A stretch of 64,000 nucleotides of DNA. Origin: Mangrovicoccus algicola. Lineage in GTDB: Bacteria; Pseudomonadota; Alphaproteobacteria; Rhodobacterales; Rhodobacteraceae. Below, piece by piece: positions 1-64,000 of this stretch (positions are counted from its first letter, which is position 1; the number at the start of each line of letters is the position of its first letter). Under the pieces are notes generated by a model. That model did not search any database. It was given only the letters and a program-made list of their open reading frames with translations, and was not told where the DNA came from. The position numbers and the translations under genes were made by a program. Location: NCBI RefSeq assembly GCF_014903745.1, contig NZ_JACVXA010000014.1:1-64000 (forward strand), in the 5' to 3' direction.

Positions 1-82
1 AAGCGCTATCTAGACAAACAACCAAACCCCCGCAACGCGATTCTCGCCAAAATCACAAAAAAAGACAGGTGACGTGGGGAGA

Positions 83-103
83 GGCCGGGAACCAGTCCCG
101 GCC
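83..103 (-). terminator. Stem-loop downstream of the sugE-like gene
   Basis: An 8-bp perfect GC-rich stem (GGCCGGGA / TCCCGGCC) with a 5-nt loop lies 21 nt past the stop codon of the SMR gene. Read on the minus strand, a run of seven T follows about 20 nt later instead of directly after the stem. It is a plausible transcript end but not a textbook intrinsic terminator. The 1-82 stretch shows no gene. Confidence 0.5.
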
Positions 104-124
104 AGGCCCTTGCCCGCCAACCCT

Positions 125-445
125 TCAGGCGGCGGAAGAGACTTTCATCAGCGCGAGGCCTGCCACGATCAACCCGGCCGCCAGGAGGCGCAGCGGGCTG
201 GCGCTTTCGCCAAGCAGCAGGATCCCCACCAGGAAGGCCCCGACCGCCCCGATCCCGGTCCAGATCGCATAGGCCGTTCCCAGCGGAAGCGTGCGCATCG
301 CAACCGATAGCAGGCCGAAGCTCGCGACCATGCAGACCAGCATGACGACAGTGGGGAGGGGGCGGGAAAACCCGTATGATGCCTTCATTGCGAAGGCCCA
401 GCAGATTTCCAGAAGACCGGCGAGCAGAAGATAGACCCAGGGCAT
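125..445 (-). CDS. sugE: SMR-family guanidinium exporter (SugE/Gdx)
   Basis: Small multidrug resistance family protein of 106 residues with four predicted membrane helices, acting in the inner membrane as a dimer. The first helix carries the family's essential glutamate (Glu13, in LLEICWAF), and the Gdx-like GTAYAIWTGIGAVG stretch is present. Proteins of this subtype export guanidinium by proton antiport. I chose this start because a GGAGAA ribosome site lies 7 nt upstream and the N-terminus is the normal SMR beginning; the longer upstream frame has no SMR homology. A two-hairpin leader with ACGR loops precedes it and matches the guanidine-II riboswitch, which supports Gdx over a generic quaternary-ammonium pump. 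The gene appears monocistronic. Confidence 0.92.
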   Translation of the reverse strand: MPWVYLLLAGLLEICWAFAMKASYGFSRPLPTVVMLVCMVASFGLLSVAMRTLPLGTAYAIWTGIGAVGAFLVGILLLGESASPLRLLAAGLIVAGLALMKVSSAA

Positions 446-460
446 GACATTCTCCGTCAG

Positions 461-505
461 GCCGGGCCGTCCCGACAGCTTGTCCCGGATGGGGAGGTCG
501 TCCTC
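461..505 (-). ncRNA. Guanidine-II (mini-ykkC) riboswitch candidate
   Basis: On the minus strand the leader contains two hairpins whose loops both fit ACGR. The first, at 494-505, is GAGG-ACGA-CCTC. The second, at 461-476, is GTCGGG-ACGG-CCCGGC, counting one G-U pair. They are separated by 17 nt. The second ends just before the GGAGAA ribosome site of the sugE-like gene. Two short stems with ACGR loops placed next to the Shine-Dalgarno sequence is the defining architecture of the guanidine-II class, which typically controls sugE/gdx translation. Seen: the hairpins and context. Inferred: guanidine binding. Confidence 0.85.
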
Positions 506-633
506 TGCGATGACAGATGGCGGCGTTCCGGTCGCGGGACAAGGGCCGGACCTGCAATTCCGGCATGCATGCCCGGCAGGGCCTTGCCCCGGGCATCCGC
601 CCGGCATGTCGGCCGGGCGGGCAGGGCGGCCGG

Positions 634-1932
634 TCAGAACCCCAATGCGCGGGGCAGGGCCATGGTCAGGGCAGGGACATAGGTGACCAGCAGCAGCAGC
701 GCGAAGAGCGCGAGATAGAACGGGGCGAGCCCGCGAATGGCCTGTTCGACCTTCACCTTTGCCACGCTGGCCCCGACGAACAGCCCGGTGCCCACCGGCG
801 GGGTGATCGTGCCGATGGCCAGGTTGAACACCATCACGATGCCGAACTGGATCGGGTCGATGCCCACCTTCTGCGCAATGGGCAGCAGGATCGGCGTGAA
901 GATCAGGATCGCTGGGCCCATATCCATGAAACAGCCGATCACAAGGAGCGCGATGTTGATGATCAGCAGGATCACGATCGGGTTTTCCGAGACACCGAGG
1001 ATCAGCGCCGAGATCGCCGCCGGGATGCCGGTCAGCGCCATGGCGAAGCTGAGCGTCGCCGAGGCCGCCAGCAAGAGCATGATCGTGCCGGTGATCTGCG
1101 CCGTCTCCAGCAGGAATTCCGGGAAGGCCGAGACCGGCCGCGTCCGGTGGATCACGAAGGTCAGCAGCATCGTGTAGATCACGGCGATGCCCGAGGCCTC
1201 GACCGCGGTGAAGATGCCGAAGATGATGCCGCCGATGACGATGACGATCATCAGGAGGCTGGGGATCGCCTCCAGCGTGATGCGCATGGCCTCCCGGCCA
1301 CCCGCCCAAGGCGTGGTGGGATAGCCCCGCCGCCAGGCATAGACCCCGGCGATGGTCATGATGACCAGCCCCCAGAGGATCCCCGCCACCGCGCCGCCCA
1401 GGAACAGCGCCGCCACCGAGGTGCCGCCCGAGACCAGCGAATAGATGATGAAGGCCGTGGTCGGCGGGATCAGCATCCCGGTCGGGGCCGAGGCGATGTT
1501 GACCGCCGCCGCGAAGGAGGCGTCATAGCCTTCCTTGCGCTGCATCGGCACCATCACCCCGCCGATCGAGGTGGAGGCGGCGATGGCCGAGCCCGAGATG
1601 CAGCCGAACAGCATGTTGCCCGCGATGTTGGTCTGGGCCAGGGAGCCCGGGATGCGCCCCGCCGTCAGCTTGGCGAAATTCACCAGCCGCAGCGCGATGC
1701 CGCCCGAATTCATCATCACCCCCGAGAGGATGAAGAAGGGCACCGCCAGCAGCGAGAAGCTGTCCAGCGCGGCGAACATCTTCTGCACGGAGGTGAACAG
1801 CGCCATGTCCAGCGGCGCCACGATGGAGACCGCCGCCAGAGCGGCCGCCGTCAGCGCCAGCGCCAGCGGCAGGCCGAGCGCGGTCAGACCGGCGAAGACG
1901 CCGACGAGGATCAGGCTTGCAGTACCGGCCAA
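634..1932 (-). CDS. dctM: TRAP transporter large membrane subunit (DctM-like)
   Basis: A 432-residue, very hydrophobic protein of the TRAP large-permease (DctM/SiaM) family with about 12 membrane segments, forming the sodium-coupled translocation channel. Family hallmarks seen include the GSAIAASTSIGGVMVPM region and the PTTAFIIYSLVSGG stretch. It starts 3 nt after the stop of the small subunit gene and is the last gene of the leftward operon GH105-dctP-dctQ-dctM. Substrate cannot be read from this subunit. The operon context points to an unsaturated uronate or short galacturonide. The 188 bp between this gene and sugE hold the sugE leader; I see no terminator of my own choosing there. Confidence 0.93.
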   Translation of the reverse strand: MAGTASLILVGVFAGLTALGLPLALALTAAALAAVSIVAPLDMALFTSVQKMFAALDSFSLLAVPFFILSGVMMNSGGIALRLVNFAKLTAGRIPGSLAQTNIAGNMLFGCISGSAIAASTSIGGVMVPMQRKEGYDASFAAAVNIASAPTGMLIPPTTAFIIYSLVSGGTSVAALFLGGAVAGILWGLVIMTIAGVYAWRRGYPTTPWAGGREAMRITLEAIPSLLMIVIVIGGIIFGIFTAVEASGIAVIYTMLLTFVIHRTRPVSAFPEFLLETAQITGTIMLLLAASATLSFAMALTGIPAAISALILGVSENPIVILLIINIALLVIGCFMDMGPAILIFTPILLPIAQKVGIDPIQFGIVMVFNLAIGTITPPVGTGLFVGASVAKVKVEQAIRGLAPFYLALFALLLLVTYVPALTMALPRALGF

Positions 1933-1935
1933 GGG

Positions 1936-2448
1936 TCAGTCTCCCCAGTTGAGCGCGGCCTCCACCTCGTCCGGACGCTCGCGCCGCTGGCGCAGGAGGT
2001 CGGCAAGGTTGAGGAGGCTGTAGATCGAGATGAACAGTCCCGAGACCGGGATGGCGGCATAGACCGCTGCCATCGGCAGCTGCAGCACCGCCGTCGTCTG
2101 GCCGCTGGCGATCTGCATGGCGCGCAGCCCGCCCAGCCCCAGAACGCCGATGCCGAAGACCAGGAAGGCCAGCGGCACCAGCAGGTCCAGGACCCTCTGA
2201 ACCGCCGGGCGCACCAGGTCCCGAAGCAGGGTCACGGCCATATGCGTGCCGCGGCCGGTGGAATAGGCCGCCCCAAGAAGGGACAGCCAGACCAGGCCGA
2301 AGCGCAGGATCTCCTCGGAGAAGGTGGAAGGCGCGTTCAGCACGTAGCGGCTGAAGACCTGCCAGGCCAGTACCGCCACCATCGCCGCCAGAAGCAGGCA
2401 GCAGGCGGCCCCCACGATCCCGTCGGTCAGGCGGCGGAGCTGGCGCAT
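1936..2448 (-). CDS. dctQ: TRAP transporter small membrane subunit (DctQ-like)
   Basis: A 170-residue protein with four predicted helices, matching the DctQ small subunit that couples the periplasmic binding protein to the large permease. The helix 2 region (GLVWLSLLGAAYSTGRGTHM) resembles the conserved W-L-x-x-x-G-A pattern of the family. Its start codon overlaps the stop of dctP, and dctM follows 3 nt downstream. The three TRAP genes are therefore almost certainly co-translated. The C-terminus (RRERPDEVEAALNWGD) is soluble and acidic. Confidence 0.92.
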   Translation of the reverse strand: MRQLRRLTDGIVGAACCLLLAAMVAVLAWQVFSRYVLNAPSTFSEEILRFGLVWLSLLGAAYSTGRGTHMAVTLLRDLVRPAVQRVLDLLVPLAFLVFGIGVLGLGGLRAMQIASGQTTAVLQLPMAAVYAAIPVSGLFISIYSLLNLADLLRQRRERPDEVEAALNWGD

Positions 2449-3416
2449 CAGTCGTCAGCCTCGGCGCGGATCGCCTCGAACAGCGCGTATTTCTCCGGCT
2501 CGGATTTCAGCGCCTCGTACATCGGCGCCACGGCCTCCTGGAACTGCGCGACATCGGTATCGAAGAACTCGACGCCCATTTCCTCGGCCTTGGCCTTCTC
2601 GGCCTCGATCGCCTCGCCCCAGACCTGCTTGTGGAATTCGGTGGATTCCTCGGCCGCGGCCACCACGGCGGCGCGGTTTTCCTCGGACAGCCGGTCCAGC
2701 GCGGCGGTGGAGATCAGGACGACATCCGGAATGCGGCTGTGCTGGTCATAGGTGTAGTACTTGGCCACTTCGCCATGGCGCGCGACGGTCAGCGCGTATT
2801 CGTTGTTCTCCGCCCCGTCCAGCACGTCCTGCTGGATCGAGGTATAGACCTCGGCCTGGCCCATGGCGATCGGCGCGGCGCCCAGCATTTCCACCATGGC
2901 GATGGAGGTCGGGCTCTGCATCACGCGGATCTTCTTGCCCTTGAGGTCCTCCACGGTCTTCACCGGACCGTCCTTCAGATAGAAGCTGCGCGCGCCGGAA
3001 TTGTAGTAGGTCAGCCCGACGAAGCCCTGGTCGGCCGTCGCCTGATAGACCGGGTCCATCACCTCGGGCTTGTCCATGGCGGTGTAGAAATGCGCCTCGT
3101 CGTCGAAGAGATAGGGCATGGAGAAGACGCCGTAGATCGGCGCGAAGCTTTCCATCAGGCCGCCCGACACCTTGGTCATGTCCAGAAGGCCGCCCTTGAC
3201 CATCTCCACCAGCTCGCGCTCGCCGCCCAGCTGCCCGTCGGGGAAGAACTGCACGGTGACGTCGCCGCCGGTCTTCTCCTCGACCAGCTCGGCGAATTTA
3301 TCCATCGCCTCGATGGTCGGCGTGGCGTTCGAGGCATAGGCAAAGCGCAGCGTGTCCGCCTGCGCGATGGCGGTCGAGGCCAGCAAGGCGGCCAGGCCCA
3401 GGATCGTCCGGGTCAT
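2448..3416 (-). CDS. dctP: TRAP transporter periplasmic substrate-binding protein (DctP-like)
   Basis: A 322-residue secreted binding protein. The first about 20 residues form a Sec signal peptide ending near ASTAIAQA. DctP-family features are visible: the KGGLLDMTKVSGGL region, the GKKIRVMQSP segment holding the carboxylate-binding arginine, and the QQDVLDGAENN motif near residue 205. The arginine implies a carboxylate ligand. It is the second gene of the operon, 36 nt after the GH105 gene, and overlaps dctQ by one base. A galacturonate-type or unsaturated galacturonide ligand is inferred from the adjacent GH105 and PL22 enzymes and from the shared KdgR-like boxes; the sequence alone does not identify it. 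Confidence 0.93.
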   Translation of the reverse strand: MTRTILGLAALLASTAIAQADTLRFAYASNATPTIEAMDKFAELVEEKTGGDVTVQFFPDGQLGGERELVEMVKGGLLDMTKVSGGLMESFAPIYGVFSMPYLFDDEAHFYTAMDKPEVMDPVYQATADQGFVGLTYYNSGARSFYLKDGPVKTVEDLKGKKIRVMQSPTSIAMVEMLGAAPIAMGQAEVYTSIQQDVLDGAENNEYALTVARHGEVAKYYTYDQHSRIPDVVLISTAALDRLSEENRAAVVAAAEESTEFHKQVWGEAIEAEKAKAEEMGVEFFDTDVAQFQEAVAPMYEALKSEPEKYALFEAIRAEADD

Positions 3417-3452
3417 GTGAAATCTCCTCCCTTTGATGTTGCGAGCGCCGCC

Positions 3453-4577
3453 TCAGATATAGCTGCGCAGGTATTCCGACAGCGCGAGGATCGCCATGGC
3501 CTGGCCATAGGGCATCGAGGTCAGGGCGATGTCGCGATAGAATTGCAGGTCCTCGCCCATCGCGGTGCCGAAGCTGACCTGCTTCAGCTCGCCATCGGCG
3601 TCGATATTGGCGATCACGCCCTCCATGGCGCGTTCGGCCACGGCCAGGTACTCGCCCGGCAGATAGCGTTTGCGCACCGCCTTCATCAGGCCATAGGCGA
3701 AACCGGCCGTGGCCGAGGCCTCCAGGTAGCTCGACGGATCGTCGACCAGCGTATGCCACAGCCCGGATGCATCCTGCGTCTGCTTGAGGAACCGCGCCTG
3801 ACGCTCCAGCGTCGACAGCAGGTGCTTGCGGATCGGATCGCCGTCCTTGAGATCCAGCATCTCGATGATCTCGGGGATCGCGATCGTCACCCAGCTGTTG
3901 CCCCGCGCCCAGAGCGCCCCGGCGAAATTGTGCCGCTCCTCGAAGGTCCAGCCATGGAACCACATGCCGGTCTTGCGGTCGGCCAGGTACTGGGTATGGA
4001 CCAGGAACTGGTACTTGGCTTCCTCGATATACTCGGGACGGTTCAGCACCTGGCCGATCCGCGCCAACGGCAGGACCGACATCATCAGCGTGTCGTCCCA
4101 CATTTCCTGGTGGTTCACGTCGTTATAGACGATGTGCTGCAGCCCGCCCTCCTCGGTGCGGGGCATCTCGTACATCACCCAGTCCGCCCAGGTCTCCAGA
4201 TAGGGCACCCAGGCGGGGTTGCGGTCGCGGTCATAGAGGTTGGCCAGGGTCAGGAAGGGCGCGACGGTGTTGATGTTCTTGGTCGGCGTGCCCTCGGCCA
4301 GCCGCGCATCGAACCAGTCGCGGATGATCTGCATGGTCTTCGCGTCGCCGGTCTGCTCCCAGAACCGGTAGAGCCCGTAGAGCCCGACGCCATGAGTCCA
4401 TTCCCAGCCGGCCCAGCCCTTGGTGTCGATGACCCGGCCATCTTCGAGGCGCAGCAGGAATTCCCCGGTCGTGTCCTCGATATTGATCAGGTTGTCGGTC
4501 AGCCGCCCGATCAGCCCGGAAACCTCGTCGCGACTGTGGCGGCGGGCCTTCTGCATCAGGAGCGGGTGCATCGTCAT
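3453..4577 (-). CDS. GH105 unsaturated (rhamno)galacturonyl hydrolase
   Basis: A 374-residue alpha/alpha-barrel enzyme of the GH88/GH105 type (YteR/YesR-like). It lacks a signal peptide, so it acts in the cytoplasm. The conserved acidic site is seen in HQEMWDDTLMM (Asp161/Asp162), and aromatic lining appears in GWAGWEWTHGVGLYGLYRFW between residues 54 and 73. The family hydrates and removes the 4,5-unsaturated uronic acid left at the non-reducing end by polysaccharide lyases. It is the first gene of the leftward operon with the TRAP transporter. A KdgR-like palindrome lies about 30 nt upstream of its start. The exact glycoside (galacturonyl-rhamnose or digalacturonate) cannot be settled from sequence. 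Confidence 0.9.
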   Translation of the reverse strand: MTMHPLLMQKARRHSRDEVSGLIGRLTDNLINIEDTTGEFLLRLEDGRVIDTKGWAGWEWTHGVGLYGLYRFWEQTGDAKTMQIIRDWFDARLAEGTPTKNINTVAPFLTLANLYDRDRNPAWVPYLETWADWVMYEMPRTEEGGLQHIVYNDVNHQEMWDDTLMMSVLPLARIGQVLNRPEYIEEAKYQFLVHTQYLADRKTGMWFHGWTFEERHNFAGALWARGNSWVTIAIPEIIEMLDLKDGDPIRKHLLSTLERQARFLKQTQDASGLWHTLVDDPSSYLEASATAGFAYGLMKAVRKRYLPGEYLAVAERAMEGVIANIDADGELKQVSFGTAMGEDLQFYRDIALTSMPYGQAMAILALSEYLRSYI

Positions 4578-4605
4578 CTGGTATCCTCCGTACGCCTTTT
4601 AATTA

Positions 4606-4620
4606 TGAAACGGCGTTCCG
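4606..4620. promoter_or_regulatory. KdgR-box-like operator upstream of the GH105-TRAP operon
   Basis: The sequence TGAAACGGCGTTCCG has the same 15-bp layout (TGAAA-N5-TTTCA type) as the perfect palindrome at 5606-5620, with two mismatches in the right arm. It sits 29 bp upstream of the GH105 start, inside the unit that also contains the divergent iclR-type gene. Known KdgR (IclR family) operators in enterobacteria follow the same TGAAAY...RTTTCA pattern, so it is a likely target of the adjacent regulator. Confidence 0.65.
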
Positions 4621-4782
4621 AAAATCAAGGAACCATAGTCTGTCACAAGTTGCAACCGAATTCTTCGCCCCGTTGCTTTGCCGAAAACCCATCTAAACCC
4701 ATTAGTTACAAGGTCAGTCTGGACAGGGGAGAAAATCTCTGCAAGAAATTCGAAACTGTATTCCACAATAATCGGGACAGCC

Positions 4783-5592
4783 ATGACCGCCGGACGCCCT
4801 GCGAAAACCGAAAATGTCGCCGCCGTGATGAAGGTCTTCGCGGTGCTGGAAACGCTGGCAGAGCGCGGCCATGCCGGGCTGGCCGACATCGCCCAGGTCG
4901 CGATGACCTCGAAATCGACGGCGCACCGGCTGCTGCAGACCATGGTCGATCTGGGCTATGTGGAGCAGGAGCCCGAAACCGAGCGATACGGGCTGACCCT
5001 GAAGCTGTTCGGGCTGGGCGCGCGCACGCTGAAGGGGCAGGAGGCGCTTTTGTCGGTTGCCGATCGCGGCATGGGCCGGCTCAGCCGGGCCTTCGGCGAG
5101 TCGGTCAATCTGGGGGTGATGGACAGCCGCGACCAGCGCGTCGCCTATATCCACACCTATGAATCCGCCTTCTCCCTGTCGATGCAGACGCCCCTGGGGA
5201 TGCGCAATCCGCTGTACTGCACCTCGCTGGGCAAGGCGCTGCTGGCCTGGCGCGACCCCGTGGAAATCGAGGACCGCCTGTCGCAGATGGATTTCGCCCC
5301 GCGCGCGCCGAACACCATCACCGATCCCGCGACGCTCCGGGCACGGCTGCCGCAGATCCGCGCCCAGGGCTATGCCGAGGAAATCGAGGAGGCCGAGGCG
5401 GGGGTGCGCTGCCTGGCGGCGCCGATCCTGGATCACCGCGGCCGCTCCGTCGCGGCGGTCTCGCTCAGCTTTCCGCTGTTCCGCTTCGACGAGTCGAAGA
5501 AGCCCGATTATGTCGCGCTGCTGCTGGAAATCACACGCGAAGCCTCCGAAACTCTTGGCTGGGACCCGGCCTCGGCGGAAGGCGTCACCTGA
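4783..5592 (+). CDS. IclR-family regulator, KdgR-like
   Basis: A 269-residue IclR-family regulator. It has an N-terminal winged helix-turn-helix (residues about 9-70, containing GLADIAQVAMTSKSTAHRLL) and a C-terminal effector-binding GAF-like domain (about 85-260, with YCTSLGKALLAW and the GVRCLAAPILD segment). I start at MTAGRPAKTENV because it gives normal family length; the open frame extends 35 codons upstream through AT-rich promoter sequence. It lies between the divergent GH105-TRAP operon and the downstream oligogalacturonate lyase. Both have palindromes resembling KdgR boxes, so a repressor of pectin-derivative use responding to a ketodeoxygluconate-type effector is the best reading. 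Confidence 0.88.
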   Translation: MTAGRPAKTENVAAVMKVFAVLETLAERGHAGLADIAQVAMTSKSTAHRLLQTMVDLGYVEQEPETERYGLTLKLFGLGARTLKGQEALLSVADRGMGRLSRAFGESVNLGVMDSRDQRVAYIHTYESAFSLSMQTPLGMRNPLYCTSLGKALLAWRDPVEIEDRLSQMDFAPRAPNTITDPATLRARLPQIRAQGYAEEIEEAEAGVRCLAAPILDHRGRSVAAVSLSFPLFRFDESKKPDYVALLLEITREASETLGWDPASAEGVT

Positions 5593-5605
5593 CTCCGCCC
5601 ATTTA

Positions 5606-5620
5606 TGAAATAGAGTTTCA
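5606..5620. promoter_or_regulatory. KdgR-box-like operator upstream of the oligogalacturonate lyase
   Basis: TGAAATAGAGTTTCA, extended by flanking A and T to ATGAAA-N5-TTTCAT, is a perfect palindrome in an AT-rich stretch between the iclR-type gene and the PL22 gene. It matches the known KdgR operator pattern and is related to the copy at 4606-4620. The local pair suggests that the regulator encoded between them controls both units. Confidence 0.75.
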
Positions 5621-5681
5621 TTTTTATTGCGACTCAGTTCCGAAATCGTAATCTCCCTGCATCGTTCAAGAGGAGGAAACG

Positions 5682-7010
5682 ATGAAGAGACGCATGCTGC
5701 TCGGCCTTGCCGGTGCGGCCGGAACGCTTGCCGCCGCCGGTCTGCCCACGCCCTTCCTGGCCGCCTCCGGCGATGACACCGCCGCGCCCGAAAGTTTCCG
5801 CGACCCGGTTTCCGGCCATCTGGTGCGCCGCCTGTCGCGGCGGCCGGGATCGCATGTGCTCTATTTCCACGACAATGCCTTCACCGCCGACGGGCGCTAC
5901 ATGGTCTATGACGCCCCCGGCGGCGTCGATGTCGTCGACATGGCCAGCTTCGAGGCACAGCCCCTGATCGAGGGGCCCTATGAATGCATGATGGTCTCGC
6001 GGCAGAAGAACATCGCCTATGTCTATCGCAAGAATGACGAGGGCGGCGGCAAGGGGGTCAGCGGGCTGGATTACTTCGCCGTCTCGATCCCCGACGGCAA
6101 AGTCACCCAGATCGCCGAACGGCTGGACGGATCGCTGTTCCAGTCCAATGCCGATGACAGCCTGATGCTGGGCGTCTGGCAGGAACGCCCCTTCGATTTG
6201 CAGCCCGGGCCCAAGGTGGCGGGCACCGATGGCGGCTACAATGCCGTGGGCCCCGACGGCAAGCCGCTGAGCTTTGCCGCCGCCAAGGAGGTCCGCATGG
6301 CCGAGCGCCTCGCCCAGGGCATCCCGATGGAGATCTTCACCCTCGACCCGGAGACCGGCGAACGCCGCACGGTGGTGCGTTCGGACAAGGACTGGCTGAA
6401 CCATATCCAGTTCTCGCCCACCGATCCCGACCAGATCATGTATTGCCACGAAGGTCCCTGGCACATGGTCGACCGCATCTGGACGGTGCGCAGCGATGGC
6501 AGCGACAACCGCCGCATCCACCGGCGCCGCATGAACATGGAAATCGCCGGGCACGAATTCTTCTCCTATGACGGCAAGCGCATCTGGTACGACCTGCAGA
6601 CGCCGCGCGGCGAGGATTTCTGGCTGGCCTCGGTCGATCTGGACAGCGGCAGCCGCATCTGGCGGCACATGGACCGCAATGCCTGGTCGGTGCATTTCAT
6701 GGTCGACCGCGACGGCCGGCTGGGCGGCGATGGCGGCGGCCCGGACATGGTCGCCGAGGCCCCCGACGGCAAGTGGCTCTATCTGTATGACGAGGAGATC
6801 ATCGAGGATCTGGGCGTCTCGGCCCCCGATGCGGCGGACCTGGTGCGCCCCGCGCGGCTGATCCCGCAGAAGATCGTCGACATGTCCGCCCATGACTACC
6901 GGCTGGAGCCGAATGTCCAGTTCTCGGCCGACGGCGCCTGGCTCAGCTTCAAGTCCAACATGCACGGCGACATCCATGTCTATGCCGTGGAGACCGGGCG
7001 CAGCGCCTGA
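5682..7010 (+). CDS. ogl: PL22 oligogalacturonate lyase, exported
   Basis: A 442-residue beta-propeller protein of the oligogalacturonate lyase family (PL22). It cleaves oligogalacturonides, chiefly digalacturonate, by beta-elimination to 4-deoxy-5-keto uronate products. Likely metal or catalytic histidines are seen at His241 (LNHIQFSP), His291 (AGHEFFSYDG) and His338 (SVHFMVD). Residues 1-28 look like an export signal with a paired arginine (KRRMLLGLAGAAG), possibly Tat. The classical enterobacterial enzyme is cytoplasmic, so export is unusual. A strong GGAGGA ribosome site precedes the start. The gene follows the KdgR-like regulator and its palindrome. Its products could be imported by the TRAP system and processed by GH105. 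Confidence 0.9.
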   Translation: MKRRMLLGLAGAAGTLAAAGLPTPFLAASGDDTAAPESFRDPVSGHLVRRLSRRPGSHVLYFHDNAFTADGRYMVYDAPGGVDVVDMASFEAQPLIEGPYECMMVSRQKNIAYVYRKNDEGGGKGVSGLDYFAVSIPDGKVTQIAERLDGSLFQSNADDSLMLGVWQERPFDLQPGPKVAGTDGGYNAVGPDGKPLSFAAAKEVRMAERLAQGIPMEIFTLDPETGERRTVVRSDKDWLNHIQFSPTDPDQIMYCHEGPWHMVDRIWTVRSDGSDNRRIHRRRMNMEIAGHEFFSYDGKRIWYDLQTPRGEDFWLASVDLDSGSRIWRHMDRNAWSVHFMVDRDGRLGGDGGGPDMVAEAPDGKWLYLYDEEIIEDLGVSAPDAADLVRPARLIPQKIVDMSAHDYRLEPNVQFSADGAWLSFKSNMHGDIHVYAVETGRSA

Positions 7011-7018
7011 GCGCCTCC

Positions 7019-7039
7019 GCCCGCCCCGCCGGGGCGGGC
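7019..7039. terminator. Bidirectional stem-loop between convergent genes
   Basis: A 9-bp perfect stem (GCCCGCCCC / GGGGCGGGC) with a 3-nt loop lies in the 30-bp gap between the lyase stop and the stop of the convergent permease. There is no T run on either side. The position makes a shared transcript end likely. Confidence 0.6.
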
Positions 7040-7040
7040 C

Positions 7041-8453
7041 CTACAGGCCCGTCGCCGCCAGCACCGCGATCCAGACCGACAGGATCGCCCCGCAGACCAG
7101 CGTGTAGGGCCCGTTCCAGACCAGCCCCACGCGCCGCGCCGAGACCTTGCCGAAATCCGCCACCAGCAGCGTCGAGGCGGTGAAGGGCGAGGTCGCCCCC
7201 GACAGCGCCCAGCCGCTGGTGATCGCCACGACCATCGCCGCCGGGGTGACGCCGATCGCCTCGGGCGCGGGCAGGATCGGGCCGATCATCGACACCGCCA
7301 GGATCGGGTTCATGCCGATCTGCCCGGTCAGCGGCACGATCCAGAACAGCGCCACCAGCAGGACCGGCGCCGAAATCGCGCCCAGATCGATGCCGCTGGC
7401 GGCCATCACCGGCGCCGCCAGATGCCCGCCCATCGTGCCGATGAAGGCCGCCATGACCAGAAGGACGGTCTGATCGCGCAGCCCCGGCATGTCCGACAGC
7501 GCGAAATGCCGGGCGCGGCTCCAGGCATGGCGCGCATCGGCGCGCCCGCCGGGCGCCTGGAAGGCCGTCCAGATCAGCGCGATGGCCGGCACGATGGCCA
7601 TGACCACGCCGACGATCCGCACCCCGGTCGCCAGGTGCAGCACCGCGGTCAGCCCCGCCAGCAGCCCCAGCAGCAGAAGAAGCGGCCTGAGCTGGCGCAG
7701 CCAGTCGCCCTCGGCCGGGCCGCGCGCGGGCGGCGGCACCGAGAGGCGAGGCTTGAAGATCGTGTCCAGCGCCCAGCCCACGCCGGTGAACACCGCCACC
7801 CCCGCCAGCGTATAGGGCAGCACCGCCGCCCAGTCGGCGCCCGGCACGATGCTCAGCGTGATCGCCGAGGCGAAGGACAGGGGCGACCAGGGCAGGGTCG
7901 AGACGAAGCCGCGCTGGATCGCGACCAGCATCCGGCGGATGCGGTGGCGGCGGATCTCGGGATCGGGTTCCTTGTTCGCCGCCTCGGTCGCCAGCGTCCC
8001 CAGGAGCGCGATGCCGCCATAGATCAGGATCAGCCCGAACAGGTGCCCCCCCAGCGTCAGCGCCAGATAGCGCCGGCCCGGCGGCTGACCGGCCAGGAAC
8101 CGGCCGCAGGCGACGATCGGGTCAGACCCGGTGGCGGCGGCGCGCATCGCGTTGATCGCGGTGAAGAAGGCGGCGATGAACCCCGCCTTGGTCAGGGCGG
8201 TCATCACCGTCGGGCGCCAGTCATCCTGGAAGGCCGCCGAGATCAGCACCAGCGCCAGGGCGATCGCCATGAAGGCGCGGCTGGTCCAGCTGATCCCCGG
8301 CCAGAACACCGCCCCCGCCGCCAGGGCGGCCCCGCCCGAGATCAGCGAGAAGACCGGGCTGCAGGCGAATTCCCCCAGGATGCCCGAGACCAGCGCCAGC
8401 GCCAGCAGGCCGCCCCCTGTCCGCGTGGGCCCGGCGGCAAGCGGTTTCACCAT
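7041..8453 (-). CDS. Multi-spanning permease of unrecognised specificity
   Basis: A 470-residue integral membrane protein with roughly 12 hydrophobic segments and a central soluble loop near residues 225-250 (PPPARGPAEGD). Two internally similar Gly/Ser-rich re-entrant-like stretches occur: LISGGAALAAG near the N-terminus and AITSGWALSGATSPFTA near residue 420. The second resembles substrate-binding hairpins of ion-coupled carboxylate or ion transporters. I cannot assign a family with confidence. It lies 137 nt downstream of an amidase on the same strand, with a small GC hairpin in the gap. It may be the last gene of the amidase operon and could import its substrate or export a product. Confidence 0.8.
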   Translation of the reverse strand: MVKPLAAGPTRTGGGLLALALVSGILGEFACSPVFSLISGGAALAAGAVFWPGISWTSRAFMAIALALVLISAAFQDDWRPTVMTALTKAGFIAAFFTAINAMRAAATGSDPIVACGRFLAGQPPGRRYLALTLGGHLFGLILIYGGIALLGTLATEAANKEPDPEIRRHRIRRMLVAIQRGFVSTLPWSPLSFASAITLSIVPGADWAAVLPYTLAGVAVFTGVGWALDTIFKPRLSVPPPARGPAEGDWLRQLRPLLLLLGLLAGLTAVLHLATGVRIVGVVMAIVPAIALIWTAFQAPGGRADARHAWSRARHFALSDMPGLRDQTVLLVMAAFIGTMGGHLAAPVMAASGIDLGAISAPVLLVALFWIVPLTGQIGMNPILAVSMIGPILPAPEAIGVTPAAMVVAITSGWALSGATSPFTASTLLVADFGKVSARRVGLVWNGPYTLVCGAILSVWIAVLAATGL

Positions 8454-8567
8454 GCCGGACCCTGCCCCGGTTCATTCCCTGCCATGCCCGTCATCCGTCG
8501 CCTGCCCCGTTGCGTTGCCCCTGCATGGCGCAAAAGCCGCCCCGGGGAAAGCCTCGGGGGGATGCGC

Positions 8568-8584
8568 GGGGCGGGAGCCCGCCC
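8568..8584 (-). other. Intercistronic GC hairpin between amidase and permease genes
   Basis: GGGGCGG and CCGCCC flank a 4-nt turn just beyond the amidase stop, giving a short stable stem. No T run follows. It may partially terminate or protect the upstream mRNA. The remainder of the 137-bp gap shows no gene. Confidence 0.35.
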
Positions 8585-8590
8585 TGCGCC

Positions 8591-10105
8591 TCAGTCGAAG
8601 CTGAGGAACCCCTCGGCCTCGGCGATCGGCGGCGCCGCCGCCAGCATCGCCAGGTCCGGCCCGCGCGGCGCCAGGTCGGGCAGCCCCGCGATCACCGCCT
8701 CGATCTCGGCGGCCACCGCCAGAAGCCGCCGGTCGTCATGGCGCCGACCGACGAGCTGCAGCCCGAAGGGCATGCCCTTCGCGTCGCGCCCGCAGGGGAT
8801 CGAGATGGAGGGATGCCCGGCGATGGTGGTCGCATAGGCCAGCGCCAGCCAGTGGAAATAGGTCTTGGTCGGCTGCCCGTCGATCTGCGCGGGATACAGT
8901 TCGCGCCAGGGCCGCGGGCTGACGGTGATCGCGGGCGAGACGAGGATGTCCCAGTCGCCGAAGAAGGCCTGCCAGCGGCGGTGATACTCGCCCTGCGCGA
9001 TCAGCGCGCGGGCCACGTCCTCACCGGAATAGCTGCGCCCCTCCAGCACGTTGTCGCGCACGTTCGGGCCGACATGATGCGGCGCCCGGTCCAGGAGCTC
9101 GGCATGGATGCCCAGGAAGGAGATGCCGCGCAGCACGCCGAAGATCCGGTCGGCATCGCGGCAGTCGGGCGCGGTTTCCTCCACCCGTCCCAGGAACGGG
9201 CCCAGCTGGCCCATGGCGTTGCGGAACTGGTCGCGGACGGTGGATTCGGTGGGGGCAAAGCCGAAATCCTCGGTCGCGGCGATCCGCAACCCCGACAGGT
9301 CCACCCGCGGCAGCGCCGCGAAACCGGCCGGATCCCAGGCGGTCCGGCCCTCGACCTCGACGGAGAAGGGATCGTCGCGGCCCGGACGCGACATCACCGA
9401 CAGCATCAGACCGGCATCGGCCACGCTGCGCGCCATCGGGCCGGAGGTCGACAGGGGCAGCAGCGCCGTCGCCCGCGCCTCGCCCGGCACCACGCCGGGG
9501 CTGGGGCGGAACCCCACCACGCCGCAATGCGCCGCCGGGTTGCGCAGCGACCCGCCCATGTCCGAGCCGGTCGCCAGCGGGGCATAGCCGCAGGCCAGCG
9601 CCACCGCCGAGCCGCCCGAGGACCCCGCGCAGGTCTTCGTCACGTCATGGGGATTGGCGGTGGTGCCATAGACGAGGTTGCGCGAATTGGCCCCCGCGCT
9701 CCATTCCGGGACATTGGTCTTGCCCATCGGCAGCGCGCCCGCCGCGGCCAGCTCCGCCACCGGCGCGCCGTCGGCTTCGGGCAGGTTGTCGCGATAGGCA
9801 GGCGATCCGAAGGTGGTGGGCAGCCCGGCCATGTCCTCCATGTCCTTCACCGCCAGCGGCAGGCCATGCAGCGCGCCCAGCGGACCGCCCGCGGCCACCG
9901 CCGCCTCGGCCGCCTTCGCCCCGTCGCGCAGCCGGTCGAAATCCCGCGCGGGCATGGCATTGACGGCATGGTCCAGCGTCTCGACCCGGGCGATGCAGGC
10001 CTCCGCCAGTTCCACCGGCGACAGGCGCCGCCGGGCGATCAGGCGCCGTGCCTCCAGGGCCGACAGGTCGGCGGGATCGGCGGGGGTCGGTGTCTGTCCG
10101 GTCAT
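8591..10105 (-). CDS. Amidase-signature hydrolase
   Basis: A 504-residue amidase signature family enzyme without a signal peptide. The Ser-cisSer-Lys triad is intact: Lys87 (LAVKD), Ser162 (AGSSGGS) and Ser186 (DMGGSLRNPA), with the 24-residue spacing between the two serines seen in well-studied members. It hydrolyses a carboxamide or related bond, substrate unknown. Its ATG overlaps the stop of the upstream gamma-glutamyltransferase-like gene by 4 nt, so the two are translationally coupled. A second amidase starts that operon. The family spans aliphatic amides, carbamates and peptide amides, so no symbol is given. Confidence 0.92.
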   Translation of the reverse strand: MTGQTPTPADPADLSALEARRLIARRRLSPVELAEACIARVETLDHAVNAMPARDFDRLRDGAKAAEAAVAAGGPLGALHGLPLAVKDMEDMAGLPTTFGSPAYRDNLPEADGAPVAELAAAGALPMGKTNVPEWSAGANSRNLVYGTTANPHDVTKTCAGSSGGSAVALACGYAPLATGSDMGGSLRNPAAHCGVVGFRPSPGVVPGEARATALLPLSTSGPMARSVADAGLMLSVMSRPGRDDPFSVEVEGRTAWDPAGFAALPRVDLSGLRIAATEDFGFAPTESTVRDQFRNAMGQLGPFLGRVEETAPDCRDADRIFGVLRGISFLGIHAELLDRAPHHVGPNVRDNVLEGRSYSGEDVARALIAQGEYHRRWQAFFGDWDILVSPAITVSPRPWRELYPAQIDGQPTKTYFHWLALAYATTIAGHPSISIPCGRDAKGMPFGLQLVGRRHDDRRLLAVAAEIEAVIAGLPDLAPRGPDLAMLAAAPPIAEAEGFLSFD

Positions 10106-11682
10106 GCGGTGTCTCCTTCCGCGATCGCGTCGCCCCAGGGCGACAGGGTTTCGGTGGTGCCGGAATTGCGCCCGGCCTCGCGCAGCACCGCCGCCGGGGC
10201 GGCGAAAGCGAAGGGAAAGGGCAGGCGTTTTGCCGTGGCAACCGGCCAGCGGGCCGACAGCGCCCCGGTCACCGGCCCGGCCAGGCGCTCATCGGCGACC
10301 ACCGGATCGCCGCCCGAGGCATCCAGCCGCGGCGCCTCCATCGCCTCCTGCAGCGTCGCGCCGGTCTCCACGAGCTGCGCCGCGATCTGCGCCACGGCGG
10401 GCATGATCTTGCGCCCGCCCGCCGCACCGAGGGCAAAGCGGCGGCCCGCCCCCTCGCCGATCACCGGGCAGACATTCATCAGGCAGCGCTTGCCCGCGCC
10501 CAGAGAATTGGGTTTTCCCTGTTCCGGATCGAACCACATGATGCCGTTATTCAGCAGCAGCCCCGTGGCGGGCGACACCGTGCGCGAGCCGAAGACCGAC
10601 AGCAGCGTCTGGGTCATCGACACCATGTTGCCCGCCCGGTCGACGACCGAGAAATGCGTTGTGCAGCCCGGCGCCCGGGCGGAGTCGTGATCGCCCATCT
10701 CCGCCAGCCGCCGCGCATAGGCGGCACGGATCGCGCCGGTGCGCGCCACATGGGCGGCCGGGGCGGCGGCATCGGCGGCGGCATATTCCGCCTGCCAGGC
10801 GCCCATCGCATCGGCCAGGGTCGGCCCGGCGGTCAGGCCGGGCACTGCCAGGATGCGGCCGTCGCGATAGGGGAAATCCAGCGGGTCTGACCATTCGGGG
10901 GCATAGCCGGCCATGTCCGCCGCCGTCAGGAACCCGCCCTTGGCGGTGACATCCGCGACCAGCGCCGCGGCGATGTCGCCCTCGTAGAAATCCCGCGCCC
11001 CGGCACTGGCCAGCCGGTCGAGCGTGGCGGCCATGCCCGACTGGTCGATCCGCCGGTCGGCCAGCGCGGTCCAGCCGAAGCTTTTCGGCCATTGCCCGTC
11101 ATCGAGGAACATCGCCGCCGCATCCGGGTCGCGCGACAGGTCCTGCGCCGAGGAGGCGATGACCAGCGCCGCGTACCAGTCGATCTCCATGCCGCGTTTC
11201 GCGTGGTCGATGGCCGGGGCCAGAAGCTCGGCCCAGGGCATCCGGCCGAACCGCTCATGCGCGGCCGCGATCCCCGCGACCGTGCCCGGCACCGCGACGG
11301 AACTGCCGCCCGCGATGTTGCGGTCCTCCACCACCGACTCCCAGGGGAAGAGGTCCGAGGCCTTGCCCGCCCCCGACAGGGGATAATGCGCGACATCGAG
11401 CGACTGCGACGCGCGCATGCCGTAGCTGAGCGCATGGCCGCGGCCCTCGTCCTCGCGCCACAGCATCATCGCGCCGCCGCCCATCGGCCCGGACATCCAG
11501 GGTTCGAGCACGCCGAGCACGAAGCTGGTGGCGACCGCGGCATCCACCGCGTCGCCCCCGGCCGCCAGGACGGCCGCCCCGGCCTCGGCAGCCAGCACAT
11601 GCTGGGCCGCGACCACGCCGCCCTCGACCGCGACCGCGCCGGGTTTCAGCGTGATCTGGCTGCGGGAAAAGGATCCTGCCAT
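10102..11682 (-). CDS. Gamma-glutamyltransferase-like Ntn hydrolase, cytoplasmic
   Basis: A 526-residue member of the gamma-glutamyltransferase family. The self-processing/catalytic threonine context is present: Thr341 in GCTTHFSVVD, followed by GNMVSMTQT and the LLLNNGIMWF loop. This predicts autocleavage into a large and a small chain. No signal peptide is seen, in contrast to the periplasmic glutathione-degrading enzymes, so a cytoplasmic acylase or gamma-glutamyl hydrolase role is more likely. I start at MAGSFSRS, 4 nt after the upstream amidase stop; the open frame extends 19 codons further into that gene. Placement between two amidases with near-overlapping junctions suggests one substrate attacked at two or three amide bonds. 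Confidence 0.88.
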   Translation of the reverse strand: MAGSFSRSQITLKPGAVAVEGGVVAAQHVLAAEAGAAVLAAGGDAVDAAVATSFVLGVLEPWMSGPMGGGAMMLWREDEGRGHALSYGMRASQSLDVAHYPLSGAGKASDLFPWESVVEDRNIAGGSSVAVPGTVAGIAAAHERFGRMPWAELLAPAIDHAKRGMEIDWYAALVIASSAQDLSRDPDAAAMFLDDGQWPKSFGWTALADRRIDQSGMAATLDRLASAGARDFYEGDIAAALVADVTAKGGFLTAADMAGYAPEWSDPLDFPYRDGRILAVPGLTAGPTLADAMGAWQAEYAAADAAAPAAHVARTGAIRAAYARRLAEMGDHDSARAPGCTTHFSVVDRAGNMVSMTQTLLSVFGSRTVSPATGLLLNNGIMWFDPEQGKPNSLGAGKRCLMNVCPVIGEGAGRRFALGAAGGRKIMPAVAQIAAQLVETGATLQEAMEAPRLDASGGDPVVADERLAGPVTGALSARWPVATAKRLPFPFAFAAPAAVLREAGRNSGTTETLSPWGDAIAEGDTA

Positions 11683-11686
11683 GGTC

Positions 11687-13111
11687 TCAGCCTCCGAAGC
11701 TCGTCGGGAAGGGCCGCATCGCGCCCCGCATCCCCTCATAGGCCCTTGCCATCCTCAGCGCACCCATGTCGTCGAACCGCTGCGCCGCGATCTGCAGCCC
11801 CAGCGGCACGCCGTTCGTGTCATAGCCGCAGGGCAGCGAGGAAACCGGCTGCTCGCTCATGTTGAAGGGGACGGAATAGCTGATATGCTCCATCCCCCGC
11901 GCCGGGTCATTGGTCGGATAGCCCCATTCCGCCGGGAAGCTGATATGCGGCGACAGGGGCGCCAGCACGAAGTCGAAGGGCTTCGTCGCGGCGATGGTGC
12001 GGCGGCGGATCTCGACGGTGGCGGAATAGGCGTCGAAGACCTGCGCCCCGGTCAGGGAGGCGCCGGGCGCGGCATATTCCAGGAACAGCGGCAGCACCTT
12101 CGCGCGCTGCGCCTCAGACAGCGCCGCGACATCCTTCGCCGCGCGCGCCAGCCAGAACGTGTCCAGCCCGGCCAGCAGATCCTGCGTCATCCAGGGATCC
12201 AGCGGCTCGACGATGGCGCCCGCCGCCTCGAACAGCTTCGCCGCCGCCTCGACCGGGGGGATCACCTGCGGGTCCACCGCCATGCCGCAGCCGGGCTGAA
12301 GCTGAAGCCCGATCCGCACGCCCGTCAGGTCCATGTCGAGATCCATCCAGTCGATCGCGGCGGGCGGCAGGTTGCGGTAGTCGCGCCCTTCGGGATCGGG
12401 ACGCGACAGCACCGCCATCATCAGCGCGGCATCCTCCACCGTGCGGGTCATCGGCCCGGCGCAGCGGCCCATATAGGGCGGATCGATATTGACCCGGCCG
12501 AGGCTGGGCTTCAGCCCCATCAGCCCGCACCAGGCAGCCGGGAACCGCACCGAGCCGCCGATATCCGTGCCCAGATGCAGCGGCCCGTAGCCCGCCGCGC
12601 CCCCGGCCCCCGCCCCGGCGGAGGAGCCGCCCGGGTTCATCGCCAGGTTCCAGGGGTTGCGCGTCAGATCATGCAGGCTGGACAGGCCCGAGGACATGGC
12701 GCCGAATTCCGGCATCGTCGTCTTGCCCAGGATCACCGCCCCCGCCTCGCGCATCCGCGCCGCGGGGGGCGCATCGGCGGCGGCAGGCACCGGGTCGGTG
12801 GCCGCGGTGCCGATCGGGCTGGGCGTGCCCCTGGTGGCGATGTTCTCCTTCAGCGTGGCGGGCACGCCGTCGATGCTGATCCCGTCCCGCTCCAGCGGGC
12901 TGCCCGCGCGCCAGCGCGCCTCCGAGGCGCGCGCCGCCTCGCGCGCGCCCTCCGGGTCGAACCGGTAGAAGGCGTGGATATGCGGTTCGCAATGCTCGAC
13001 CTGGGCGATGACCGCCTCGGTCACCTCGACCGGCGACAGCGTCCCGGCGCGGTAGGAGGCGACCAGGTCGGTCGCCGACATCTCATGCAGGGCTTGGGGG
13101 GTGGTGCTCAT
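11687..13111 (-). CDS. Amidase-signature hydrolase, first gene of operon
   Basis: A 474-residue amidase signature enzyme with Lys88 (TLKEN), Ser163 (NPGGSSAG) and Ser187 (DIGGSVRFPA) as the expected triad. No signal peptide is seen. It differs clearly from the second amidase of the operon (8591-10105) around the active site and in the C-terminal substrate region, so the pair is not a recent duplication. It begins the leftward operon amidase / GGT-like / amidase. A 232-bp region with several palindromes separates it from the divergent iclR-type gene. The substrate is unknown; genes for amide, ureide or gamma-glutamyl compound use are all possible. Confidence 0.92.
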   Translation of the reverse strand: MSTTPQALHEMSATDLVASYRAGTLSPVEVTEAVIAQVEHCEPHIHAFYRFDPEGAREAARASEARWRAGSPLERDGISIDGVPATLKENIATRGTPSPIGTAATDPVPAAADAPPAARMREAGAVILGKTTMPEFGAMSSGLSSLHDLTRNPWNLAMNPGGSSAGAGAGGAAGYGPLHLGTDIGGSVRFPAAWCGLMGLKPSLGRVNIDPPYMGRCAGPMTRTVEDAALMMAVLSRPDPEGRDYRNLPPAAIDWMDLDMDLTGVRIGLQLQPGCGMAVDPQVIPPVEAAAKLFEAAGAIVEPLDPWMTQDLLAGLDTFWLARAAKDVAALSEAQRAKVLPLFLEYAAPGASLTGAQVFDAYSATVEIRRRTIAATKPFDFVLAPLSPHISFPAEWGYPTNDPARGMEHISYSVPFNMSEQPVSSLPCGYDTNGVPLGLQIAAQRFDDMGALRMARAYEGMRGAMRPFPTSFGG

Positions 13112-13185
13112 GGCAGATCCTCGTCACTGTCGGAACCGGCGCGGGGCGCCGCGAAGCGGGCCGGAATGCGGAGACTCAGGCACGC

Positions 13186-13243
13186 TGTATTGATTGTTGA
13201 TACACTTTCATCGTACAGTGATTATCGTTGCCCGGTAAACGAT
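13186..13243. promoter_or_regulatory. Palindrome-rich divergent control region (amidase operon / iclR)
   Basis: Between the divergent amidase operon and the iclR-type gene there is an AT-rich island holding two perfect inverted repeats. One is TGTAT-N9-ATACA at 13186-13204; the other is ATCGTT-N8-AACGAT at 13224-13243. Their centres are about 38 bp apart. They are good candidates for operators of the adjacent IclR protein. The rest of 13112-13343 shows no gene. Confidence 0.5.
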
Positions 13244-13343
13244 TTGCTCAGGGCGTAAGCAGATACAATATCGAGATTGCGCCCCCAGGAGGCCCCGTGA
13301 TGAAATTCAAGGCAGAAAAGAAACGCAAACGCGGGCAAGGCGC

Positions 13344-14144
13344 ATGACCGGCTATGTCCCCCGCGGCCGCCCGCCCGAAATCCCCGAAGAGGGCGACCCG
13401 CTCTTCGTGCGCGCGGTCGGCCGCGCGGCGGCGGTGCTGTCGGCCTTTCACCAGGCCGAGCATCCGCTGAGCCTGACCGAGATCGCCCGCGCCGCCGATC
13501 TGGACCGATCCACCGCGCAACGGCTGGTGCACACGCTGCGCAAGCTGGGCTATATCACCCGCGACCGCCATGACCGCGGCTTCGTGCCGGGGCGGCGGAT
13601 CTATGACCACATCTTCGACGCGATGCGGCTGGACAGCCTGATCCAGCGCGCCGTGCCCTATCTTCTGGAACTGCGCTCGACGGTGAACGAACGCGTGGAC
13701 ATGTCGCTGCTGGACGACACGCGGCTGATCTACGTGTCGCGGCTTCAGCCCAAGCGCAAGGTGCTGCACGACCTGATGGTCGGCCTTTCCGTGCCGGTCT
13801 GTTCCACCTCGGGCGGCTGGGCGCTGCTGGCGCGCCTGCCCGAGGAAGAGGCGCGGGAAATCCTGGCCCGGTCGGAACCGCAAAGCCACACGCCGCGCAC
13901 CCTGACGGATCCCGCTGCGGTCATGGAACAGGTCGATATCGCCCGGGAACGCGGCTATGCCATTGCGATGGAGCAACTTCTGACAGGCGAAATCGGCATC
14001 GCCGCGGCGGTCACCGATGCATCCGGCCGACCCGTCGGCGGGGTCACGATCACCGCGCTTCTGTCGGACTGGACCCCCGAGGAATTCGAGCGCGCCATGG
14101 CACCGGCGCTGATGCAGACGGTGCGGGCGCTCAGCCGGTTCTGA
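13344..14144 (+). CDS. IclR-family regulator of the amidase region
   Basis: A 266-residue IclR regulator. The winged helix occupies about residues 22-80 (LSLTEIARAADLDRSTAQRL is its recognition region) and the effector domain about 95-265, with CSTSGGWALLARLP in the place of the usual TAxGKA motif. It is divergent from the amidase / GGT-like / amidase operon and is the obvious candidate to control it. Its 3-prime end overlaps the convergent M20 gene by 14 nt. A possible GTG/ATG 30 nt upstream lacks family similarity, so this start is kept. Confidence 0.88.
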   Translation: MTGYVPRGRPPEIPEEGDPLFVRAVGRAAAVLSAFHQAEHPLSLTEIARAADLDRSTAQRLVHTLRKLGYITRDRHDRGFVPGRRIYDHIFDAMRLDSLIQRAVPYLLELRSTVNERVDMSLLDDTRLIYVSRLQPKRKVLHDLMVGLSVPVCSTSGGWALLARLPEEEAREILARSEPQSHTPRTLTDPAAVMEQVDIARERGYAIAMEQLLTGEIGIAAAVTDASGRPVGGVTITALLSDWTPEEFERAMAPALMQTVRALSRF

Positions 14145-15444
14145 GCGCCTCCGCAGGTTCCAGGCCGCACCATTCGGCGATGAACAGCGCGATGGCCAGC
14201 GTCACGCGCCGCAGCGAGGCGATCTCCACCCATTCGTCGATGCCGTGCAGGACGCCCGCGACGGGACCGTAATTCAGCGCCGGGATCTGTTCGTAGAGAA
14301 CGTTCACCCGGGCATCCAGATAGGCGGGCATGACATGGCTGGGCAGGCTTTGCCCCGTCGTCGCCGCATGCGCGCGGGACAGGACCGTCTCGGCCGCGCT
14401 GCCCTCTTCCAGCGCGTATCCCTCGGCCATGAAGCCGTTCCAGACCAGGCGGGGCGGGTTCTGCGACAGGTAGGGATCGGCCTCGGCGAAATCGCGCAGG
14501 TGGCGCTCGATCTCGGCAGCGCATTGCGCGGCGGACCAGCCCGGCAGCAGCGAGATGCGGAAATCCACCGCCGCCGTGGCCGGCACCGAGGACGCCCATT
14601 CGCCGCCCTCGATCCGCCCGACATTGAGGTTCACGGGCTTCGCCAGACCGGCAAACAAGGGATGCTCGTGGCGCCGGTCATTCCAGATCCGTTCCAGCCC
14701 GCGCATGGCCTCGATCGTGCGGATGGCCGCGTCTATGGCGTTCTCGCCTTCGCCCATACGGCTGACATGACAGGGAATTCCGGAAAATTCGACCCGGAAC
14801 CAGATAACGCCGGTATTGGCCCGCACCAGGCTTTCCCCGGTCGGTTCGGGGATCAGTGCCGCATCGGCGCGATAGCCCGCGAGATGCATCATCATGGCGC
14901 CGTTGCCGGTGCTCTCCTCCTCCACGACCGAGGCCAGGTGCACCCGCGCAGCCGGCTGCCAGCCGCAGGCGCGCAGCGCATCCAGCGCGGCGATGGCGCA
15001 GGCCAGCCCGGATTTCATGTCCCCTGCCCCGCGCCCGTAGATGCGCCCGTCGCGGATCTCGGCGGCATAGGGCGGGCTGCTCCACAGCGCCTCGGGTCCG
15101 GTCGGCACCACGTCGACATGCCCCTGCAGGATCAGCGACCTGCCGGTTTCCTCGCGCGGCTGATGGGTGCCGATCACCACCGGCACCGTCGAATGCGCAT
15201 CGCTCCATTTTCCCGCGCCCGGATGCGCGGCAAGGGCCTGCCGGTTCGGGGGGACCCGGGCCATGTCCAGCCCGCGGCCCTCCAGTTCGGCGAAAAGCAG
15301 GGCCTGCACCCCCGCTTCCTGCCCGCGCTGCGACGCGTGGCCGACCATCTCGCGGGTCAGGGCGATCTGGCGGTCGAATCCCGCCTCCACCCCGGCAGAC
15401 AGGGCGGCGCGCAGGTCATCGGGCAGGGTCTGATGGAGCGTCAT
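14131..15444 (-). CDS. M20-family metallohydrolase (ArgE/DapE-like)
   Basis: A 437-residue zinc-dependent M20 hydrolase. Metal and catalytic motifs are LQGHVDVVP (His and Asp), GRGAGDMKSG (bridging Asp), VVEEESTGNG (catalytic Glu pair) and a distal His in the C-terminal domain. The family removes acyl groups from, or splits, small N-acyl amino acids and dipeptides. I start at MTLHQTLPDD, which has a GAGGAAG ribosome site; the open frame continues 80 codons upstream without M20 similarity. It is divergent from the dipeptide-type ABC operon and convergent with the iclR-type gene, sharing 14 nt with it. Confidence 0.88.
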   Translation of the reverse strand: MTLHQTLPDDLRAALSAGVEAGFDRQIALTREMVGHASQRGQEAGVQALLFAELEGRGLDMARVPPNRQALAAHPGAGKWSDAHSTVPVVIGTHQPREETGRSLILQGHVDVVPTGPEALWSSPPYAAEIRDGRIYGRGAGDMKSGLACAIAALDALRACGWQPAARVHLASVVEEESTGNGAMMMHLAGYRADAALIPEPTGESLVRANTGVIWFRVEFSGIPCHVSRMGEGENAIDAAIRTIEAMRGLERIWNDRRHEHPLFAGLAKPVNLNVGRIEGGEWASSVPATAAVDFRISLLPGWSAAQCAAEIERHLRDFAEADPYLSQNPPRLVWNGFMAEGYALEEGSAAETVLSRAHAATTGQSLPSHVMPAYLDARVNVLYEQIPALNYGPVAGVLHGIDEWVEIASLRRVTLAIALFIAEWCGLEPAEALRTG

Positions 15445-15600
15445 GCGGGATCTTCCTCGGCTGGAATGCTGCCGTGACACTGGGGCGATGGCCCCGCCAT
15501 GGTCAATTGCCCTGCCCTTGCGCGGTGGCCGCGGGGCGTGATGCGGCCCCGCCCGTCCGTTGCCGCCATGGCCGGGCCGAGACCGCGCCGGTATCTGCAC

Positions 15601-15626
15601 AAATTTTAGACATTTTGAGAAAATTT
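15601..15626. promoter_or_regulatory. AT-rich inverted repeat in the divergent M20 / ABC-transporter promoter region
   Basis: AAATTTT-N12-AAAATTT is a perfect inverted repeat and the only AT-rich patch in the 302-bp gap 15445-15746. It lies between the leftward M20 gene and the rightward peptide-type binding protein gene, so an operator or promoter element is likely. The rest of the gap shows no gene. A clear ribosome site (AGAGAGG) precedes the binding protein start. Confidence 0.45.
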
Positions 15627-15746
15627 CACCTCGAAGCTGGGTTTCACTTGGGTCCGGGCCCGCGACGTGCCGTTCTGGCGCCACCTTCCCCGGCCAGCGG
15701 GGAGCGCATCGAAGCGTCCGCGAGACGCCAACAGAGAGGTACGATC

Positions 15747-17333
15747 ATGACCGCCATTTGGAGTGGCCTGCGCAGCGGGCTTGCCGCGGCAACCGCCCTG
15801 ACGATGACCACCGTCCTTCCCGCCTTCGCCGAGACGACCATCACCGCGGTGATGCATTCGGGCCTGCGCGTGCTGGACCCGGTGATCACGACCGCGCATA
15901 TCACCCGCGACAACGCCTTCATGATCTTCGACACGCTGGTCGCGCTGGACGAGGATTTCGTCGTGCAGCCGCAGATGGCCTCCTTCGAGGTCTCCGAGGA
16001 CGGGCTGAGCTATACCTTCACCCTGCGCGACGGGCTGAAATGGCATGATGGCGGCGAGGTCACCCCGGCCGACTGCATCGCCTCGATGAAACGCTGGATG
16101 CAGCGCGACGGCGGCGGCCAGATGATCGAGGCCCGCATGGAAAGCCTGGAGGCCACCGGCGACAACAGCTTCGAGCTGACCCTGACCGAGCCCTTCCCCT
16201 ACACGCTGGAAGCCATGGCCAAGCCCTCGGGCCTGGCGCTGTTCATGATGCCCGAGCGGCTGGCCAGCACCCCGGCCAACGAACCCATCCCCGAGATGAT
16301 CGGCTCGGGTCCCTTCAAGTTCGTGCAGGACGAATTCCAGCCCGGCGTGAAGGTCGTCTACGAGAAGAACGAGGATTACGTCCCCGCGGAAGGTCCGCAA
16401 AGCTGGTTCGCCGGCGCCAAGGACGTCAAGGTCGACCGCGTCGAATGGGTGACGATGCCCGATGCGCAGACCTCGCTGAACGCGCTGATGAACGGCGAGA
16501 TCGACTTCCTCGAACAGGTTCCGGTCGATCTGCTGCCGCTGCTGGAAGGGATGCCGGGCCTGCAGAACCAGGTCCTGGCGCCGCTGGGCTATGTCACGAT
16601 CGGACGGATGAACTTCCTCCACCCTCCCTTCGACGATCCCAAGATCCGCCAGGCCGCCAAGCTGGCGCTGAGCCAGGAGGACGTTCTGACCGCGCTGATC
16701 GGCAATCCCGACTACTTCAAGGTCTGCGGCGCCATCTTCGGCTGCGACACCCCCTTCGAATTCTCCGACGGGTCCGAAAGCCTGACCTCCGGCGGCGATA
16801 TCGAGGCGGCCAAGGCGCTGCTGGAAGAGGCGGGCTATGACGGCACGCCGGTCGTGCTGATGCAGCCCACCGACGTGGTCACGCTGACCGCCCAGCCGAT
16901 CGTCGCGGCCCAGGCGCTGCGCGAGGCAGGCTTCACCGTCGACATGCAGCCGATGGACTGGCAGACCCTCGTCACCCGCCGCGCCAGCCAGGCCGACCCG
17001 GCCGATGGCGGCTGGAACCTGTTCTTCACCAACTGGATCGTGCCGGAAGTCTCGAACCCGCTGGCCAATATCATGCTGCCGGGCCGCGGCGACGATGCCT
17101 GGTTCGGCTGGCCGACCGACGAGACGATGAACGGGCTGCTGGACGACTTCGCCTCCGCCGCCGAGCTGGAGGACCAGAAGGCCGCCGCGCAGCAGATCCA
17201 GGCGCGGGTGATGGAGAACGTCAACTACATCCATCTCGGCCAGTACTTCAATCCCTCCGCCTGGAGCGACAGCCTGACCGGCATCACCGAAGCGCCCTTC
17301 CCGGTCTTCTGGGGCGTCGAGAAAGAGGGCTGA
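15747..17333 (+). CDS. ABC transporter periplasmic binding protein, dipeptide/oligopeptide family
   Basis: A 528-residue family-5 binding protein (DppA/OppA-like) with a Sec signal peptide ending at PAFA, about residue 28. Typical features are VSEDGLSYTFTLRDGLKWHD near residue 90 and the Trp/Asp-rich closing segment near residue 410. The long upstream open frame has no similarity; ATG 15747 has an AGAGAGG ribosome site and the signal peptide. It is the first gene of a six- or seven-gene rightward operon with permeases, a fused ATPase and three hydrolases. The ligand is not readable from sequence. The hydrolases suggest a small peptide or N-acylated amino compound. Confidence 0.92.
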   Translation: MTAIWSGLRSGLAAATALTMTTVLPAFAETTITAVMHSGLRVLDPVITTAHITRDNAFMIFDTLVALDEDFVVQPQMASFEVSEDGLSYTFTLRDGLKWHDGGEVTPADCIASMKRWMQRDGGGQMIEARMESLEATGDNSFELTLTEPFPYTLEAMAKPSGLALFMMPERLASTPANEPIPEMIGSGPFKFVQDEFQPGVKVVYEKNEDYVPAEGPQSWFAGAKDVKVDRVEWVTMPDAQTSLNALMNGEIDFLEQVPVDLLPLLEGMPGLQNQVLAPLGYVTIGRMNFLHPPFDDPKIRQAAKLALSQEDVLTALIGNPDYFKVCGAIFGCDTPFEFSDGSESLTSGGDIEAAKALLEEAGYDGTPVVLMQPTDVVTLTAQPIVAAQALREAGFTVDMQPMDWQTLVTRRASQADPADGGWNLFFTNWIVPEVSNPLANIMLPGRGDDAWFGWPTDETMNGLLDDFASAAELEDQKAAAQQIQARVMENVNYIHLGQYFNPSAWSDSLTGITEAPFPVFWGVEKEG

Positions 17334-17350
17334 GCCCGAACCGAACCAAG

Positions 17351-17374
17351 CCCCGGCCGCAGACGCGGCCGGGG
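17351..17374 (+). other. Intercistronic stem-loop after the binding-protein gene
   Basis: A perfect 10-bp stem (CCCCGGCCGC / GCGGCCGGGG) with a 4-nt loop sits between the binding-protein stop and the permease start, with no T run. Such hairpins, as known for malE-malF, commonly protect the upstream mRNA so that binding protein is made in excess. Confidence 0.7.
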
Positions 17375-17397
17375 ATCACGACAGAAGGGAGCCCCGG

Positions 17398-18339
17398 ATG
17401 CCCGTCTATTTCCTCCGCCGCGTTCTTGCCGCCATCCCGGTGATGCTGGTCGTGGCCGTCTTCGTCTTCCTTCTGCTGCGGCTGACGCCCGGCGACCCGG
17501 CCGCCGTTCTGGCCGGGGACATGGCGACCCCCGAACAGCTGGAACAGATCCGCGCCTCGCTGGGGCTGAACGATCCGCTCTATGTCCAGTTCCTGCGCTG
17601 GATGGGCGACCTGCTGCGCGGCGATTTCGGCACCTCGCTGATCTCCAACCAGCCGGTTCTGGACCTGGTCGCCGACCGGATGTGGCCGACCATCTGGATC
17701 GCGCTGATCACCATCACCCTGTCGGTGATCGTCGCCGTGCCCATGGGCGTCGTCGCCGCGTGGAAACACCGCTCCTGGATCGACCACCTGGTGATGACCT
17801 TCTCGGTGCTGGGCTTCTCGATCCCGGTCTTCGTCATCGGCTACCTGCTGATCAAGCTCTTCGCGCTGGATCTGGGCCTGCTGCCGGTGCAGGGCTATGT
17901 CGCCCCCTCCGAGGATCTGCCGGGCTTTGCCGCCCGCGCCGTCCTGCCCGCGCTGACGCTGGCCTCCATCTACATCGCGCTGATCGCCCGGATGACGCGG
18001 GCCAGCCTTCTGGACGTGCTGGGCGAGGACTATGTCCGCACCGCCCGCGCCAAGGGACTGGCCGAGCGCCGGGTGCTGTTCCGCCATGCGCTGCGCAATG
18101 CCGCCGTGCCGGTGATGACGGTGATCGGCACCGGCTTCGCCCTCCTGATCTCGGGCGTGGTCGTGACCGAGAGCGTCTACAACATCCCCGGCCTGGGCCG
18201 GCTGACCGTCGACAGCATCTTCGCCCGCGACTACCCGGTCATCCAGGCGCTGATCCTGCTGACATCGGGCATCTACGTGCTGGTCAACCTGGCAATCGAC
18301 CTGTCCTATTCCTTCCTCGATCCGCGGATCCGCTACTGA
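17398..18339 (+). CDS. Peptide-type ABC permease, DppB-like
   Basis: A 313-residue membrane permease with six predicted helices. The EAA loop is seen near residues 210-230 (YVRTARAKGLAERRVLFRHALRN), and the N-terminus (YFLRRVLAAIPVMLVV) is the standard DppB/OppB start. It forms the channel with the DppC-like partner, whose ATG overlaps this stop as TGATG. The operon order and the spacer hairpin upstream match a binding protein made in excess over the membrane parts. Confidence 0.93.
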   Translation: MPVYFLRRVLAAIPVMLVVAVFVFLLLRLTPGDPAAVLAGDMATPEQLEQIRASLGLNDPLYVQFLRWMGDLLRGDFGTSLISNQPVLDLVADRMWPTIWIALITITLSVIVAVPMGVVAAWKHRSWIDHLVMTFSVLGFSIPVFVIGYLLIKLFALDLGLLPVQGYVAPSEDLPGFAARAVLPALTLASIYIALIARMTRASLLDVLGEDYVRTARAKGLAERRVLFRHALRNAAVPVMTVIGTGFALLISGVVVTESVYNIPGLGRLTVDSIFARDYPVIQALILLTSGIYVLVNLAIDLSYSFLDPRIRY

Positions 18340-19208
18340 TGGCCGAGAACACCATGCGCGCAGCTTTTCCCCTTTCGACCCGCGCCCTCTTCTCCCGCAT
18401 CGGCATCGCGCCCTTGCTGGCGGGCCTGGTCCTGATCCTCATCATCCTCGCCGCGGTCTGCGCCCCCCTCGTGGCGCCGCATGACCCGATCTACCAGAAC
18501 CCGATCCAGCGGCTGAAACCGCCATCTGCCGAGTATCTCCTGGGCACCGACAATTACGGCCGCGACCTGCTGAGCCGGGTGATCTGGGGCGCCCGCGTCT
18601 CGCTGCTGATCGGGCTGGGCGTCACCGTCATGGCGGTGGTCATCGGCCTGGCCATCGGGCTGGTCTCGGGCTTCTTCCGCCTGGCCGACGCGGTCATCAT
18701 GCGGATCATGGACGGTCTGATGGCCATGCCCTCGGTCCTTCTGGCCATCGCCATCGTGTCGCTGATGGGCGCCTCGATCTGGACCGTCATGGCCGCGATC
18801 ACCATCCCCGAGATCCCCCGCGTCGTCCGGCTGGTGCGCTCCATCGTGCTGTCCGCGCGCGAGGAACCCTATGTCGAGGCGGCCATCTCGATGGGCACGT
18901 CGCTGCCGCGGGTGCTGTGGCGCCACCTGATGCCCAACACCTTCGCGCCGCTGACCGTGCAGGCGACCTATGTCTGCGCCTCCGCCATCCTGACCGAGGC
19001 GATCCTGTCCTTCCTCGGCGCGGGCGTCTCCACCGAGACCCCGACCTGGGGCAACATCATGGCCGAGGCGCGGATCTATTTCCGGCTGAAGCCCGAACTG
19101 ATCTTCTGGCCGGGCCTGGCGCTGTCCATGTGCATCCTGTCGATCAACCTGCTGGGCGACTGGGCGCGCGACGTCCTCGATCCCCGCATGGGCAAGAGGG
19201 AGTCCTGA
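18339..19208 (+). CDS. Peptide-type ABC permease, DppC-like
   Basis: A 289-residue permease with an N-terminal membrane anchor, the GTDNYGRDLLSRVIWGARVS signature typical of DppC/OppC, and an EAA loop near residues 185-205 (PYVEAAISMGTSLPRVLWRH). The start ATG overlaps the upstream TGA by one base, and the fused ATPase begins one base after this stop. Inner membrane; it pairs with the DppB-like protein. Confidence 0.93.
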   Translation: MAENTMRAAFPLSTRALFSRIGIAPLLAGLVLILIILAAVCAPLVAPHDPIYQNPIQRLKPPSAEYLLGTDNYGRDLLSRVIWGARVSLLIGLGVTVMAVVIGLAIGLVSGFFRLADAVIMRIMDGLMAMPSVLLAIAIVSLMGASIWTVMAAITIPEIPRVVRLVRSIVLSAREEPYVEAAISMGTSLPRVLWRHLMPNTFAPLTVQATYVCASAILTEAILSFLGAGVSTETPTWGNIMAEARIYFRLKPELIFWPGLALSMCILSINLLGDWARDVLDPRMGKRES

Positions 19209-19209
19209 C

Positions 19210-20832
19210 ATGCCGGTTCTCGATATCCGCAACCTCACCGTCGCCATCGATGCCAAGGACGGCGCCTCCGTGGTCCGCGACATCTCCATCTCGATCGAGC
19301 CGGGCGAAACCGTCTGCCTGGTGGGCGAATCCGGCTCGGGGAAATCCGTCTCGTCGCTGGCGACGATGGGGCTTCTGCCCAAGGGCGCGCTGAAGGTCAC
19401 GGGCGGGGAAATCCTGCTCGATGGCGAAGACATGCTGAAACTGTCGCCCGCCGAGCTGCGCGACCGCCGCGCCACGCGCATGTCGATGATCTTCCAGGAA
19501 CCGATGACCGCGCTGAACCCGGTCATCAAGGTCGGCGACCAGATCGCCGAGGTGCTGGAGGCGCATACGAAACTGTCCAACGCGGAAAGCCATGCCCGCG
19601 TCATGGGTATCCTCGACCAGGTCGGCCTGCCCGATATCGAAAGGGTCGCGCGCAGCTATCCCCACCAGCTGTCGGGCGGCCAGCGGCAGAGGATCATGAT
19701 CGCCATGGCGCTGATCCTGGAACCGCGCCTGCTGATCGCGGACGAACCCACGACCGCGCTCGACGTCACCACGCAGCTGCAGATCCTGCGGCTGATCAAG
19801 GATCTGCAGCAGAAGCACGGCACGGCGGTTCTGTTCATCACCCATGACATGGGCGTCGTCGCCGAGATCGCCGACCGGGTCTATGTCATGAATCGCGGCG
19901 ACATGGTGGAAACCGGCAAGGTGATGGACATCCTCGCCGCGCCGAAGATGGACTATACCCGCCGCCTGCTCTCCTCGGTGCCCTCGCTGGTGCCGCGCCC
20001 TCCGCGGCCGGTGGCCAGCGAGAGGCTGGCGCTTCAGGTCAGCGAACTGGACAAGATCTACGGCGGCGGCGGATTCCTGTCGAAGGCGGCGACCACCCAT
20101 GCGGCCAAGGCCGTGTCGCTGGAACTGAAGGCCGGCCGCACGCTGGGCATCGTCGGTGAATCGGGCTCGGGCAAGTCCACCGTGGCGCGCTGCGTCATGC
20201 GGCTGATCGATCCCTCCGCGGGCGGGATCCGCGTTGGCGGGCAGGAGATCGCGGACCTGACCCCGCGCGGGCTGCACCCGTTCCGCAAGCGCCTGCAGAT
20301 GGTGTTCCAGGACCCCTACCGGTCGCTGAACCCGCGGCTGTCGATCGAGGAGTCGATCATCGAGGGGCCGATGAATTACGGCATGCCCCGCGCCGAGGCC
20401 GTGGCCAAGGCGGCGGAGCTGCTGGACCTCGTCGGCATGCCCGCGGGATCGGCGAAACGCTATCCGCACATGTTCTCGGGCGGGCAGCGCCAGCGCATCG
20501 CCATCGCCCGCGCCCTGGCGATGGAGCCCGAGCTGCTGGTCGCGGACGAAGCCGTCTCGGCCCTGGACGTGTCCGTGCAGGCGCAGGTGCTGGACCTTCT
20601 GACCGAGATCCAGGAACGCACCCGCATCGCCATCCTCTTCATCACCCATGACCTGCGCGTCGCGGCCCAGATCTGCGACGAGGTGGCGGTGATGAAACGC
20701 GGCGAGGTGGTCGAATACGGCCCGACCGCCGCCGTGCTGGGCGCGCCGCGCCACGACTATACGAAATCGCTTCTGGCCGCCGCGCCGGGCCGGGACTGGG
20801 ATTTCCCCAATTTCCGCCCCGTGGCTGCCTGA
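19210..20832 (+). CDS. Fused DppD-DppF-type ABC ATPase
   Basis: A 540-residue protein with two complete nucleotide-binding domains in one chain, where many bacteria use two genes. Domain 1 has Walker A GESGSGKS at 39-46, signature LSGGQRQRI and Walker B LLIADEP. Domain 2 has Walker A GESGSGKS near residue 316, signature FSGGQRQRI and Walker B ELLVADE. Each ends with the oligopeptide-type C-terminal extension. It powers the adjacent permease pair at the inner face of the membrane. It lies one base after the DppC-like stop, with M81 and M20 hydrolase genes downstream in the same direction. Confidence 0.94.
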   Translation: MPVLDIRNLTVAIDAKDGASVVRDISISIEPGETVCLVGESGSGKSVSSLATMGLLPKGALKVTGGEILLDGEDMLKLSPAELRDRRATRMSMIFQEPMTALNPVIKVGDQIAEVLEAHTKLSNAESHARVMGILDQVGLPDIERVARSYPHQLSGGQRQRIMIAMALILEPRLLIADEPTTALDVTTQLQILRLIKDLQQKHGTAVLFITHDMGVVAEIADRVYVMNRGDMVETGKVMDILAAPKMDYTRRLLSSVPSLVPRPPRPVASERLALQVSELDKIYGGGGFLSKAATTHAAKAVSLELKAGRTLGIVGESGSGKSTVARCVMRLIDPSAGGIRVGGQEIADLTPRGLHPFRKRLQMVFQDPYRSLNPRLSIEESIIEGPMNYGMPRAEAVAKAAELLDLVGMPAGSAKRYPHMFSGGQRQRIAIARALAMEPELLVADEAVSALDVSVQAQVLDLLTEIQERTRIAILFITHDLRVAAQICDEVAVMKRGEVVEYGPTAAVLGAPRHDYTKSLLAAAPGRDWDFPNFRPVAA

Positions 20833-20850
20833 CCTCTCAAGGAGTCTCCC

Positions 20851-22371
20851 GTGCCCCGTATCGCCATCGGCGGTTTCCTGCACGAAACCAATACCTTCGC
20901 GCCATCCCAGGCAAACTATCAGGATTTCGTCCATGGCGGCGGCGCAGGCCGGATGCTGCACGGGGCGGAGATCCTCGAGGAGCTGGCGGACGTCAATGCC
21001 GCCATCTCCGGCGCGATCCGCCACGGCCGCGCCGCGGGCTGGGACCTGGTGCCGACGATCTTCGCGGCCACCTCGCCCTCGGCCCATGTCACCTGCGATG
21101 CCTTCGAGAGGATCGCGGGCGACATGATCGACCGCATCGCCGCCGCCATGCCGCTGGACGGGGTGTTCCTCGACCTGCATGGCGCGATGGTCACCACCCA
21201 TCTGGATGACGGCGAGGGCGAATTGCTGGCGCGGCTGCGCGACCGGATCGGCCCGGACGTGCCGGTGGTGGTCTGCCTCGACCTGCACGCCAATGTCACC
21301 GCCAAGATGTTCGGCCATGCCGACCTTCTGGAAAGCTACCGCACCTATCCGCATGTCGACATGGCCGAGACCGGGCTGCGCGGCGCGGCCGCGCTGGAGC
21401 GGATGCTGGATGGCAGCCGCCCGGAAAAGGCGATGCGCACCCTGCCCTACCTGTCCGCCATCGCCTGGCAATGCACCTCTGCCGAACCGGCCAGGGGGCT
21501 CTATGCGCAGATGGAGGCTCTGGCGGGCGGCAGCCGCGAGATGAGCTTCAACATGGGTTTCCCGGCGGCGGATTTCCCCGAATGCCAGATGACGGTCCTG
21601 GCCTATGGCGCAGGCGCCGAGGCAGCCGCCGACGCGATGGCCCGCGCGGTGGAGGCGGCCGAGCCCGCGTTCCGCGGCCGGGTCTACAGCCCCGCGGAGG
21701 GCGTGGCGGAGGCCATGCGGCTTGCCGAAACCGCCGCCGCGCCGGTGGTGATCGCCGACACGCAGGACAATCCCGGCGCGGGCGCCGACAGCAACACCAC
21801 CGGCATGATCCGCGCCATGGCGGCAGCCGGGGCACGCGGTGCCATCGGCAACCTCTACGACCCCGCAGCCGCCTCCGCCGCGCATGAGGCCGGAACCGGC
21901 GCGGTGATCCGGCTGGCGCTTGGCGGGCAGTCGGGCGTGCCGGGCGATGCGCCCTTCGAGGCGGAGTTCACCGTCGAGGCGCTGTCGGACGGGGAATTCA
22001 CCGCCCATGGCCCCTATTACCGCGGCAAGAAGATGAGCATGGGCCCCTCCGCCTGCCTGCGGCTGGGGGATCTGCGCATCGCGGTGGTGTCCTCCAAGGC
22101 GCAGATGGCCGACCGCGCCATGTTCCGCCAGGTCGGCATCGCCCCCGAGGCGGAGCCGATCCTGATCGTGAAAAGTTCCGTCCATTTCCGCGCCGATTTC
22201 GAGCCGATCGCCGCGGCGCTGCTGACCTGCGCCGCGCCGGGCCCGATGGCCGTGGACCCCAAGGACCTGCCCTGGACGCGGCTGCGCCCGGGGATCCGGC
22301 TGGGCGCGATGGGCCCGGCCTTCGAACCAGACGACACCGACAGGAAGGAGACCGCACATGCCGGTCATTGA
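20851..22371 (+). CDS. M81-family metallopeptidase (MlrC-like)
   Basis: A 506-residue protein of the M81 / microcystin-degradation MlrC family. Likely zinc ligands and conserved motifs are GGFLHETNTF (His11), DLHGAMV and CLDLHANVT, with a C-terminal MlrC domain from about residue 300 (DTQDNPGAGADSNTTGM). Only a few members have been shown to cut linear peptides; most are encoded beside Dpp-type transporters and remain uncharacterised. It follows the ATPase gene by 18 nt with an AAGGAG ribosome site and overlaps the next M20 gene by 14 nt. No signal peptide is seen, so it would act on the imported ligand. Confidence 0.88.
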   Translation: MPRIAIGGFLHETNTFAPSQANYQDFVHGGGAGRMLHGAEILEELADVNAAISGAIRHGRAAGWDLVPTIFAATSPSAHVTCDAFERIAGDMIDRIAAAMPLDGVFLDLHGAMVTTHLDDGEGELLARLRDRIGPDVPVVVCLDLHANVTAKMFGHADLLESYRTYPHVDMAETGLRGAAALERMLDGSRPEKAMRTLPYLSAIAWQCTSAEPARGLYAQMEALAGGSREMSFNMGFPAADFPECQMTVLAYGAGAEAAADAMARAVEAAEPAFRGRVYSPAEGVAEAMRLAETAAAPVVIADTQDNPGAGADSNTTGMIRAMAAAGARGAIGNLYDPAAASAAHEAGTGAVIRLALGGQSGVPGDAPFEAEFTVEALSDGEFTAHGPYYRGKKMSMGPSACLRLGDLRIAVVSSKAQMADRAMFRQVGIAPEAEPILIVKSSVHFRADFEPIAAALLTCAAPGPMAVDPKDLPWTRLRPGIRLGAMGPAFEPDDTDRKETAHAGH

Positions 22372-23518
22372 GGGCATCGCGGCATTCGCCGATGATCTGA
22401 CCGCGATCCGCCGCGACATCCACGAACATCCCGAACTGGGATTCCAGGAGGTCCGCACCTCCGCCATCGTGGCGGAGAAGCTGAAGAGCTGGGGCATCGA
22501 GGTGACGACCGGGCTGGGCAAGACCGGCGTGGTCGGCGTGCTGAAGGGCAGCCGCCCGGGCCGCACCATCGGGCTGCGCGCCGACATGGACGCGCTGCCG
22601 ATCCACGAGGAGACCAACCTGCCCTTCGCCTCCAAGACCCCGGGCGTCATGCATGCATGCGGCCATGACGGGCACACCACCATGCTTCTCGGCGCGGCGC
22701 GCTACCTGTCGGAGAACCCCGATTTCGCCGGCACCGCCGTTTTCATCTTCCAGCCCGCCGAGGAAGGCCTGGGCGGCGCGCGCGCGATGCTGGCCGACGG
22801 GCTGTTCGAGCAGTTCCCCTGCGACGAGATCTACGGCATGCACAACGCCCCCCATCACCAGCCCGACCTGGTGCAGGTGAAGAAGGGCCCGGCCATGGCC
22901 GGTTCGGATTTCTTCGACATCCGCATCACCGGCCGCGGCAGCCACGGCGCGCGCCCGGAGGATTCGAAGGACCCGGTCGTCATCGCCACCGCGCTGGTCC
23001 AGCAGATCCAGACGATCGTCGCGCGCAACGTGCCGCCCACCAGCCCGGCCGTCGTTTCCGTCACCAAGATCCACGCGGGCGACGCCTATAACGTGGTGCC
23101 CAACACCGCGGAACTCGGCGGCACGATCCGCTTCTTCGACACCGCGACGGGGGTGCTGATCTCCGAGCGGCTGCGCGCCCTCTGCGCCGGGATCGCCGCC
23201 GCCTACGAGGTCGAGATCGCGGTCGACATCCGCAACACCTTCGACGTGCTGGTCAATGACGATACCCTGGCCGAGGCCGTCCTTGCCGCCTCCGGTCCGG
23301 TCGTGGGCCAGGCGATGACCGGGCTGACCGAGGAACTGGTGATGGGCTCGGAGGATTTCGCCGACATGCTGCGCGTCATTCCCGGCGCCTATTGCACCAT
23401 CGGCCATTCCGGCGGCATCCCGGTGCACAATCCGGGCTTCACCCTCGATGACGCGATCCTGCCCGTGGGCGCGTCGATCTATGCAAATCTCGTGACCCAG
23501 AGGGGCGCCGCAGCATGA
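22358..23518 (+). CDS. M20D amidohydrolase (hippurate-hydrolase-like)
   Basis: A 386-residue M20D peptidase-like amidohydrolase. The metal-binding cysteine and histidines lie in HACGHDGH (Cys101, His103, His106), the catalytic acid in PAEEG, and further ligands in MHNAPH and the C-terminal MGSEDF. Family members remove N-acyl groups from amino acids (hippurate, indole-acetyl amino acids, N-acetyl-diaminopimelate). Cytoplasmic. The start overlaps the M81 gene by 14 nt and the end overlaps the next M20 gene by 4 nt. Confidence 0.92.
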   Translation: MPVIEGIAAFADDLTAIRRDIHEHPELGFQEVRTSAIVAEKLKSWGIEVTTGLGKTGVVGVLKGSRPGRTIGLRADMDALPIHEETNLPFASKTPGVMHACGHDGHTTMLLGAARYLSENPDFAGTAVFIFQPAEEGLGGARAMLADGLFEQFPCDEIYGMHNAPHHQPDLVQVKKGPAMAGSDFFDIRITGRGSHGARPEDSKDPVVIATALVQQIQTIVARNVPPTSPAVVSVTKIHAGDAYNVVPNTAELGGTIRFFDTATGVLISERLRALCAGIAAAYEVEIAVDIRNTFDVLVNDDTLAEAVLAASGPVVGQAMTGLTEELVMGSEDFADMLRVIPGAYCTIGHSGGIPVHNPGFTLDDAILPVGASIYANLVTQRGAAA

Positions 23519-24651
23519 CGACCTGGAAAGACCTTGCCTTCGACACCGACACGATCATCGAGGGCATGCGCCCCTGGATCGAATGCGAAAGCCCCACCTG
23601 GGACGGCGCCGCCGTCGACCGGATGATGGACCTGGTGGCGGTGAAATGCGCCGAACTGGGCGCCACGGTCGAACGCATCCCCGGCACGATGGGGCTGGGC
23701 GGATCGGTCCGCGCGCGGTTCCCCCATCCCCGCGCGGGCGAGCCGGGGATCATGATCTCGGGCCATTTCGACACCGTCCATCCCGTCGGCACCCTGGCCA
23801 AGAACCCGTTCCGCCGCGAGGGTGGCAAGGTCTACGGGCCCGGCATCCAGGACATGAAGGGCGGCAACTACATCACGCTGGAGGCCATGGCCCGGATCAT
23901 CGAGGCGGGGATCGAGACGCCCCTGCCCGTCACCATGCTGTTCACCCCCGACGAGGAGATCGGCACCCCCGCCACGCGCACCCTGATCGAGACCGAGGCC
24001 AAGCGCGCGAAATACGTGCTGTGTCCCGAACCGGCCCATCCCGATAACGGCGTCTGCACCGGGCGCTATGCCATCGCGCGGTTCAACCTGGCGGCCGAGG
24101 GCAAGCCGTCCCATGCGGGGGCCGATGTCAAGGGCGGCATCTCGGCGGTGCGCGAGATGGCCAGGCGGATCATCGAGATCGAGGAGATGACGACCGAGGC
24201 CTGCACCTTCTCGTGCAACAACGTCCATAGCGGCCAATGGGTGAACTGCGTGCCCTCCTTCGCCTCGGCGGAATGCCTGTCGATGGCCAAGGAACAGGCC
24301 GATCTGGATGCCGGGATCGAGCGGATGCTGGCCATGAGCGGCGAAAGGAACGGCGTGCGCTTCACCGTCACCCGCGGCGTCACCCGCCCGGTCTGGGAAC
24401 CGGGCCAGGCAGGCACGATGGCGCTTTACGAAAAGGCGCGCGCGATTTCCGAGGATCTCGGCTTCGAGATGCCGCATCGCAGCCAGGGCGGCGGATCGGA
24501 CGCGAATTTCACCGGCGCGCTCGGCATTCCCTCGCTGTGTTCGCTGGGCGTGAAAGGCGAGGGTCTGCACACGCTGGGCGAGCATATCGACGAGGATTTC
24601 ATCGTCCCGCGCACCCGGATGCTGGCCGGGCTGCTGGCCACGCTGGACTGA
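23515..24651 (+). CDS. M20 deacylase/carboxypeptidase (ArgE/CPG2-like)
   Basis: A 378-residue M20 hydrolase. Motifs seen are SGHFDTVHP (His, Asp), YGPGIQDMKGG (bridging Asp), FTPDEEIG (Glu pair), CPEPAHPD and a late SQGGGSDAN. The glutamate carboxypeptidase / acetylornithine deacetylase subgroup fits best. Its ATG overlaps the preceding stop by 4 nt. It is the last gene of the rightward operon, ending 2 nt from the convergent nitrilase-family gene. With the M81 and M20D enzymes it supplies three hydrolytic activities for whatever the Dpp-type system imports. Confidence 0.92.
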   Translation: MTTWKDLAFDTDTIIEGMRPWIECESPTWDGAAVDRMMDLVAVKCAELGATVERIPGTMGLGGSVRARFPHPRAGEPGIMISGHFDTVHPVGTLAKNPFRREGGKVYGPGIQDMKGGNYITLEAMARIIEAGIETPLPVTMLFTPDEEIGTPATRTLIETEAKRAKYVLCPEPAHPDNGVCTGRYAIARFNLAAEGKPSHAGADVKGGISAVREMARRIIEIEEMTTEACTFSCNNVHSGQWVNCVPSFASAECLSMAKEQADLDAGIERMLAMSGERNGVRFTVTRGVTRPVWEPGQAGTMALYEKARAISEDLGFEMPHRSQGGGSDANFTGALGIPSLCSLGVKGEGLHTLGEHIDEDFIVPRTRMLAGLLATLD

Positions 24652-24653
24652 GC

Positions 24654-25433
24654 TCAGTCTCCGCCCGGCCGCCGCAGATCGGCCAGCTGGGCGGAGAGCA
24701 TATCCGCGGGATAATCCGCCGCCTCCGGCAGATCCGCCACCAGCAGCGCGGGGGCATGGCCCGCGCTTTCGATCGCCGCCCCGTCGGGACCGGCGATCAC
24801 CGAGCCGCCGCCGAAATCCAGCCCGTCCTCGGCGCCGCAGTAATTGGCATAGGCCACCGCGATCGCGTTCTCGCAGGCCCGCGCCGGCACCAGCAGGCGC
24901 TGCACATGCTCGTATCCCGCCGGATTGGCTGTCGGCACCAGGATCGCCTGCGCCCCGCGCCGCGCAAGGTCGCGCGCATGCTCGGGAAACTCGATGTCAT
25001 AGCAGATCAGCAGACCGAAACGCCGCCCGCCCAGATCGAAGACCGGCGGCGGCGCCTCTCCGGCGCGGAACCCCGTGCGTTCCATCCCGCCGAAAAGCTG
25101 GATCTTGCGGTAATGCGCCAGCTCCGCGCCATCGGGGCCGAAGGCTGTGGCGGCATTGAACACATCCCCGCCCGCGCGCTCGGCCCAGCCCAGCACCAGC
25201 CCGATGCCGTGGCGGCGGGCCATCCCGGCGGCCGCCTGCATCCAGGGCCCGCCGCGCGGCTGGGCCTCGGCCCCATGGCGTTGCGGGCAGTTGTAACCGG
25301 GCAGCACCAGCTCCGGCGCGACCAGCAGCGCGGCCCCCGCCGCGGCGGCCGCGGCCAGGGCCTCCTCCAGCGCCGTCATGCGGTCGCGGGCGGTTGCGGA
25401 ACGGGCGGGCATCTGCAGCAGGGCGATCCTCAT
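24654..25433 (-). CDS. Nitrilase-superfamily carbon-nitrogen hydrolase
   Basis: A 259-residue C-N hydrolase with the full Glu-Lys-Cys triad: Glu41 (APELVLPGY), Lys110 (HYRKIQLFGG) and Cys144 (LICYDIEFPE). The GMERTGF stretch near 116 recalls aliphatic amidase / omega-amidase-like members. It hydrolyses a carboxamide to acid and ammonia; the substrate is not clear. It is convergent with the M20 gene and divergent from the branched-chain-type ABC operon. Its promoter thus shares the 142-bp gap 25434-25575, where I see no further gene. Confidence 0.9.
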   Translation of the reverse strand: MRIALLQMPARSATARDRMTALEEALAAAAAAGAALLVAPELVLPGYNCPQRHGAEAQPRGGPWMQAAAGMARRHGIGLVLGWAERAGGDVFNAATAFGPDGAELAHYRKIQLFGGMERTGFRAGEAPPPVFDLGGRRFGLLICYDIEFPEHARDLARRGAQAILVPTANPAGYEHVQRLLVPARACENAIAVAYANYCGAEDGLDFGGGSVIAGPDGAAIESAGHAPALLVADLPEAADYPADMLSAQLADLRRPGGD

Positions 25434-25575
25434 CGCGCCATTCTAGCGGCCGCCGCGCCTGCGGGGAAGCCCGCGCCTGCGGCCCGGTGGCACGTCGCCA
25501 AATGCCGCGCTTCACGCGACAACTGGGCGCGAGGGGCCATCAGAGCCCGCACCACATGACGACAGGGATTTCCAG

Positions 25576-26733
25576 ATGATGCGCTCCACTCTTTCCGTCT
25601 TCGCCCTCTGTGCCGCCGCGCTGCCCGGTCTCGCCGCGGCAGACCCCGTCAAGGTCGGGCTGCTGCTGACGCTGTCGGGCCCGCCCGCGGTGCTGGGCGA
25701 ACATGCCCGCGACGGCGCGCTTCTGGCGCTGAAGAAACTGGATGGAAAGCTGGGCGGCGAAGCGGCCGAATTCCTCGTCACCGATGCCGAGGGCAAGCCC
25801 GACATCGCCGCGCAGAAGGCCCGCCGGCTGGTCGAAAGCGACGGGGCGGATGTGGTGATCGGGCCGATCTTCTCCAACATCATGGCGGCGATCGCGGGAC
25901 CGGTGACCGAAGGCGGCGCCTTCCTGCTTTCGCCCAATGCCGGACCCTCGGTCTTCGCGGGCGAGGGCTGCAACCCCGACATCTTCGTCGTCTCCTACCA
26001 GAACGACCAGCCCGACCAGGTGATGGGCGAATACGCCTCGGGCGCGGGCTATGGCAGCGTCGTGCTGATCGCGCCGAATTACCAGGCGGGGATGGACCAT
26101 CTGGGCGGGTTCAAGCGGACCTATGACGGCGACATCACGGCCGAGCTGATGACCCAGCTGGGACAGCTGGACTATTCCGCGGAACTGGCCCAGATCGCCG
26201 CCTATCAGCCGGATGCGGTCTATGCCTTCCTGCCCGGCGGCATGGGCGTCAATTTCGTCAAGCAGTACCAGCAGGCCGGGCTGTCGGGCATTCCCATGAT
26301 GTCGAGCTTCACCACCGACGAGACGACCCTGCCCGCCATGCAGGACGCCGCGCTGGGAATGCTGTCCTCGGGATCCTGGAGCCCGGACCTGGACGTGCCC
26401 GGCAATGCCGAGTTCGTCGATGATTTCATCGCCGAATACGGGCGCGTCCCGGCCAGCTATGCCGCCTATGCCTATGACGCGGTGATGCTGCTCGACACCG
26501 CCATCGCCGCGGCGGGCACAGAGGACCGCGATGCCCTGCGCGAGGCGCTGAGGACCGTCGACTTCCCCAGCCTGCGCGGCAAGTTTTCCTTCGGCGCCAA
26601 CCAGTTCCCGGTGCAGGATTTCTACCTGACCGAGGTGGTGCAGCGCGCGGACGGCGCCTATGCGACCTCCGCGAAGGAACTGGTCACGGCCGACTATGTC
26701 GATGCCTATGCCGATGCCTGCACCGCAGAGTGA
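25576..26733 (+). CDS. Branched-chain-type (HAAT) ABC binding protein
   Basis: A 385-residue periplasmic binding protein of the LivJ/amide-binding class. It has a Sec signal peptide (cleavage near LAAA, residue 22), KVGLLLTLSGPPAVLGE as the opening strand, and the DAEGKPDIAAQKARRL and DVVIGPIFSN segments. Such proteins bind hydrophobic amino acids, amides, urea or aromatic acids. First gene of a five-gene operon. The ligand is unassigned. The surrounding amide hydrolases make an amide or amino acid derivative a reasonable guess. A hairpin lies between this gene and the permease gene. Confidence 0.9.
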   Translation: MMRSTLSVFALCAAALPGLAAADPVKVGLLLTLSGPPAVLGEHARDGALLALKKLDGKLGGEAAEFLVTDAEGKPDIAAQKARRLVESDGADVVIGPIFSNIMAAIAGPVTEGGAFLLSPNAGPSVFAGEGCNPDIFVVSYQNDQPDQVMGEYASGAGYGSVVLIAPNYQAGMDHLGGFKRTYDGDITAELMTQLGQLDYSAELAQIAAYQPDAVYAFLPGGMGVNFVKQYQQAGLSGIPMMSSFTTDETTLPAMQDAALGMLSSGSWSPDLDVPGNAEFVDDFIAEYGRVPASYAAYAYDAVMLLDTAIAAAGTEDRDALREALRTVDFPSLRGKFSFGANQFPVQDFYLTEVVQRADGAYATSAKELVTADYVDAYADACTAE

Positions 26734-26740
26734 TCCCCGG

Positions 26741-26758
26741 GGCGGGCACCGGCCCGCC
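26741..26758 (+). other. Intercistronic stem-loop after the binding-protein gene
   Basis: A 7-bp perfect stem (GGCGGGC / GCCCGCC) with a 4-nt loop lies in the 37-bp gap between the binding-protein and LivH-like genes, in the same position as the hairpins at 17351 and 39907. No T run is seen; an mRNA-stability role is likely. Confidence 0.55.
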
Positions 26759-26770
26759 ACCGCCTGACCC

Positions 26771-27688
26771 ATGGCCAATCTCTTCCTGCTCCAGCTCCTG
26801 AACGGAGCGCAATTCGGCATCCTCTTGTTCCTCGTCGCCGCCGGGCTGACGCTGGTCTTCGGGATCATGGATTTCATCAACCTCGCCCATGGCGTCCTCT
26901 ACATGCTGGGCGCCTATCTGATGGCGATGTTCGCGCTGGAAACCGGCAGCTTCTGGCTGGGGCTCCTGCTGGCGCTGGCCACCACGCTGGTGGTCGGGCT
27001 GGTGCTGGAATGGCTGGTCTTCCGAAGGCTTTACGACCGGCCGCACCTGGACCAGGTGCTGGCCACCTTCGCGCTGATGCTGATCCTGTCGGAAGGGGTG
27101 AAGATCCTCTGGGGTTCCGCGCCGCTGAACGTCGCCATGCCGGAGCTGCTTTCGGGCTCGATCCCGCTGGCCGGGCCGCTGCGCTATCCGGTCTACCGCA
27201 TCGCGATCATCGTCGCGGGGCTTGCCACCGCGGCCGGGCTCTGGTGGCTGATCGCACGCACCCGGGCGGGGATGCTGTTGCGGGCGGGGGCGTCGAACCG
27301 GCCCATGGTGGCGGCCCTGGGCACCGACATCTCGCGGCTTTTCCTGCTGGTCTTCGCGCTCGGCGCGATGCTGGCGGGATTTGCCGGGGCGCTGGTCTCG
27401 CCGGTCCTGTCCGTCGATCCCGGCATGGGCGATTCCATCCTGATCCTGACCTTCGTGGTCATCGTCATCGGCGGCGTGGGCTCGGTGAAGGGCGCCTTCG
27501 CCGGCGCGCTTCTGGTGGGCATCGTCGACACGGTGGGCCGCATCTTCGGGCCGATCTGGCTGAAACTGGTGATGGACCCCGCCGCCGCGACCCAGGCCGG
27601 GCGGGTGCTGGCCCCGATGCTGGTCTACCTGCTGATGGCGGCGGTCCTGTCCTGGCGGCCCAACGGCCTGTTCGGGCGGCCGTCATGA
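26771..27688 (+). CDS. Branched-chain-type ABC permease, LivH-like
   Basis: A 305-residue membrane permease with about eight helices. The GIMDFINLAHGVLYMLGAY segment near residue 35 is the family hallmark, and the GGVGSVKGAFAGALLVG loop near 235 contacts the ATPase. Its stop overlaps the LivM-like start by 4 nt (ATGA). It forms the inner-membrane channel with the LivM-like partner. Confidence 0.93.
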   Translation: MANLFLLQLLNGAQFGILLFLVAAGLTLVFGIMDFINLAHGVLYMLGAYLMAMFALETGSFWLGLLLALATTLVVGLVLEWLVFRRLYDRPHLDQVLATFALMLILSEGVKILWGSAPLNVAMPELLSGSIPLAGPLRYPVYRIAIIVAGLATAAGLWWLIARTRAGMLLRAGASNRPMVAALGTDISRLFLLVFALGAMLAGFAGALVSPVLSVDPGMGDSILILTFVVIVIGGVGSVKGAFAGALLVGIVDTVGRIFGPIWLKLVMDPAAATQAGRVLAPMLVYLLMAAVLSWRPNGLFGRPS

Positions 27689-28629
27689 GCGCCGCGCCCA
27701 AGGCCGCGATCGCGCTGCTGATCCTGCTGGCGCTGGTCCCGCCGGCGGCCGCCGCCATCGGCGATCCCTTCCTGACGGTGATCGCCACGCGCATGGCGGT
27801 CTTCGCCATCGCCGCGCTGTCCTTGGACCTGATCCTGGGCTATGGCGCGCTGGTCAGCTTCGGCCATGCCGCGTATCTGGGGCTCGGCGCCTATGCGGTG
27901 GCGGTCTGCGCGCGCCACGGCATCACCGACCTCTTCCTCCAGATGGGGGCCGCGGCCCTTGCCGCCGCGCTCTTCGCCGCCGTTTCGGGGGCGGTATCGC
28001 TGCGCACCCGCGGCATCTACTTCATCATGATCACCCTGGCCTTCGGACAGATGGCCTATTTCTTCTTCGTCTCGCTCTCCGCCTATGGCGGCGACGACGG
28101 CACGGCGCTGGCGGCGCGCTCCACCCTGTTCGGGCGCGCCTGGCTGGAGAATGACACCGCCTTCTTCTACATGGTCCTGGCATGCCTCGCCCTTGCCTAT
28201 GGCGGGCTCGACCGGCTGGTCCATGCCCGGTTCGGCCGGGTGCTGACCGGCACGCGCGAAAGCGAGCTGCGGATGCGCGCCATCGGCTATCGCCCCTTCC
28301 GCTACCGGCTGGCCGCCTATGTGCTCTCGGGGATGATCTGCGCGGTGGCGGGGGTGCTTCTGGCGAACCAGACGGAATATGTCTCGCCCGCCTACATGGC
28401 CTGGACGCGCTCGGGCGAATTGATCGTGATGCTGCTCCTCGGCGGGGTCGGCACGCTGGCGGGGGCGATGGCCGGGGCGCTGGTCACGGTCGGGCTGGAG
28501 GAGCTGCTGGCCGGCTGGTCCGAACACTGGCGGCTGTGCTTCGGGCTGATCCTTCTGGCGGTCGTGCTGTGGTCGCCCGCCGGGCTCACGGGGCTGCTGC
28601 GCCGCCTTCTGGCAGGAGGGCGGAGATGA
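27685..28629 (+). CDS. Branched-chain-type ABC permease, LivM-like
   Basis: A 314-residue membrane permease. LivM signatures GYGALVSFGHAAYLGLGAY near residue 52 and the GGVGTLAGAMAGALV loop near 260 are clear. I start at the ATG overlapping the LivH stop; the open frame continues further upstream only as a shadow of livH. The end overlaps the LivG-like start by 4 nt. Confidence 0.92.
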   Translation: MSAAPKAAIALLILLALVPPAAAAIGDPFLTVIATRMAVFAIAALSLDLILGYGALVSFGHAAYLGLGAYAVAVCARHGITDLFLQMGAAALAAALFAAVSGAVSLRTRGIYFIMITLAFGQMAYFFFVSLSAYGGDDGTALAARSTLFGRAWLENDTAFFYMVLACLALAYGGLDRLVHARFGRVLTGTRESELRMRAIGYRPFRYRLAAYVLSGMICAVAGVLLANQTEYVSPAYMAWTRSGELIVMLLLGGVGTLAGAMAGALVTVGLEELLAGWSEHWRLCFGLILLAVVLWSPAGLTGLLRRLLAGGRR

Positions 28630-29372
28630 CGCTTCTGGCCGTGCGGGACCTGCGCAAATCCTACGGCGCGCTTGCCGTCACCGACGGGCTGTCGCTGGAT
28701 GTGGCAGAGGGGGAGCTGCACGCCATCATCGGGCCGAACGGCGCGGGCAAGACCACTCTGATCGCCCAGCTCTCGGGCCAGCTGGCCCCCGACAGCGGCA
28801 GCGTGACCTTCGACGGCACCGACATCACCCGGACGGACATGGCATCGCGGGTGCGTGCCGGGCTGGCGCGCAGTTTCCAGATCACCACGCTGATGCCCGC
28901 CATGACCGCGCTGGAAAACGTGGCACTGGCGGTGCAGGGCCGCTCGGGCAGCTCCTTCCGCTTCTGGCGCCCGGTCGCGGCGGAAGCGGCGCTGAACGAC
29001 CAGGCCATGACCTGCCTCGCACAGGTCGGGCTGGCCGACCGCGCCGACCGCCCCGCCGCCGCGATGAGCCATGGCGAGAAGCGGCAGCTGGAACTGGCCG
29101 TCGCGCTGGCCTGCCGCCCCCGCCTGCTGCTGCTGGACGAGCCGCTGGCCGGGACCGGACCGCAGGAGGCGGAGCGGCTGGTCGCCTTGCTGGAGGCGCT
29201 GAAGGGGCAGGTGACGATGGTGCTGATCGAACACGACATGGCGGCGGTCTTCGCGCTGGCCGACCGCATCTCGGTGCTGGTCTACGGGCAGATCGTCGCC
29301 TCGGGCGGCCCGGAGGAGATCCGGCAGGATCCGGCCGTGCGCGCCGCCTATCTGGGGGAAGAGGCGTGCTGA
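28626..29372 (+). CDS. Branched-chain-type ABC ATPase, LivG-like
   Basis: A 248-residue ABC ATPase with Walker A GPNGAGKTT near residue 37, the LivG-style signature MSHGEKRQLE, Walker B LLLLDEP, the PLAGTGPQE stretch, and a switch histidine in LIEHDM. The Q-loop region ARSFQITTL is typical of this subfamily. Start at ATGACGCTT overlapping the LivM stop; its own end overlaps the LivF-like start by 7 nt. Confidence 0.93.
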   Translation: MTLLAVRDLRKSYGALAVTDGLSLDVAEGELHAIIGPNGAGKTTLIAQLSGQLAPDSGSVTFDGTDITRTDMASRVRAGLARSFQITTLMPAMTALENVALAVQGRSGSSFRFWRPVAAEAALNDQAMTCLAQVGLADRADRPAAAMSHGEKRQLELAVALACRPRLLLLDEPLAGTGPQEAERLVALLEALKGQVTMVLIEHDMAAVFALADRISVLVYGQIVASGGPEEIRQDPAVRAAYLGEEAC

Positions 29373-30061
29373 GCATCGAGGGGCTGGAGGCGGGCTATGG
29401 CACCGCGCAGGTGCTGTTCGGCATCGACCTGGCCGTGGCCGAAGGCGAGGCGGTGGCGCTGCTGGGGCGCAACGGCATGGGCAAGACCACGACCGTGCGC
29501 GCGCTGTTCGGACTGATCCCGGCCAGGGCCGGACGCATCGCGGTTGCCGGGCGCGACCTGACCGGCGCCGCCCCGCACCGCATCGCCCGGGCCGGCCTCG
29601 GCCTGGTGCCCGAAGGGCGGCAGATCTTCCCGACGCTGACGGTGGAGGAGAACCTGGTCGCCACCGCCCGCAGCGACGGGCGCCCGCGCTGGAGCCTGCC
29701 GCGCATCTGGGAGCTGTTCCCGCGGCTGGCGAAACGGCGGCGGAACATGGGCGACCAGCTGTCGGGCGGCGAACAGCAGATGCTGGCCGTGGGGCGCGCG
29801 CTGATGACCAATCCGCGCCTTCTGGTGCTGGACGAGGCGACCGAGGGTCTGGCGCCGCTGATCCGCGAGGAAATCTGGTCCTGCCTGATCCGGCTGAAGG
29901 CCGAGGGCGAGGCGATCCTGGTGATCGACAAGAGCCTTGCCCAGCTGTCGCGCTTTGCCGACCGGCACGTCGTGATCGAGAAGGGCCGCACCGTCTGGAC
30001 CGGCAGCCCCGCCGCGCTGGCCCGCGCGCCGGAGATCGCGCAGCGCTACCTTCATGCCTGA
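29366..30061 (+). CDS. Branched-chain-type ABC ATPase, LivF-like
   Basis: A 231-residue ABC ATPase with Walker A GRNGMGKTT, the LivF-type GLGLVPEGRQIFPTLTVEEN segment, signature LSGGEQQML and Walker B LLVLDEATEG. It ends with VIDKSL in place of the usual LVEQ-N pattern, with Asp and Lys after the switch region. Last gene of the five-gene transporter operon. The 82-bp gap to the next gene contains only its ribosome site (GAGGAGCGAGCC). Confidence 0.93.
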   Translation: MLSIEGLEAGYGTAQVLFGIDLAVAEGEAVALLGRNGMGKTTTVRALFGLIPARAGRIAVAGRDLTGAAPHRIARAGLGLVPEGRQIFPTLTVEENLVATARSDGRPRWSLPRIWELFPRLAKRRRNMGDQLSGGEQQMLAVGRALMTNPRLLVLDEATEGLAPLIREEIWSCLIRLKAEGEAILVIDKSLAQLSRFADRHVVIEKGRTVWTGSPAALARAPEIAQRYLHA

Positions 30062-30143
30062 TCCGCTGCGACCGCGGCGCGGATTGCCCCCGTGCGACCG
30101 GCGGGTCTAGACCGCGGCAGAGGCGCTGCCCGAGGAGCGAGCC

Positions 30144-30884
30144 ATGACACCCGAGATGATCCTTCTGACCATCGCCGCCTTCGTGGTCGGCCTGTCGAAG
30201 GGCGGACTCTCCGCGGCCGGGGCGCTGGCCGTGCCGATGCTGTCGATCTGGATGGATCCGCTGCAGGCGGCGGCGGCGCTGCTGCCCATCTACATCGCCT
30301 CCGACATGGTCGCGGTGGCGATCTACCGCAAACAGCCCTCCTGGCCCAATCTGCGCATCCTCGTTCCCGCCTCCCTGGCGGGCGTCGCGCTGGCGACGCT
30401 GGCGGCCCCGCATGTGCCGATGGCGGCGGTGACGCTGCTGACCGGGGTGATCGGGCTGACCTTCGTGGTGCAGACGCTGCTGCTGCCCCCGGCCACGGCG
30501 CCGCGCCATGCGCGGGTGGGGCCTGGCATCGCCTGGGGGCTTGTGACCGGCGTGACCAGCTTCATCTCGCATAACGGGGCACCGCCCTTCACCGCCTACC
30601 TGCTGCCGCAGAAGCTGCCCAACCTGGCCTTCGCGGGAACGGCCACCATCACCTTCGCGATCATCAACCTGTCGAAACTGCCGGCCTATCACGAGATCGG
30701 CCTGACCGGGGGGCTCGACCTTCCGGTGCTGGCGCCGCTGATCGCCGTTGCCGTCGCCGGGGCCTTTGCCGGGCGCTGGCTGGTCGGGCGGCTGCCGCAG
30801 CGGGTCTACTCGGCGGTGATCCGGGCGATGCTGGCCCTGGTCTCGGCCTATCTCTGCGTGACCGCGACCATCGCGCTGCTGTGA
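30144..30884 (+). CDS. TauE/SafE-family (TSUP) membrane exporter
   Basis: A 246-residue protein with about seven to eight helices of the TSUP (TauE/SafE) family, whose known members export sulfite, sulfoacetate or related anions. The N-terminal GLSKGGLSAAGALAVP and the central GLVTGVTSFISHNGAPPFTAYLLPQKL half-repeats are the family marks. It is a single gene with its own ribosome site. The last 37 nt overlap the 3-prime end of the convergent nadB gene, which may cause antisense interference. Substrate unassigned. Confidence 0.88.
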   Translation: MTPEMILLTIAAFVVGLSKGGLSAAGALAVPMLSIWMDPLQAAAALLPIYIASDMVAVAIYRKQPSWPNLRILVPASLAGVALATLAAPHVPMAAVTLLTGVIGLTFVVQTLLLPPATAPRHARVGPGIAWGLVTGVTSFISHNGAPPFTAYLLPQKLPNLAFAGTATITFAIINLSKLPAYHEIGLTGGLDLPVLAPLIAVAVAGAFAGRWLVGRLPQRVYSAVIRAMLALVSAYLCVTATIALL

Positions 30885-32446
30885 CGCGCGGCGGCGCGGA
30901 TCTCCAGCGCGGCCTGCAGGGTCAGCCGGCTGCGGCAGCCGGCCCCCCCGGCCGGGCGGGGGAAATCGGACCGGAAATGCGCGCCGCGGCTTTCCCGGCG
31001 CAGCAGCGCGGCGGCGGCGATCAGCGTGGCGGTGGCCGTCATGTTGACCAGAACCGGGCAGGCGCGCGCCGCCGCCTCGATCTCCGCGATCTCGGCCAGG
31101 CATCGCGACAGCCCGGCCGCGTCGCGGATCACCCCCGCCCCCGCGGTCATCGCCTGCCGCAGCCGCAGCACCAGCGCCGCATCGGGCGGCGGCAGCGGGC
31201 GCAGGGGCGGCAGGACGACCTCGGGGCTGGGCGCCGCGGAAGGCAGGCAGGTCGCCATGTCGGCGGCGGCGCGGCGGGCGAAGACCAGCGCCTCCAGCAA
31301 CCCGTTGGAGGCCAGCCGGTTGGCGCCGTGCAGCCCGGTGCAGGCCGCCTCGCCGCAGACCCACAGACCGGGCAGGCTGCTGCGGCCGCGCGCGTCGCTC
31401 TGCACCCCGCCGATATGGTAATGCGCCGCCGCCGCCACCGGCATGGGCTGCCGCGCCGGGTCGATCCCCGCCGCGAGGCAGGCGCGCGAGACCTCGGGGA
31501 ATTCCTGCAGGATGGCCGCGCCGGGCGCCTGCGTCGCATCCAGCACGGGGCGCCGCCCCGCCCGGGCCGCGGCAAAGACCGCGCGGGCGACCACGTCGCG
31601 CGGCGCCAGGTCGGCATCCGGATGCAGCCCCGCCATGATCGGCGCGCCGGAGGCATCGCGCAGCACCGCCCCCGCCCCGCGCAGCGCCTCGGTCGCCAGG
31701 GGCGCCGGATCGCGGCCCAGATCCAGCGCGGTGGGATGGAACTGGACGAATTCGGCATCGGCGATCAGCGCGCCCGCGCGCGCGGCAAGCCCCACCGCCT
31801 GCCCCGCAATGCCCGGCGGATTGGTGGTGACGGCGAACAATCCGCCCGCCCCGCCCCCGGCCAGGAGGATGGCGGGCGCCGTCACGCATACCGGCCGCGA
31901 CGCCGCCGCCCCGTCCGCGCCGATGCGCATCAGCTCCGCCCCCGCGACCCGTCCGTGGCGCAGATGCAGCCCGCAGGCCGCGACGCCTTCCAGCACCTGC
32001 ACCGAGGGCGTGGCGCGGATCGCCGCGATCAGGGCCCGCATGATGCCCGCCCCGGCCCGGTCGCCTCCGATGCGCACGACCCGCGGCCGCGAATGCGCCG
32101 CCTCGCGCGACAGCACGTAGCCGCCGGCCGGATCGCGGTCGAAGGGCGCCCCCAGAAGGGTCAGGTCGCGGATGCGCTGCGGAGCTTCGCCCGCCACCGC
32201 CGCGGCCACCGCCGCATCGACCAGCCCGGCCCCCGCGCCGACCGTGTCCCGCGCATGGTCCGCGGCGCTGTCGGAGGGCCCCATGGCGGCGGCGATCCCG
32301 CCCTGGGCCCAGGCGGAACTGGCCCCCTCTCCCAGGACCTGCGGCGAGACCACCAGCACGGGCCGCGGCGCGAGGGCCAGCGCGGCGGACAGCCCGCCGA
32401 TGCCGGCACCCAGAATGACCACCCGCCCGGTGGCAAGCCTGCGCAT
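30848..32446 (-). CDS. nadB: L-aspartate oxidase
   Basis: A 532-residue FAD enzyme oxidising L-aspartate to iminoaspartate, the first step of bacterial de novo NAD synthesis. The FAD dinucleotide fold is seen at VVILGAGIGGLSAALALA (about 8-25). The catalytic HSRPRVVRIGGDRAG segment is near 116 and the FAD-covering CGEAACTGLHGANRLASNG motif near 365. I use MRRLATGRVV as the start; an upstream in-frame ATG adds 10 residues without similarity. It follows nadA by 7 nt. nadC, which often completes this operon, is not present here. Confidence 0.92.
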   Translation of the reverse strand: MRRLATGRVVILGAGIGGLSAALALAPRPVLVVSPQVLGEGASSAWAQGGIAAAMGPSDSAADHARDTVGAGAGLVDAAVAAAVAGEAPQRIRDLTLLGAPFDRDPAGGYVLSREAAHSRPRVVRIGGDRAGAGIMRALIAAIRATPSVQVLEGVAACGLHLRHGRVAGAELMRIGADGAAASRPVCVTAPAILLAGGGAGGLFAVTTNPPGIAGQAVGLAARAGALIADAEFVQFHPTALDLGRDPAPLATEALRGAGAVLRDASGAPIMAGLHPDADLAPRDVVARAVFAAARAGRRPVLDATQAPGAAILQEFPEVSRACLAAGIDPARQPMPVAAAAHYHIGGVQSDARGRSSLPGLWVCGEAACTGLHGANRLASNGLLEALVFARRAAADMATCLPSAAPSPEVVLPPLRPLPPPDAALVLRLRQAMTAGAGVIRDAAGLSRCLAEIAEIEAAARACPVLVNMTATATLIAAAALLRRESRGAHFRSDFPRPAGGAGCRSRLTLQAALEIRAAARHSSAMVAVTQR

Positions 32447-32453
32447 CGCCGGC

Positions 32454-33506
32454 TCAGGCGGCCGCGCGACGGCCAAGATCGATCATCCGCTGGACCGCGA
32501 CACGGGCCCCGGCGGCGATACCGGGGTCGACTTCGACCACGCCCTGCATCGCGTGCAGCGACCACAGCACCTTTTCCAGCGTGATCTTCTTCATGTGCGG
32601 ACACATGTTGCAGGGGCCGACGAACTCCACCCCGGGATGCGCATCCGAGATGTTGGAGGCCATCGAGCATTCGGTGACCAGCATCGCCTTCTGCGGCGTT
32701 TCGCGCGCCACGTAATCGATGATCCCGGCGGTGGAGCCCGAGAAATCCGCCTCGGCCACGACATCGGGCGGGCATTCGGGATGGGCGATGATCCGCGTGC
32801 CCGGGTTCCAGTCGCGGAACGCGCGCAGGTCCTGCGCGGTGTACTGCTCATGCACCATGCAGGATCCGTCCCACCAGACGACGCGTTTCCGCGGCACCTG
32901 CCGGGCGACATTCTGCGCCAAGTACTTGTCGGGGGTCATGATGACCGTGTCGCTGTCCAGCCCGGCGACGATCTGCGCCGCATTCGAGGAGGTGCAGCAG
33001 ATGTCGGAGGCGGCCTTCACCGCGGCGCTGGTATTCACATAAGTGACGACCGGCGCGCCCGGATAGAGCCGCCGCATCTCGGCGATACCCTCGGGGGTGA
33101 TGCTTTCGGCCAGCGAACAGCCTGCCTCCGGGTCGGGGATCAGCACGGTCTTGTCCGGGCTGAGGATCTTCGAGGTCTCGGCCATGAAATGCACGCCGCA
33201 TTGCACGATCACCGAGGCTTCGGTCCGGGCCGCCTCGACCGCCAGCTGCAGGCTGTCGCCGACGACATCGGCGATGCCGTGATAGATCTGCGGCGTCATG
33301 TAGTTATGGGCCAGGATGACGGCGCCGCGTTCCGCCTTCAGGCGGTTGATCGCGGCGACATAGGGGGCGTGCATCGCCCAGTCGAAAGGCGTGACCACCC
33401 GGGCCATGCGGGCATGGATATCGGCCATGGCCTCGGCCTTGTCCAGCGACGGCGCCAGGTCGTAATGCCGGGCCAGTTCCTCGCGGTCGACGGTCATCTG
33501 CTGCAT
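32454..33506 (-). CDS. nadA: Quinolinate synthase
   Basis: A 350-residue quinolinate synthase condensing iminoaspartate with dihydroxyacetone phosphate to quinolinate through a [4Fe-4S] cluster. The cluster cysteines expected for the family are seen at Cys103 (QCGVHFMAET), Cys216 (DGSCMVHE) and Cys302 (CNMCPHMKK). Start at MQQMTVDREE with a GAGGAAGGA ribosome site; an in-frame extension of 38 codons upstream is Arg-rich and not conserved-looking. First gene of a nadA-nadB operon. The leader 33507-33681 contains an ATACGTAT palindrome near the likely promoter. Confidence 0.94.
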   Translation of the reverse strand: MQQMTVDREELARHYDLAPSLDKAEAMADIHARMARVVTPFDWAMHAPYVAAINRLKAERGAVILAHNYMTPQIYHGIADVVGDSLQLAVEAARTEASVIVQCGVHFMAETSKILSPDKTVLIPDPEAGCSLAESITPEGIAEMRRLYPGAPVVTYVNTSAAVKAASDICCTSSNAAQIVAGLDSDTVIMTPDKYLAQNVARQVPRKRVVWWDGSCMVHEQYTAQDLRAFRDWNPGTRIIAHPECPPDVVAEADFSGSTAGIIDYVARETPQKAMLVTECSMASNISDAHPGVEFVGPCNMCPHMKKITLEKVLWSLHAMQGVVEVDPGIAAGARVAVQRMIDLGRRAAA

Positions 33507-33656
33507 GGCGGTCCTTCCTCCCGTGCCCCGGCGGCGGCAGCCGCGGATGCGGCGCCTCCTATACGCGCAGGACGGAAGGGAACAAGCACCGGGACCCCGG
33601 AAAAATGCGTTCCGCGACATTTTCTTGCGAAAATCCTGCCTATTTTGTTGGTATAG

Positions 33657-33664
33657 ATACGTAT
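33657..33664. promoter_or_regulatory. AT-rich palindromic patch upstream of nadA
   Basis: ATACGTAT is a perfect 8-bp palindrome inside GTATAGATACGTATAAG, in the otherwise GC-rich gap 33507-33681 upstream of nadA. It could be a promoter or operator element for the NAD genes, but I cannot link it to a known NAD regulator. Confidence 0.3.
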
Positions 33665-33681
33665 AAGATGCGTTTTGATGG

Positions 33682-34575
33682 TTATCCTGCGGCGGAAAGA
33701 TCCGCGATCAGCGCAGCCGCCGCACGGGTGCGGTAGCGGCCCGGATGGGTCAGCAGGGCGAAGGCCCGTTCGGGACGGCGCGCCCAGGTGACCTCGCGCA
33801 GCGTCACGCCGCCCCCGGCCCCGCCATCCAGCCCGGTCGCCCGGCGCGACAGCATCGCCAGGCAATCCCCGGCGGCGACCGCCGACAGGATCGCCTCGTT
33901 CGAGGGCAGTTCCAGCGCCACGCCCAGATCGCCGACCGACAGTCCCAGTTCGTCGAGGTGATGCTCGAATTCCGAGCGCGTGCCCGACCCGGGTTCGCGC
34001 AGCAGCCAGGGAAAGGACAGATAGCTGCTGGCGGCGATCGCGCGTCCGGCCAGCGGATGGCCCGCCGCCATGACAAGGACCAGCTCGTCGCGCGCCACCA
34101 CCTGCCGGGTCAGGCTCTGCTGCGCGACCTCGCCCTCGACCAGTCCCAGATCGGCATGGCCGGCCATCACCGCCTCGGCGACCTGCGCGGTATTTCCGGT
34201 TTCCAGGCTCAGCTCCACCAGCGGATGCGCGGCGTGATAGGCCACCAGGCGCGGCGGCAGCCAGTAGCTGGCGACCGTCTGGCTGGCATGGATCCGCAGC
34301 CGTCCCAGCGTCTTGCGCGACAGGTCGTTCAGCATCTGCTCGGCCGATTCCGCCTGGGCCAGCACCGCCTCCGCCGCGGAGACGAAGCGGGCGCCCGCCT
34401 CGGTCAGGCGGATCCCGCGGCCGATCCGGTCGAACAGGCGGAGGCCGTGCTGGGCCTCCAGCGCGGCAATGGCGGAGGAGACGGCCGATTGCGTCAGGTG
34501 AAGCTGCCCGGCGGCGCGGGTGACATGCGCCTCGCGGGCGACGGCCAGGAAGATGCGCAACTGGTCGAGCGTCAT
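33682..34575 (-). CDS. LysR-family regulator next to yeiH
   Basis: A 297-residue LysR regulator. The N-terminal winged helix (residues 1-60, LTQSAVSSAIAALEAQHG) is followed by a periplasmic-binding-like effector domain from about 90. The QTVASYWLPPRLVAYHAAHP opening is typical of the CysB/CbbR/YeiE-like branch. It is divergent from a YeiH-family gene, the same pairing as yeiE-yeiH in E. coli, so it likely controls that gene. The 80-104 bp gap holds symmetrical sequence at 34617-34637. Confidence 0.9.
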   Translation of the reverse strand: MTLDQLRIFLAVAREAHVTRAAGQLHLTQSAVSSAIAALEAQHGLRLFDRIGRGIRLTEAGARFVSAAEAVLAQAESAEQMLNDLSRKTLGRLRIHASQTVASYWLPPRLVAYHAAHPLVELSLETGNTAQVAEAVMAGHADLGLVEGEVAQQSLTRQVVARDELVLVMAAGHPLAGRAIAASSYLSFPWLLREPGSGTRSEFEHHLDELGLSVGDLGVALELPSNEAILSAVAAGDCLAMLSRRATGLDGGAGGGVTLREVTWARRPERAFALLTHPGRYRTRAAAALIADLSAAG

Positions 34576-34616
34576 GCCAATTCATAACCAGAATCGAACG
34601 AAACAACAAAGATAAT

Positions 34617-34637
34617 CCGTTATACGGAACGGTTCCG
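34617..34637. promoter_or_regulatory. Operator-like palindromes between lysR and yeiH genes
   Basis: CCG-TTATA-CGG at 34617-34627 runs into the perfect 13-bp palindrome CGGAAC-G-GTTCCG at 34625-34637. The location between divergent LysR and exporter genes fits a LysR binding region. Confidence 0.5.
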
Positions 34638-34679
34638 GCAACCTATCTGTGCGCCATGTTCCGAAAAGGCGACGCCCGC

Positions 34680-35705
34680 ATGTCCGATCTCCCTCTTCCC
34701 CGTGCCGATACCCGCCCCCTGCCCCGCCCCGCGCTGCGGCCGCTGCTGCCCGGGCTGGGCCTTGCCGCGGCCATTGCGCTGACCGCGATCGCGGTGCAGC
34801 GCCTCAGCGGCATCGCCGCGCTCAGCCCGCTCATGGCGGCGATGGTGATCGGCATGGGGCTGCGCAACTCCACCGGCATCCCCCGGACCATGGCGCCGGG
34901 CATCGGTTTTGCGCTGAAACGCCTGCTGCGGCTGGCGATCGTGCTGCTGGGGTTCCAGCTGACCCTGGCACAGATCGGCGAGATCGGGCTCAGGGGCGCG
35001 GCAGTGGTGGTGCTGAGCCTGGGCGCGACGCTGGTCTTCACCAAGGCGATGGGCCGCGTGCTGGGCGTCGAGCCGCGCCTGGCCGAGCTGATCGCGGCGG
35101 GCAGCTCGATCTGCGGCGCCTCGGCGGTGATCGCCTGCAATACCGTCACCCGCGGCCGCGACGAGGATGTCGCCTATGCGATCGCCTGCGTGACGGTCTT
35201 CGGGTCGCTGTCGATGATGCTCTTCCCGCTGCTGGCCGGGCCGCTGGGCCTGTCGCCGCAGGATTACGGGCTGTGGGCCGGCGCCACGATCCACGAAGTG
35301 GCGCAGGTGGTGGGGGCGGCCTTCTCCGGCGGCGAGGCGGCGGGCCATGCGGGCACCATTGCCAAGCTGTCGCGGGTGATCCTGCTGGCCCCGGTGATCC
35401 TGTCGCTGGGCATGATGGCGCGGCGCCGCGCCGGGGCGGAGCCGGGCGCGACAGTGCCGGTCCCGTGGTTCGTCCTGGGCTTCGCCGCGGTGGTGGCGGC
35501 AAATTCGCTGATCCCCCTTCCCGCCGGGCTGCAGGCCCCGGTCGCGTCGCTGACCACCTTCCTTCTGGCGATGGCGCTGGCGGCGATGGGGCTGGAAACC
35601 GACATAGCCAAGCTGCGCCGCGAGGGGCTGCGCCCGCTGCTGCTGGGGGCGCTGGCCTGGATCTTCATCTCCCTCGCCGGTCTGGGGCTTGTGCTGCTCC
35701 TGTGA
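34680..35705 (+). CDS. yeiH: YeiH-family (UPF0324) putative anion exporter
   Basis: A protein of 341 residues from MSDLPLP (349 if the ATG at 34656 is used) with about ten membrane helices, matching the YeiH/UPF0324 family of putative sulfate or sulfonate-linked exporters. Conserved segments include GMGLRNSTGIPRTMAPGI, SSICGASAVIA and GATIHEVAQVVGAA. I prefer 34680 because an AAAAGG precedes it, but the evidence is weak. Divergent from a LysR gene, as in E. coli. Its stop is 8 nt from the stop of the convergent isochorismatase-like gene. Confidence 0.88.
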   Translation: MSDLPLPRADTRPLPRPALRPLLPGLGLAAAIALTAIAVQRLSGIAALSPLMAAMVIGMGLRNSTGIPRTMAPGIGFALKRLLRLAIVLLGFQLTLAQIGEIGLRGAAVVVLSLGATLVFTKAMGRVLGVEPRLAELIAAGSSICGASAVIACNTVTRGRDEDVAYAIACVTVFGSLSMMLFPLLAGPLGLSPQDYGLWAGATIHEVAQVVGAAFSGGEAAGHAGTIAKLSRVILLAPVILSLGMMARRRAGAEPGATVPVPWFVLGFAAVVAANSLIPLPAGLQAPVASLTTFLLAMALAAMGLETDIAKLRREGLRPLLLGALAWIFISLAGLGLVLLL

Positions 35706-35713
35706 GGACCGTC

Positions 35714-36391
35714 TCAGCCCCTGCCCCGCGGCAGGGCCATCACCTCGGCCATCGACAGCACATGGCAATAGATCATGTTGATGACGCGAAGCTCGTGTTC
35801 ATGCAGTTCCGTCGTGGCAGCCGCGCAGCAATCCTCGACCACCAGCACCTCGAAGCTTTCATCGGCCAGGCTGCGCACGGTCGAGGAGACGCATTGGTCG
35901 GTGAAGATGCCGGCGCAGATCACCCGCCCGATGCCCATGTTGGACAGGACCATCCGCAGGTTGGTGCCGGTCAGCGCCGAATCCGTGGTCTTGGTCACGA
36001 CGATCTCGTCCGCCATCGGGCCCACGGCATCCGCGATCCGGCTGTCCGCGCGGTCCTTCGGCAGCAGCAGATAGTTGAAGCCGGGCTTCTTCTGGGACAG
36101 CGACCGGTCCCGCCCGTCCTTCTTCAGGCAGGCGATGCGGGCATGGATCACCTCGATCCCCTGCGCCCGCGCCCAGTCCTGAAGCCCGCGGGTGTTCGGA
36201 AGCACGGTGTCCCGCATCCGGTCATGGAAAGGCGCCCAGCGGGCGGCCTCGGCCGGATCATCCGGCACCTCCAGGTAGGTGTTCTGCAGGTCGATGCACA
36301 GAAGCGCGGTCTTGCCGGGATCCAGCGCGATATCCGCGGGCTCCTCGGCGGTCTCGTAGTAGAAGCTGCGCCAATCCGTCTTCCAGCCCAT
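35714..36391 (-). CDS. Isochorismatase-like cysteine hydrolase
   Basis: A 225-residue isochorismatase-superfamily hydrolase with the catalytic triad Asp34 (LCIDLQN), Lys134 (VVTKTTDSAL) and Cys167 (FTDQCVSSTVRSL). Such enzymes cleave amides or carbamoyl groups (N-carbamoylsarcosine, ureidoacrylate, biuret) or vinyl ethers. The SxLxGTxL pattern after Lys134 supports the amidohydrolase branch. It ends the six-gene leftward operon of the spermidine/putrescine-type transporter and shares one base with the SDR gene (TGATG). The substrate is presumably derived from the transported compound. Confidence 0.88.
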   Translation of the reverse strand: MGWKTDWRSFYYETAEEPADIALDPGKTALLCIDLQNTYLEVPDDPAEAARWAPFHDRMRDTVLPNTRGLQDWARAQGIEVIHARIACLKKDGRDRSLSQKKPGFNYLLLPKDRADSRIADAVGPMADEIVVTKTTDSALTGTNLRMVLSNMGIGRVICAGIFTDQCVSSTVRSLADESFEVLVVEDCCAAATTELHEHELRVINMIYCHVLSMAEVMALPRGRG

Positions 36392-37170
36392 CAGATTTCC
36401 TCGATCGCCTCCAGGCTCTCGGGCAGGATCTGGCCGCCATCGACGACGATCTGCTGGCCGGTGACATAGGCCGCCTCGTCGGAGGCGAAGAACAGCGCCG
36501 CATTGCCGATATCCTCGACCGCGCCCAGCCGCTTCAGCGGGATCGAGGCGGCCATGGTCTTCAGGTAGTCCTCCCCCAGATCCTGTAGCCCCTCGGTATA
36601 GATGTTGCCGGGCATCACCGCGTTGATCGTGGTGTTGTAGCGGGAAAGCTCCATCGCGGCGGTCTTCAGGAAACCGAGCTGTCCGGCCTTGGACGCGCCG
36701 TAATGCGCCCAGCCGGGGAAACCGGTGACCGGGCCGGTGATCGACGAGGTGACGATGACCCGTCCCTTCCCGGCCTTCTCGAAGACCGGGATGCAGGCCT
36801 TCACGCAGAGGAATGTGGATTTCAGATTGGTCGCCATGACGCCGTCCCAGTCCTCGGGCGACATGTCGAGCATCTTCACCTGCGGAAAGATCCCGGCATT
36901 GGCGCAGAGGATGTCGACCCCGCCGAAAAGCTCGACGGTGCGCTCGACCATGGCCTGGACGCTTTCCCAGTCGGCGACATCGCAGGGCAGCCATTCGGCC
37001 GTGCCCCCCGCGTCGCGGATCTCGGCGGCGGCCAGTTCGGCGGCCTCGGCGCCGCGGGCGGCGATCATCACCTTGGCGCCCTGCGCGGCAAAGACCTTGG
37101 CGATGCCCTTGCCGATGCCTTTCGATCCGCCGGTCACGATGACCGATTTGCCTGCGATGGAAGTCAGCAT
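36391..37170 (-). CDS. Short-chain dehydrogenase/reductase
   Basis: A 259-residue classical SDR. It has the NAD(P)-binding TGGSKGIGKG (13-22), the NAG motif at 91-93, the catalytic Ser143, Tyr157 and Lys161 (YGASK), and a C-terminal GQQIVVDGG. An arginine-rich cofactor discriminator in AARGAEAAEL near 38 leaves NAD versus NADP undecided. It lies 19 nt after the PotC-like gene and is coupled to the isochorismatase-like gene. It would oxidise or reduce an alcohol/carbonyl group of the imported substrate or its product. Confidence 0.9.
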   Translation of the reverse strand: MLTSIAGKSVIVTGGSKGIGKGIAKVFAAQGAKVMIAARGAEAAELAAAEIRDAGGTAEWLPCDVADWESVQAMVERTVELFGGVDILCANAGIFPQVKMLDMSPEDWDGVMATNLKSTFLCVKACIPVFEKAGKGRVIVTSSITGPVTGFPGWAHYGASKAGQLGFLKTAAMELSRYNTTINAVMPGNIYTEGLQDLGEDYLKTMAASIPLKRLGAVEDIGNAALFFASDEAAYVTGQQIVVDGGQILPESLEAIEEI

Positions 37171-37189
37171 TGCGGTATTCCCTGTCGTG

Positions 37190-37990
37190 TCATGTCGTTG
37201 GCCTCAGGCGCCTCAGTGCCCAGGCGAGGATCAGTCCCGCCGCCACCATTCCGGCAGAGCCCGCAACGGTCAGCATCCCCACGGTCGGCACCAGCGGCGA
37301 ATAGCCCGAGATCATCTTGGCGAAGAGCCATTCGGGCAGAGTGCTGTCCGCCCCGGTGGTGAAAAGCGACAGCGGGAAATTGCCCCAGCTGAGCAGGAAG
37401 GCGAAGAGTCCGGCCGAAACCACGCCCGGCATCAGCAGCGGAATGGTCACCTCGCGCAGCACCTGCCACTGGGTCGCGCCCATGTCGCGCGCGGCCTCCT
37501 CCAGCGCGGGATCGAAGCCGAAGGCCCGGATGGACACGATCAGCGTGGCGATCGGCGCGATCCACACCAGATGCGCGACGATCGCGGTCTTCCAGCTGGG
37601 CACGATCCCCAGCGCGTTGAACCACATCAGCAGCGCCAGCCCCAGAACGGTCTGCGGAAAGAAGATCGGCAGCAGGATCAGCTTCTGGAACGGCTTGCGG
37701 AAGCGCCAGGAGTAGCGCGCGAAGGCCAGGGCACCGAGGAAGCCGATGACCATGGAGGAGACCGTGACGATCCCCGCCACCTTGAGCGAGATCCACAGCA
37801 GCCCCTGCACCGTGTCCGAGGCCAGCGCCTCGCCGTACCATTCGGTGTTGTAGCGGCGGATCGGGAAGCTCAGGTAGCGCGCCTTCGACACCGAGGCGAG
37901 CCCGACCGAGACCAGCGGCAGGTAGAGGAAGGCGAGGACGGCGATGCCATAGGCGACGAGCAGGGCGGAGGCGAGGCGGGAGGTCTTCAT
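37190..37990 (-). CDS. Spermidine/putrescine-type ABC permease, PotC-like
   Basis: A 266-residue permease with six helices and an EAA loop near residues 165-185 (EEAARDMGATQWQVLREVTIP), matching the PotC class. The N-terminus KTSRLASALLVAYGIAVLAF is a typical first helix. It overlaps the PotB-like gene by 4 nt and is followed by the SDR gene after 19 nt. Confidence 0.92.
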   Translation of the reverse strand: MKTSRLASALLVAYGIAVLAFLYLPLVSVGLASVSKARYLSFPIRRYNTEWYGEALASDTVQGLLWISLKVAGIVTVSSMVIGFLGALAFARYSWRFRKPFQKLILLPIFFPQTVLGLALLMWFNALGIVPSWKTAIVAHLVWIAPIATLIVSIRAFGFDPALEEAARDMGATQWQVLREVTIPLLMPGVVSAGLFAFLLSWGNFPLSLFTTGADSTLPEWLFAKMISGYSPLVPTVGMLTVAGSAGMVAAGLILAWALRRLRPTT

Positions 37991-38841
37991 GATTTCCGCC
38001 CCATCATCGCATCCAGATCGGCCTTCGATATCGCCCAGATGGCCAGCGTGCCGATGATCGCGATCAGCACCATGGCCAGCGCCGATCCCAGCGGCCAGTT
38101 CTGCCCGTAGGTGAAGGCGGTCTGCACCTCGTCGGCGATGGTGATGACCGCGCGCCCGCCCAGAAGCTTGGACTCCGCCATGGCACCGGCGGCCAGCACG
38201 AAGCTCAGCAGGGAGCCGACCATGATGCCGGGCATGGCCAGCGGCAGCTCGATCTCGCGCAGGATCTGCCAGCGGGTGGCGCCCAGATCGAAGGCCGCCT
38301 GCCGCGCGTCGTCGGGCACCATGGAAATGCCCTGCGCCAGCGGAAACAGCATGAAGGGCAGGTAGACATAGACCAGCCCGAAGACGATCACCGGCACGTT
38401 GTAGAGGGGCGCGTCGAAGCCGATGCCGGTCCAGTGACGGACATACCCCTCGATCAGCCCGCCCTTCATCAGCGTCAGAACCCAGCCGAAGAGTCGGATG
38501 TTCTCGCTGACGAACAGCGTCATGACGACCCCGATGGTCAGGACCAGGGTGAAGCGGCGGAAGACCTTCGCCATCGCGTAGGCCAGCGGCCAGCAGACCG
38601 CCAGCAGGATCAGCGTCGCCAGCGCCGCGAGGACCAGAGACCAGGCGACGGATTTCCAGTAGCCCTGCGCCAGAACCGTCCGGTAGGCGGAGAAATCCGG
38701 CATATGCGCCAGGTCGAACACCTTTTCGGGCATCATCGAGAAGCCCGCGACCAGAAGGATCGGGGCCAGGAAGGTGAGGCCGAGAAAGACCGAGAGGGGC
38801 AGCGCGTAGAGCGCGCCGAGCTGCCGCTCACGCCGCCGCAT
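37987..38841 (-). CDS. Spermidine/putrescine-type ABC permease, PotB-like
   Basis: A 284-residue permease of the PotB class with six helices and an EAA loop near residues 190-205 (DLGATRWQILREIELPLAMP). It overlaps the ATPase gene by 14 nt and the PotC-like gene by 4 nt, indicating tight translational coupling. Confidence 0.92.
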   Translation of the reverse strand: MRRRERQLGALYALPLSVFLGLTFLAPILLVAGFSMMPEKVFDLAHMPDFSAYRTVLAQGYWKSVAWSLVLAALATLILLAVCWPLAYAMAKVFRRFTLVLTIGVVMTLFVSENIRLFGWVLTLMKGGLIEGYVRHWTGIGFDAPLYNVPVIVFGLVYVYLPFMLFPLAQGISMVPDDARQAAFDLGATRWQILREIELPLAMPGIMVGSLLSFVLAAGAMAESKLLGGRAVITIADEVQTAFTYGQNWPLGSALAMVLIAIIGTLAIWAISKADLDAMMGRKS

Positions 38842-39889
38842 CGCGCGCCTCCGCGATCAGGTGCAGCGCGGCTAGGTCGCAGCCCAGCGTGACCGGCGCG
38901 CCGATGCCCCCGGCCACCGCATCCTCGCGCAGGACCTCGACGGTCAGCTCGCCCGCCGGGCTGTCGATGCGGTACTGCATCCGCGACCCCAGAAGGTAGG
39001 CCGCGGCGACCGTGCCGGTCAGGGTCAGGTCGGCCGCCTGCGGGTTCAGCCGCAGGCTTTCGGGGCGCAGGACCAGCGTGCCGCCCTGCCCCGCCAGCGC
39101 CGCCTGCGCCGCGGACGACAGCGCCGCGCCGGCGACCATGCCCGCGCGAAGCGGAAGGAAATTCACCTCGCCCATGAACTCCGCCACGAAGGGCGAGACC
39201 GGGCGGGCATAGATTTCCTCGGCCGGGGCGATCTGCTCGAACCGGCCCGCGCGCATGATGGCGATGCGGTCGGACATGACCATCGCCTCTTCGAGGCTGT
39301 GGGTGATGTAGATGAAGGTCTTGCCGGTGCGGCGGTGCAGGTCCTTCAGCTCCTTCTCCAGCGTCTTGCGAAGCCGGTAGTCCAGCGCCGAGAGCGGTTC
39401 GTCGAAGAACAGGATCTCGGGATCGAAGGCCAGCGCGCGGGCCAGGGCCACGCGCTGCTTCTCGCCGCCGGAGCATTGCTGGATGCGCTTGGCGTAGTAG
39501 TCGCGCGGCAGGCGCAGCAGGTCCAAGAGCTCCAGCGCCCGATCCTTGCGCGCCTTCGCCGCGACGCCGCGCAGCTTCAGCGGGAATTCGATATTCTGCC
39601 CGACCGTGCGATGCGGGAAGAGCGCGAGCGACTGGAACACCATGCAGGTCGGCCGCCTGTTGGCCGGGATCACGTCGATGCGCTGGTCGCGCAGCCAGAT
39701 CGCGCCATCCGTGGGGTCGTCCATGCCGACCAGCAGCCGGATCAGCGTCGTCTTGCCGGAGCCGGACGGGCCGACAATCGCCAGGAACTCGCCCTCGGCG
39801 ACATCGAGGTCGATGCCGTGCAGCGCGGTGAAATCGTCGAAGGTCTTGGTCAGCGCATTGATGCGCAGGATCGGGGATGCGTCGGACAT
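38828..39889 (-). CDS. Spermidine/putrescine-type ABC ATPase, PotA-like
   Basis: A 353-residue ABC ATPase with Walker A GPSGSGKT at 40-47, Q-loop MVFQSLALFPH, signature CSGGEKQRV (Cys for the usual Leu), Walker B EILFFDEP, switch TH in YITHSLEEA, and a C-terminal TOBE domain (LRPESLRL). I use MSDASPIL; the open frame runs 60 codons further into the binding-protein gene without similarity. A GC hairpin lies between this gene and the binding-protein gene. Confidence 0.92.
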   Translation of the reverse strand: MSDASPILRINALTKTFDDFTALHGIDLDVAEGEFLAIVGPSGSGKTTLIRLLVGMDDPTDGAIWLRDQRIDVIPANRRPTCMVFQSLALFPHRTVGQNIEFPLKLRGVAAKARKDRALELLDLLRLPRDYYAKRIQQCSGGEKQRVALARALAFDPEILFFDEPLSALDYRLRKTLEKELKDLHRRTGKTFIYITHSLEEAMVMSDRIAIMRAGRFEQIAPAEEIYARPVSPFVAEFMGEVNFLPLRAGMVAGAALSSAAQAALAGQGGTLVLRPESLRLNPQAADLTLTGTVAAAYLLGSRMQYRIDSPAGELTVEVLREDAVAGGIGAPVTLGCDLAALHLIAEARDAAA

Positions 39890-39906
39890 GGCGGCACTTT
39901 GCAAGG

Positions 39907-39928
39907 GGGCCGCCCGCCAAGGCGGCCC
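39907..39928 (-). other. Intercistronic stem-loop after the PotD-like gene
   Basis: GGGCCGCC and GGCGGCCC form a perfect 8-bp stem with a 6-nt loop in the 47-bp gap between the binding-protein stop and the ATPase start. It occupies the same place as the hairpins at 17351 and 26741 and lacks a T run, so mRNA protection is more likely than termination. Confidence 0.6.
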
Positions 39929-39936
39929 GGAACAGG

Positions 39937-41070
39937 TCAGCCGCGGCGCGCGGCGGTGTAGATTTCCATCAGCCGGTCGTAATCGGCGACGGAATCGTAC
40001 TCGACCGAATTGGCGGATTCCTCCTCCAGGCTGTCCCACTGGATCGCGTCCAGCTCGTCCGTGTCCCATTGGGCGAAAACCTCCGGATCGCCCATCTGCG
40101 CAACCGGGTTGTAGGTGCCCTCGGCAAAGCCCACCGCCTTGCAGATCTCGGGCTTCTGGACGAATTCCAGGAAATCGGAGGCCAGGGGCGAGGCGTCGGG
40201 ATTGTTGACCAGCGAGGTCAGCTCGGCCCAGACGACGCCGCCCTTGCCGTCGATCGGCCCCGAGGCCGGGGTGATCGCCCGGATCTGGGTCATCCCGTCG
40301 AGCCGCGCGGGCGAGGCCGTGTAGGTGCCACCGGTGAAATAGGCGTCGATCTCGCCATTGATCAGCGCGGTGTTCATCGCGACCAGATCGTCGCTCATCA
40401 TCTTGGACCCCGCGAAGATCTTGGCCGCGACATCGGTGAAGGTCTCGAACCCGGCATCATCCAGCGGCTTGAACGGGTTCAGGTCCGCCGTCAGGCACAT
40501 GTGGATCAGGTTCCAGTTGTCATAGGTCAGGATGCCGTAGCGCCCGGCCATGTCCGGGTCGAGGAACAGCTTCCAGCCCTGCTCCTCCGCCGTGGCGCGG
40601 CTGATCTTGTCGGTGTTCACCACGAAGGAGAACGGGCCGTAGCGCTGGGGCATGCCGATCAGCTCGCCATCCTCGGCAAAGGCCAGCGGATAGGGCGGCG
40701 TGCCGTATTCGGGCGTCATCTTCTCGAAGAACGGCATGAACCGCTCCTTGTCGAGCGGCTTGATCAGGCCCGAGGGATAGAGCTGTCCGCGCGCCCAGGG
40801 CTGGTTGAGGTTGATCAGGTCCCAGACATTCACCTCGCCGGCGCGCAGCTTGTTGATCATGTCCGGATCGGAGGTCCCGGATTCCGCGCGCACCGTGGCG
40901 CCGGGGTTCAGGTCGCGGAACGGGCCCAGGACGTCATCGGTGTTGTAGCCTTCCCAGCACAGGATGTTCAGCTCGTCGCCGCGCGCGGCGCGGGCGGTGG
41001 CGGGACGCATCAGGGGCGCGGCGCCGAGGGCGGCCAGCCCCGCGGTGAAGGACCGTCGGGAAATCGTCAT
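39937..41070 (-). CDS. Spermidine/putrescine-type ABC binding protein, Tat-exported
   Basis: A 377-residue extracellular binding protein of the PotD/PotF class. The N-terminus has a Tat signal (ISRRSFTAGLAALGAA), and the mature part opens with ELNILCWEGYNTDDVLGPF, the usual PotD strand. Pocket aromatics typical for polyamine binding (Trp and Tyr, with Asp/Glu) are present, so an amine cation is plausible, though the class also binds amino acids, choline-like and other cations. I start at MTISRR (GGAGA ribosome site); METQM is 12 nt upstream. First gene of the operon, divergent from the kinase and phospho-lyase-like genes. Confidence 0.9.
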   Translation of the reverse strand: MTISRRSFTAGLAALGAAPLMRPATARAARGDELNILCWEGYNTDDVLGPFRDLNPGATVRAESGTSDPDMINKLRAGEVNVWDLINLNQPWARGQLYPSGLIKPLDKERFMPFFEKMTPEYGTPPYPLAFAEDGELIGMPQRYGPFSFVVNTDKISRATAEEQGWKLFLDPDMAGRYGILTYDNWNLIHMCLTADLNPFKPLDDAGFETFTDVAAKIFAGSKMMSDDLVAMNTALINGEIDAYFTGGTYTASPARLDGMTQIRAITPASGPIDGKGGVVWAELTSLVNNPDASPLASDFLEFVQKPEICKAVGFAEGTYNPVAQMGDPEVFAQWDTDELDAIQWDSLEEESANSVEYDSVADYDRLMEIYTAARRG

Positions 41071-41228
41071 CTGGGTCTCCATCTCTGTCGGACGCGCAGT
41101 CGGGGCTGCGGCTGATCTTGGACCGGACGGGCACACCGTCCGCGATGGCGCCTCTGGCTGCGCCTTGGGGTCAGGCTCCCAAAGGTTTCTTGATCTCGCA
41201 AGGGAAAATGTTGCAACTTCCAGATTAA
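41071..41228. promoter_or_regulatory. Divergent control region, PotD-like operon / kinase operon
   Basis: This 158-bp gap holds the two divergent promoters. Near 41189-41217 are CTTG-N6-CAAG (41189-41202) and the perfect palindrome GTTGCAAC (41210-41217), just upstream of the kinase ATG. The DeoR protein encoded downstream of the kinase operon is a candidate regulator. No clear ribosome site is seen for the kinase. Confidence 0.45.
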
Positions 41229-42269
41229 ATGACCCGAAGCACCGTTACGGCTCCGCCACCGGAAGGATTTCCGCCCTTGCTTTACCAGGATGCGTTCATA
41301 AACCGCCTAACCAACGGGCTTTCCGCCCTGATTCCTGAATGGAACCTGAGTCCGGAGACCACGATTTCGCTGTTGACCGTCTCCGAGAACGCAACATTCA
41401 TCGCCCGGGATCCTCGGCGGGACCGGCCTCTGATTCTTCGAGTCCACAGACCGGACTATCATCAGGAAGCCGAGATCCTGTCGGAACTGGCCTGGATCGA
41501 GGCATTGCGCGCGGCAGATGCAGTGGAGACGCCGGCCCCCGTCCCGACCCGTTCCGGCGCGCTTCTGGGGCGGTTCCGCGACGGCGCCGACCTGCGCCAT
41601 GTCGCGGCATTCGAATTCATGGAAGGGGCCGAACCCGATGCCGATGCCGGGCTGGTCCCGGGATTCCGCCTGCTGGGCGCGATCTCGGCGCGGCTGCACG
41701 CCCATGCCGAAACCTGGCCCCGGCCGCCGGCCTTCACCCGCAAGACCTGGGATTTCGACAGCGCCTTCGGATCCCGGCCGCTCTGGGGGGACTGGCGGGC
41801 AGCGATCGGGCTCGGCCCCGGGGGGCAGGACCTGCTGGAGCGCGCCTGCGCCCGGCTGAAGACGCGGCTGGACGCCTACGGCAAGGGTCCGGACCGGTTC
41901 GGCCTGGTCCATGCCGATCTGCGGCTTGCCAACCTTCTGGCCCGCGAGGAGGCGCTGGGGGTGATCGATTTCGACGATTGCGGGTTTTCCTGGTTCGTCT
42001 ATGACTTCGCCGCGGCGATTTCCTTCCATGAACTCAACCCGATCGTGCCCGAGCTGCAGGCCGCCTGGCTGGACGGGTATCGCGAGCTCCGCCCGCTGGC
42101 GGAGGAACACGCGGCGATGATCCCCGATTTCATCATGTTCCGCCGGCTTCTGCTGACGGCCTGGATCGCCAGCCATGCCGAGACGGCCACCGCCGCCGAG
42201 GCGGGTCACGGCACCTATACCGAGGGCACGCTGGAGATGGCCCGCGCCTATCTGGGAGCTTCGGCATGA
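41229..42269 (+). CDS. APH-fold small-molecule kinase (hydroxylysine-kinase / SrkA-like)
   Basis: A 346-residue aminoglycoside-phosphotransferase-fold kinase. The Brenner-type catalytic loop VHADLRLANLL has His228 and catalytic Asp230, and the metal-binding DFDDCG follows at 247-252. It is not a resistance enzyme by context: its stop overlaps the start of a class-III PLP enzyme (ATGA), and it is divergent from an amine-type transporter. In animals and some bacteria a kinase of this fold (hydroxylysine kinase, AGPHD1) is paired with a PLP phospho-lyase. I infer phosphorylation of an amino alcohol such as 5-hydroxylysine or an ethanolamine-like compound. Specific substrate unproven. Confidence 0.85.
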   Translation: MTRSTVTAPPPEGFPPLLYQDAFINRLTNGLSALIPEWNLSPETTISLLTVSENATFIARDPRRDRPLILRVHRPDYHQEAEILSELAWIEALRAADAVETPAPVPTRSGALLGRFRDGADLRHVAAFEFMEGAEPDADAGLVPGFRLLGAISARLHAHAETWPRPPAFTRKTWDFDSAFGSRPLWGDWRAAIGLGPGGQDLLERACARLKTRLDAYGKGPDRFGLVHADLRLANLLAREEALGVIDFDDCGFSWFVYDFAAAISFHELNPIVPELQAAWLDGYRELRPLAEEHAAMIPDFIMFRRLLLTAWIASHAETATAAEAGHGTYTEGTLEMARAYLGASA

Positions 42270-43591
42270 CCGGCGGCGGCGCCATGCGCCCGATCCTCGA
42301 CATGAACGCCTATCGCCCGGGCGACAGCCGCACCGACAGCGTCGAGCGGCGGCTGGCCAATCTCGGCGCGGCCTCCGTGCTGTTCTACCGCCAGCCGATA
42401 GAGATGGCCGAGGCTGCGGGGGCCTGGATGGTGGCGAAGGACGGCACGCGCTACCTGGATTTCTACAACAACGTTCCCTCGGTCGGTCATTGCCATCCCC
42501 GCGTGGTCGCTGCCGTCTCGGAACAGATCGCGCGCCTGAACATCCACACGCGCTATGTCGTGGACGTGGTCGATGACTACCTGGAACGGCTGAAGGCGAC
42601 CCTGCCGCCCGAGCTGGAAAATGTCGTCATGACCTGCTCGGGCAGCGAGGCGAACGACCTGGCGATCCGCGTGGCGCGGGCCGCCACCGGCGGGACCGGC
42701 ATCATCGTCACCGAGACGGCCTATCACGGCAATACGGCGCTGGTGACGGAAGCCTCGCCCTCGGCGCGGCGGCGCGGGTCTCTGCCCGACTGGGTGATCG
42801 CCGTTCCCCCGCCCTCCTGCGCGCATCACGGCACGGACATCGCGGGGGGCTTCCTGGCCAGCATCGAGGCGGCCTTGGCGGAATTCGCCCGCCGCGGCAT
42901 CCGGCCCGCCGCGCTGCTGGTCGACACGATATTCTCCTCCGACGGCATCTTCGCCGATCCGGCCGGGTTCCTGCGCCCCGCGGCCGCGGCCGTGCGCGCC
43001 GCCGGGGGCCGGATCATCGCCGACGAGGTCCAGCCCGGGTTTGCCCGCACCGGCGATGCCTTCTGGGGGTTCGGACGCCATGGCCTGGCGCCCGACATGG
43101 TCACGATGGGCAAGCCCATGGGCAACGGCTTTCCGATGGCGGCCCTGGCGGCGCGGCCCGCAGACCTGGCCGCCTTCTGCGAGGGCACGGGGTATTTCAA
43201 CACGTTCGGAGGCAATCCCGTGGCCGCCGCCGCCGGGCGCGCGGTTCTGGAGGTGATCGAGGAGGAAGACCTGCAGGGAAATGCGTTGCGGGTCGGCGCC
43301 GGGCTGATGGAGCAGCTGCAGTCGGTCGCGGCGCGCGACGACCGCATCGCCGGGCTGCGCGGTGCCGGGCTGTTCATCGGCCTGGACCTGGCCGCCCCCG
43401 GCGGCGGCCGCCCCGATCCCGACCTGACTGTCCGGGTGATCGACGGAATGCGGGCGCGCGGGGTCCTGATCGGGGCGGCGGGGCGCCATGGCGCCACGCT
43501 CAAGATCCGCCCGCCCCTGTGCCTGGGCGCGGACGAGGCCGGGATCTTCGCCGGGGCGCTGGAGGCCGCGCTGCGCGAGGCGCGCGGCTGA
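42266..43591 (+). CDS. Class-III PLP enzyme, phospho-lyase-like (ETNPPL/PHYKPL type)
   Basis: A 441-residue class-III PLP fold enzyme. PLP lysine is Lys283 in TMGKPMGNG, Asp253 is in IIADEVQPGF, and GSEAND starts at 126. The combination YNNVPSVGHCHP (67-78), TMGKPMGNG, YFNTFGGNPVA and a C-terminal LKIRPPL is characteristic of the ethanolamine-phosphate / phosphohydroxylysine phospho-lyase branch, more than of ordinary omega-aminotransferases. Those enzymes eliminate phosphate and ammonia from the phosphorylated amino alcohol, giving an aldehyde or semialdehyde. Starts overlapping the kinase stop; an in-frame ATG lies 18 nt later. Ordinary aminotransfer remains possible. Confidence 0.88.
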   Translation: MTGGGAMRPILDMNAYRPGDSRTDSVERRLANLGAASVLFYRQPIEMAEAAGAWMVAKDGTRYLDFYNNVPSVGHCHPRVVAAVSEQIARLNIHTRYVVDVVDDYLERLKATLPPELENVVMTCSGSEANDLAIRVARAATGGTGIIVTETAYHGNTALVTEASPSARRRGSLPDWVIAVPPPSCAHHGTDIAGGFLASIEAALAEFARRGIRPAALLVDTIFSSDGIFADPAGFLRPAAAAVRAAGGRIIADEVQPGFARTGDAFWGFGRHGLAPDMVTMGKPMGNGFPMAALAARPADLAAFCEGTGYFNTFGGNPVAAAAGRAVLEVIEEEDLQGNALRVGAGLMEQLQSVAARDDRIAGLRGAGLFIGLDLAAPGGGRPDPDLTVRVIDGMRARGVLIGAAGRHGATLKIRPPLCLGADEAGIFAGALEAALREARG

Positions 43592-43607
43592 GCCCCCTGC
43601 CCCGCCG

Positions 43608-44387
43608 TCAGACCTGCCGCGGCGGGGCCACCAGCATCTCCACCTCGCCGCGGTCGAGCGCGCGCGCCAGCGGTCCCTCGGGGGCGTGGTCGCTGACCAG
43701 AAGGTCGATCTCGCTCCACCCGGCATAGCGGGCCGAGGCCATGCGGTCGAATTTCGTGTGATCGGCCACGATCATGTTGCGCGCGCCCTGGCGCAGCATC
43801 GTGGCATAGACATCGCCCGCCTCGATCAGCGCATCGCTGGGCCCGTCCGGGGACAGCGCCGAGGCCCCCAGGATGGTCCAGTCGGCGCTATAGCCCTGCA
43901 GGAACCGGACCGCCGCGCCGCCATGCATCGCGCCCTCTTCCGGGTGGTATTCGCCGGGCACCATCAGCACGCGGATCGTGGGGTTCTGCGCCAGGGCGGT
44001 GGCCACCGCGAAACTATGGGCGATGACCGTCAGGCCGGTCATCTCGAAGGCGATGCGCCGCGCGAGGATCGCCGTCGTCGCCCCCGAGCCGATCATCAGC
44101 GTGCGCGCCCGCTTCAGCCGCGGCTGCGCGGCGCGGGCGATGGCCTCGCGTTCGGGGACCAGCTGCCTTTCGCGCTTGGACAGGACCGGCTCGGACGGCG
44201 CGCGCAGCATCGCCCCGCCATAGGTCCGCGCGATCAGCCCGCGCTCGGCCAGTTCCTCCAGGTCCCGGCGGATCGTCTCGGTCGTGACCTCCAGCGCCGA
44301 GGCCAGCGCCTTGACCCGCAGCATCGGGGCATCCGCCAGCGTCGCGAGGATCCGGCTCTGGCGGAGATCGCGTTTCGTCGGTTTCAA
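43608..44387 (-). CDS. DeoR-family transcription regulator
   Basis: A 259-residue DeoR-family regulator. The N-terminal helix-turn-helix (residues about 6-60, VTTETIRRDLEELAERGLI) and the sugar-phosphate-isomerase-like sensor domain from about 75 (IGSGATTAILARRI, VPGEYHPEEGAMHGG) are clear. Convergent with the kinase/PLP operon, its stop 16 nt from theirs, with a CCCCGCCG...CGGCGGGG arrangement at 43600-43627 that may serve as a shared terminator. Sensors of this family typically bind phosphorylated compounds, which would suit a pathway that begins with a kinase. Confidence 0.9.
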   Translation of the reverse strand: MKPTKRDLRQSRILATLADAPMLRVKALASALEVTTETIRRDLEELAERGLIARTYGGAMLRAPSEPVLSKRERQLVPEREAIARAAQPRLKRARTLMIGSGATTAILARRIAFEMTGLTVIAHSFAVATALAQNPTIRVLMVPGEYHPEEGAMHGGAAVRFLQGYSADWTILGASALSPDGPSDALIEAGDVYATMLRQGARNMIVADHTKFDRMASARYAGWSEIDLLVSDHAPEGPLARALDRGEVEMLVAPPRQV

Positions 44388-44466
44388 GGCGCAGCCATCC
44401 TTCGCTCCGGCGCATCATGCGCCGGAACCTTATGCCCTGCCCGCGGACGATGCGCAAAGGGCGGCA

Positions 44467-47043
<2,577 letters not shown>

Positions 47044-47184
47044 GTCGGACCCTCGTTACCCGTGACCTCCCCGCGCCTCGCCCGCAGGGCTCCTGACGAG
47101 GCCAAGCCTCGTGATTTCGAGATGTTAGCGCCCAAACCGCGTTCTGCAATGCGGCATGTTCACGGTTCCGTCGCATTCCGCGGC

Positions 47185-47200
47185 GTCTCGCATGCGTGAC
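47185..47200 (+). other. parS: Proposed parS site 1 (downstream of parB)
   Basis: GTCTCGCATGCGTGAC, within the 20-bp near-palindrome GCGTCTCGCATGCGTGACGC, begins 10 bp beyond the parB stop. Two further copies flank parA and rep. All three share the same T at symmetric positions 4 and 13, a deviation from perfect symmetry that argues for a specific protein site. Known parS sites of ParB-family systems are likewise 16-bp inverted repeats. Confidence 0.7.
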
Positions 47201-47210
47201 GCAGGGACGC

Positions 47211-48290
47211 TCAGCTTTCCTGCAGGCTGCTGCCGACCCGCTCCAGCATGGCGCGCAGACCAGCCTCATCCAGATCAGCGCAGCCTTCCAGCGTCAGGAC
47301 CAGCTTGCCATCCCGCGCGCTGGCCCGGATCGACACGCCCTGCCCCTGCCAGTCGGCCACAAGCGGCGCGGGCCTGTCGGGACGGGCCGCGCCGAAGGCC
47401 CCCCTGCCCGCCACGAAGGCCTCCAGCACCGCCAGCTCTTCCGCCGGCCCGGGGAACTTCGCGTCCCGGTCCGACAGGACAGCGATCAGCTCGGCCTCCC
47501 GTCCGTCCTTCACCGCCTGGGCCAGCCTTGCGCCCAGCCTCTCGCCGATCGCCTCGGGGTAATCCAGGTAGGGCCCGAACACCGCGTGGATCACGGTGAA
47601 GTTGCGGATCTTGTAGCGCCGGTTGCGGCTGGAATTCGGGAACAGCGCCTGGATCGCCTCCTCGATGCCGTCGCAGATCCCCTGTTCTGCCGCCAGGCAG
47701 CAGATCCGCCCCCGTTCATAGAAGCTGACATCCTGGCGGATCTCGTTCTCCTCGATCATCGCCAGCATGTCGCCCAGGGTCTCGCGGCGGCTGCGGATCA
47801 GCGCCCGCACCTGCGAGAATTTCGGATCGCCGGTTTCCTCGTAGAGCTCGCGCAGCACGCTGACCCGGCGATAGCCGCTGATCAGCCGCCAGGACCCGTC
47901 GGCCTCCGGCCCCAGTTCCACCGGCACCTGCTGTCCGCGCGCAGCGATGGAGCCCTTCAGTTCGGCCCAGGCCTCTCCGTCGCGATCCAGCATCCGCCTG
48001 TCCCGTGCCAGGGCATGCAGGTCGATCCGTTCCAGCGGCACCAGCTCCACCACCCGGCCGTCATCGCGCGCGCCGGCCAGGGTTTCGCTATCGGCACGCA
48101 GCCCCGAATTCTCGCGCCGCAGCTTGCGGATTTCCTCTTCCACCTGCGCGGCGGCAGAGCCGGCCACCTTGCCGATGGGCGGCGCCATGCCCGCCGCCAT
48201 GTCGCGCCGCTCGGCGGCGGATTTCTCGGCCCCCTCGCGCATCTCGCGGATGGTGTCGCGATCAATGGATCCCAGACGCTTGCGGCTCAT
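47211..48290 (-). CDS. parB: ParB-family partition protein
   Basis: A 359-residue ParB/RepB-type centromere-binding protein. After a basic N-terminus (SRKRLGSIDR), the Spo0J-like domain contains LISGYRRVSVLREL near residue 130, the position of the nucleotide-binding GERRxxA-type motif (here GYRR). Next comes the EENEIRQDVSFYERGRIC segment and a helix-turn-helix region to about 245, then a C-terminal dimerisation part. Its start overlaps the parA stop by 4 nt. It should bind the 16-bp repeats proposed here as parS. Together with parA it moves replicon copies to daughter cells. Confidence 0.92.
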   Translation of the reverse strand: MSRKRLGSIDRDTIREMREGAEKSAAERRDMAAGMAPPIGKVAGSAAAQVEEEIRKLRRENSGLRADSETLAGARDDGRVVELVPLERIDLHALARDRRMLDRDGEAWAELKGSIAARGQQVPVELGPEADGSWRLISGYRRVSVLRELYEETGDPKFSQVRALIRSRRETLGDMLAMIEENEIRQDVSFYERGRICCLAAEQGICDGIEEAIQALFPNSSRNRRYKIRNFTVIHAVFGPYLDYPEAIGERLGARLAQAVKDGREAELIAVLSDRDAKFPGPAEELAVLEAFVAGRGAFGAARPDRPAPLVADWQGQGVSIRASARDGKLVLTLEGCADLDEAGLRAMLERVGSSLQES

Positions 48291-49657
48291 TCTGCGGCCT
48301 CCCGTGCCTCGGCCTCGATGCGGTCGCGTTCCCAGCAGCCGATCAGCAGCTTCTTGACCTCATGGTAACAGCGATCGAAGGTCTCGCGCCCGCGCCGGTA
48401 GGTGTCGCGGTTGAAATCCCCGTGGCTGGCCTCGTAGATGCCCGAGACGCGCTCGCCGGCCTGCCCCACGAGTGCCGTGAATTCCTGCCGGTGCTGGGCG
48501 ACGAAATCGTCCAGATAGACCTGGATCACATTGGCCAGCTCGGCCTGCTGCGCCTCGTCATAGCGGGTCAGCAGCACCTGCACCGCATCCCAGGAGAATT
48601 TCGGCGCAGAGTCCGATACCCGCGCCATGCTGTCCTCGATCGACGCGAAGGTGGTGTACAGCATGTCGAAGAACCGCCCCGTCGAATCGAATTCGATGAA
48701 GCTCGCCCCGACCGGAATCAGCAGGATATCCGCCGCCGACAGCGCGTTGATCGTCAGGTAGCCAAGCGCCGGCGGGGTGTCGATGAGGATGATGTCGTAA
48801 TCCGACAGCAGCCCCTCGTCGCGCAGGAACCCTTCGAGCGCGTCCCAGAACTGCCAGCTGCGATGGGTCTGCATCCAGACCGGCACCTGGAATTCCGCCC
48901 AGTAGAGGTTCAGCTGCGCAGGCAGGATATCGATGGTCGGCCAATGCGTGCCGAAGATCACGTCATCTGCCGTCACCTTCGCGGCGTCGCGGATATCCTC
49001 GTCAAGCTCCGGGCTGTCATAGTCGTCGATTCCCATGGCGGCAGCGACGTGACGGGCCCGATGGCGGGCCATGACTGCATAGGCTGTCTGGGCTTCGTCG
49101 CGGGCCAGGGTGCCGAACATGGTCGACATGCTGGCCTGGCTGTCCAGGTCGATCACCAGCACGCGATACCCGTCCAGCGCCGCCGCCATGGCCAGATGGG
49201 CGCCCGTGGTCGTCTTGGCGACGCCGCCCTTGAAATTGCATACGGAAACGATCTTGGCCGGGCTGTTGCCGGGGCGATAGGGACGATATCCCTTGCCCTG
49301 CTGACCTTCCTGCTCCAGGAAATCCCGGATCGTGTTGACCTCTTCAAGCGTGAACATCTTCGTTCCGCCCGGTTTTTCGGAGACGCCCTGCGGCAGGTCG
49401 GGATGGGCCTTGAGGACACGGCGGAAATGTTGCGCAGAGACGGGGATCATGTAGGTCGTGATCTCCCAGATCCCGAACAGCCGCAGCTGCTTTTCGCCAT
49501 CCGGCTTGTAGCCGCGGCGGGCCAGGTCATCGCGGGCCCGCATGCAGATTTCCGCTGCAACGGTGAAGCGGTCTGTGGTCACGCGGGGAGGAAGGTCAGC
49601 CAGGGCCTGCGCCGGATCGATGGGCTGCAGACTGGTGGACGGCGCTTGACTGCTCAT
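48287..49657 (-). CDS. parA: ParA-family partition ATPase
   Basis: A 456-residue ParA-type ATPase of the long, plasmid-borne class. An N-terminal DNA-binding region (about 30-125, with IPVSAQHFRRVLKAHPDLPQ) suggests it also represses its own operon. The deviant Walker A KGGVAKTT is at 143-150, the DLDSQAS motif near 171, and DIILIDTPPALGYL near 325. I use ATG 49657; an in-frame ATG at 49714 would add 19 residues. It drives segregation with ParB. A parS-like copy lies about 96 bp upstream, placed well for autoregulation. Confidence 0.92.
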   Translation of the reverse strand: MSSQAPSTSLQPIDPAQALADLPPRVTTDRFTVAAEICMRARDDLARRGYKPDGEKQLRLFGIWEITTYMIPVSAQHFRRVLKAHPDLPQGVSEKPGGTKMFTLEEVNTIRDFLEQEGQQGKGYRPYRPGNSPAKIVSVCNFKGGVAKTTTGAHLAMAAALDGYRVLVIDLDSQASMSTMFGTLARDEAQTAYAVMARHRARHVAAAMGIDDYDSPELDEDIRDAAKVTADDVIFGTHWPTIDILPAQLNLYWAEFQVPVWMQTHRSWQFWDALEGFLRDEGLLSDYDIILIDTPPALGYLTINALSAADILLIPVGASFIEFDSTGRFFDMLYTTFASIEDSMARVSDSAPKFSWDAVQVLLTRYDEAQQAELANVIQVYLDDFVAQHRQEFTALVGQAGERVSGIYEASHGDFNRDTYRRGRETFDRCYHEVKKLLIGCWERDRIEAEAREAAE

Positions 49658-49752
49658 TTTCGATCCGTCTCGATGTTCCTGTTTCAGGCAACTATCCGCA
49701 TCTTCCGCGAACACCCTGCCTGCAGCGAGTCATACCCCGAAATTTCGACCCT

Positions 49753-49768
49753 GTCACGCGTGCGAGAC
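49753..49768 (-). other. parS: Proposed parS site 2 (upstream of parA)
   Basis: On the minus strand it reads GTCTCGCACGCGTGAC, one base different from site 1 in the core. It lies upstream of the parA start and just outside the AT-rich part of the origin. Confidence 0.65.
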
Positions 49769-49942
49769 GGTCGGTGGTGGATTTCATGAAACCCGAGAAA
49801 GGAAAAAGCAGTCACCAAACTATGAATCCCTTTCAGTTATTTAGGAACTTTGTGATCGCGTAAATCTATTAATATCAGAGGGATGGCGGCAATCCGGAAC
49901 CCGGATGCATGTCGAACCCTACCCATCTTCGGTCTTATACCA

Positions 49943-50000
49943 ACCCGTTTGCGTGACTGAACCTACCCGTCTCCGTGATGAAACCCACCCCTTCACGTGC
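49943..50000 (+). repeat. Iteron cluster A (three copies, 22-bp period)
   Basis: CCCGTTTGCGTGA (49944-49956), CCCGTCTCCGTGA (49966-49978) and the weaker CCCCTTCACGTGC (49988-50000) start exactly 22 bp apart, which is two helical turns. Regular 22-bp spacing is typical of initiator-binding iterons of Rep_3 plasmids. Confidence 0.75.
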
Positions 50001-50040
50001 AGCGCGGATTATCTTCCCAAACCGGGCATTTTCGACTCGC

Positions 50041-50060
50041 ATCGGGCGCTTTTGCCCGAT
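50041..50060. repeat. Inverted repeat in the origin
   Basis: ATCGGGC and GCCCGAT form a perfect 7-bp stem with a 6-nt GCTTTT spacer, between iteron clusters A and B. It may be a regulatory or primosome-type element of the origin. Confidence 0.5.
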
Positions 50061-50073
50061 ATACGGCGTGCTT

Positions 50074-50189
50074 CCTGTCCGCATGACTGCTTCTTTTCCG
50101 CCAAACCGACCCGTTTGCGTGAAGGGAATCGACGTAAACAACCCGTCTGCGTGCCGGGTGTCGACTCCAGACAAACCCGTCTTCCTTGA
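50074..50189 (+). repeat. Iteron cluster B (two strong and two weak copies)
   Basis: Copies are CCTGTCCGCATGA (50074-50086, weak), CCCGTTTGCGTGA (50110-50122, identical to the first copy of cluster A and extended by a preceding A), CCCGTCTGCGTGC (50142-50154), and CCCGTCTTCCTTGA (50176-50189, weak). Spacing is 32-36 bp, so this group is less regular than cluster A. The last copy lies just upstream of the possible GTG start of rep and could mediate autoregulation. Confidence 0.6.
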
Positions 50190-50256
50190 CAGGCGGGTCG
50201 GTTTCGGACCAGTGAAGGGCATCCGTCCTGTCACCGCCATCCTGCCGAGTCGCCTG

Positions 50257-51516
50257 ATGACCGAATTCCGCCAGATCACCGAACGCGAAAGCCTGCGCAA
50301 GCATGTCGCCGCCATTCATATCGGCGGCAAGCTGACCCTGCTCCAGCGCAAGTTGTCCAATTGCCTGCTGCTGCATGCCTATGATGACCTGACGACCAAA
50401 TCCTCCCATCGCATCGACGCGGAGACCCTCTGCGCCATGTCGGGCTATGCTTCGCGCGACCGGGACACGCTGAAGGCGGCGTTGCGGGCCCTGGCCGAAA
50501 CCACGGCCGAATGGAACATGCTGGGCGATGACGGGCAGGAGGAATGGGGGGTCTCCTCGCTGATTTCCTATGCCAAGCTTGCGGGCGGAGTCTGCGAATA
50601 TGCCTATGCCGCGCCGCTGGCGGCCAAACTCTACGACCCGTCCGTCTTCTCGATGATCAACATGCGCATCCAGAGGAATTTCACCTCCGGCCATGCGCTG
50701 GCGCTCTACGAGAATTGCTTCCGCTTCGTGCGCACGGGCTCCACCGGCTGGTGGGAAATCGACGTCTTCCGGCGGCTCATGGGGGTGGATGACAGCGCCT
50801 ATTACGAGGATTTCTCCAAGCTGAATGCCAAGATCGTCAAGCCCGCCGTGAAGGAGGTCAATGCCGTCTCGGACATTTCTCTTGTCGCCGAGACGCGGCG
50901 GGAAAGCCGCAAGGTGAAGTTCATCCGCTTCCTGATCTCGCGCAACGGGCAGGAGACCTTGTTCGATCTCGGCGATGACGATGCGCTGCGCAAGTCCGGG
51001 GCCTATGGCCGGCTGATCGAGAACGGCATTTCCGGACGGCTGGCGCAACGCTGGATCGCGGAACATGGCGAAGCCTATGTCGCCGGGAAACTCGATTTCG
51101 TCGAGGAGGAACGGCGCCGGGGCAGGGTGCGCAAGACCCCGGCCGGCTACCTGACCGCCGCGATCAACGGCGATTACCGCCGTTCGGATCCCGGGCCCGG
51201 TCCCGCCCCGGCCGCAGAGCCGGGGCCCCGCCTGTCAGGGGCTCCCGAGATGGAGGAGTCGCAGCGCGACCGGGACCAGGCGGCCGAGGCGCGATGGCGG
51301 CGGGCCTGCCTGGAGGCGATCGAGGCCAACCTGGAAAAGCGCAGCAGCGTCAGCCGCAAGGCCATCCGGGACAGGTTCGAGACGGGACTTGAGGATGAAT
51401 TCGAACGCGGTCAGTTCCGCCGCTACGGCTGGCAGGCGCGGGGCATCTTCGCTCGGATTCACGGGTTCTGGTCCGGGCTCATCCCCGAGGGACTTCCCGA
51501 CCGGGATGCATTCTGA
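50257..51516 (+). CDS. Rep_3-type plasmid replication initiator
   Basis: A 419-residue initiator from MTEFRQITERES. It has the two winged-helix domain layout of Rep_3/RepB-type initiators: LTLLQRKLSNCLLLHAYDDL near residue 25 opens domain 1, and the WEIDVFRRLMGVDDSAYYED segment near 170 leads into domain 2 with VKFIRFLISR. It ends in a variable charged tail (about 310-419). It would bind the upstream iterons and recruit the host replisome. Start is uncertain: ATG 50257, GTG 50212, or further upstream through the iterons, since one frame is open from 49975. None has a strong ribosome site. It is divergent from parA, with parS-like sites at both ends of the whole module. Confidence 0.88.
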   Translation: MTEFRQITERESLRKHVAAIHIGGKLTLLQRKLSNCLLLHAYDDLTTKSSHRIDAETLCAMSGYASRDRDTLKAALRALAETTAEWNMLGDDGQEEWGVSSLISYAKLAGGVCEYAYAAPLAAKLYDPSVFSMINMRIQRNFTSGHALALYENCFRFVRTGSTGWWEIDVFRRLMGVDDSAYYEDFSKLNAKIVKPAVKEVNAVSDISLVAETRRESRKVKFIRFLISRNGQETLFDLGDDDALRKSGAYGRLIENGISGRLAQRWIAEHGEAYVAGKLDFVEEERRRGRVRKTPAGYLTAAINGDYRRSDPGPGPAPAAEPGPRLSGAPEMEESQRDRDQAAEARWRRACLEAIEANLEKRSSVSRKAIRDRFETGLEDEFERGQFRRYGWQARGIFARIHGFWSGLIPEGLPDRDAF

Positions 51517-51524
51517 TCCCGGGC

Positions 51525-51540
51525 GTCTCGCGCGCGTGAC
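51525..51540 (+). other. parS: Proposed parS site 3 (downstream of rep)
   Basis: GTCTCGCGCGCGTGAC within GCGTCTCGCGCGCGTGACGC differs from site 1 only at the two central bases. It begins 9 bp after the rep stop and forms the left arm of the terminator hairpin at 51528-51566. The right arm is a shortened inverted copy. Confidence 0.65.
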
Positions 51541-51566
51541 GCCCCGGCAGGCCGTCACGCGCGCGA
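51528..51566. terminator. Bidirectional terminator between rep and bioY
   Basis: A perfect 14-bp stem (TCGCGCGCGTGACG / CGTCACGCGCGCGA) with an 11-nt loop lies between the convergent rep and bioY genes. The bioY stop at 51555 falls inside the right arm. No T run follows, but the stem is very stable. Confidence 0.65.
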
Positions 51567-52100
51567 CAGAAGCGCCCCGGCCCGTGCCTTGTTCAGCGCC
51601 GAGGCAAGCGCGCCTGCGACCACGGCTTTCAGCAGGTCGCCGGGAATGAAGGGCAGGGCGAACCCGGCGGCCTCGGGCAGCGATTTCCTCAGCACCAGCG
51701 CCATGCCCAGGATGCCGGGCACATAGAGCACGACCACTCCGCCCAGCACGGCGGCGAACGTGCCCGCGGCAAGCACCGGCAGGCGGCGGGCACGTTCCAT
51801 CACCCATCCTGCGACGAAGGCGGCCGGGATCCACCCCAGCAGGAACCCGACGGTCGGCCCGGCAAAGACGCCGATCCCGCCGCGACCGCCCGCCAGGAGG
51901 GGCAGGCCGAGCGCCACCATCAGCACCACCAGTGCCGCCGCCATCGCGCCGCGCCGCGCACCAAGCACGACACCGGCCAGCATGACGCCGAGGCTCTGGG
52001 CGGAAATCGGCACCCCCGAGATCAGGGTAACGGAAGGGATGAGCCCGAGCGCCGCGATCAGCGCGGCGAAAAGGGCGGTCATGATCAGGTCGCGATCCAT
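51555..52100 (-). CDS. bioY: Biotin ECF transporter substrate-binding subunit BioY
   Basis: A 181-residue membrane protein with six helices of the BioY family. Typical marks are VPISAQSLGVMLAGVVLGARRGA near residue 31 and GRGGIGVFAGPTVGFLLGW near 72, with GDLLKAVVAGALA at the end. It binds biotin on the outer face of the membrane. It follows bioN by 18 nt, and an ACGAGGATCACA ribosome site precedes it. Last gene of the leftward bioM-bioN-bioY operon. Confidence 0.94.
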   Translation of the reverse strand: MDRDLIMTALFAALIAALGLIPSVTLISGVPISAQSLGVMLAGVVLGARRGAMAAALVVLMVALGLPLLAGGRGGIGVFAGPTVGFLLGWIPAAFVAGWVMERARRLPVLAAGTFAAVLGGVVVLYVPGILGMALVLRKSLPEAAGFALPFIPGDLLKAVVAGALASALNKARAGALLSRA

Positions 52101-52118
52101 TGTGATCCTCGTGTCAGG

Positions 52119-52730
52119 TCAGTCGGGAATGCCGCCGCGGGCCCGCACGGCCTCGGCGATGTGGTCGGCATCGTCCAGCGCGCTCAGGCAGAGCGGCAGG
52201 ACGATCTGCCATCCGGGGCGCCGCCGCCGGGCCCGCGCCCGCCAGGACATCGACAGCTGTCGCCCCCGGTCCAGCAGAACGGGGGTCAGCCGCAGCACCA
52301 GGCCGATGGCGAAGGCGATGCGCCCGGGCCGGACCCCCAGCCAGGCGAGGGGCGCCAGGATCCGGCTCATCATTGCGATCATGTCTTCCAGCCGGGTGGT
52401 CATGGTGACGAGATTCGCCAGCGCGACCGTCGACAGGAGCCGCCCCCCAAGCAGCGCCCCGTTGCCCAGGTCCCGGCTGAGGCCGTGCCAGATCGCCAGG
52501 AGGGCCAGGAACGGCCAGAGCGGGCGCAGCGCCCTCAGCCCGGCGCGGGCAAAGCGCAGTCCGCCGCACAGGTAGAGCAGCGCCGTCCCGGTCAGCGGCA
52601 GCAGCATCAGCGCGGGCGCGGAAATGGAGAAGGTCGCGACCGACAGGACGGCCAGCGCCGCCAGCTTCGCCCCGGCGGGAACCGCGTGGAAGGGCGTGCG
52701 GATCTCAGAGGTCAGCGAAAGCATCGGCAC
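52119..52730 (-). CDS. bioN: ECF transporter transmembrane coupling protein BioN
   Basis: A 203-residue EcfT-type membrane protein. The two ATPase-coupling arginine motifs are visible as MSWRARARRRR near 165 and AVRARGGIPD at the C-terminus. It links the ATPase BioM to BioY. It overlaps bioM by 26 nt, so translation is coupled. Confidence 0.92.
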   Translation of the reverse strand: MPMLSLTSEIRTPFHAVPAGAKLAALAVLSVATFSISAPALMLLPLTGTALLYLCGGLRFARAGLRALRPLWPFLALLAIWHGLSRDLGNGALLGGRLLSTVALANLVTMTTRLEDMIAMMSRILAPLAWLGVRPGRIAFAIGLVLRLTPVLLDRGRQLSMSWRARARRRRPGWQIVLPLCLSALDDADHIAEAVRARGGIPD

Positions 52731-53430
52731 CCTCCGCCGTCATCTCGGCCAGGTAGTCCGGGATGACCTGCCCGGGGGGCCCGTCGGCCCGCAGCCCGCC
52801 CGCCTCGATCCAAAGGACGCGTTCATAGCCGGCGACGACCTGCGGATCGTGGGTGATCTGCACCAGTGTGCCGGGATAGGACGCCAGCACCCGGCGCAAT
52901 GCGCGTTCCGTCGGAATGTCGAGCCCGGAAAAGGGTTCGTCGAGGATCAGAACGGCAGGTTCCATCGCCAGGAGGCTGATCAGGCACAGAAGGTGTTTCT
53001 GTCCCTGGCTCAGCGCGGCGGTGCTGCGCCCGCCCCAGTCGCCGCGCCCGAACCGTTTCAGCGCCGCCCGGGCGCGGCGCGCGGCTTCGGGTTTCGGATG
53101 GCCCATCTGCTCCAGGCCGAAGCGGACTTCCTCCAGCACGGTGGGAAAGATGATCTGATGTTCGGGATTCTGGAACAGGATGCCGACCTTCGCCAGGGCG
53201 GCGCGCCGGTCGCGGGCGATGTCCGCGCCATCGATCGTAACCCTGCCCGAGGCCGGATCGATCAGCCCGGCCATCGCGCGGGCCAGGGTGGACTTGCCCG
53301 AACCGTTGCGGCCCAGGATGCCGATCCGGCGGTCCTGCAGCAGCAGGTCGATGCCGCAGATGACCTCCCGCTCGCCCAGCCGGCAGCGCAGCGCGTCGAT
53401 CGCGATGGATGATGGTCCGCTTGTCCTCAC
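52705..53430 (-). CDS. bioM: ECF transporter ATPase BioM
   Basis: A 241-residue ABC ATPase with Walker A GRNGSGKST near residue 37, Q-loop ILFQNPEHQI, signature LSQGQKHLL and Walker B AVLILDEPFSGLD. The Q-loop NPEHQ is typical of ECF ATPases. The start codon is GTG. It powers biotin uptake with BioN and BioY. No BioR-type palindrome was evident in the short upstream region. Confidence 0.92.
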   Translation of the reverse strand: MRTSGPSSIAIDALRCRLGEREVICGIDLLLQDRRIGILGRNGSGKSTLARAMAGLIDPASGRVTIDGADIARDRRAALAKVGILFQNPEHQIIFPTVLEEVRFGLEQMGHPKPEAARRARAALKRFGRGDWGGRSTAALSQGQKHLLCLISLLAMEPAVLILDEPFSGLDIPTERALRRVLASYPGTLVQITHDPQVVAGYERVLWIEAGGLRADGPPGQVIPDYLAEMTAEGADAFADL

Positions 53431-53484
53431 GGCAGCCGGAAGGGCCGCAAAACCGCGTGAATGTCAAGCTTGCGCTTGGGGGAT

Positions 53485-53513
53485 CCTCCCCGCGCGGCAT
53501 CCGCGCGGGGAGG
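53485..53513 (-). terminator. Stem-loop downstream of katG
   Basis: A 13-bp perfect stem (CCTCCCCGCGCGG / CCGCGCGGGGAGG) with a 3-nt loop starts 9 nt past the katG stop. No T run follows on the minus strand. It probably ends katG transcription and insulates bioM. Confidence 0.6.
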
Positions 53514-53521
53514 GCAGGGGC

Positions 53522-55759
<2,238 letters not shown>

Positions 55760-55888
55760 TCACGCTGCGGCGGCGCCCTTGCCTCCCGTTGAGATCACCC
55801 TAGCCAAGCCCGGCCGCGGAATCACATCGTAATTTCTTGGGTCATCGATCAGCTTGACTGATCACGACATGAAACTGTCATCAGGAAA

Positions 55889-56932
55889 TCATGATATAGA
55901 CCGGGGCGCGGGACCGGTGCTGCCGCGCAGCATCAACTCCACTCCGATGCGGCGCAGCCGGTTCTCGGGCAGCGGGCGGCTGTCGGCGCGGTCCAGCCGG
56001 GCGCGCAGCAATTCCGCCGCGGTCTCGCCGATGCGGCGGCGGTCCTGGCGGATCGTGGTCAGCGAGGGCAGGAAATGTCCGGCCAGCTCGATATCGTCGA
56101 AGCCGATGACGGAAATGTCCTGCGGCACGCGCAGCCCGCCCTCGATCAGCCCGGCGATCAGCCCGAAGGCGCCCATGTCCGAGGCGCAGAACACCGCCGT
56201 GGGGCGATGGTCCATCGCCAGGATCTGCCGTGCGGCCGCCTCGCCCGAGGCCAGGGAGAAATCGCCGCGGATAATCCATTCCGGCCGGGCGGGCAGGTCC
56301 AGCCGGCGGCGTTCGGCCTGCATCGCCGCGCGCCGCACATGGGTCAGGACATTGCCCGCGGGTCCGGTCAGATGGGCGATGGCGCGATGGCCCAGTCCGT
56401 GAAGGTACTCCATGGCCAGCCTCGCGCCGCCTTCATTGTCGCAGCGCACCGAGGCGAAGCCCGTGCCCTCGATCCATTCGCAGGCAAAGACGATGCGGTC
56501 GCCGATCCCCTGCGCCGCCAGCCGGGCGAGATCCTCCGCGCGGATCCCGGCATCAAGGCAGATCAGCCCGTCGATCCGCCCGTCGCGGAAATAATGGTCC
56601 ACGATGGCCCCGGCATCCTGCCCGGCGGTATCGGCGATCAGCACGGCGTGGTCGCTTTCGGCGAAGCCGGCGCTGATCCCGGCCAGAACCTGCGAGAAGA
56701 ACGGGTTGCCCAGATCGGGCACCATCACCAGCACCGCGCCGGCGCGCTGCATGCGCAGGTTGCGCGCCGCGCGATTGACCCGGTAGCCGGTGCTGCGGAT
56801 CGCCTCGAATACGGTCTGGCGGGTGGCCTCGTTGACCACCTGCGGATTGCTCAGCGTGCGGCTGACCGTGGCCACCGACACCCCAGCGGCGCGGGCGACA
56901 TCGACGATCCTCACTGGCTTCTGCTGCGTCAT
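55889..56932 (-). CDS. LacI-family repressor of the sugar operon
   Basis: A 347-residue LacI/GalR repressor. It has the helix-turn-helix and hinge at 7-60 (IVDVARAAGVSVATVSRTL and RAARNLRMQRAG), a periplasmic-binding-like sensor domain from about 62, and the ending VIGFDDIELAGHFLPSLTTI near residue 290. I start at MTQQKPVRIV; the open frame adds 20 unrelated residues upstream. It is divergent from a sugar ABC operon. Two matching 14-bp palindromes lie between them, so it most likely represses that operon and perhaps itself in the absence of sugar. Confidence 0.92.
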   Translation of the reverse strand: MTQQKPVRIVDVARAAGVSVATVSRTLSNPQVVNEATRQTVFEAIRSTGYRVNRAARNLRMQRAGAVLVMVPDLGNPFFSQVLAGISAGFAESDHAVLIADTAGQDAGAIVDHYFRDGRIDGLICLDAGIRAEDLARLAAQGIGDRIVFACEWIEGTGFASVRCDNEGGARLAMEYLHGLGHRAIAHLTGPAGNVLTHVRRAAMQAERRRLDLPARPEWIIRGDFSLASGEAAARQILAMDHRPTAVFCASDMGAFGLIAGLIEGGLRVPQDISVIGFDDIELAGHFLPSLTTIRQDRRRIGETAAELLRARLDRADSRPLPENRLRRIGVELMLRGSTGPAPRSIS

Positions 56933-56976
56933 CTTTCTGTCCCGGCTGAAACCCGCCCCGCGCGGCAAGCTGTGTA

Positions 56977-57004
56977 TTGACTCGAATCTCACTTCGTAAA
57001 TGAT
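56977..57004 (+). promoter_or_regulatory. Candidate promoter of the sugar ABC operon
   Basis: TTGACT and AATGAT are separated by 16 bp, with the first LacI-type operator beginning 3 bp downstream, over the predicted start of transcription. The arrangement suits repression by steric block. Confidence 0.45.
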
Positions 57005-57007
57005 GCA

Positions 57008-57021
57008 TGTAATCGTTTACA
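57008..57021. promoter_or_regulatory. LacI-type operator 1
   Basis: TGTAATCGTTTACA, with the central CG typical of LacI/GalR operators, is the exact reverse complement of the second site at 57051-57064. It overlaps the likely start of transcription. Confidence 0.8.
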
Positions 57022-57050
57022 AAGCGACTGGAAAGACAAGTTTCGCAAAA

Positions 57051-57064
57051 TGTAAACGATTACA
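57051..57064. promoter_or_regulatory. LacI-type operator 2
   Basis: TGTAAACGATTACA lies 43 bp centre-to-centre from operator 1, about four helical turns. A bridging dimer of dimers or roadblock repression is possible. Confidence 0.8.
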
Positions 57065-57104
57065 AACCGATGAGGCCGGCTTTCGGGCCGGTGGGGAGGA
57101 AGCT

Positions 57105-58337
57105 ATGAACACCATCCGGGGCGCCCTTGCGCTAACCGTGTCCCTTGCCGCGTTTCCGGCCGCCGCCGCCGATCTGGAGGTCACCCATTGGTGGACCTCC
57201 GGCGGCGAGGCCGCCGCCGTCGCGGAATTCGCGCGCCTGTTCGAGGAACGCACCGAACATGAATGGGTCGACGGCGCGATCGCCGGGTCGGGCAACACCG
57301 CGCGGCCGATCATGATCTCGCGGATCACCGGCGGCGATCCGATGGGGGCGACGCAGTTCAACCATGGCCGCCAGGCCGAGGAGCTGGTGGAGGCCGGACT
57401 GATGCGCGACCTCACCGACCTGGCCGAGGCGGGGAAATGGCGCGAGGTGGTCAACCCGCCCTCGCTTCTGGACAGCTGCACGCTGGATGGCCATGTCTAT
57501 TGCGTGCCCGTGAACATCCATTCCTGGCAATGGCTGTGGCTGTCGGACAAGGCCTTTGCCGAGGCGGGCATCCCGGTGCCGACGAACTGGGAGGAATTCG
57601 TCGCCGCCGCCCCCGCGCTGGAGGCGGCAGGCAAGGTGCCGCTGGCGCTTGGCCAGCAGGCCTGGCAGCAGGCGGGGCTGTTCGCGACGCTGGTGATCTC
57701 GCTTCTGCCTGACGACATCTACCTGTCGGTCTATCGCGACAAGGATGCCGAAATCGCCGCCGGGGCCGATATGGCGCAGATTTTCGCCGCGCTCGATACC
57801 GCGCGCGGGCTGGCGGCGAAATCCACGGTGCAGGAATGGAACCAGGCCACCAACATGCTGATCACCGGCGCCGCGGGCGGGCAGGTGATGGGCGACTGGG
57901 CCCAGGGCGAATTCGCCATGGCGGGCCAGGTCGCGGGGCAGGATTACCATTGCCTGCCGGGACTGGGGGACAAGCCCGTCCTGACCACCGGCGGCGATGC
58001 CTTCTATTTCCCGCTGGTGCGCGACGACGACGTGGCGGATGCCCAGGCCGACCTGGCCGAGGTGATCCTCTCGCCCGAGGCGCAGGTCGCCTTCAACCTC
58101 AAGAAGGGATCGCTGCCGGTGCGCGGCGATGTCGACCTGGATGCGGCCAATGACTGCATGCGCAAGGGACTGGAGATCCTGGCGGCGGGCACGGCGATGC
58201 CCGACATCAACCAGCTGATCGACAGCGACACCCGCACCCGGATCGAGGATCTGCTGGTCGAGTTCTTCGCAGATCCGTCCTATGCGCCCGAAGAGGCGCA
58301 GGAGCGGTTTGCCGGGATCATCGGCGATGCGCGCTGA
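57105..58337 (+). CDS. Sugar ABC transporter binding protein (CUT1)
   Basis: A 410-residue family-1 extracellular sugar-binding protein with a Sec signal peptide (cleavage after AAAA near residue 22). The opening DLEVTHWWTSGGEAAAVAEF, PVNIHSWQWLWLSDKAF near 130 and the LTTGGDAFYFP segment resemble glucose/mannose-type binding proteins. I use ATG 57105 with GGGAGGA upstream; the longer frame includes the operators and is not coding. First gene of the LacI-controlled operon. Overlaps the first permease gene by 11 nt, so no spacer hairpin is present here. Confidence 0.92.
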   Translation: MNTIRGALALTVSLAAFPAAAADLEVTHWWTSGGEAAAVAEFARLFEERTEHEWVDGAIAGSGNTARPIMISRITGGDPMGATQFNHGRQAEELVEAGLMRDLTDLAEAGKWREVVNPPSLLDSCTLDGHVYCVPVNIHSWQWLWLSDKAFAEAGIPVPTNWEEFVAAAPALEAAGKVPLALGQQAWQQAGLFATLVISLLPDDIYLSVYRDKDAEIAAGADMAQIFAALDTARGLAAKSTVQEWNQATNMLITGAAGGQVMGDWAQGEFAMAGQVAGQDYHCLPGLGDKPVLTTGGDAFYFPLVRDDDVADAQADLAEVILSPEAQVAFNLKKGSLPVRGDVDLDAANDCMRKGLEILAAGTAMPDINQLIDSDTRTRIEDLLVEFFADPSYAPEEAQERFAGIIGDAR

Positions 58338-59265
58338 GGCCGCCGCCACCGGCAGGGGGGCGACAAGCCCCCCGCCTTCCGCCGCTCCGCCGCGACGGCT
58401 GCTGCGCAACCTGACCGCCAAGATCGCCGCCATCCCGATGGTGCTGACCGCGCTGGTCGTGTTCCTCGGCGGTACGGTCTGGACGGTGGTCTACAGCTTC
58501 ACCAGCTCGCGCATGCTGCCGCGTGCGGAATTCGTCGGGCTGGAGCAGTATGACAGGCTGTGGTCGACCCGCCGCTGGGTGATCTCGATCGAGAATCTGG
58601 CGATCTACGGGCTGTGCTCGCTGGTCTTCAGCCTGGTCATCGGCTTCGTCCTCGCCGCGCTTCTCGACCAGAAGATCCGCTATGAGAACGCCTTCCGCAC
58701 CATCCTGCTCTATCCCTTCGCGCTGAGCTTCATCGTCACCGGCCTGGTCTGGCAATGGATCCTCGACCCGGAATTCGGGCTCCAGTCGATCATCCGCGGG
58801 CTGGGATTCGAGAATTTCACCTTCGACCCGCTCTACAATCCCGACATCGCCATCTTCGGCATCCTGATCGCCGGGCTGTGGCAGGGGACGGGGCTGATCA
58901 TGATTCTGATGCTGGCGGGGCTGCGCGGCATCGACGGCGAGATCTGGAAGGCCAGCCGCGTCGACGGCATCCCGGCCTGGAAGACCTACCTGTTCATCAT
59001 CGTGCCGATGATGCGGCCGGTCTTCATCACCGCGCTGGTGCTGATCACCTCGGGCATCGTGAAACTCTATGACCTCGTGGTCGCGCAGACCGGCGGCGGG
59101 CCGGGCATCGCCACCGAGGTCCCGGCGAAATACGTCTATGACTACATGTTCGGCGGGCAGAACCTGGGCCAGGGCTTTGCCGCCTCGACCATGATGCTGC
59201 TGGCGGTCGCCATCGTCGTCATCCCCTGGGCCATGCTGGAATTCGGGGGGAAACGCCGTGGGTAA
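58327..59265 (+). CDS. Sugar ABC permease 1 (CUT1, MalF-like)
   Basis: A 312-residue permease. Six helices start near residue 40, with an EAA loop near 220-235 (EIWKASRVDGIPAWKTYLFI). ATG 58327 overlaps the binding-protein gene; an earlier in-frame ATG at 58282 would give an Arg-rich extension. It pairs with the second permease, whose GTG start overlaps by 8 nt. Confidence 0.91.
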   Translation: MRAEAAATGRGATSPPPSAAPPRRLLRNLTAKIAAIPMVLTALVVFLGGTVWTVVYSFTSSRMLPRAEFVGLEQYDRLWSTRRWVISIENLAIYGLCSLVFSLVIGFVLAALLDQKIRYENAFRTILLYPFALSFIVTGLVWQWILDPEFGLQSIIRGLGFENFTFDPLYNPDIAIFGILIAGLWQGTGLIMILMLAGLRGIDGEIWKASRVDGIPAWKTYLFIIVPMMRPVFITALVLITSGIVKLYDLVVAQTGGGPGIATEVPAKYVYDYMFGGQNLGQGFAASTMMLLAVAIVVIPWAMLEFGGKRRG

Positions 59266-60226
59266 GCTGCGCGATCCCGACTGCAATCCGCTGCAGGCGC
59301 GGGCGGAAACCGTGCTGACCGATTATGCCGCCCGTGCGCAGGCGGCCAGCGGGCCGCGCGGCCGCAAGCCGCGCCGCCGCCTCTCGGGGCGCAACATCAT
59401 GATCTACGGCACGCTTTTCGTGGTCTCGGTCTATTACCTGCTGCCGCTATGGGTGATGGTCGTCACCTCGCTGAAGGGCATGCCCGAGATCCGGCTGGGC
59501 AACATCTTCGCCCCGCCGGTGGAGATCACCTTCGAGCCCTGGGTGAAGGCCTGGGCCGAGGCCTGCACCGGGCTGAACTGCGACGGGCTTTCCCGCGGGT
59601 TCTGGAACTCGGTCAGGATCACCGTGCCCTCGGCGCTGGTCTCGATCTTCATCGCCTCGGTCAACGGCTACGCGCTGGCCAACTGGCGGTTCCGCGGCGG
59701 CGAGGCGTTCTTCACCATCCTGATCTTCGGCGCCTTCATCCCCTATCAGGTGATGCTCTACCCAATGGTGATCCTGTTGCGCGAGGCCGGGCTCTACGGC
59801 TCGCTGACCGGGCTGATCGTCGTGCATACCGTCTTCGGCATGCCGATCGTGACGCTGTTGTTCCGCAACTACTTCACCTCGCTGCCCGAAGAGCTGTTCA
59901 AGGCGGCCCGCGTAGACGGGGCGGGGTTCTGGGGCATCTATTTCCGCGTCATGCTGCCCATGTCGCTGCCGATCTTCACGGTGGCGATGATCATCCAGAT
60001 CACCGGCATCTGGAACGACTTCCTCTTCGGCACCGTGTTCACGCGGCCGAACCTCTACCCGATGACGGTGCAGCTGAACAACATCGTCAACTCCGTGCAG
60101 GGGGTGAAGGAATACAACGTCAACATGGCCGCCACGCTGCTGACCGGGCTCGTGCCGCTGGCCATCTACTTCGCCTCCGGCAAGCTCTTCGTGCGCGGCA
60201 TCGCCGCCGGCGCGGTGAAAGGATAA
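59258..60226 (+). CDS. Sugar ABC permease 2 (CUT1, MalG-like)
   Basis: A 322-residue permease starting with GTG, with an unusually long basic cytoplasmic N-terminus (about 50 residues, including GRKPRRRLSG) before helix 1. The EAA loop lies near 205-225 (ELFKAARVDGAGFWGIYFRV), and the GIWNDFLFGTVF region fits MalG-type proteins. It is followed 4 nt later by the ATPase gene. Confidence 0.91.
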   Translation: MGKLRDPDCNPLQARAETVLTDYAARAQAASGPRGRKPRRRLSGRNIMIYGTLFVVSVYYLLPLWVMVVTSLKGMPEIRLGNIFAPPVEITFEPWVKAWAEACTGLNCDGLSRGFWNSVRITVPSALVSIFIASVNGYALANWRFRGGEAFFTILIFGAFIPYQVMLYPMVILLREAGLYGSLTGLIVVHTVFGMPIVTLLFRNYFTSLPEELFKAARVDGAGFWGIYFRVMLPMSLPIFTVAMIIQITGIWNDFLFGTVFTRPNLYPMTVQLNNIVNSVQGVKEYNVNMAATLLTGLVPLAIYFASGKLFVRGIAAGAVKG

Positions 60227-60230
60227 CGCC

Positions 60231-61316
60231 ATGCAGCCAAGCATCGCCATCAGGGACCTGACACTCGCCTTCGGCGCGGTGGAGGTCCTGCACGACCTGA
60301 ACCTGGAGGTGGGGCAGGGGGAGTTCCTCGTTCTGCTCGGCTCCTCGGGCTGCGGGAAATCCACGCTGCTGAACTGCATCGCCGGGCTTCTCGACATCAC
60401 CGACGGGCAGATCTTCATCCAGGGCAAGAACGTCACCTGGGAGGAACCCTCGCGCCGCGGCATCGGCATGGTGTTCCAGTCCTACGCGCTCTACCCGCAG
60501 ATGACGGTGGAGGGGAACCTGTCCTTCGGGCTGAAGAATGCGGGCCTGCCCAGGGCCGAGATCGCCGCGCGCGTCGCCCGGGCGGCCAGGATCCTGCAGA
60601 TCGAACCGCTCCTGAAACGCAAGCCCGCCGCGCTTTCCGGCGGACAGCGCCAGCGCGTCGCCATCGGCCGGGCGCTGGTGCGGGACGTCGACGTGTTCCT
60701 CTTCGACGAGCCGCTGAGCAATCTCGACGCCAAGCTGCGCGCCGATCTGCGCGTCGAGATCAAGCAGCTGCACCAGCAGCTGGAGAACACCATGATCTAC
60801 GTCACCCATGACCAGGTGGAGGCGATGACCCTCGCCGACCGCATCGCCATCATGAAGGGCGGCAGCATCATGCAGCTGGGCAGCCCCAAGGAGATCTACA
60901 ACCGCCCCGCCAACCGCTATGTCGCCGAGTTCATCGGCTCGCCCACCATGAACATGATCGAGGGCAATCTCGACATGCAGATCACGCCCAGCTTCTCGGC
61001 CGAGGGAATGAGCGTTCCGCTTCAGACCTATGCCTTCGGCTCCGATGCGGCCTCCGGACCGGCGGTCTTCGGCATCCGCCCCGAACATGTCGAGGCGGGG
61101 GAGGGGGCCGAGGCGATGCCGGTCCGGCTCGACGCCGCCGTCGACCTGGTCGAGCCCCTGGGCTCCGATACCCTTGTGCGCGCCCGCGCGGGCGACCGGA
61201 ATCTGTGGGCGCGCATGCCGGGCCAGCCGGACCTGCGTCCACGCCAGCCCCTGCGCCTGGGCTTCGATCCGGCCCGCGCGCATCTGTTCCGCCTTTCCGA
61301 CGACACCCGTCTCTGA
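60231..61316 (+). CDS. Sugar ABC ATPase (MsmK/UgpC-like)
   Basis: A 361-residue CUT1 ATPase. Walker A GSSGCGKST is at 37-45, Q-loop MVFQSYALYP, signature LSGGQRQRV, Walker B VFLFDEPLSNLDAKLR, switch His in YVTHDQVEA, and a C-terminal TOBE region with GIRPEHVE. It energises the two upstream permeases. The isomerase-like gene follows 28 nt downstream. Confidence 0.94.
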   Translation: MQPSIAIRDLTLAFGAVEVLHDLNLEVGQGEFLVLLGSSGCGKSTLLNCIAGLLDITDGQIFIQGKNVTWEEPSRRGIGMVFQSYALYPQMTVEGNLSFGLKNAGLPRAEIAARVARAARILQIEPLLKRKPAALSGGQRQRVAIGRALVRDVDVFLFDEPLSNLDAKLRADLRVEIKQLHQQLENTMIYVTHDQVEAMTLADRIAIMKGGSIMQLGSPKEIYNRPANRYVAEFIGSPTMNMIEGNLDMQITPSFSAEGMSVPLQTYAFGSDAASGPAVFGIRPEHVEAGEGAEAMPVRLDAAVDLVEPLGSDTLVRARAGDRNLWARMPGQPDLRPRQPLRLGFDPARAHLFRLSDDTRL

Positions 61317-61344
61317 CCCGATTCCAGCATTCAGGAAGATCACG

Positions 61345-62091
61345 ATGACCGTATCCTTTCAGCTCTACTCGGCCCGCGACGCGGGACCGTGGGACCAGGT
61401 TCTGACCATGCTTGCCGATCTGGGCTATGCCCAGGTCGAGGGCTTCGGCGGGGTCTATGCCGACCCGGCCGGGTTCCGTGCGCTTCTGGACGCGCGCGGC
61501 CTGACCATGCCCTCGGGCCATTTCTTCCCGCCCGAAAGCTTCGAGGAGGGGCTGGACACGACGCTGGCTGCCGCGAAGGCGCTCGGCATGTCGCAGCTTT
61601 TCTGCCCCGCCGTGCCGCCCGCGATGCGCGGCATGGACGCGCCCGGCTGGCAGGCCTTCGCCAAACGGCTGGACGCGGCCGGAAAGAAGGTGGCCGATGC
61701 CGGGTTCCGCTTCGGCTGGCACAATCACAACTGGGAATTCGCCGATCTGGGCGGCGGCACCACCGCGATGGAGATCATCCTGACCGAGGCGCCCGACATC
61801 GCCTGGGAGGCGGATATCGCCTGGATCCTGCGCGGCGGGGCCGACCCGCTGGACTGGATCGCGCGCCATGGCGACCGCATCACGGCCGCCCATGTGAAGG
61901 ACATCGCCCCCGATGGCGACGGCGCGGAGGAGGATGGCTGGGCCGATGTGGGCCATGGCACGATGGACTGGCCCGCGCTGATGGCCGCGCTGCGCGGCAT
62001 CGGGGTCGAGCTGTTCGTGATGGAACATGACAAGCCGTCGGACGCGACCCGGTTCGCCACCCGGTCCATCGACGCCTTCAAGACATTCTGA
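61345..62091 (+). CDS. TIM-barrel sugar isomerase/epimerase-like protein
   Basis: A 248-residue protein of the xylose-isomerase-like / AP-endonuclease-2 TIM-barrel superfamily. Likely metal ligands are in GWHNHNWEF (His, Asn, Glu), EADIAW, AHVKDI and the late VMEHD. It has an AGGAAGA ribosome site and no signal peptide. Members act as sugar isomerases or epimerases, or, when next to a Gfo/Idh/MocA dehydrogenase, as lyases of 3-keto-glycosides. The neighbouring oxidoreductase makes the latter possible; neither is proven. Confidence 0.88.
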   Translation: MTVSFQLYSARDAGPWDQVLTMLADLGYAQVEGFGGVYADPAGFRALLDARGLTMPSGHFFPPESFEEGLDTTLAAAKALGMSQLFCPAVPPAMRGMDAPGWQAFAKRLDAAGKKVADAGFRFGWHNHNWEFADLGGGTTAMEIILTEAPDIAWEADIAWILRGGADPLDWIARHGDRITAAHVKDIAPDGDGAEEDGWADVGHGTMDWPALMAALRGIGVELFVMEHDKPSDATRFATRSIDAFKTF

Positions 62092-62098
62092 GGTCATC

Positions 62099-63223
62099 AT
62101 GAGCGACACACTCGGCATCGGCGTCATTGGCTGCGGCAACATCTCCGCCGCCTATATGCGCCTCGCCCCCCTGTTCCGCGGCATCCAGATGCGCGCCTGC
62201 GTCGATCTGAACGCCGATCTGGCCGCGGCGCGCGCCGCCGAATTCGGCCTGCGTGCCCTGTCGGTGGAGGATCTGCTGGCGGCGGAGGACATCCATGTCA
62301 TCGTCAACCTGACCATCCCCCCCGCGCATTTCGCGGTCTCGAAGGCGGCGCTGGAGGCGGGCAAGCATGTCTGGTCGGAAAAACCCTTCGTCCTCAGCCT
62401 GGAGGAGGGCCGCGCGCTGGCCGACATCGCCGGGGCCAAGGGGCTGCGCATCGGCTCGGCGCCCGACACGTTCCTGGGCGGCGCGCATCAGCTGGCGCGC
62501 CACCTCGTCGATCAGGGCGCGGTGGGGGACATCACCTCGGGCACCTGCTTCGTGCAGAGCCCCGGCATGGAGATGTGGCATCCGAACCCGGATTTCTTCT
62601 TCAAGCCGGGCGCGGGTCCGGTGCTGGATATCGGCCCCTACTACATCTCCAACCTCGTGCAGATGCTGGGGCCGGTGTCCCGCGTGGCGGCGATCGCCGG
62701 ATCGGCCTCCGACTACCGCACCATCACCAGCCAGCCGCGCCATGGCGAGCGGATCCCGGTGGAGACCCCGACCACGATCCATTCGATCCTGAAATTCGCC
62801 TCCGGCGCGCAGGTGACCTTCGTCGCCTCCTGGGATGTCTGGCATCACGGCCATGCGCCGATGGAGCTTTATGGCCGCGACGGCACGCTCTATGTGCCCG
62901 ATCCCAATTTCTTCGGCGGCGAGCTGCGGATGACGGCGGGGCCGGAATTCGTCAATGTCGCTGCGGATTGGCGGCACCCCTTCGCCGTCGCGAATGACGA
63001 GAAGGGGCGGGCCAATTACCGCACCGCCGGGCTGGCCGACATGGCGCAGGCGATCCTCGAGGGGCGGGACCATCGCTGTTCGCTGGATTTCTCGCTGCAT
63101 GTGGTGGACGTGATGACCGCCATCCTGCGCGCCGGCGAGGAGGCGCGTGCGCTGGACCTGTCCACGACCTGCGAACGCCCGGCGGCATTGGACCCGGCCG
63201 CGGCCGCGGCGCTTCTGGCCTGA
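62099..63223 (+). CDS. Gfo/Idh/MocA-family dehydrogenase
   Basis: A 374-residue NAD(P)-dependent sugar dehydrogenase. The nucleotide fold opens GIGVIGCGNISAAYMR (6-21), the catalytic EKP motif is in WSEKPFVL near residue 97, and GPVLDIGPYYISNLVQMLGP near 175 is the substrate-domain hallmark. It starts 7 nt after the isomerase-like gene. Oxidation of a sugar hydroxyl (inositol, glucoside, levoglucosan or similar) is the family role; the substrate here should be what the LacI-controlled transporter imports. Confidence 0.9.
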   Translation: MSDTLGIGVIGCGNISAAYMRLAPLFRGIQMRACVDLNADLAAARAAEFGLRALSVEDLLAAEDIHVIVNLTIPPAHFAVSKAALEAGKHVWSEKPFVLSLEEGRALADIAGAKGLRIGSAPDTFLGGAHQLARHLVDQGAVGDITSGTCFVQSPGMEMWHPNPDFFFKPGAGPVLDIGPYYISNLVQMLGPVSRVAAIAGSASDYRTITSQPRHGERIPVETPTTIHSILKFASGAQVTFVASWDVWHHGHAPMELYGRDGTLYVPDPNFFGGELRMTAGPEFVNVAADWRHPFAVANDEKGRANYRTAGLADMAQAILEGRDHRCSLDFSLHVVDVMTAILRAGEEARALDLSTTCERPAALDPAAAAALLA

Positions 63224-63229
63224 CCGGCG

Positions 63230-64000
63230 ATGCGCAGCGAGCTTTGCCTGCATGACCTGAGCACCGGCGCGACGCGGGTCCTGCTGGCCACCGACCGGCT
63301 GATCGAGGCGCCCAACTGGGCGCCCGGCGGCGGCTATCTTCTGGTCAATGCCGAGGGCGGGCTGTTCCGCGTGTCGCTCGACGCGCCCGATCTGGTGCCG
63401 GTCGATCTGGGGCCGCATGACCGGCTGAACAACGATCACGGCATCTCGCCCGATGGCGGGACCCATGTCTTCTGCGACCATTCGCAGGCGGGGATGTCGG
63501 TGATCTACACCATTCCCGCCGCCGGGGGCGCGCCGCGCCGGGTCACGCCGCTGGGTCCCTCCTGGTGGCATGGCTGGTCGCCCGACGGCGCGCGCCTGGC
63601 CTATGCCGCGATCCGCGACGAGCGTTTCGCCATCGCCACCTGCGCCCTGGATGGCAGCGACGAGCGGATCCTCGTCACCGGGCCGGGCCATTATGACGGC
63701 CCGGACTACACGCCGGATGGTCACTGGATCTGGTTCAACGCCACGCGCGGCGGGACGATGCAGCTGTGGCGCATGCCCGCCGATGGCGGCACGCCCGAAC
63801 AGATGACCGATGCCCCGCGCGATGCCTGGTTCCCGCATCCCGCCCCCGGCGGGCGGCATGTTCTCTACCTGGCCTATCCGCAGGGCACCGAGGGCCATCC
63901 GCGCGACCGCGACGTCTCGCTGCGCCTGATCGACCTCGAAACGGGCCGCGACCGCGCGCTGTTCGGCCTGTTCGGCGGACAGGGCACGATCAACACCCCC
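63230..64000 (+). CDS. TolB/PD40-like beta-propeller protein, cut by window edge
   Basis: The frame opens at ATG 63230, 6 nt after the dehydrogenase stop, and is still open at the last base, giving 257 residues. PD40-type blade motifs repeat: PNWAPGGGYLLV, HGISPDGGTHVF, HGWSPDGARLAYA, PDYTPDGHWIWF and PHPAPGGRHVLYL. No signal peptide is seen, unlike true TolB or the exported lyase earlier in this window. Function is unknown. Its place after a sugar dehydrogenase suggests a carbohydrate-active or sensor role. Confidence 0.85.
   Translation, partial: MRSELCLHDLSTGATRVLLATDRLIEAPNWAPGGGYLLVNAEGGLFRVSLDAPDLVPVDLGPHDRLNNDHGISPDGGTHVFCDHSQAGMSVIYTIPAAGGAPRRVTPLGPSWWHGWSPDGARLAYAAIRDERFAIATCALDGSDERILVTGPGHYDGPDYTPDGHWIWFNATRGGTMQLWRMPADGGTPEQMTDAPRDAWFPHPAPGGRHVLYLAYPQGTEGHPRDRDVSLRLIDLETGRDRALFGLFGGQGTINTP

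Follow-up and report, generated by a model that had tools for sequence, protein, structure and literature searches.

The window analysed here is a stretch of DNA of 64,000 nucleotides, and between positions 8,591 and 13,111 its minus strand carries three genes, arranged head to tail in the order AmiA, GGT-fold gene, AmiB:

11687..13111, minus strand: AmiA, amidase-signature hydrolase (NCBIfam PRK07042, 699 bits against a cut-off of 458; triad K88/S163/S187)
10102..11682, minus strand: GGT-fold Thr Ntn-hydrolase of 526 aa (nucleophile T341, second Thr T359, Gly-Gly at 422-423)
8591..10105, minus strand: AmiB, amidase-signature hydrolase (nearest NCBIfam model PRK07486, under its cut-off; triad K87/S162/S186)

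The positions of the open reading frames and their Pfam matches (G_glu_transpept PF01019, 300 bits, for the middle protein; Amidase PF01425, 278 and 255 bits, for the two amidases) bear out the arrangement of amidase, gamma-glutamyltransferase (GGT) fold and amidase proposed in a first-pass annotation made from the letters alone. Its description of the junctions also holds: the AmiA stop codon (11687-11689) is separated by a 4-nt gap from the ATG of the GGT-fold gene at 11682, and the stop codon of the latter overlaps the AmiB start by 4 nt (ATGA, 10102-10105). Both amidases combine the PF01425 domain with an intact Ser-cisSer-Lys triad, and because they share only 31% identity they are not recent duplicates, as had been stated. 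The Thr nucleophile assigned to the GGT-fold enzyme is T341, within the motif GCTTHF, and a search of the N-terminus for a hydrophobic signal peptide found none, which is consistent with the cytoplasmic location that had been claimed.

The functional unit is larger than this triplet and runs from 8591 to about 24651, since relatives carry the importer operon that lies beyond the triplet and Falsirhodobacter repeats the divergent layout. The locus is divergent and of the IclR type, with the triplet as one arm and a Dpp/Opp-type importer with M81 and M20 hydrolases as the other (L039, L090 and L091 are related loci described below):

7041..8453, minus strand: polytopic membrane protein, 3' of AmiB (present in L039 and L090, not in L091)
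13186..13204, no strand: candidate operator TGTATTGATTGTTGATACA, inverted repeat GTAT-N9-ATAC in the AmiA/IclR divergent promoter
13344..14144, plus strand: IclR-family regulator, divergent from AmiA (place retained in L039, L090 and L091)
14131..15444, minus strand: M20_1, ArgE/DapE-type deacylase (PRK06837, 581 bits against 376)
15747..17333, plus strand: solute-binding protein (SBP), Dpp/Opp class (NCBIfam GsiB, NikA and Opp4A, all under cut-off)
17398..18339, plus strand: DppB/OppB-type permease
18339..19208, plus strand: DppC/OppC-type permease
19210..20832, plus strand: fused DppD-DppF-type ATPase
20851..22371, plus strand: M81 metallopeptidase, MlrC-like (PF07364 and PF07171)
22358..23518, plus strand: M20_2, M20 amidohydrolase (TIGR01891, over cut-off)
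23515..24651, plus strand: M20_3, M20/M25/M40 hydrolase (PRK07473, 625 bits against 386)

A solute-binding protein, two permeases and two ATPase domains thus lie in one operon, as in Dpp/Opp-type peptide ABC importers. M20_1 is found in L039 and L090 and is missing between the IclR and SBP genes in L091. No Pfam family matched the membrane protein even at E = 1, and neither did any NCBIfam model; it is probably co-transcribed with AmiB, within the genus only. Microcystin degradation through an MlrC homologue was considered and rejected, as the M81 protein reached 153.5 bits against a cut-off of 999 for NF041767 and belongs to the M81 family only. In the promoter region, the palindrome GTATTGATTGTTGATAC between AmiA and the IclR gene is identical in L039 and L090, and the promoter of L091 retains GTAT...ATAC with a different spacer, so the palindrome is present in four loci, the window included. 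It overlaps the sigma-70-like -35 element of the IclR gene (13197 in a promoter scan) and looks as an IclR operator would; we treat it as a candidate site.

The residues that bind the gamma-glutamyl group in E. coli GGT, which from established GGT structures are R114, N411, Q430, D433, S462 and S463, correspond to G88, L361, G380, W383, M402 and N403 in the window protein when the GGTs of E. coli and B. licheniformis serve as alignment references, and neither the E. coli residues nor their B. licheniformis equivalents are present in it. This is a property of the whole subfamily: of 115 sequences, none keeps R114, N411, Q430, D433 or S463 (E. coli numbering), 112 have S462 replaced, and every one retains the catalytic T391, T409, G483 and G484. 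Because the motifs by which 80 loci were chosen from a contig scan overlap some of the residues tested, we recounted on the 35 sequences obtained by similarity search alone, and all 35 had the same five residues replaced and the catalytic four retained. A separate, canonical GGT of the window genome (C126), which served as an internal control, has R, E, E, D, S and S at the six pocket positions. The signature of the subfamily is NNG[IM]MWFDP ... L-x-N.

The window protein does possess the GGT fold, the Thr nucleophile, the second Thr and the Gly-Gly oxyanion loop (T341, T359 and G422-G423). Its AlphaFold2 model (pLDDT 88, pTM 0.91) matched best the GGT-related structure 2i3o of Thermoplasma (TM 0.83/0.86) and gave TM 0.72-0.80 to full-length precursors of the GGT family, and the nearest solved sequences are GGTs (B. 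licheniformis GGT, 155 bits). These shared features would suit true gamma-glutamyl catabolism, in which the GGT cuts amides or peptides that bear a gamma-glutamyl group while the amidases take the other amides. However, the protein scores 229.4 bits on the curated equivalog TIGR00066, under its cut-off of 357.85, it has no signal peptide, a canonical GGT is already encoded elsewhere in the genome, and the residues that would hold the gamma-glutamyl group are replaced, five of the six in every member and S462 in all but three; we therefore give this explanation very little credence. Identity with true GGT was rejected on the pocket residues and the curated score. The usual name is doubtful since the recognition residues are missing, and "gamma-glutamyltransferase" is probably wrong for this protein, judging from its sequence; the label "GGT-like" is valid for the fold only. 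A further difference from GGT is that Cys precedes the nucleophile in nearly all subfamily members, including the window protein, whereas known cleavage sites of the GGT type have Glu, Gln or Asp. Self-cleavage before T341 is thus likely rather than certain.

GGT folds have been turned to other substrates. HpxW has the GGT fold, and an amidase-signature protein is likewise encoded in hpx clusters. The combination resembles the window in placing a GGT fold with a non-gamma-glutamyl substrate beside an amidase-signature protein and would suggest a pathway of the hpxWXYZ kind for oxamate or ureide nitrogen, in which a GGT-fold amidohydrolase and an amidase-signature enzyme act on small nitrogen-rich amides. 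The hpxW product has been named oxamate amidohydrolase (PMC12625717). The window enzyme is distant from HpxW (5hft, 48 bits, far weaker than the 155 bits of B. licheniformis GGT), AmiB reached 213-214 bits on AtzE models, whose cut-offs are 426-461, the surroundings of the GGT-fold gene showed no purine or ureide genes, and the partners are M20 and M81 hydrolases and importers of the Dpp/Opp type, all of which make such a pathway highly unlikely here. HpxW identity itself was rejected because the sequence is too distant and the AtzE-type partner is missing.

LmbA and Ant6 are GGT homologues that cleave a C-C bond (PMC5519988) and thus provide another example of a GGT fold put to a different reaction. 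The window model gave TM 0.75-0.77 to the structures used for this comparison (6j3a/6j3i), but LmbA and Ant6 belong to antibiotic biosynthesis in actinobacteria and have Asp before the Thr. Enzymes that have the GGT fold but lack gamma-glutamyl activity are thus known, and that two of them, the LmbA-type homologues and 2nlz, which is named a cephalosporin acylase, are structural neighbours raises the question of whether the locus breaks down or detoxifies a natural product or antibiotic, e.g., by taking acyl side chains off beta-lactams or lipopeptides with a cephalosporin-acylase-like GGT homologue and amidases. We consider this unlikely, as members of the subfamily are widespread in Proteobacteria that live free in the sea and in soil, keep company with importers and IclR-type regulators as genes of nutrient catabolism do, and were not seen to travel with resistance or efflux genes.

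Among 296 genomes of the same family, relatives of the GGT-fold protein at E <= 1e-60 were found in 40, AmiB orthologues (at least 59% identity) in 10, and AmiA orthologues (at least 70% identity) in only 3, all three inside this gene set. A scan of 84,980 species yielded at least 584 GGT-fold relatives as candidate loci, of which the best 80 were fetched for comparison. The full triplet occurs in a genome of the same genus (L039, GGT 83% identical), in Poseidonocella sp. HB161398 (L090, 84%) and in Falsirhodobacter sp. alg1 (L091, 80%), and it is thus not limited to one strain, which was one of the outcomes that would have refuted the first-pass annotation. Tight junctions recur as well: in L090 the AmiB and GGT genes share 4 nt, as in the window, and in L091 the gap measures 2 nt and the overlap 4 nt. 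The divergent layout of L091 (importer-MlrC-M20_2, IclR, AmiA-GGT-AmiB) is nearly the same as that of the window.

The triplet is nevertheless not the natural unit that had been supposed. It is complete only in the window, its genus and Falsirhodobacter, and the wider unit consists of the GGT-like gene, an importer and varying hydrolases. We compared the neighbourhoods of 118 relatives using tblastn-based tables and counted over 110 non-redundant loci; because contig ends cut many loci, the counts are lower bounds. Both Dpp/Opp permeases lay within 9 kb of the GGT-fold gene in 76 of the 110 loci, at least one other amide hydrolase in 87, a PRK07079-type M20 hydrolase in 62, and AmiB in 16. As a small control, we examined five other GGT-family loci of the window genome, and one of them had a Dpp/Opp set nearby. 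Six loci (L053, L055, L058, L060, L148 and L166; the GGTs of L055 and L166 are identical, probably from one organism) have the order MlrC-SBP-PermB-PermC-ATP-M20_2-M20_3-GGT(-AmiB) in one operon, with genes 40-74% identical to those of the window at 13344-24651 and with a divergent IclR gene wherever the fetched stretch extends far enough, and the order IclR / SBP-PermB-PermC-ATP-ATP-GGT-M20 is found in dozens of genera. AmiA, with orthologues in 3 of the 296 family genomes, is an exchangeable part, whereas a Dpp/Opp importer and M20 or M81 hydrolases accompany the GGT-like gene much more often.

The exchangeability of AmiA, together with the presence of AmiB apart from any GGT (several orthologues, L080-L084), could indicate that the three enzymes share no substrate and are promiscuous hydrolases joined by chance or by common regulation. 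Promiscuity is common to the amidase-signature and M20 families, whose members are often drawn into Dpp operons, and co-location is therefore no proof of one substrate. Against this, order and tight junctions are conserved across genera at about 80% protein identity, and the GGT tree places the window in a clade of 10 members (SH-aLRT 100), all of which have AmiB; the arrangement is more than a chance one, and we judge the explanation improbable. Because order and junctions are conserved in at least two genera and partners in relatives, it is very probable that all three enzymes serve a single pathway. The suggestion of a single substrate with several amide or gamma-glutamyl bonds therefore stands as regards one pathway; the gamma-glutamyl bond as the target is unsupported, as the binding residues are missing throughout the subfamily.

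The reading we favor, and hold to be somewhat more than an even prospect, is that the locus, under IclR control, serves the uptake and hydrolysis of small amides or peptides, with the triplet as its hydrolase arm inside the cell. The importer (15747-20832) would take up a small peptide-like or amide compound, which the cytoplasmic M81 enzyme, the three M20s, AmiA, AmiB and the GGT-fold enzyme would break down, with free amino acids and ammonia as the end products. Self-cleavage before T341 would turn the GGT-fold protein into a Thr-nucleophile Ntn-hydrolase that, with an acyl pocket unlike that of a gamma-glutamyl enzyme, would cut a different acyl-amide bond; AmiB would probably make the last or next-to-last cut. 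Gene content, the conserved linkage, the residue pattern of the subfamily and the conserved palindrome in the promoter are computational results, whereas co-regulation of the two arms, self-cleavage and the direction of the pathway are inferred. Bacterial Dpp/Opp peptide-utilization operons with M20 peptidases likewise bring together importer, regulator and cytoplasmic hydrolases, but the hydrolase arm of the window consists of a GGT-fold enzyme and two amidase-signature enzymes. The nylon-oligomer hydrolases NylA and NylC pair an amidase-signature enzyme with a Thr Ntn-hydrolase in amide breakdown, although NylC is outside the GGT family. No description of a GGT-amidase-Dpp cluster turned up in searches of the open literature.

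Sister lineages offer a clue to the substrate. Members of the clade from Sulfitobacter and Cohaesibacter have an operon of importer-GGT-M20-(TSUP)-DsdA-AmiB-RidA-DadA-like, in which the product of AmiB would pass to D-serine ammonia-lyase (DsdA), a D-amino-acid dehydrogenase-like protein and RidA. DsdA is present in five loci of the 10-member clade; L093-L096 and L114 have a D-amino-acid enzyme in the same operon, and one Sulfitobacter locus (L092) and the locus of the window genome do not. One representative DsdA scored 438 bits on PRK02991 (cut-off 246) and 360 on TIGR02035 (cut-off 368). The DadA-like protein scores under the cut-off of its model, so any D-specificity is putative. In more distant loci a DadA-like gene adjoins AmiB (L081, L108, L111 and L118), and a further AmiB locus, L079, carries DsdA; DsdA homologues are rare in the family (6 of 296 genomes). 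A search of the window genome found no DsdA and no M20_4 orthologue (best match 28%), and its DadA-like gene lies elsewhere, outside the locus. The D-amino-acid idea is thus a lead from sister lineages that may not carry over to the window; the window lineage may have swapped the M20 and DsdA steps for AmiA and the M81/M20 set. Because the AmiB product appears to feed D-amino-acid breakdown in those lineages, a substrate containing D-amino acids is our leading guess, and a tentative one. More doubtful still is that the GGT-fold subfamily represents an undescribed class of Ntn-hydrolase that, with AmiB, defines a pathway importing D-amino-acid-containing amides or peptides and freeing D-amino acids.

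The subfamily has kept the catalytic machinery of its family and lost the pocket that gives the family its name, and the family-level name "gamma-glutamyltransferase", which annotation has probably given to its members in hundreds of Proteobacteria, would mislead for at least 584 candidate loci. Its steady link to peptide importers and exchangeable amide hydrolases describes an uptake-and-hydrolysis module common in marine Alphaproteobacteria, and the link to D-serine ammonia-lyase hints at D-amino-acid amides or peptides as substrates, in hosts that matter for the turnover of dissolved organic nitrogen.

Besides the GGT-fold gene of the amidase operon, the window's own genome carries three more GGT-fold paralogues, on contigs C74, C132 and C57 (loci L171-L173), which are of another type, with serine at the T409 position and arginine at Q430 (E. 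coli GGT numbering); none of the three has the appearance of a canonical GGT. Elsewhere in the subfamily, a sister branch (loci L066-L075) is located in Dpp operons that encode, in place of the amidases, an SDR together with a polysaccharide deacetylase of the NodB type. The betaproteobacterial loci (L123, L129, L133, L135, L138, L157, L159 and L167) have the GGT-fold gene convergent with an amidase-signature gene of a third kind, and Bug/TctC-type binding proteins are encoded close by. L135 and L157 are MAGs labelled Bordetella parapertussis, labels as doubtful as that of L124, a record assigned to Bacillus subtilis SK6B4 in which the proteobacterial-type operon is present; all three assemblies are probably mislabelled or contaminated.

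The following features flank the locus in the window:

634-7010, TRAP transporter (DctPQM), GH88 hydrolase, IclR regulator and PF14583 protein
7041-8453, polytopic membrane protein, 470 aa
24654-30061, nitrilase/CN-hydrolase gene and complete LivKHMGF-type importer
30848-33506, adjacent nadB and nadA (L-aspartate oxidase and quinolinate synthase)

The nitrilase and importer genes lie directly past the M20 genes, in an order that is the same in a same-genus genome (L088), and the importer's SBP is weakly urea-like (UrtA model, 84 bits, below the cut-off). At the other end, the membrane protein gene, which is found downstream of AmiB only within the genus, had no Pfam or NCBIfam match. The TRAP transporter set also adjoins the amidase/GGT-fold genes, and its PF14583 protein is an oligogalacturonate-lyase-like beta-propeller; this set is probably a locus for the uptake and degradation of unsaturated uronides.
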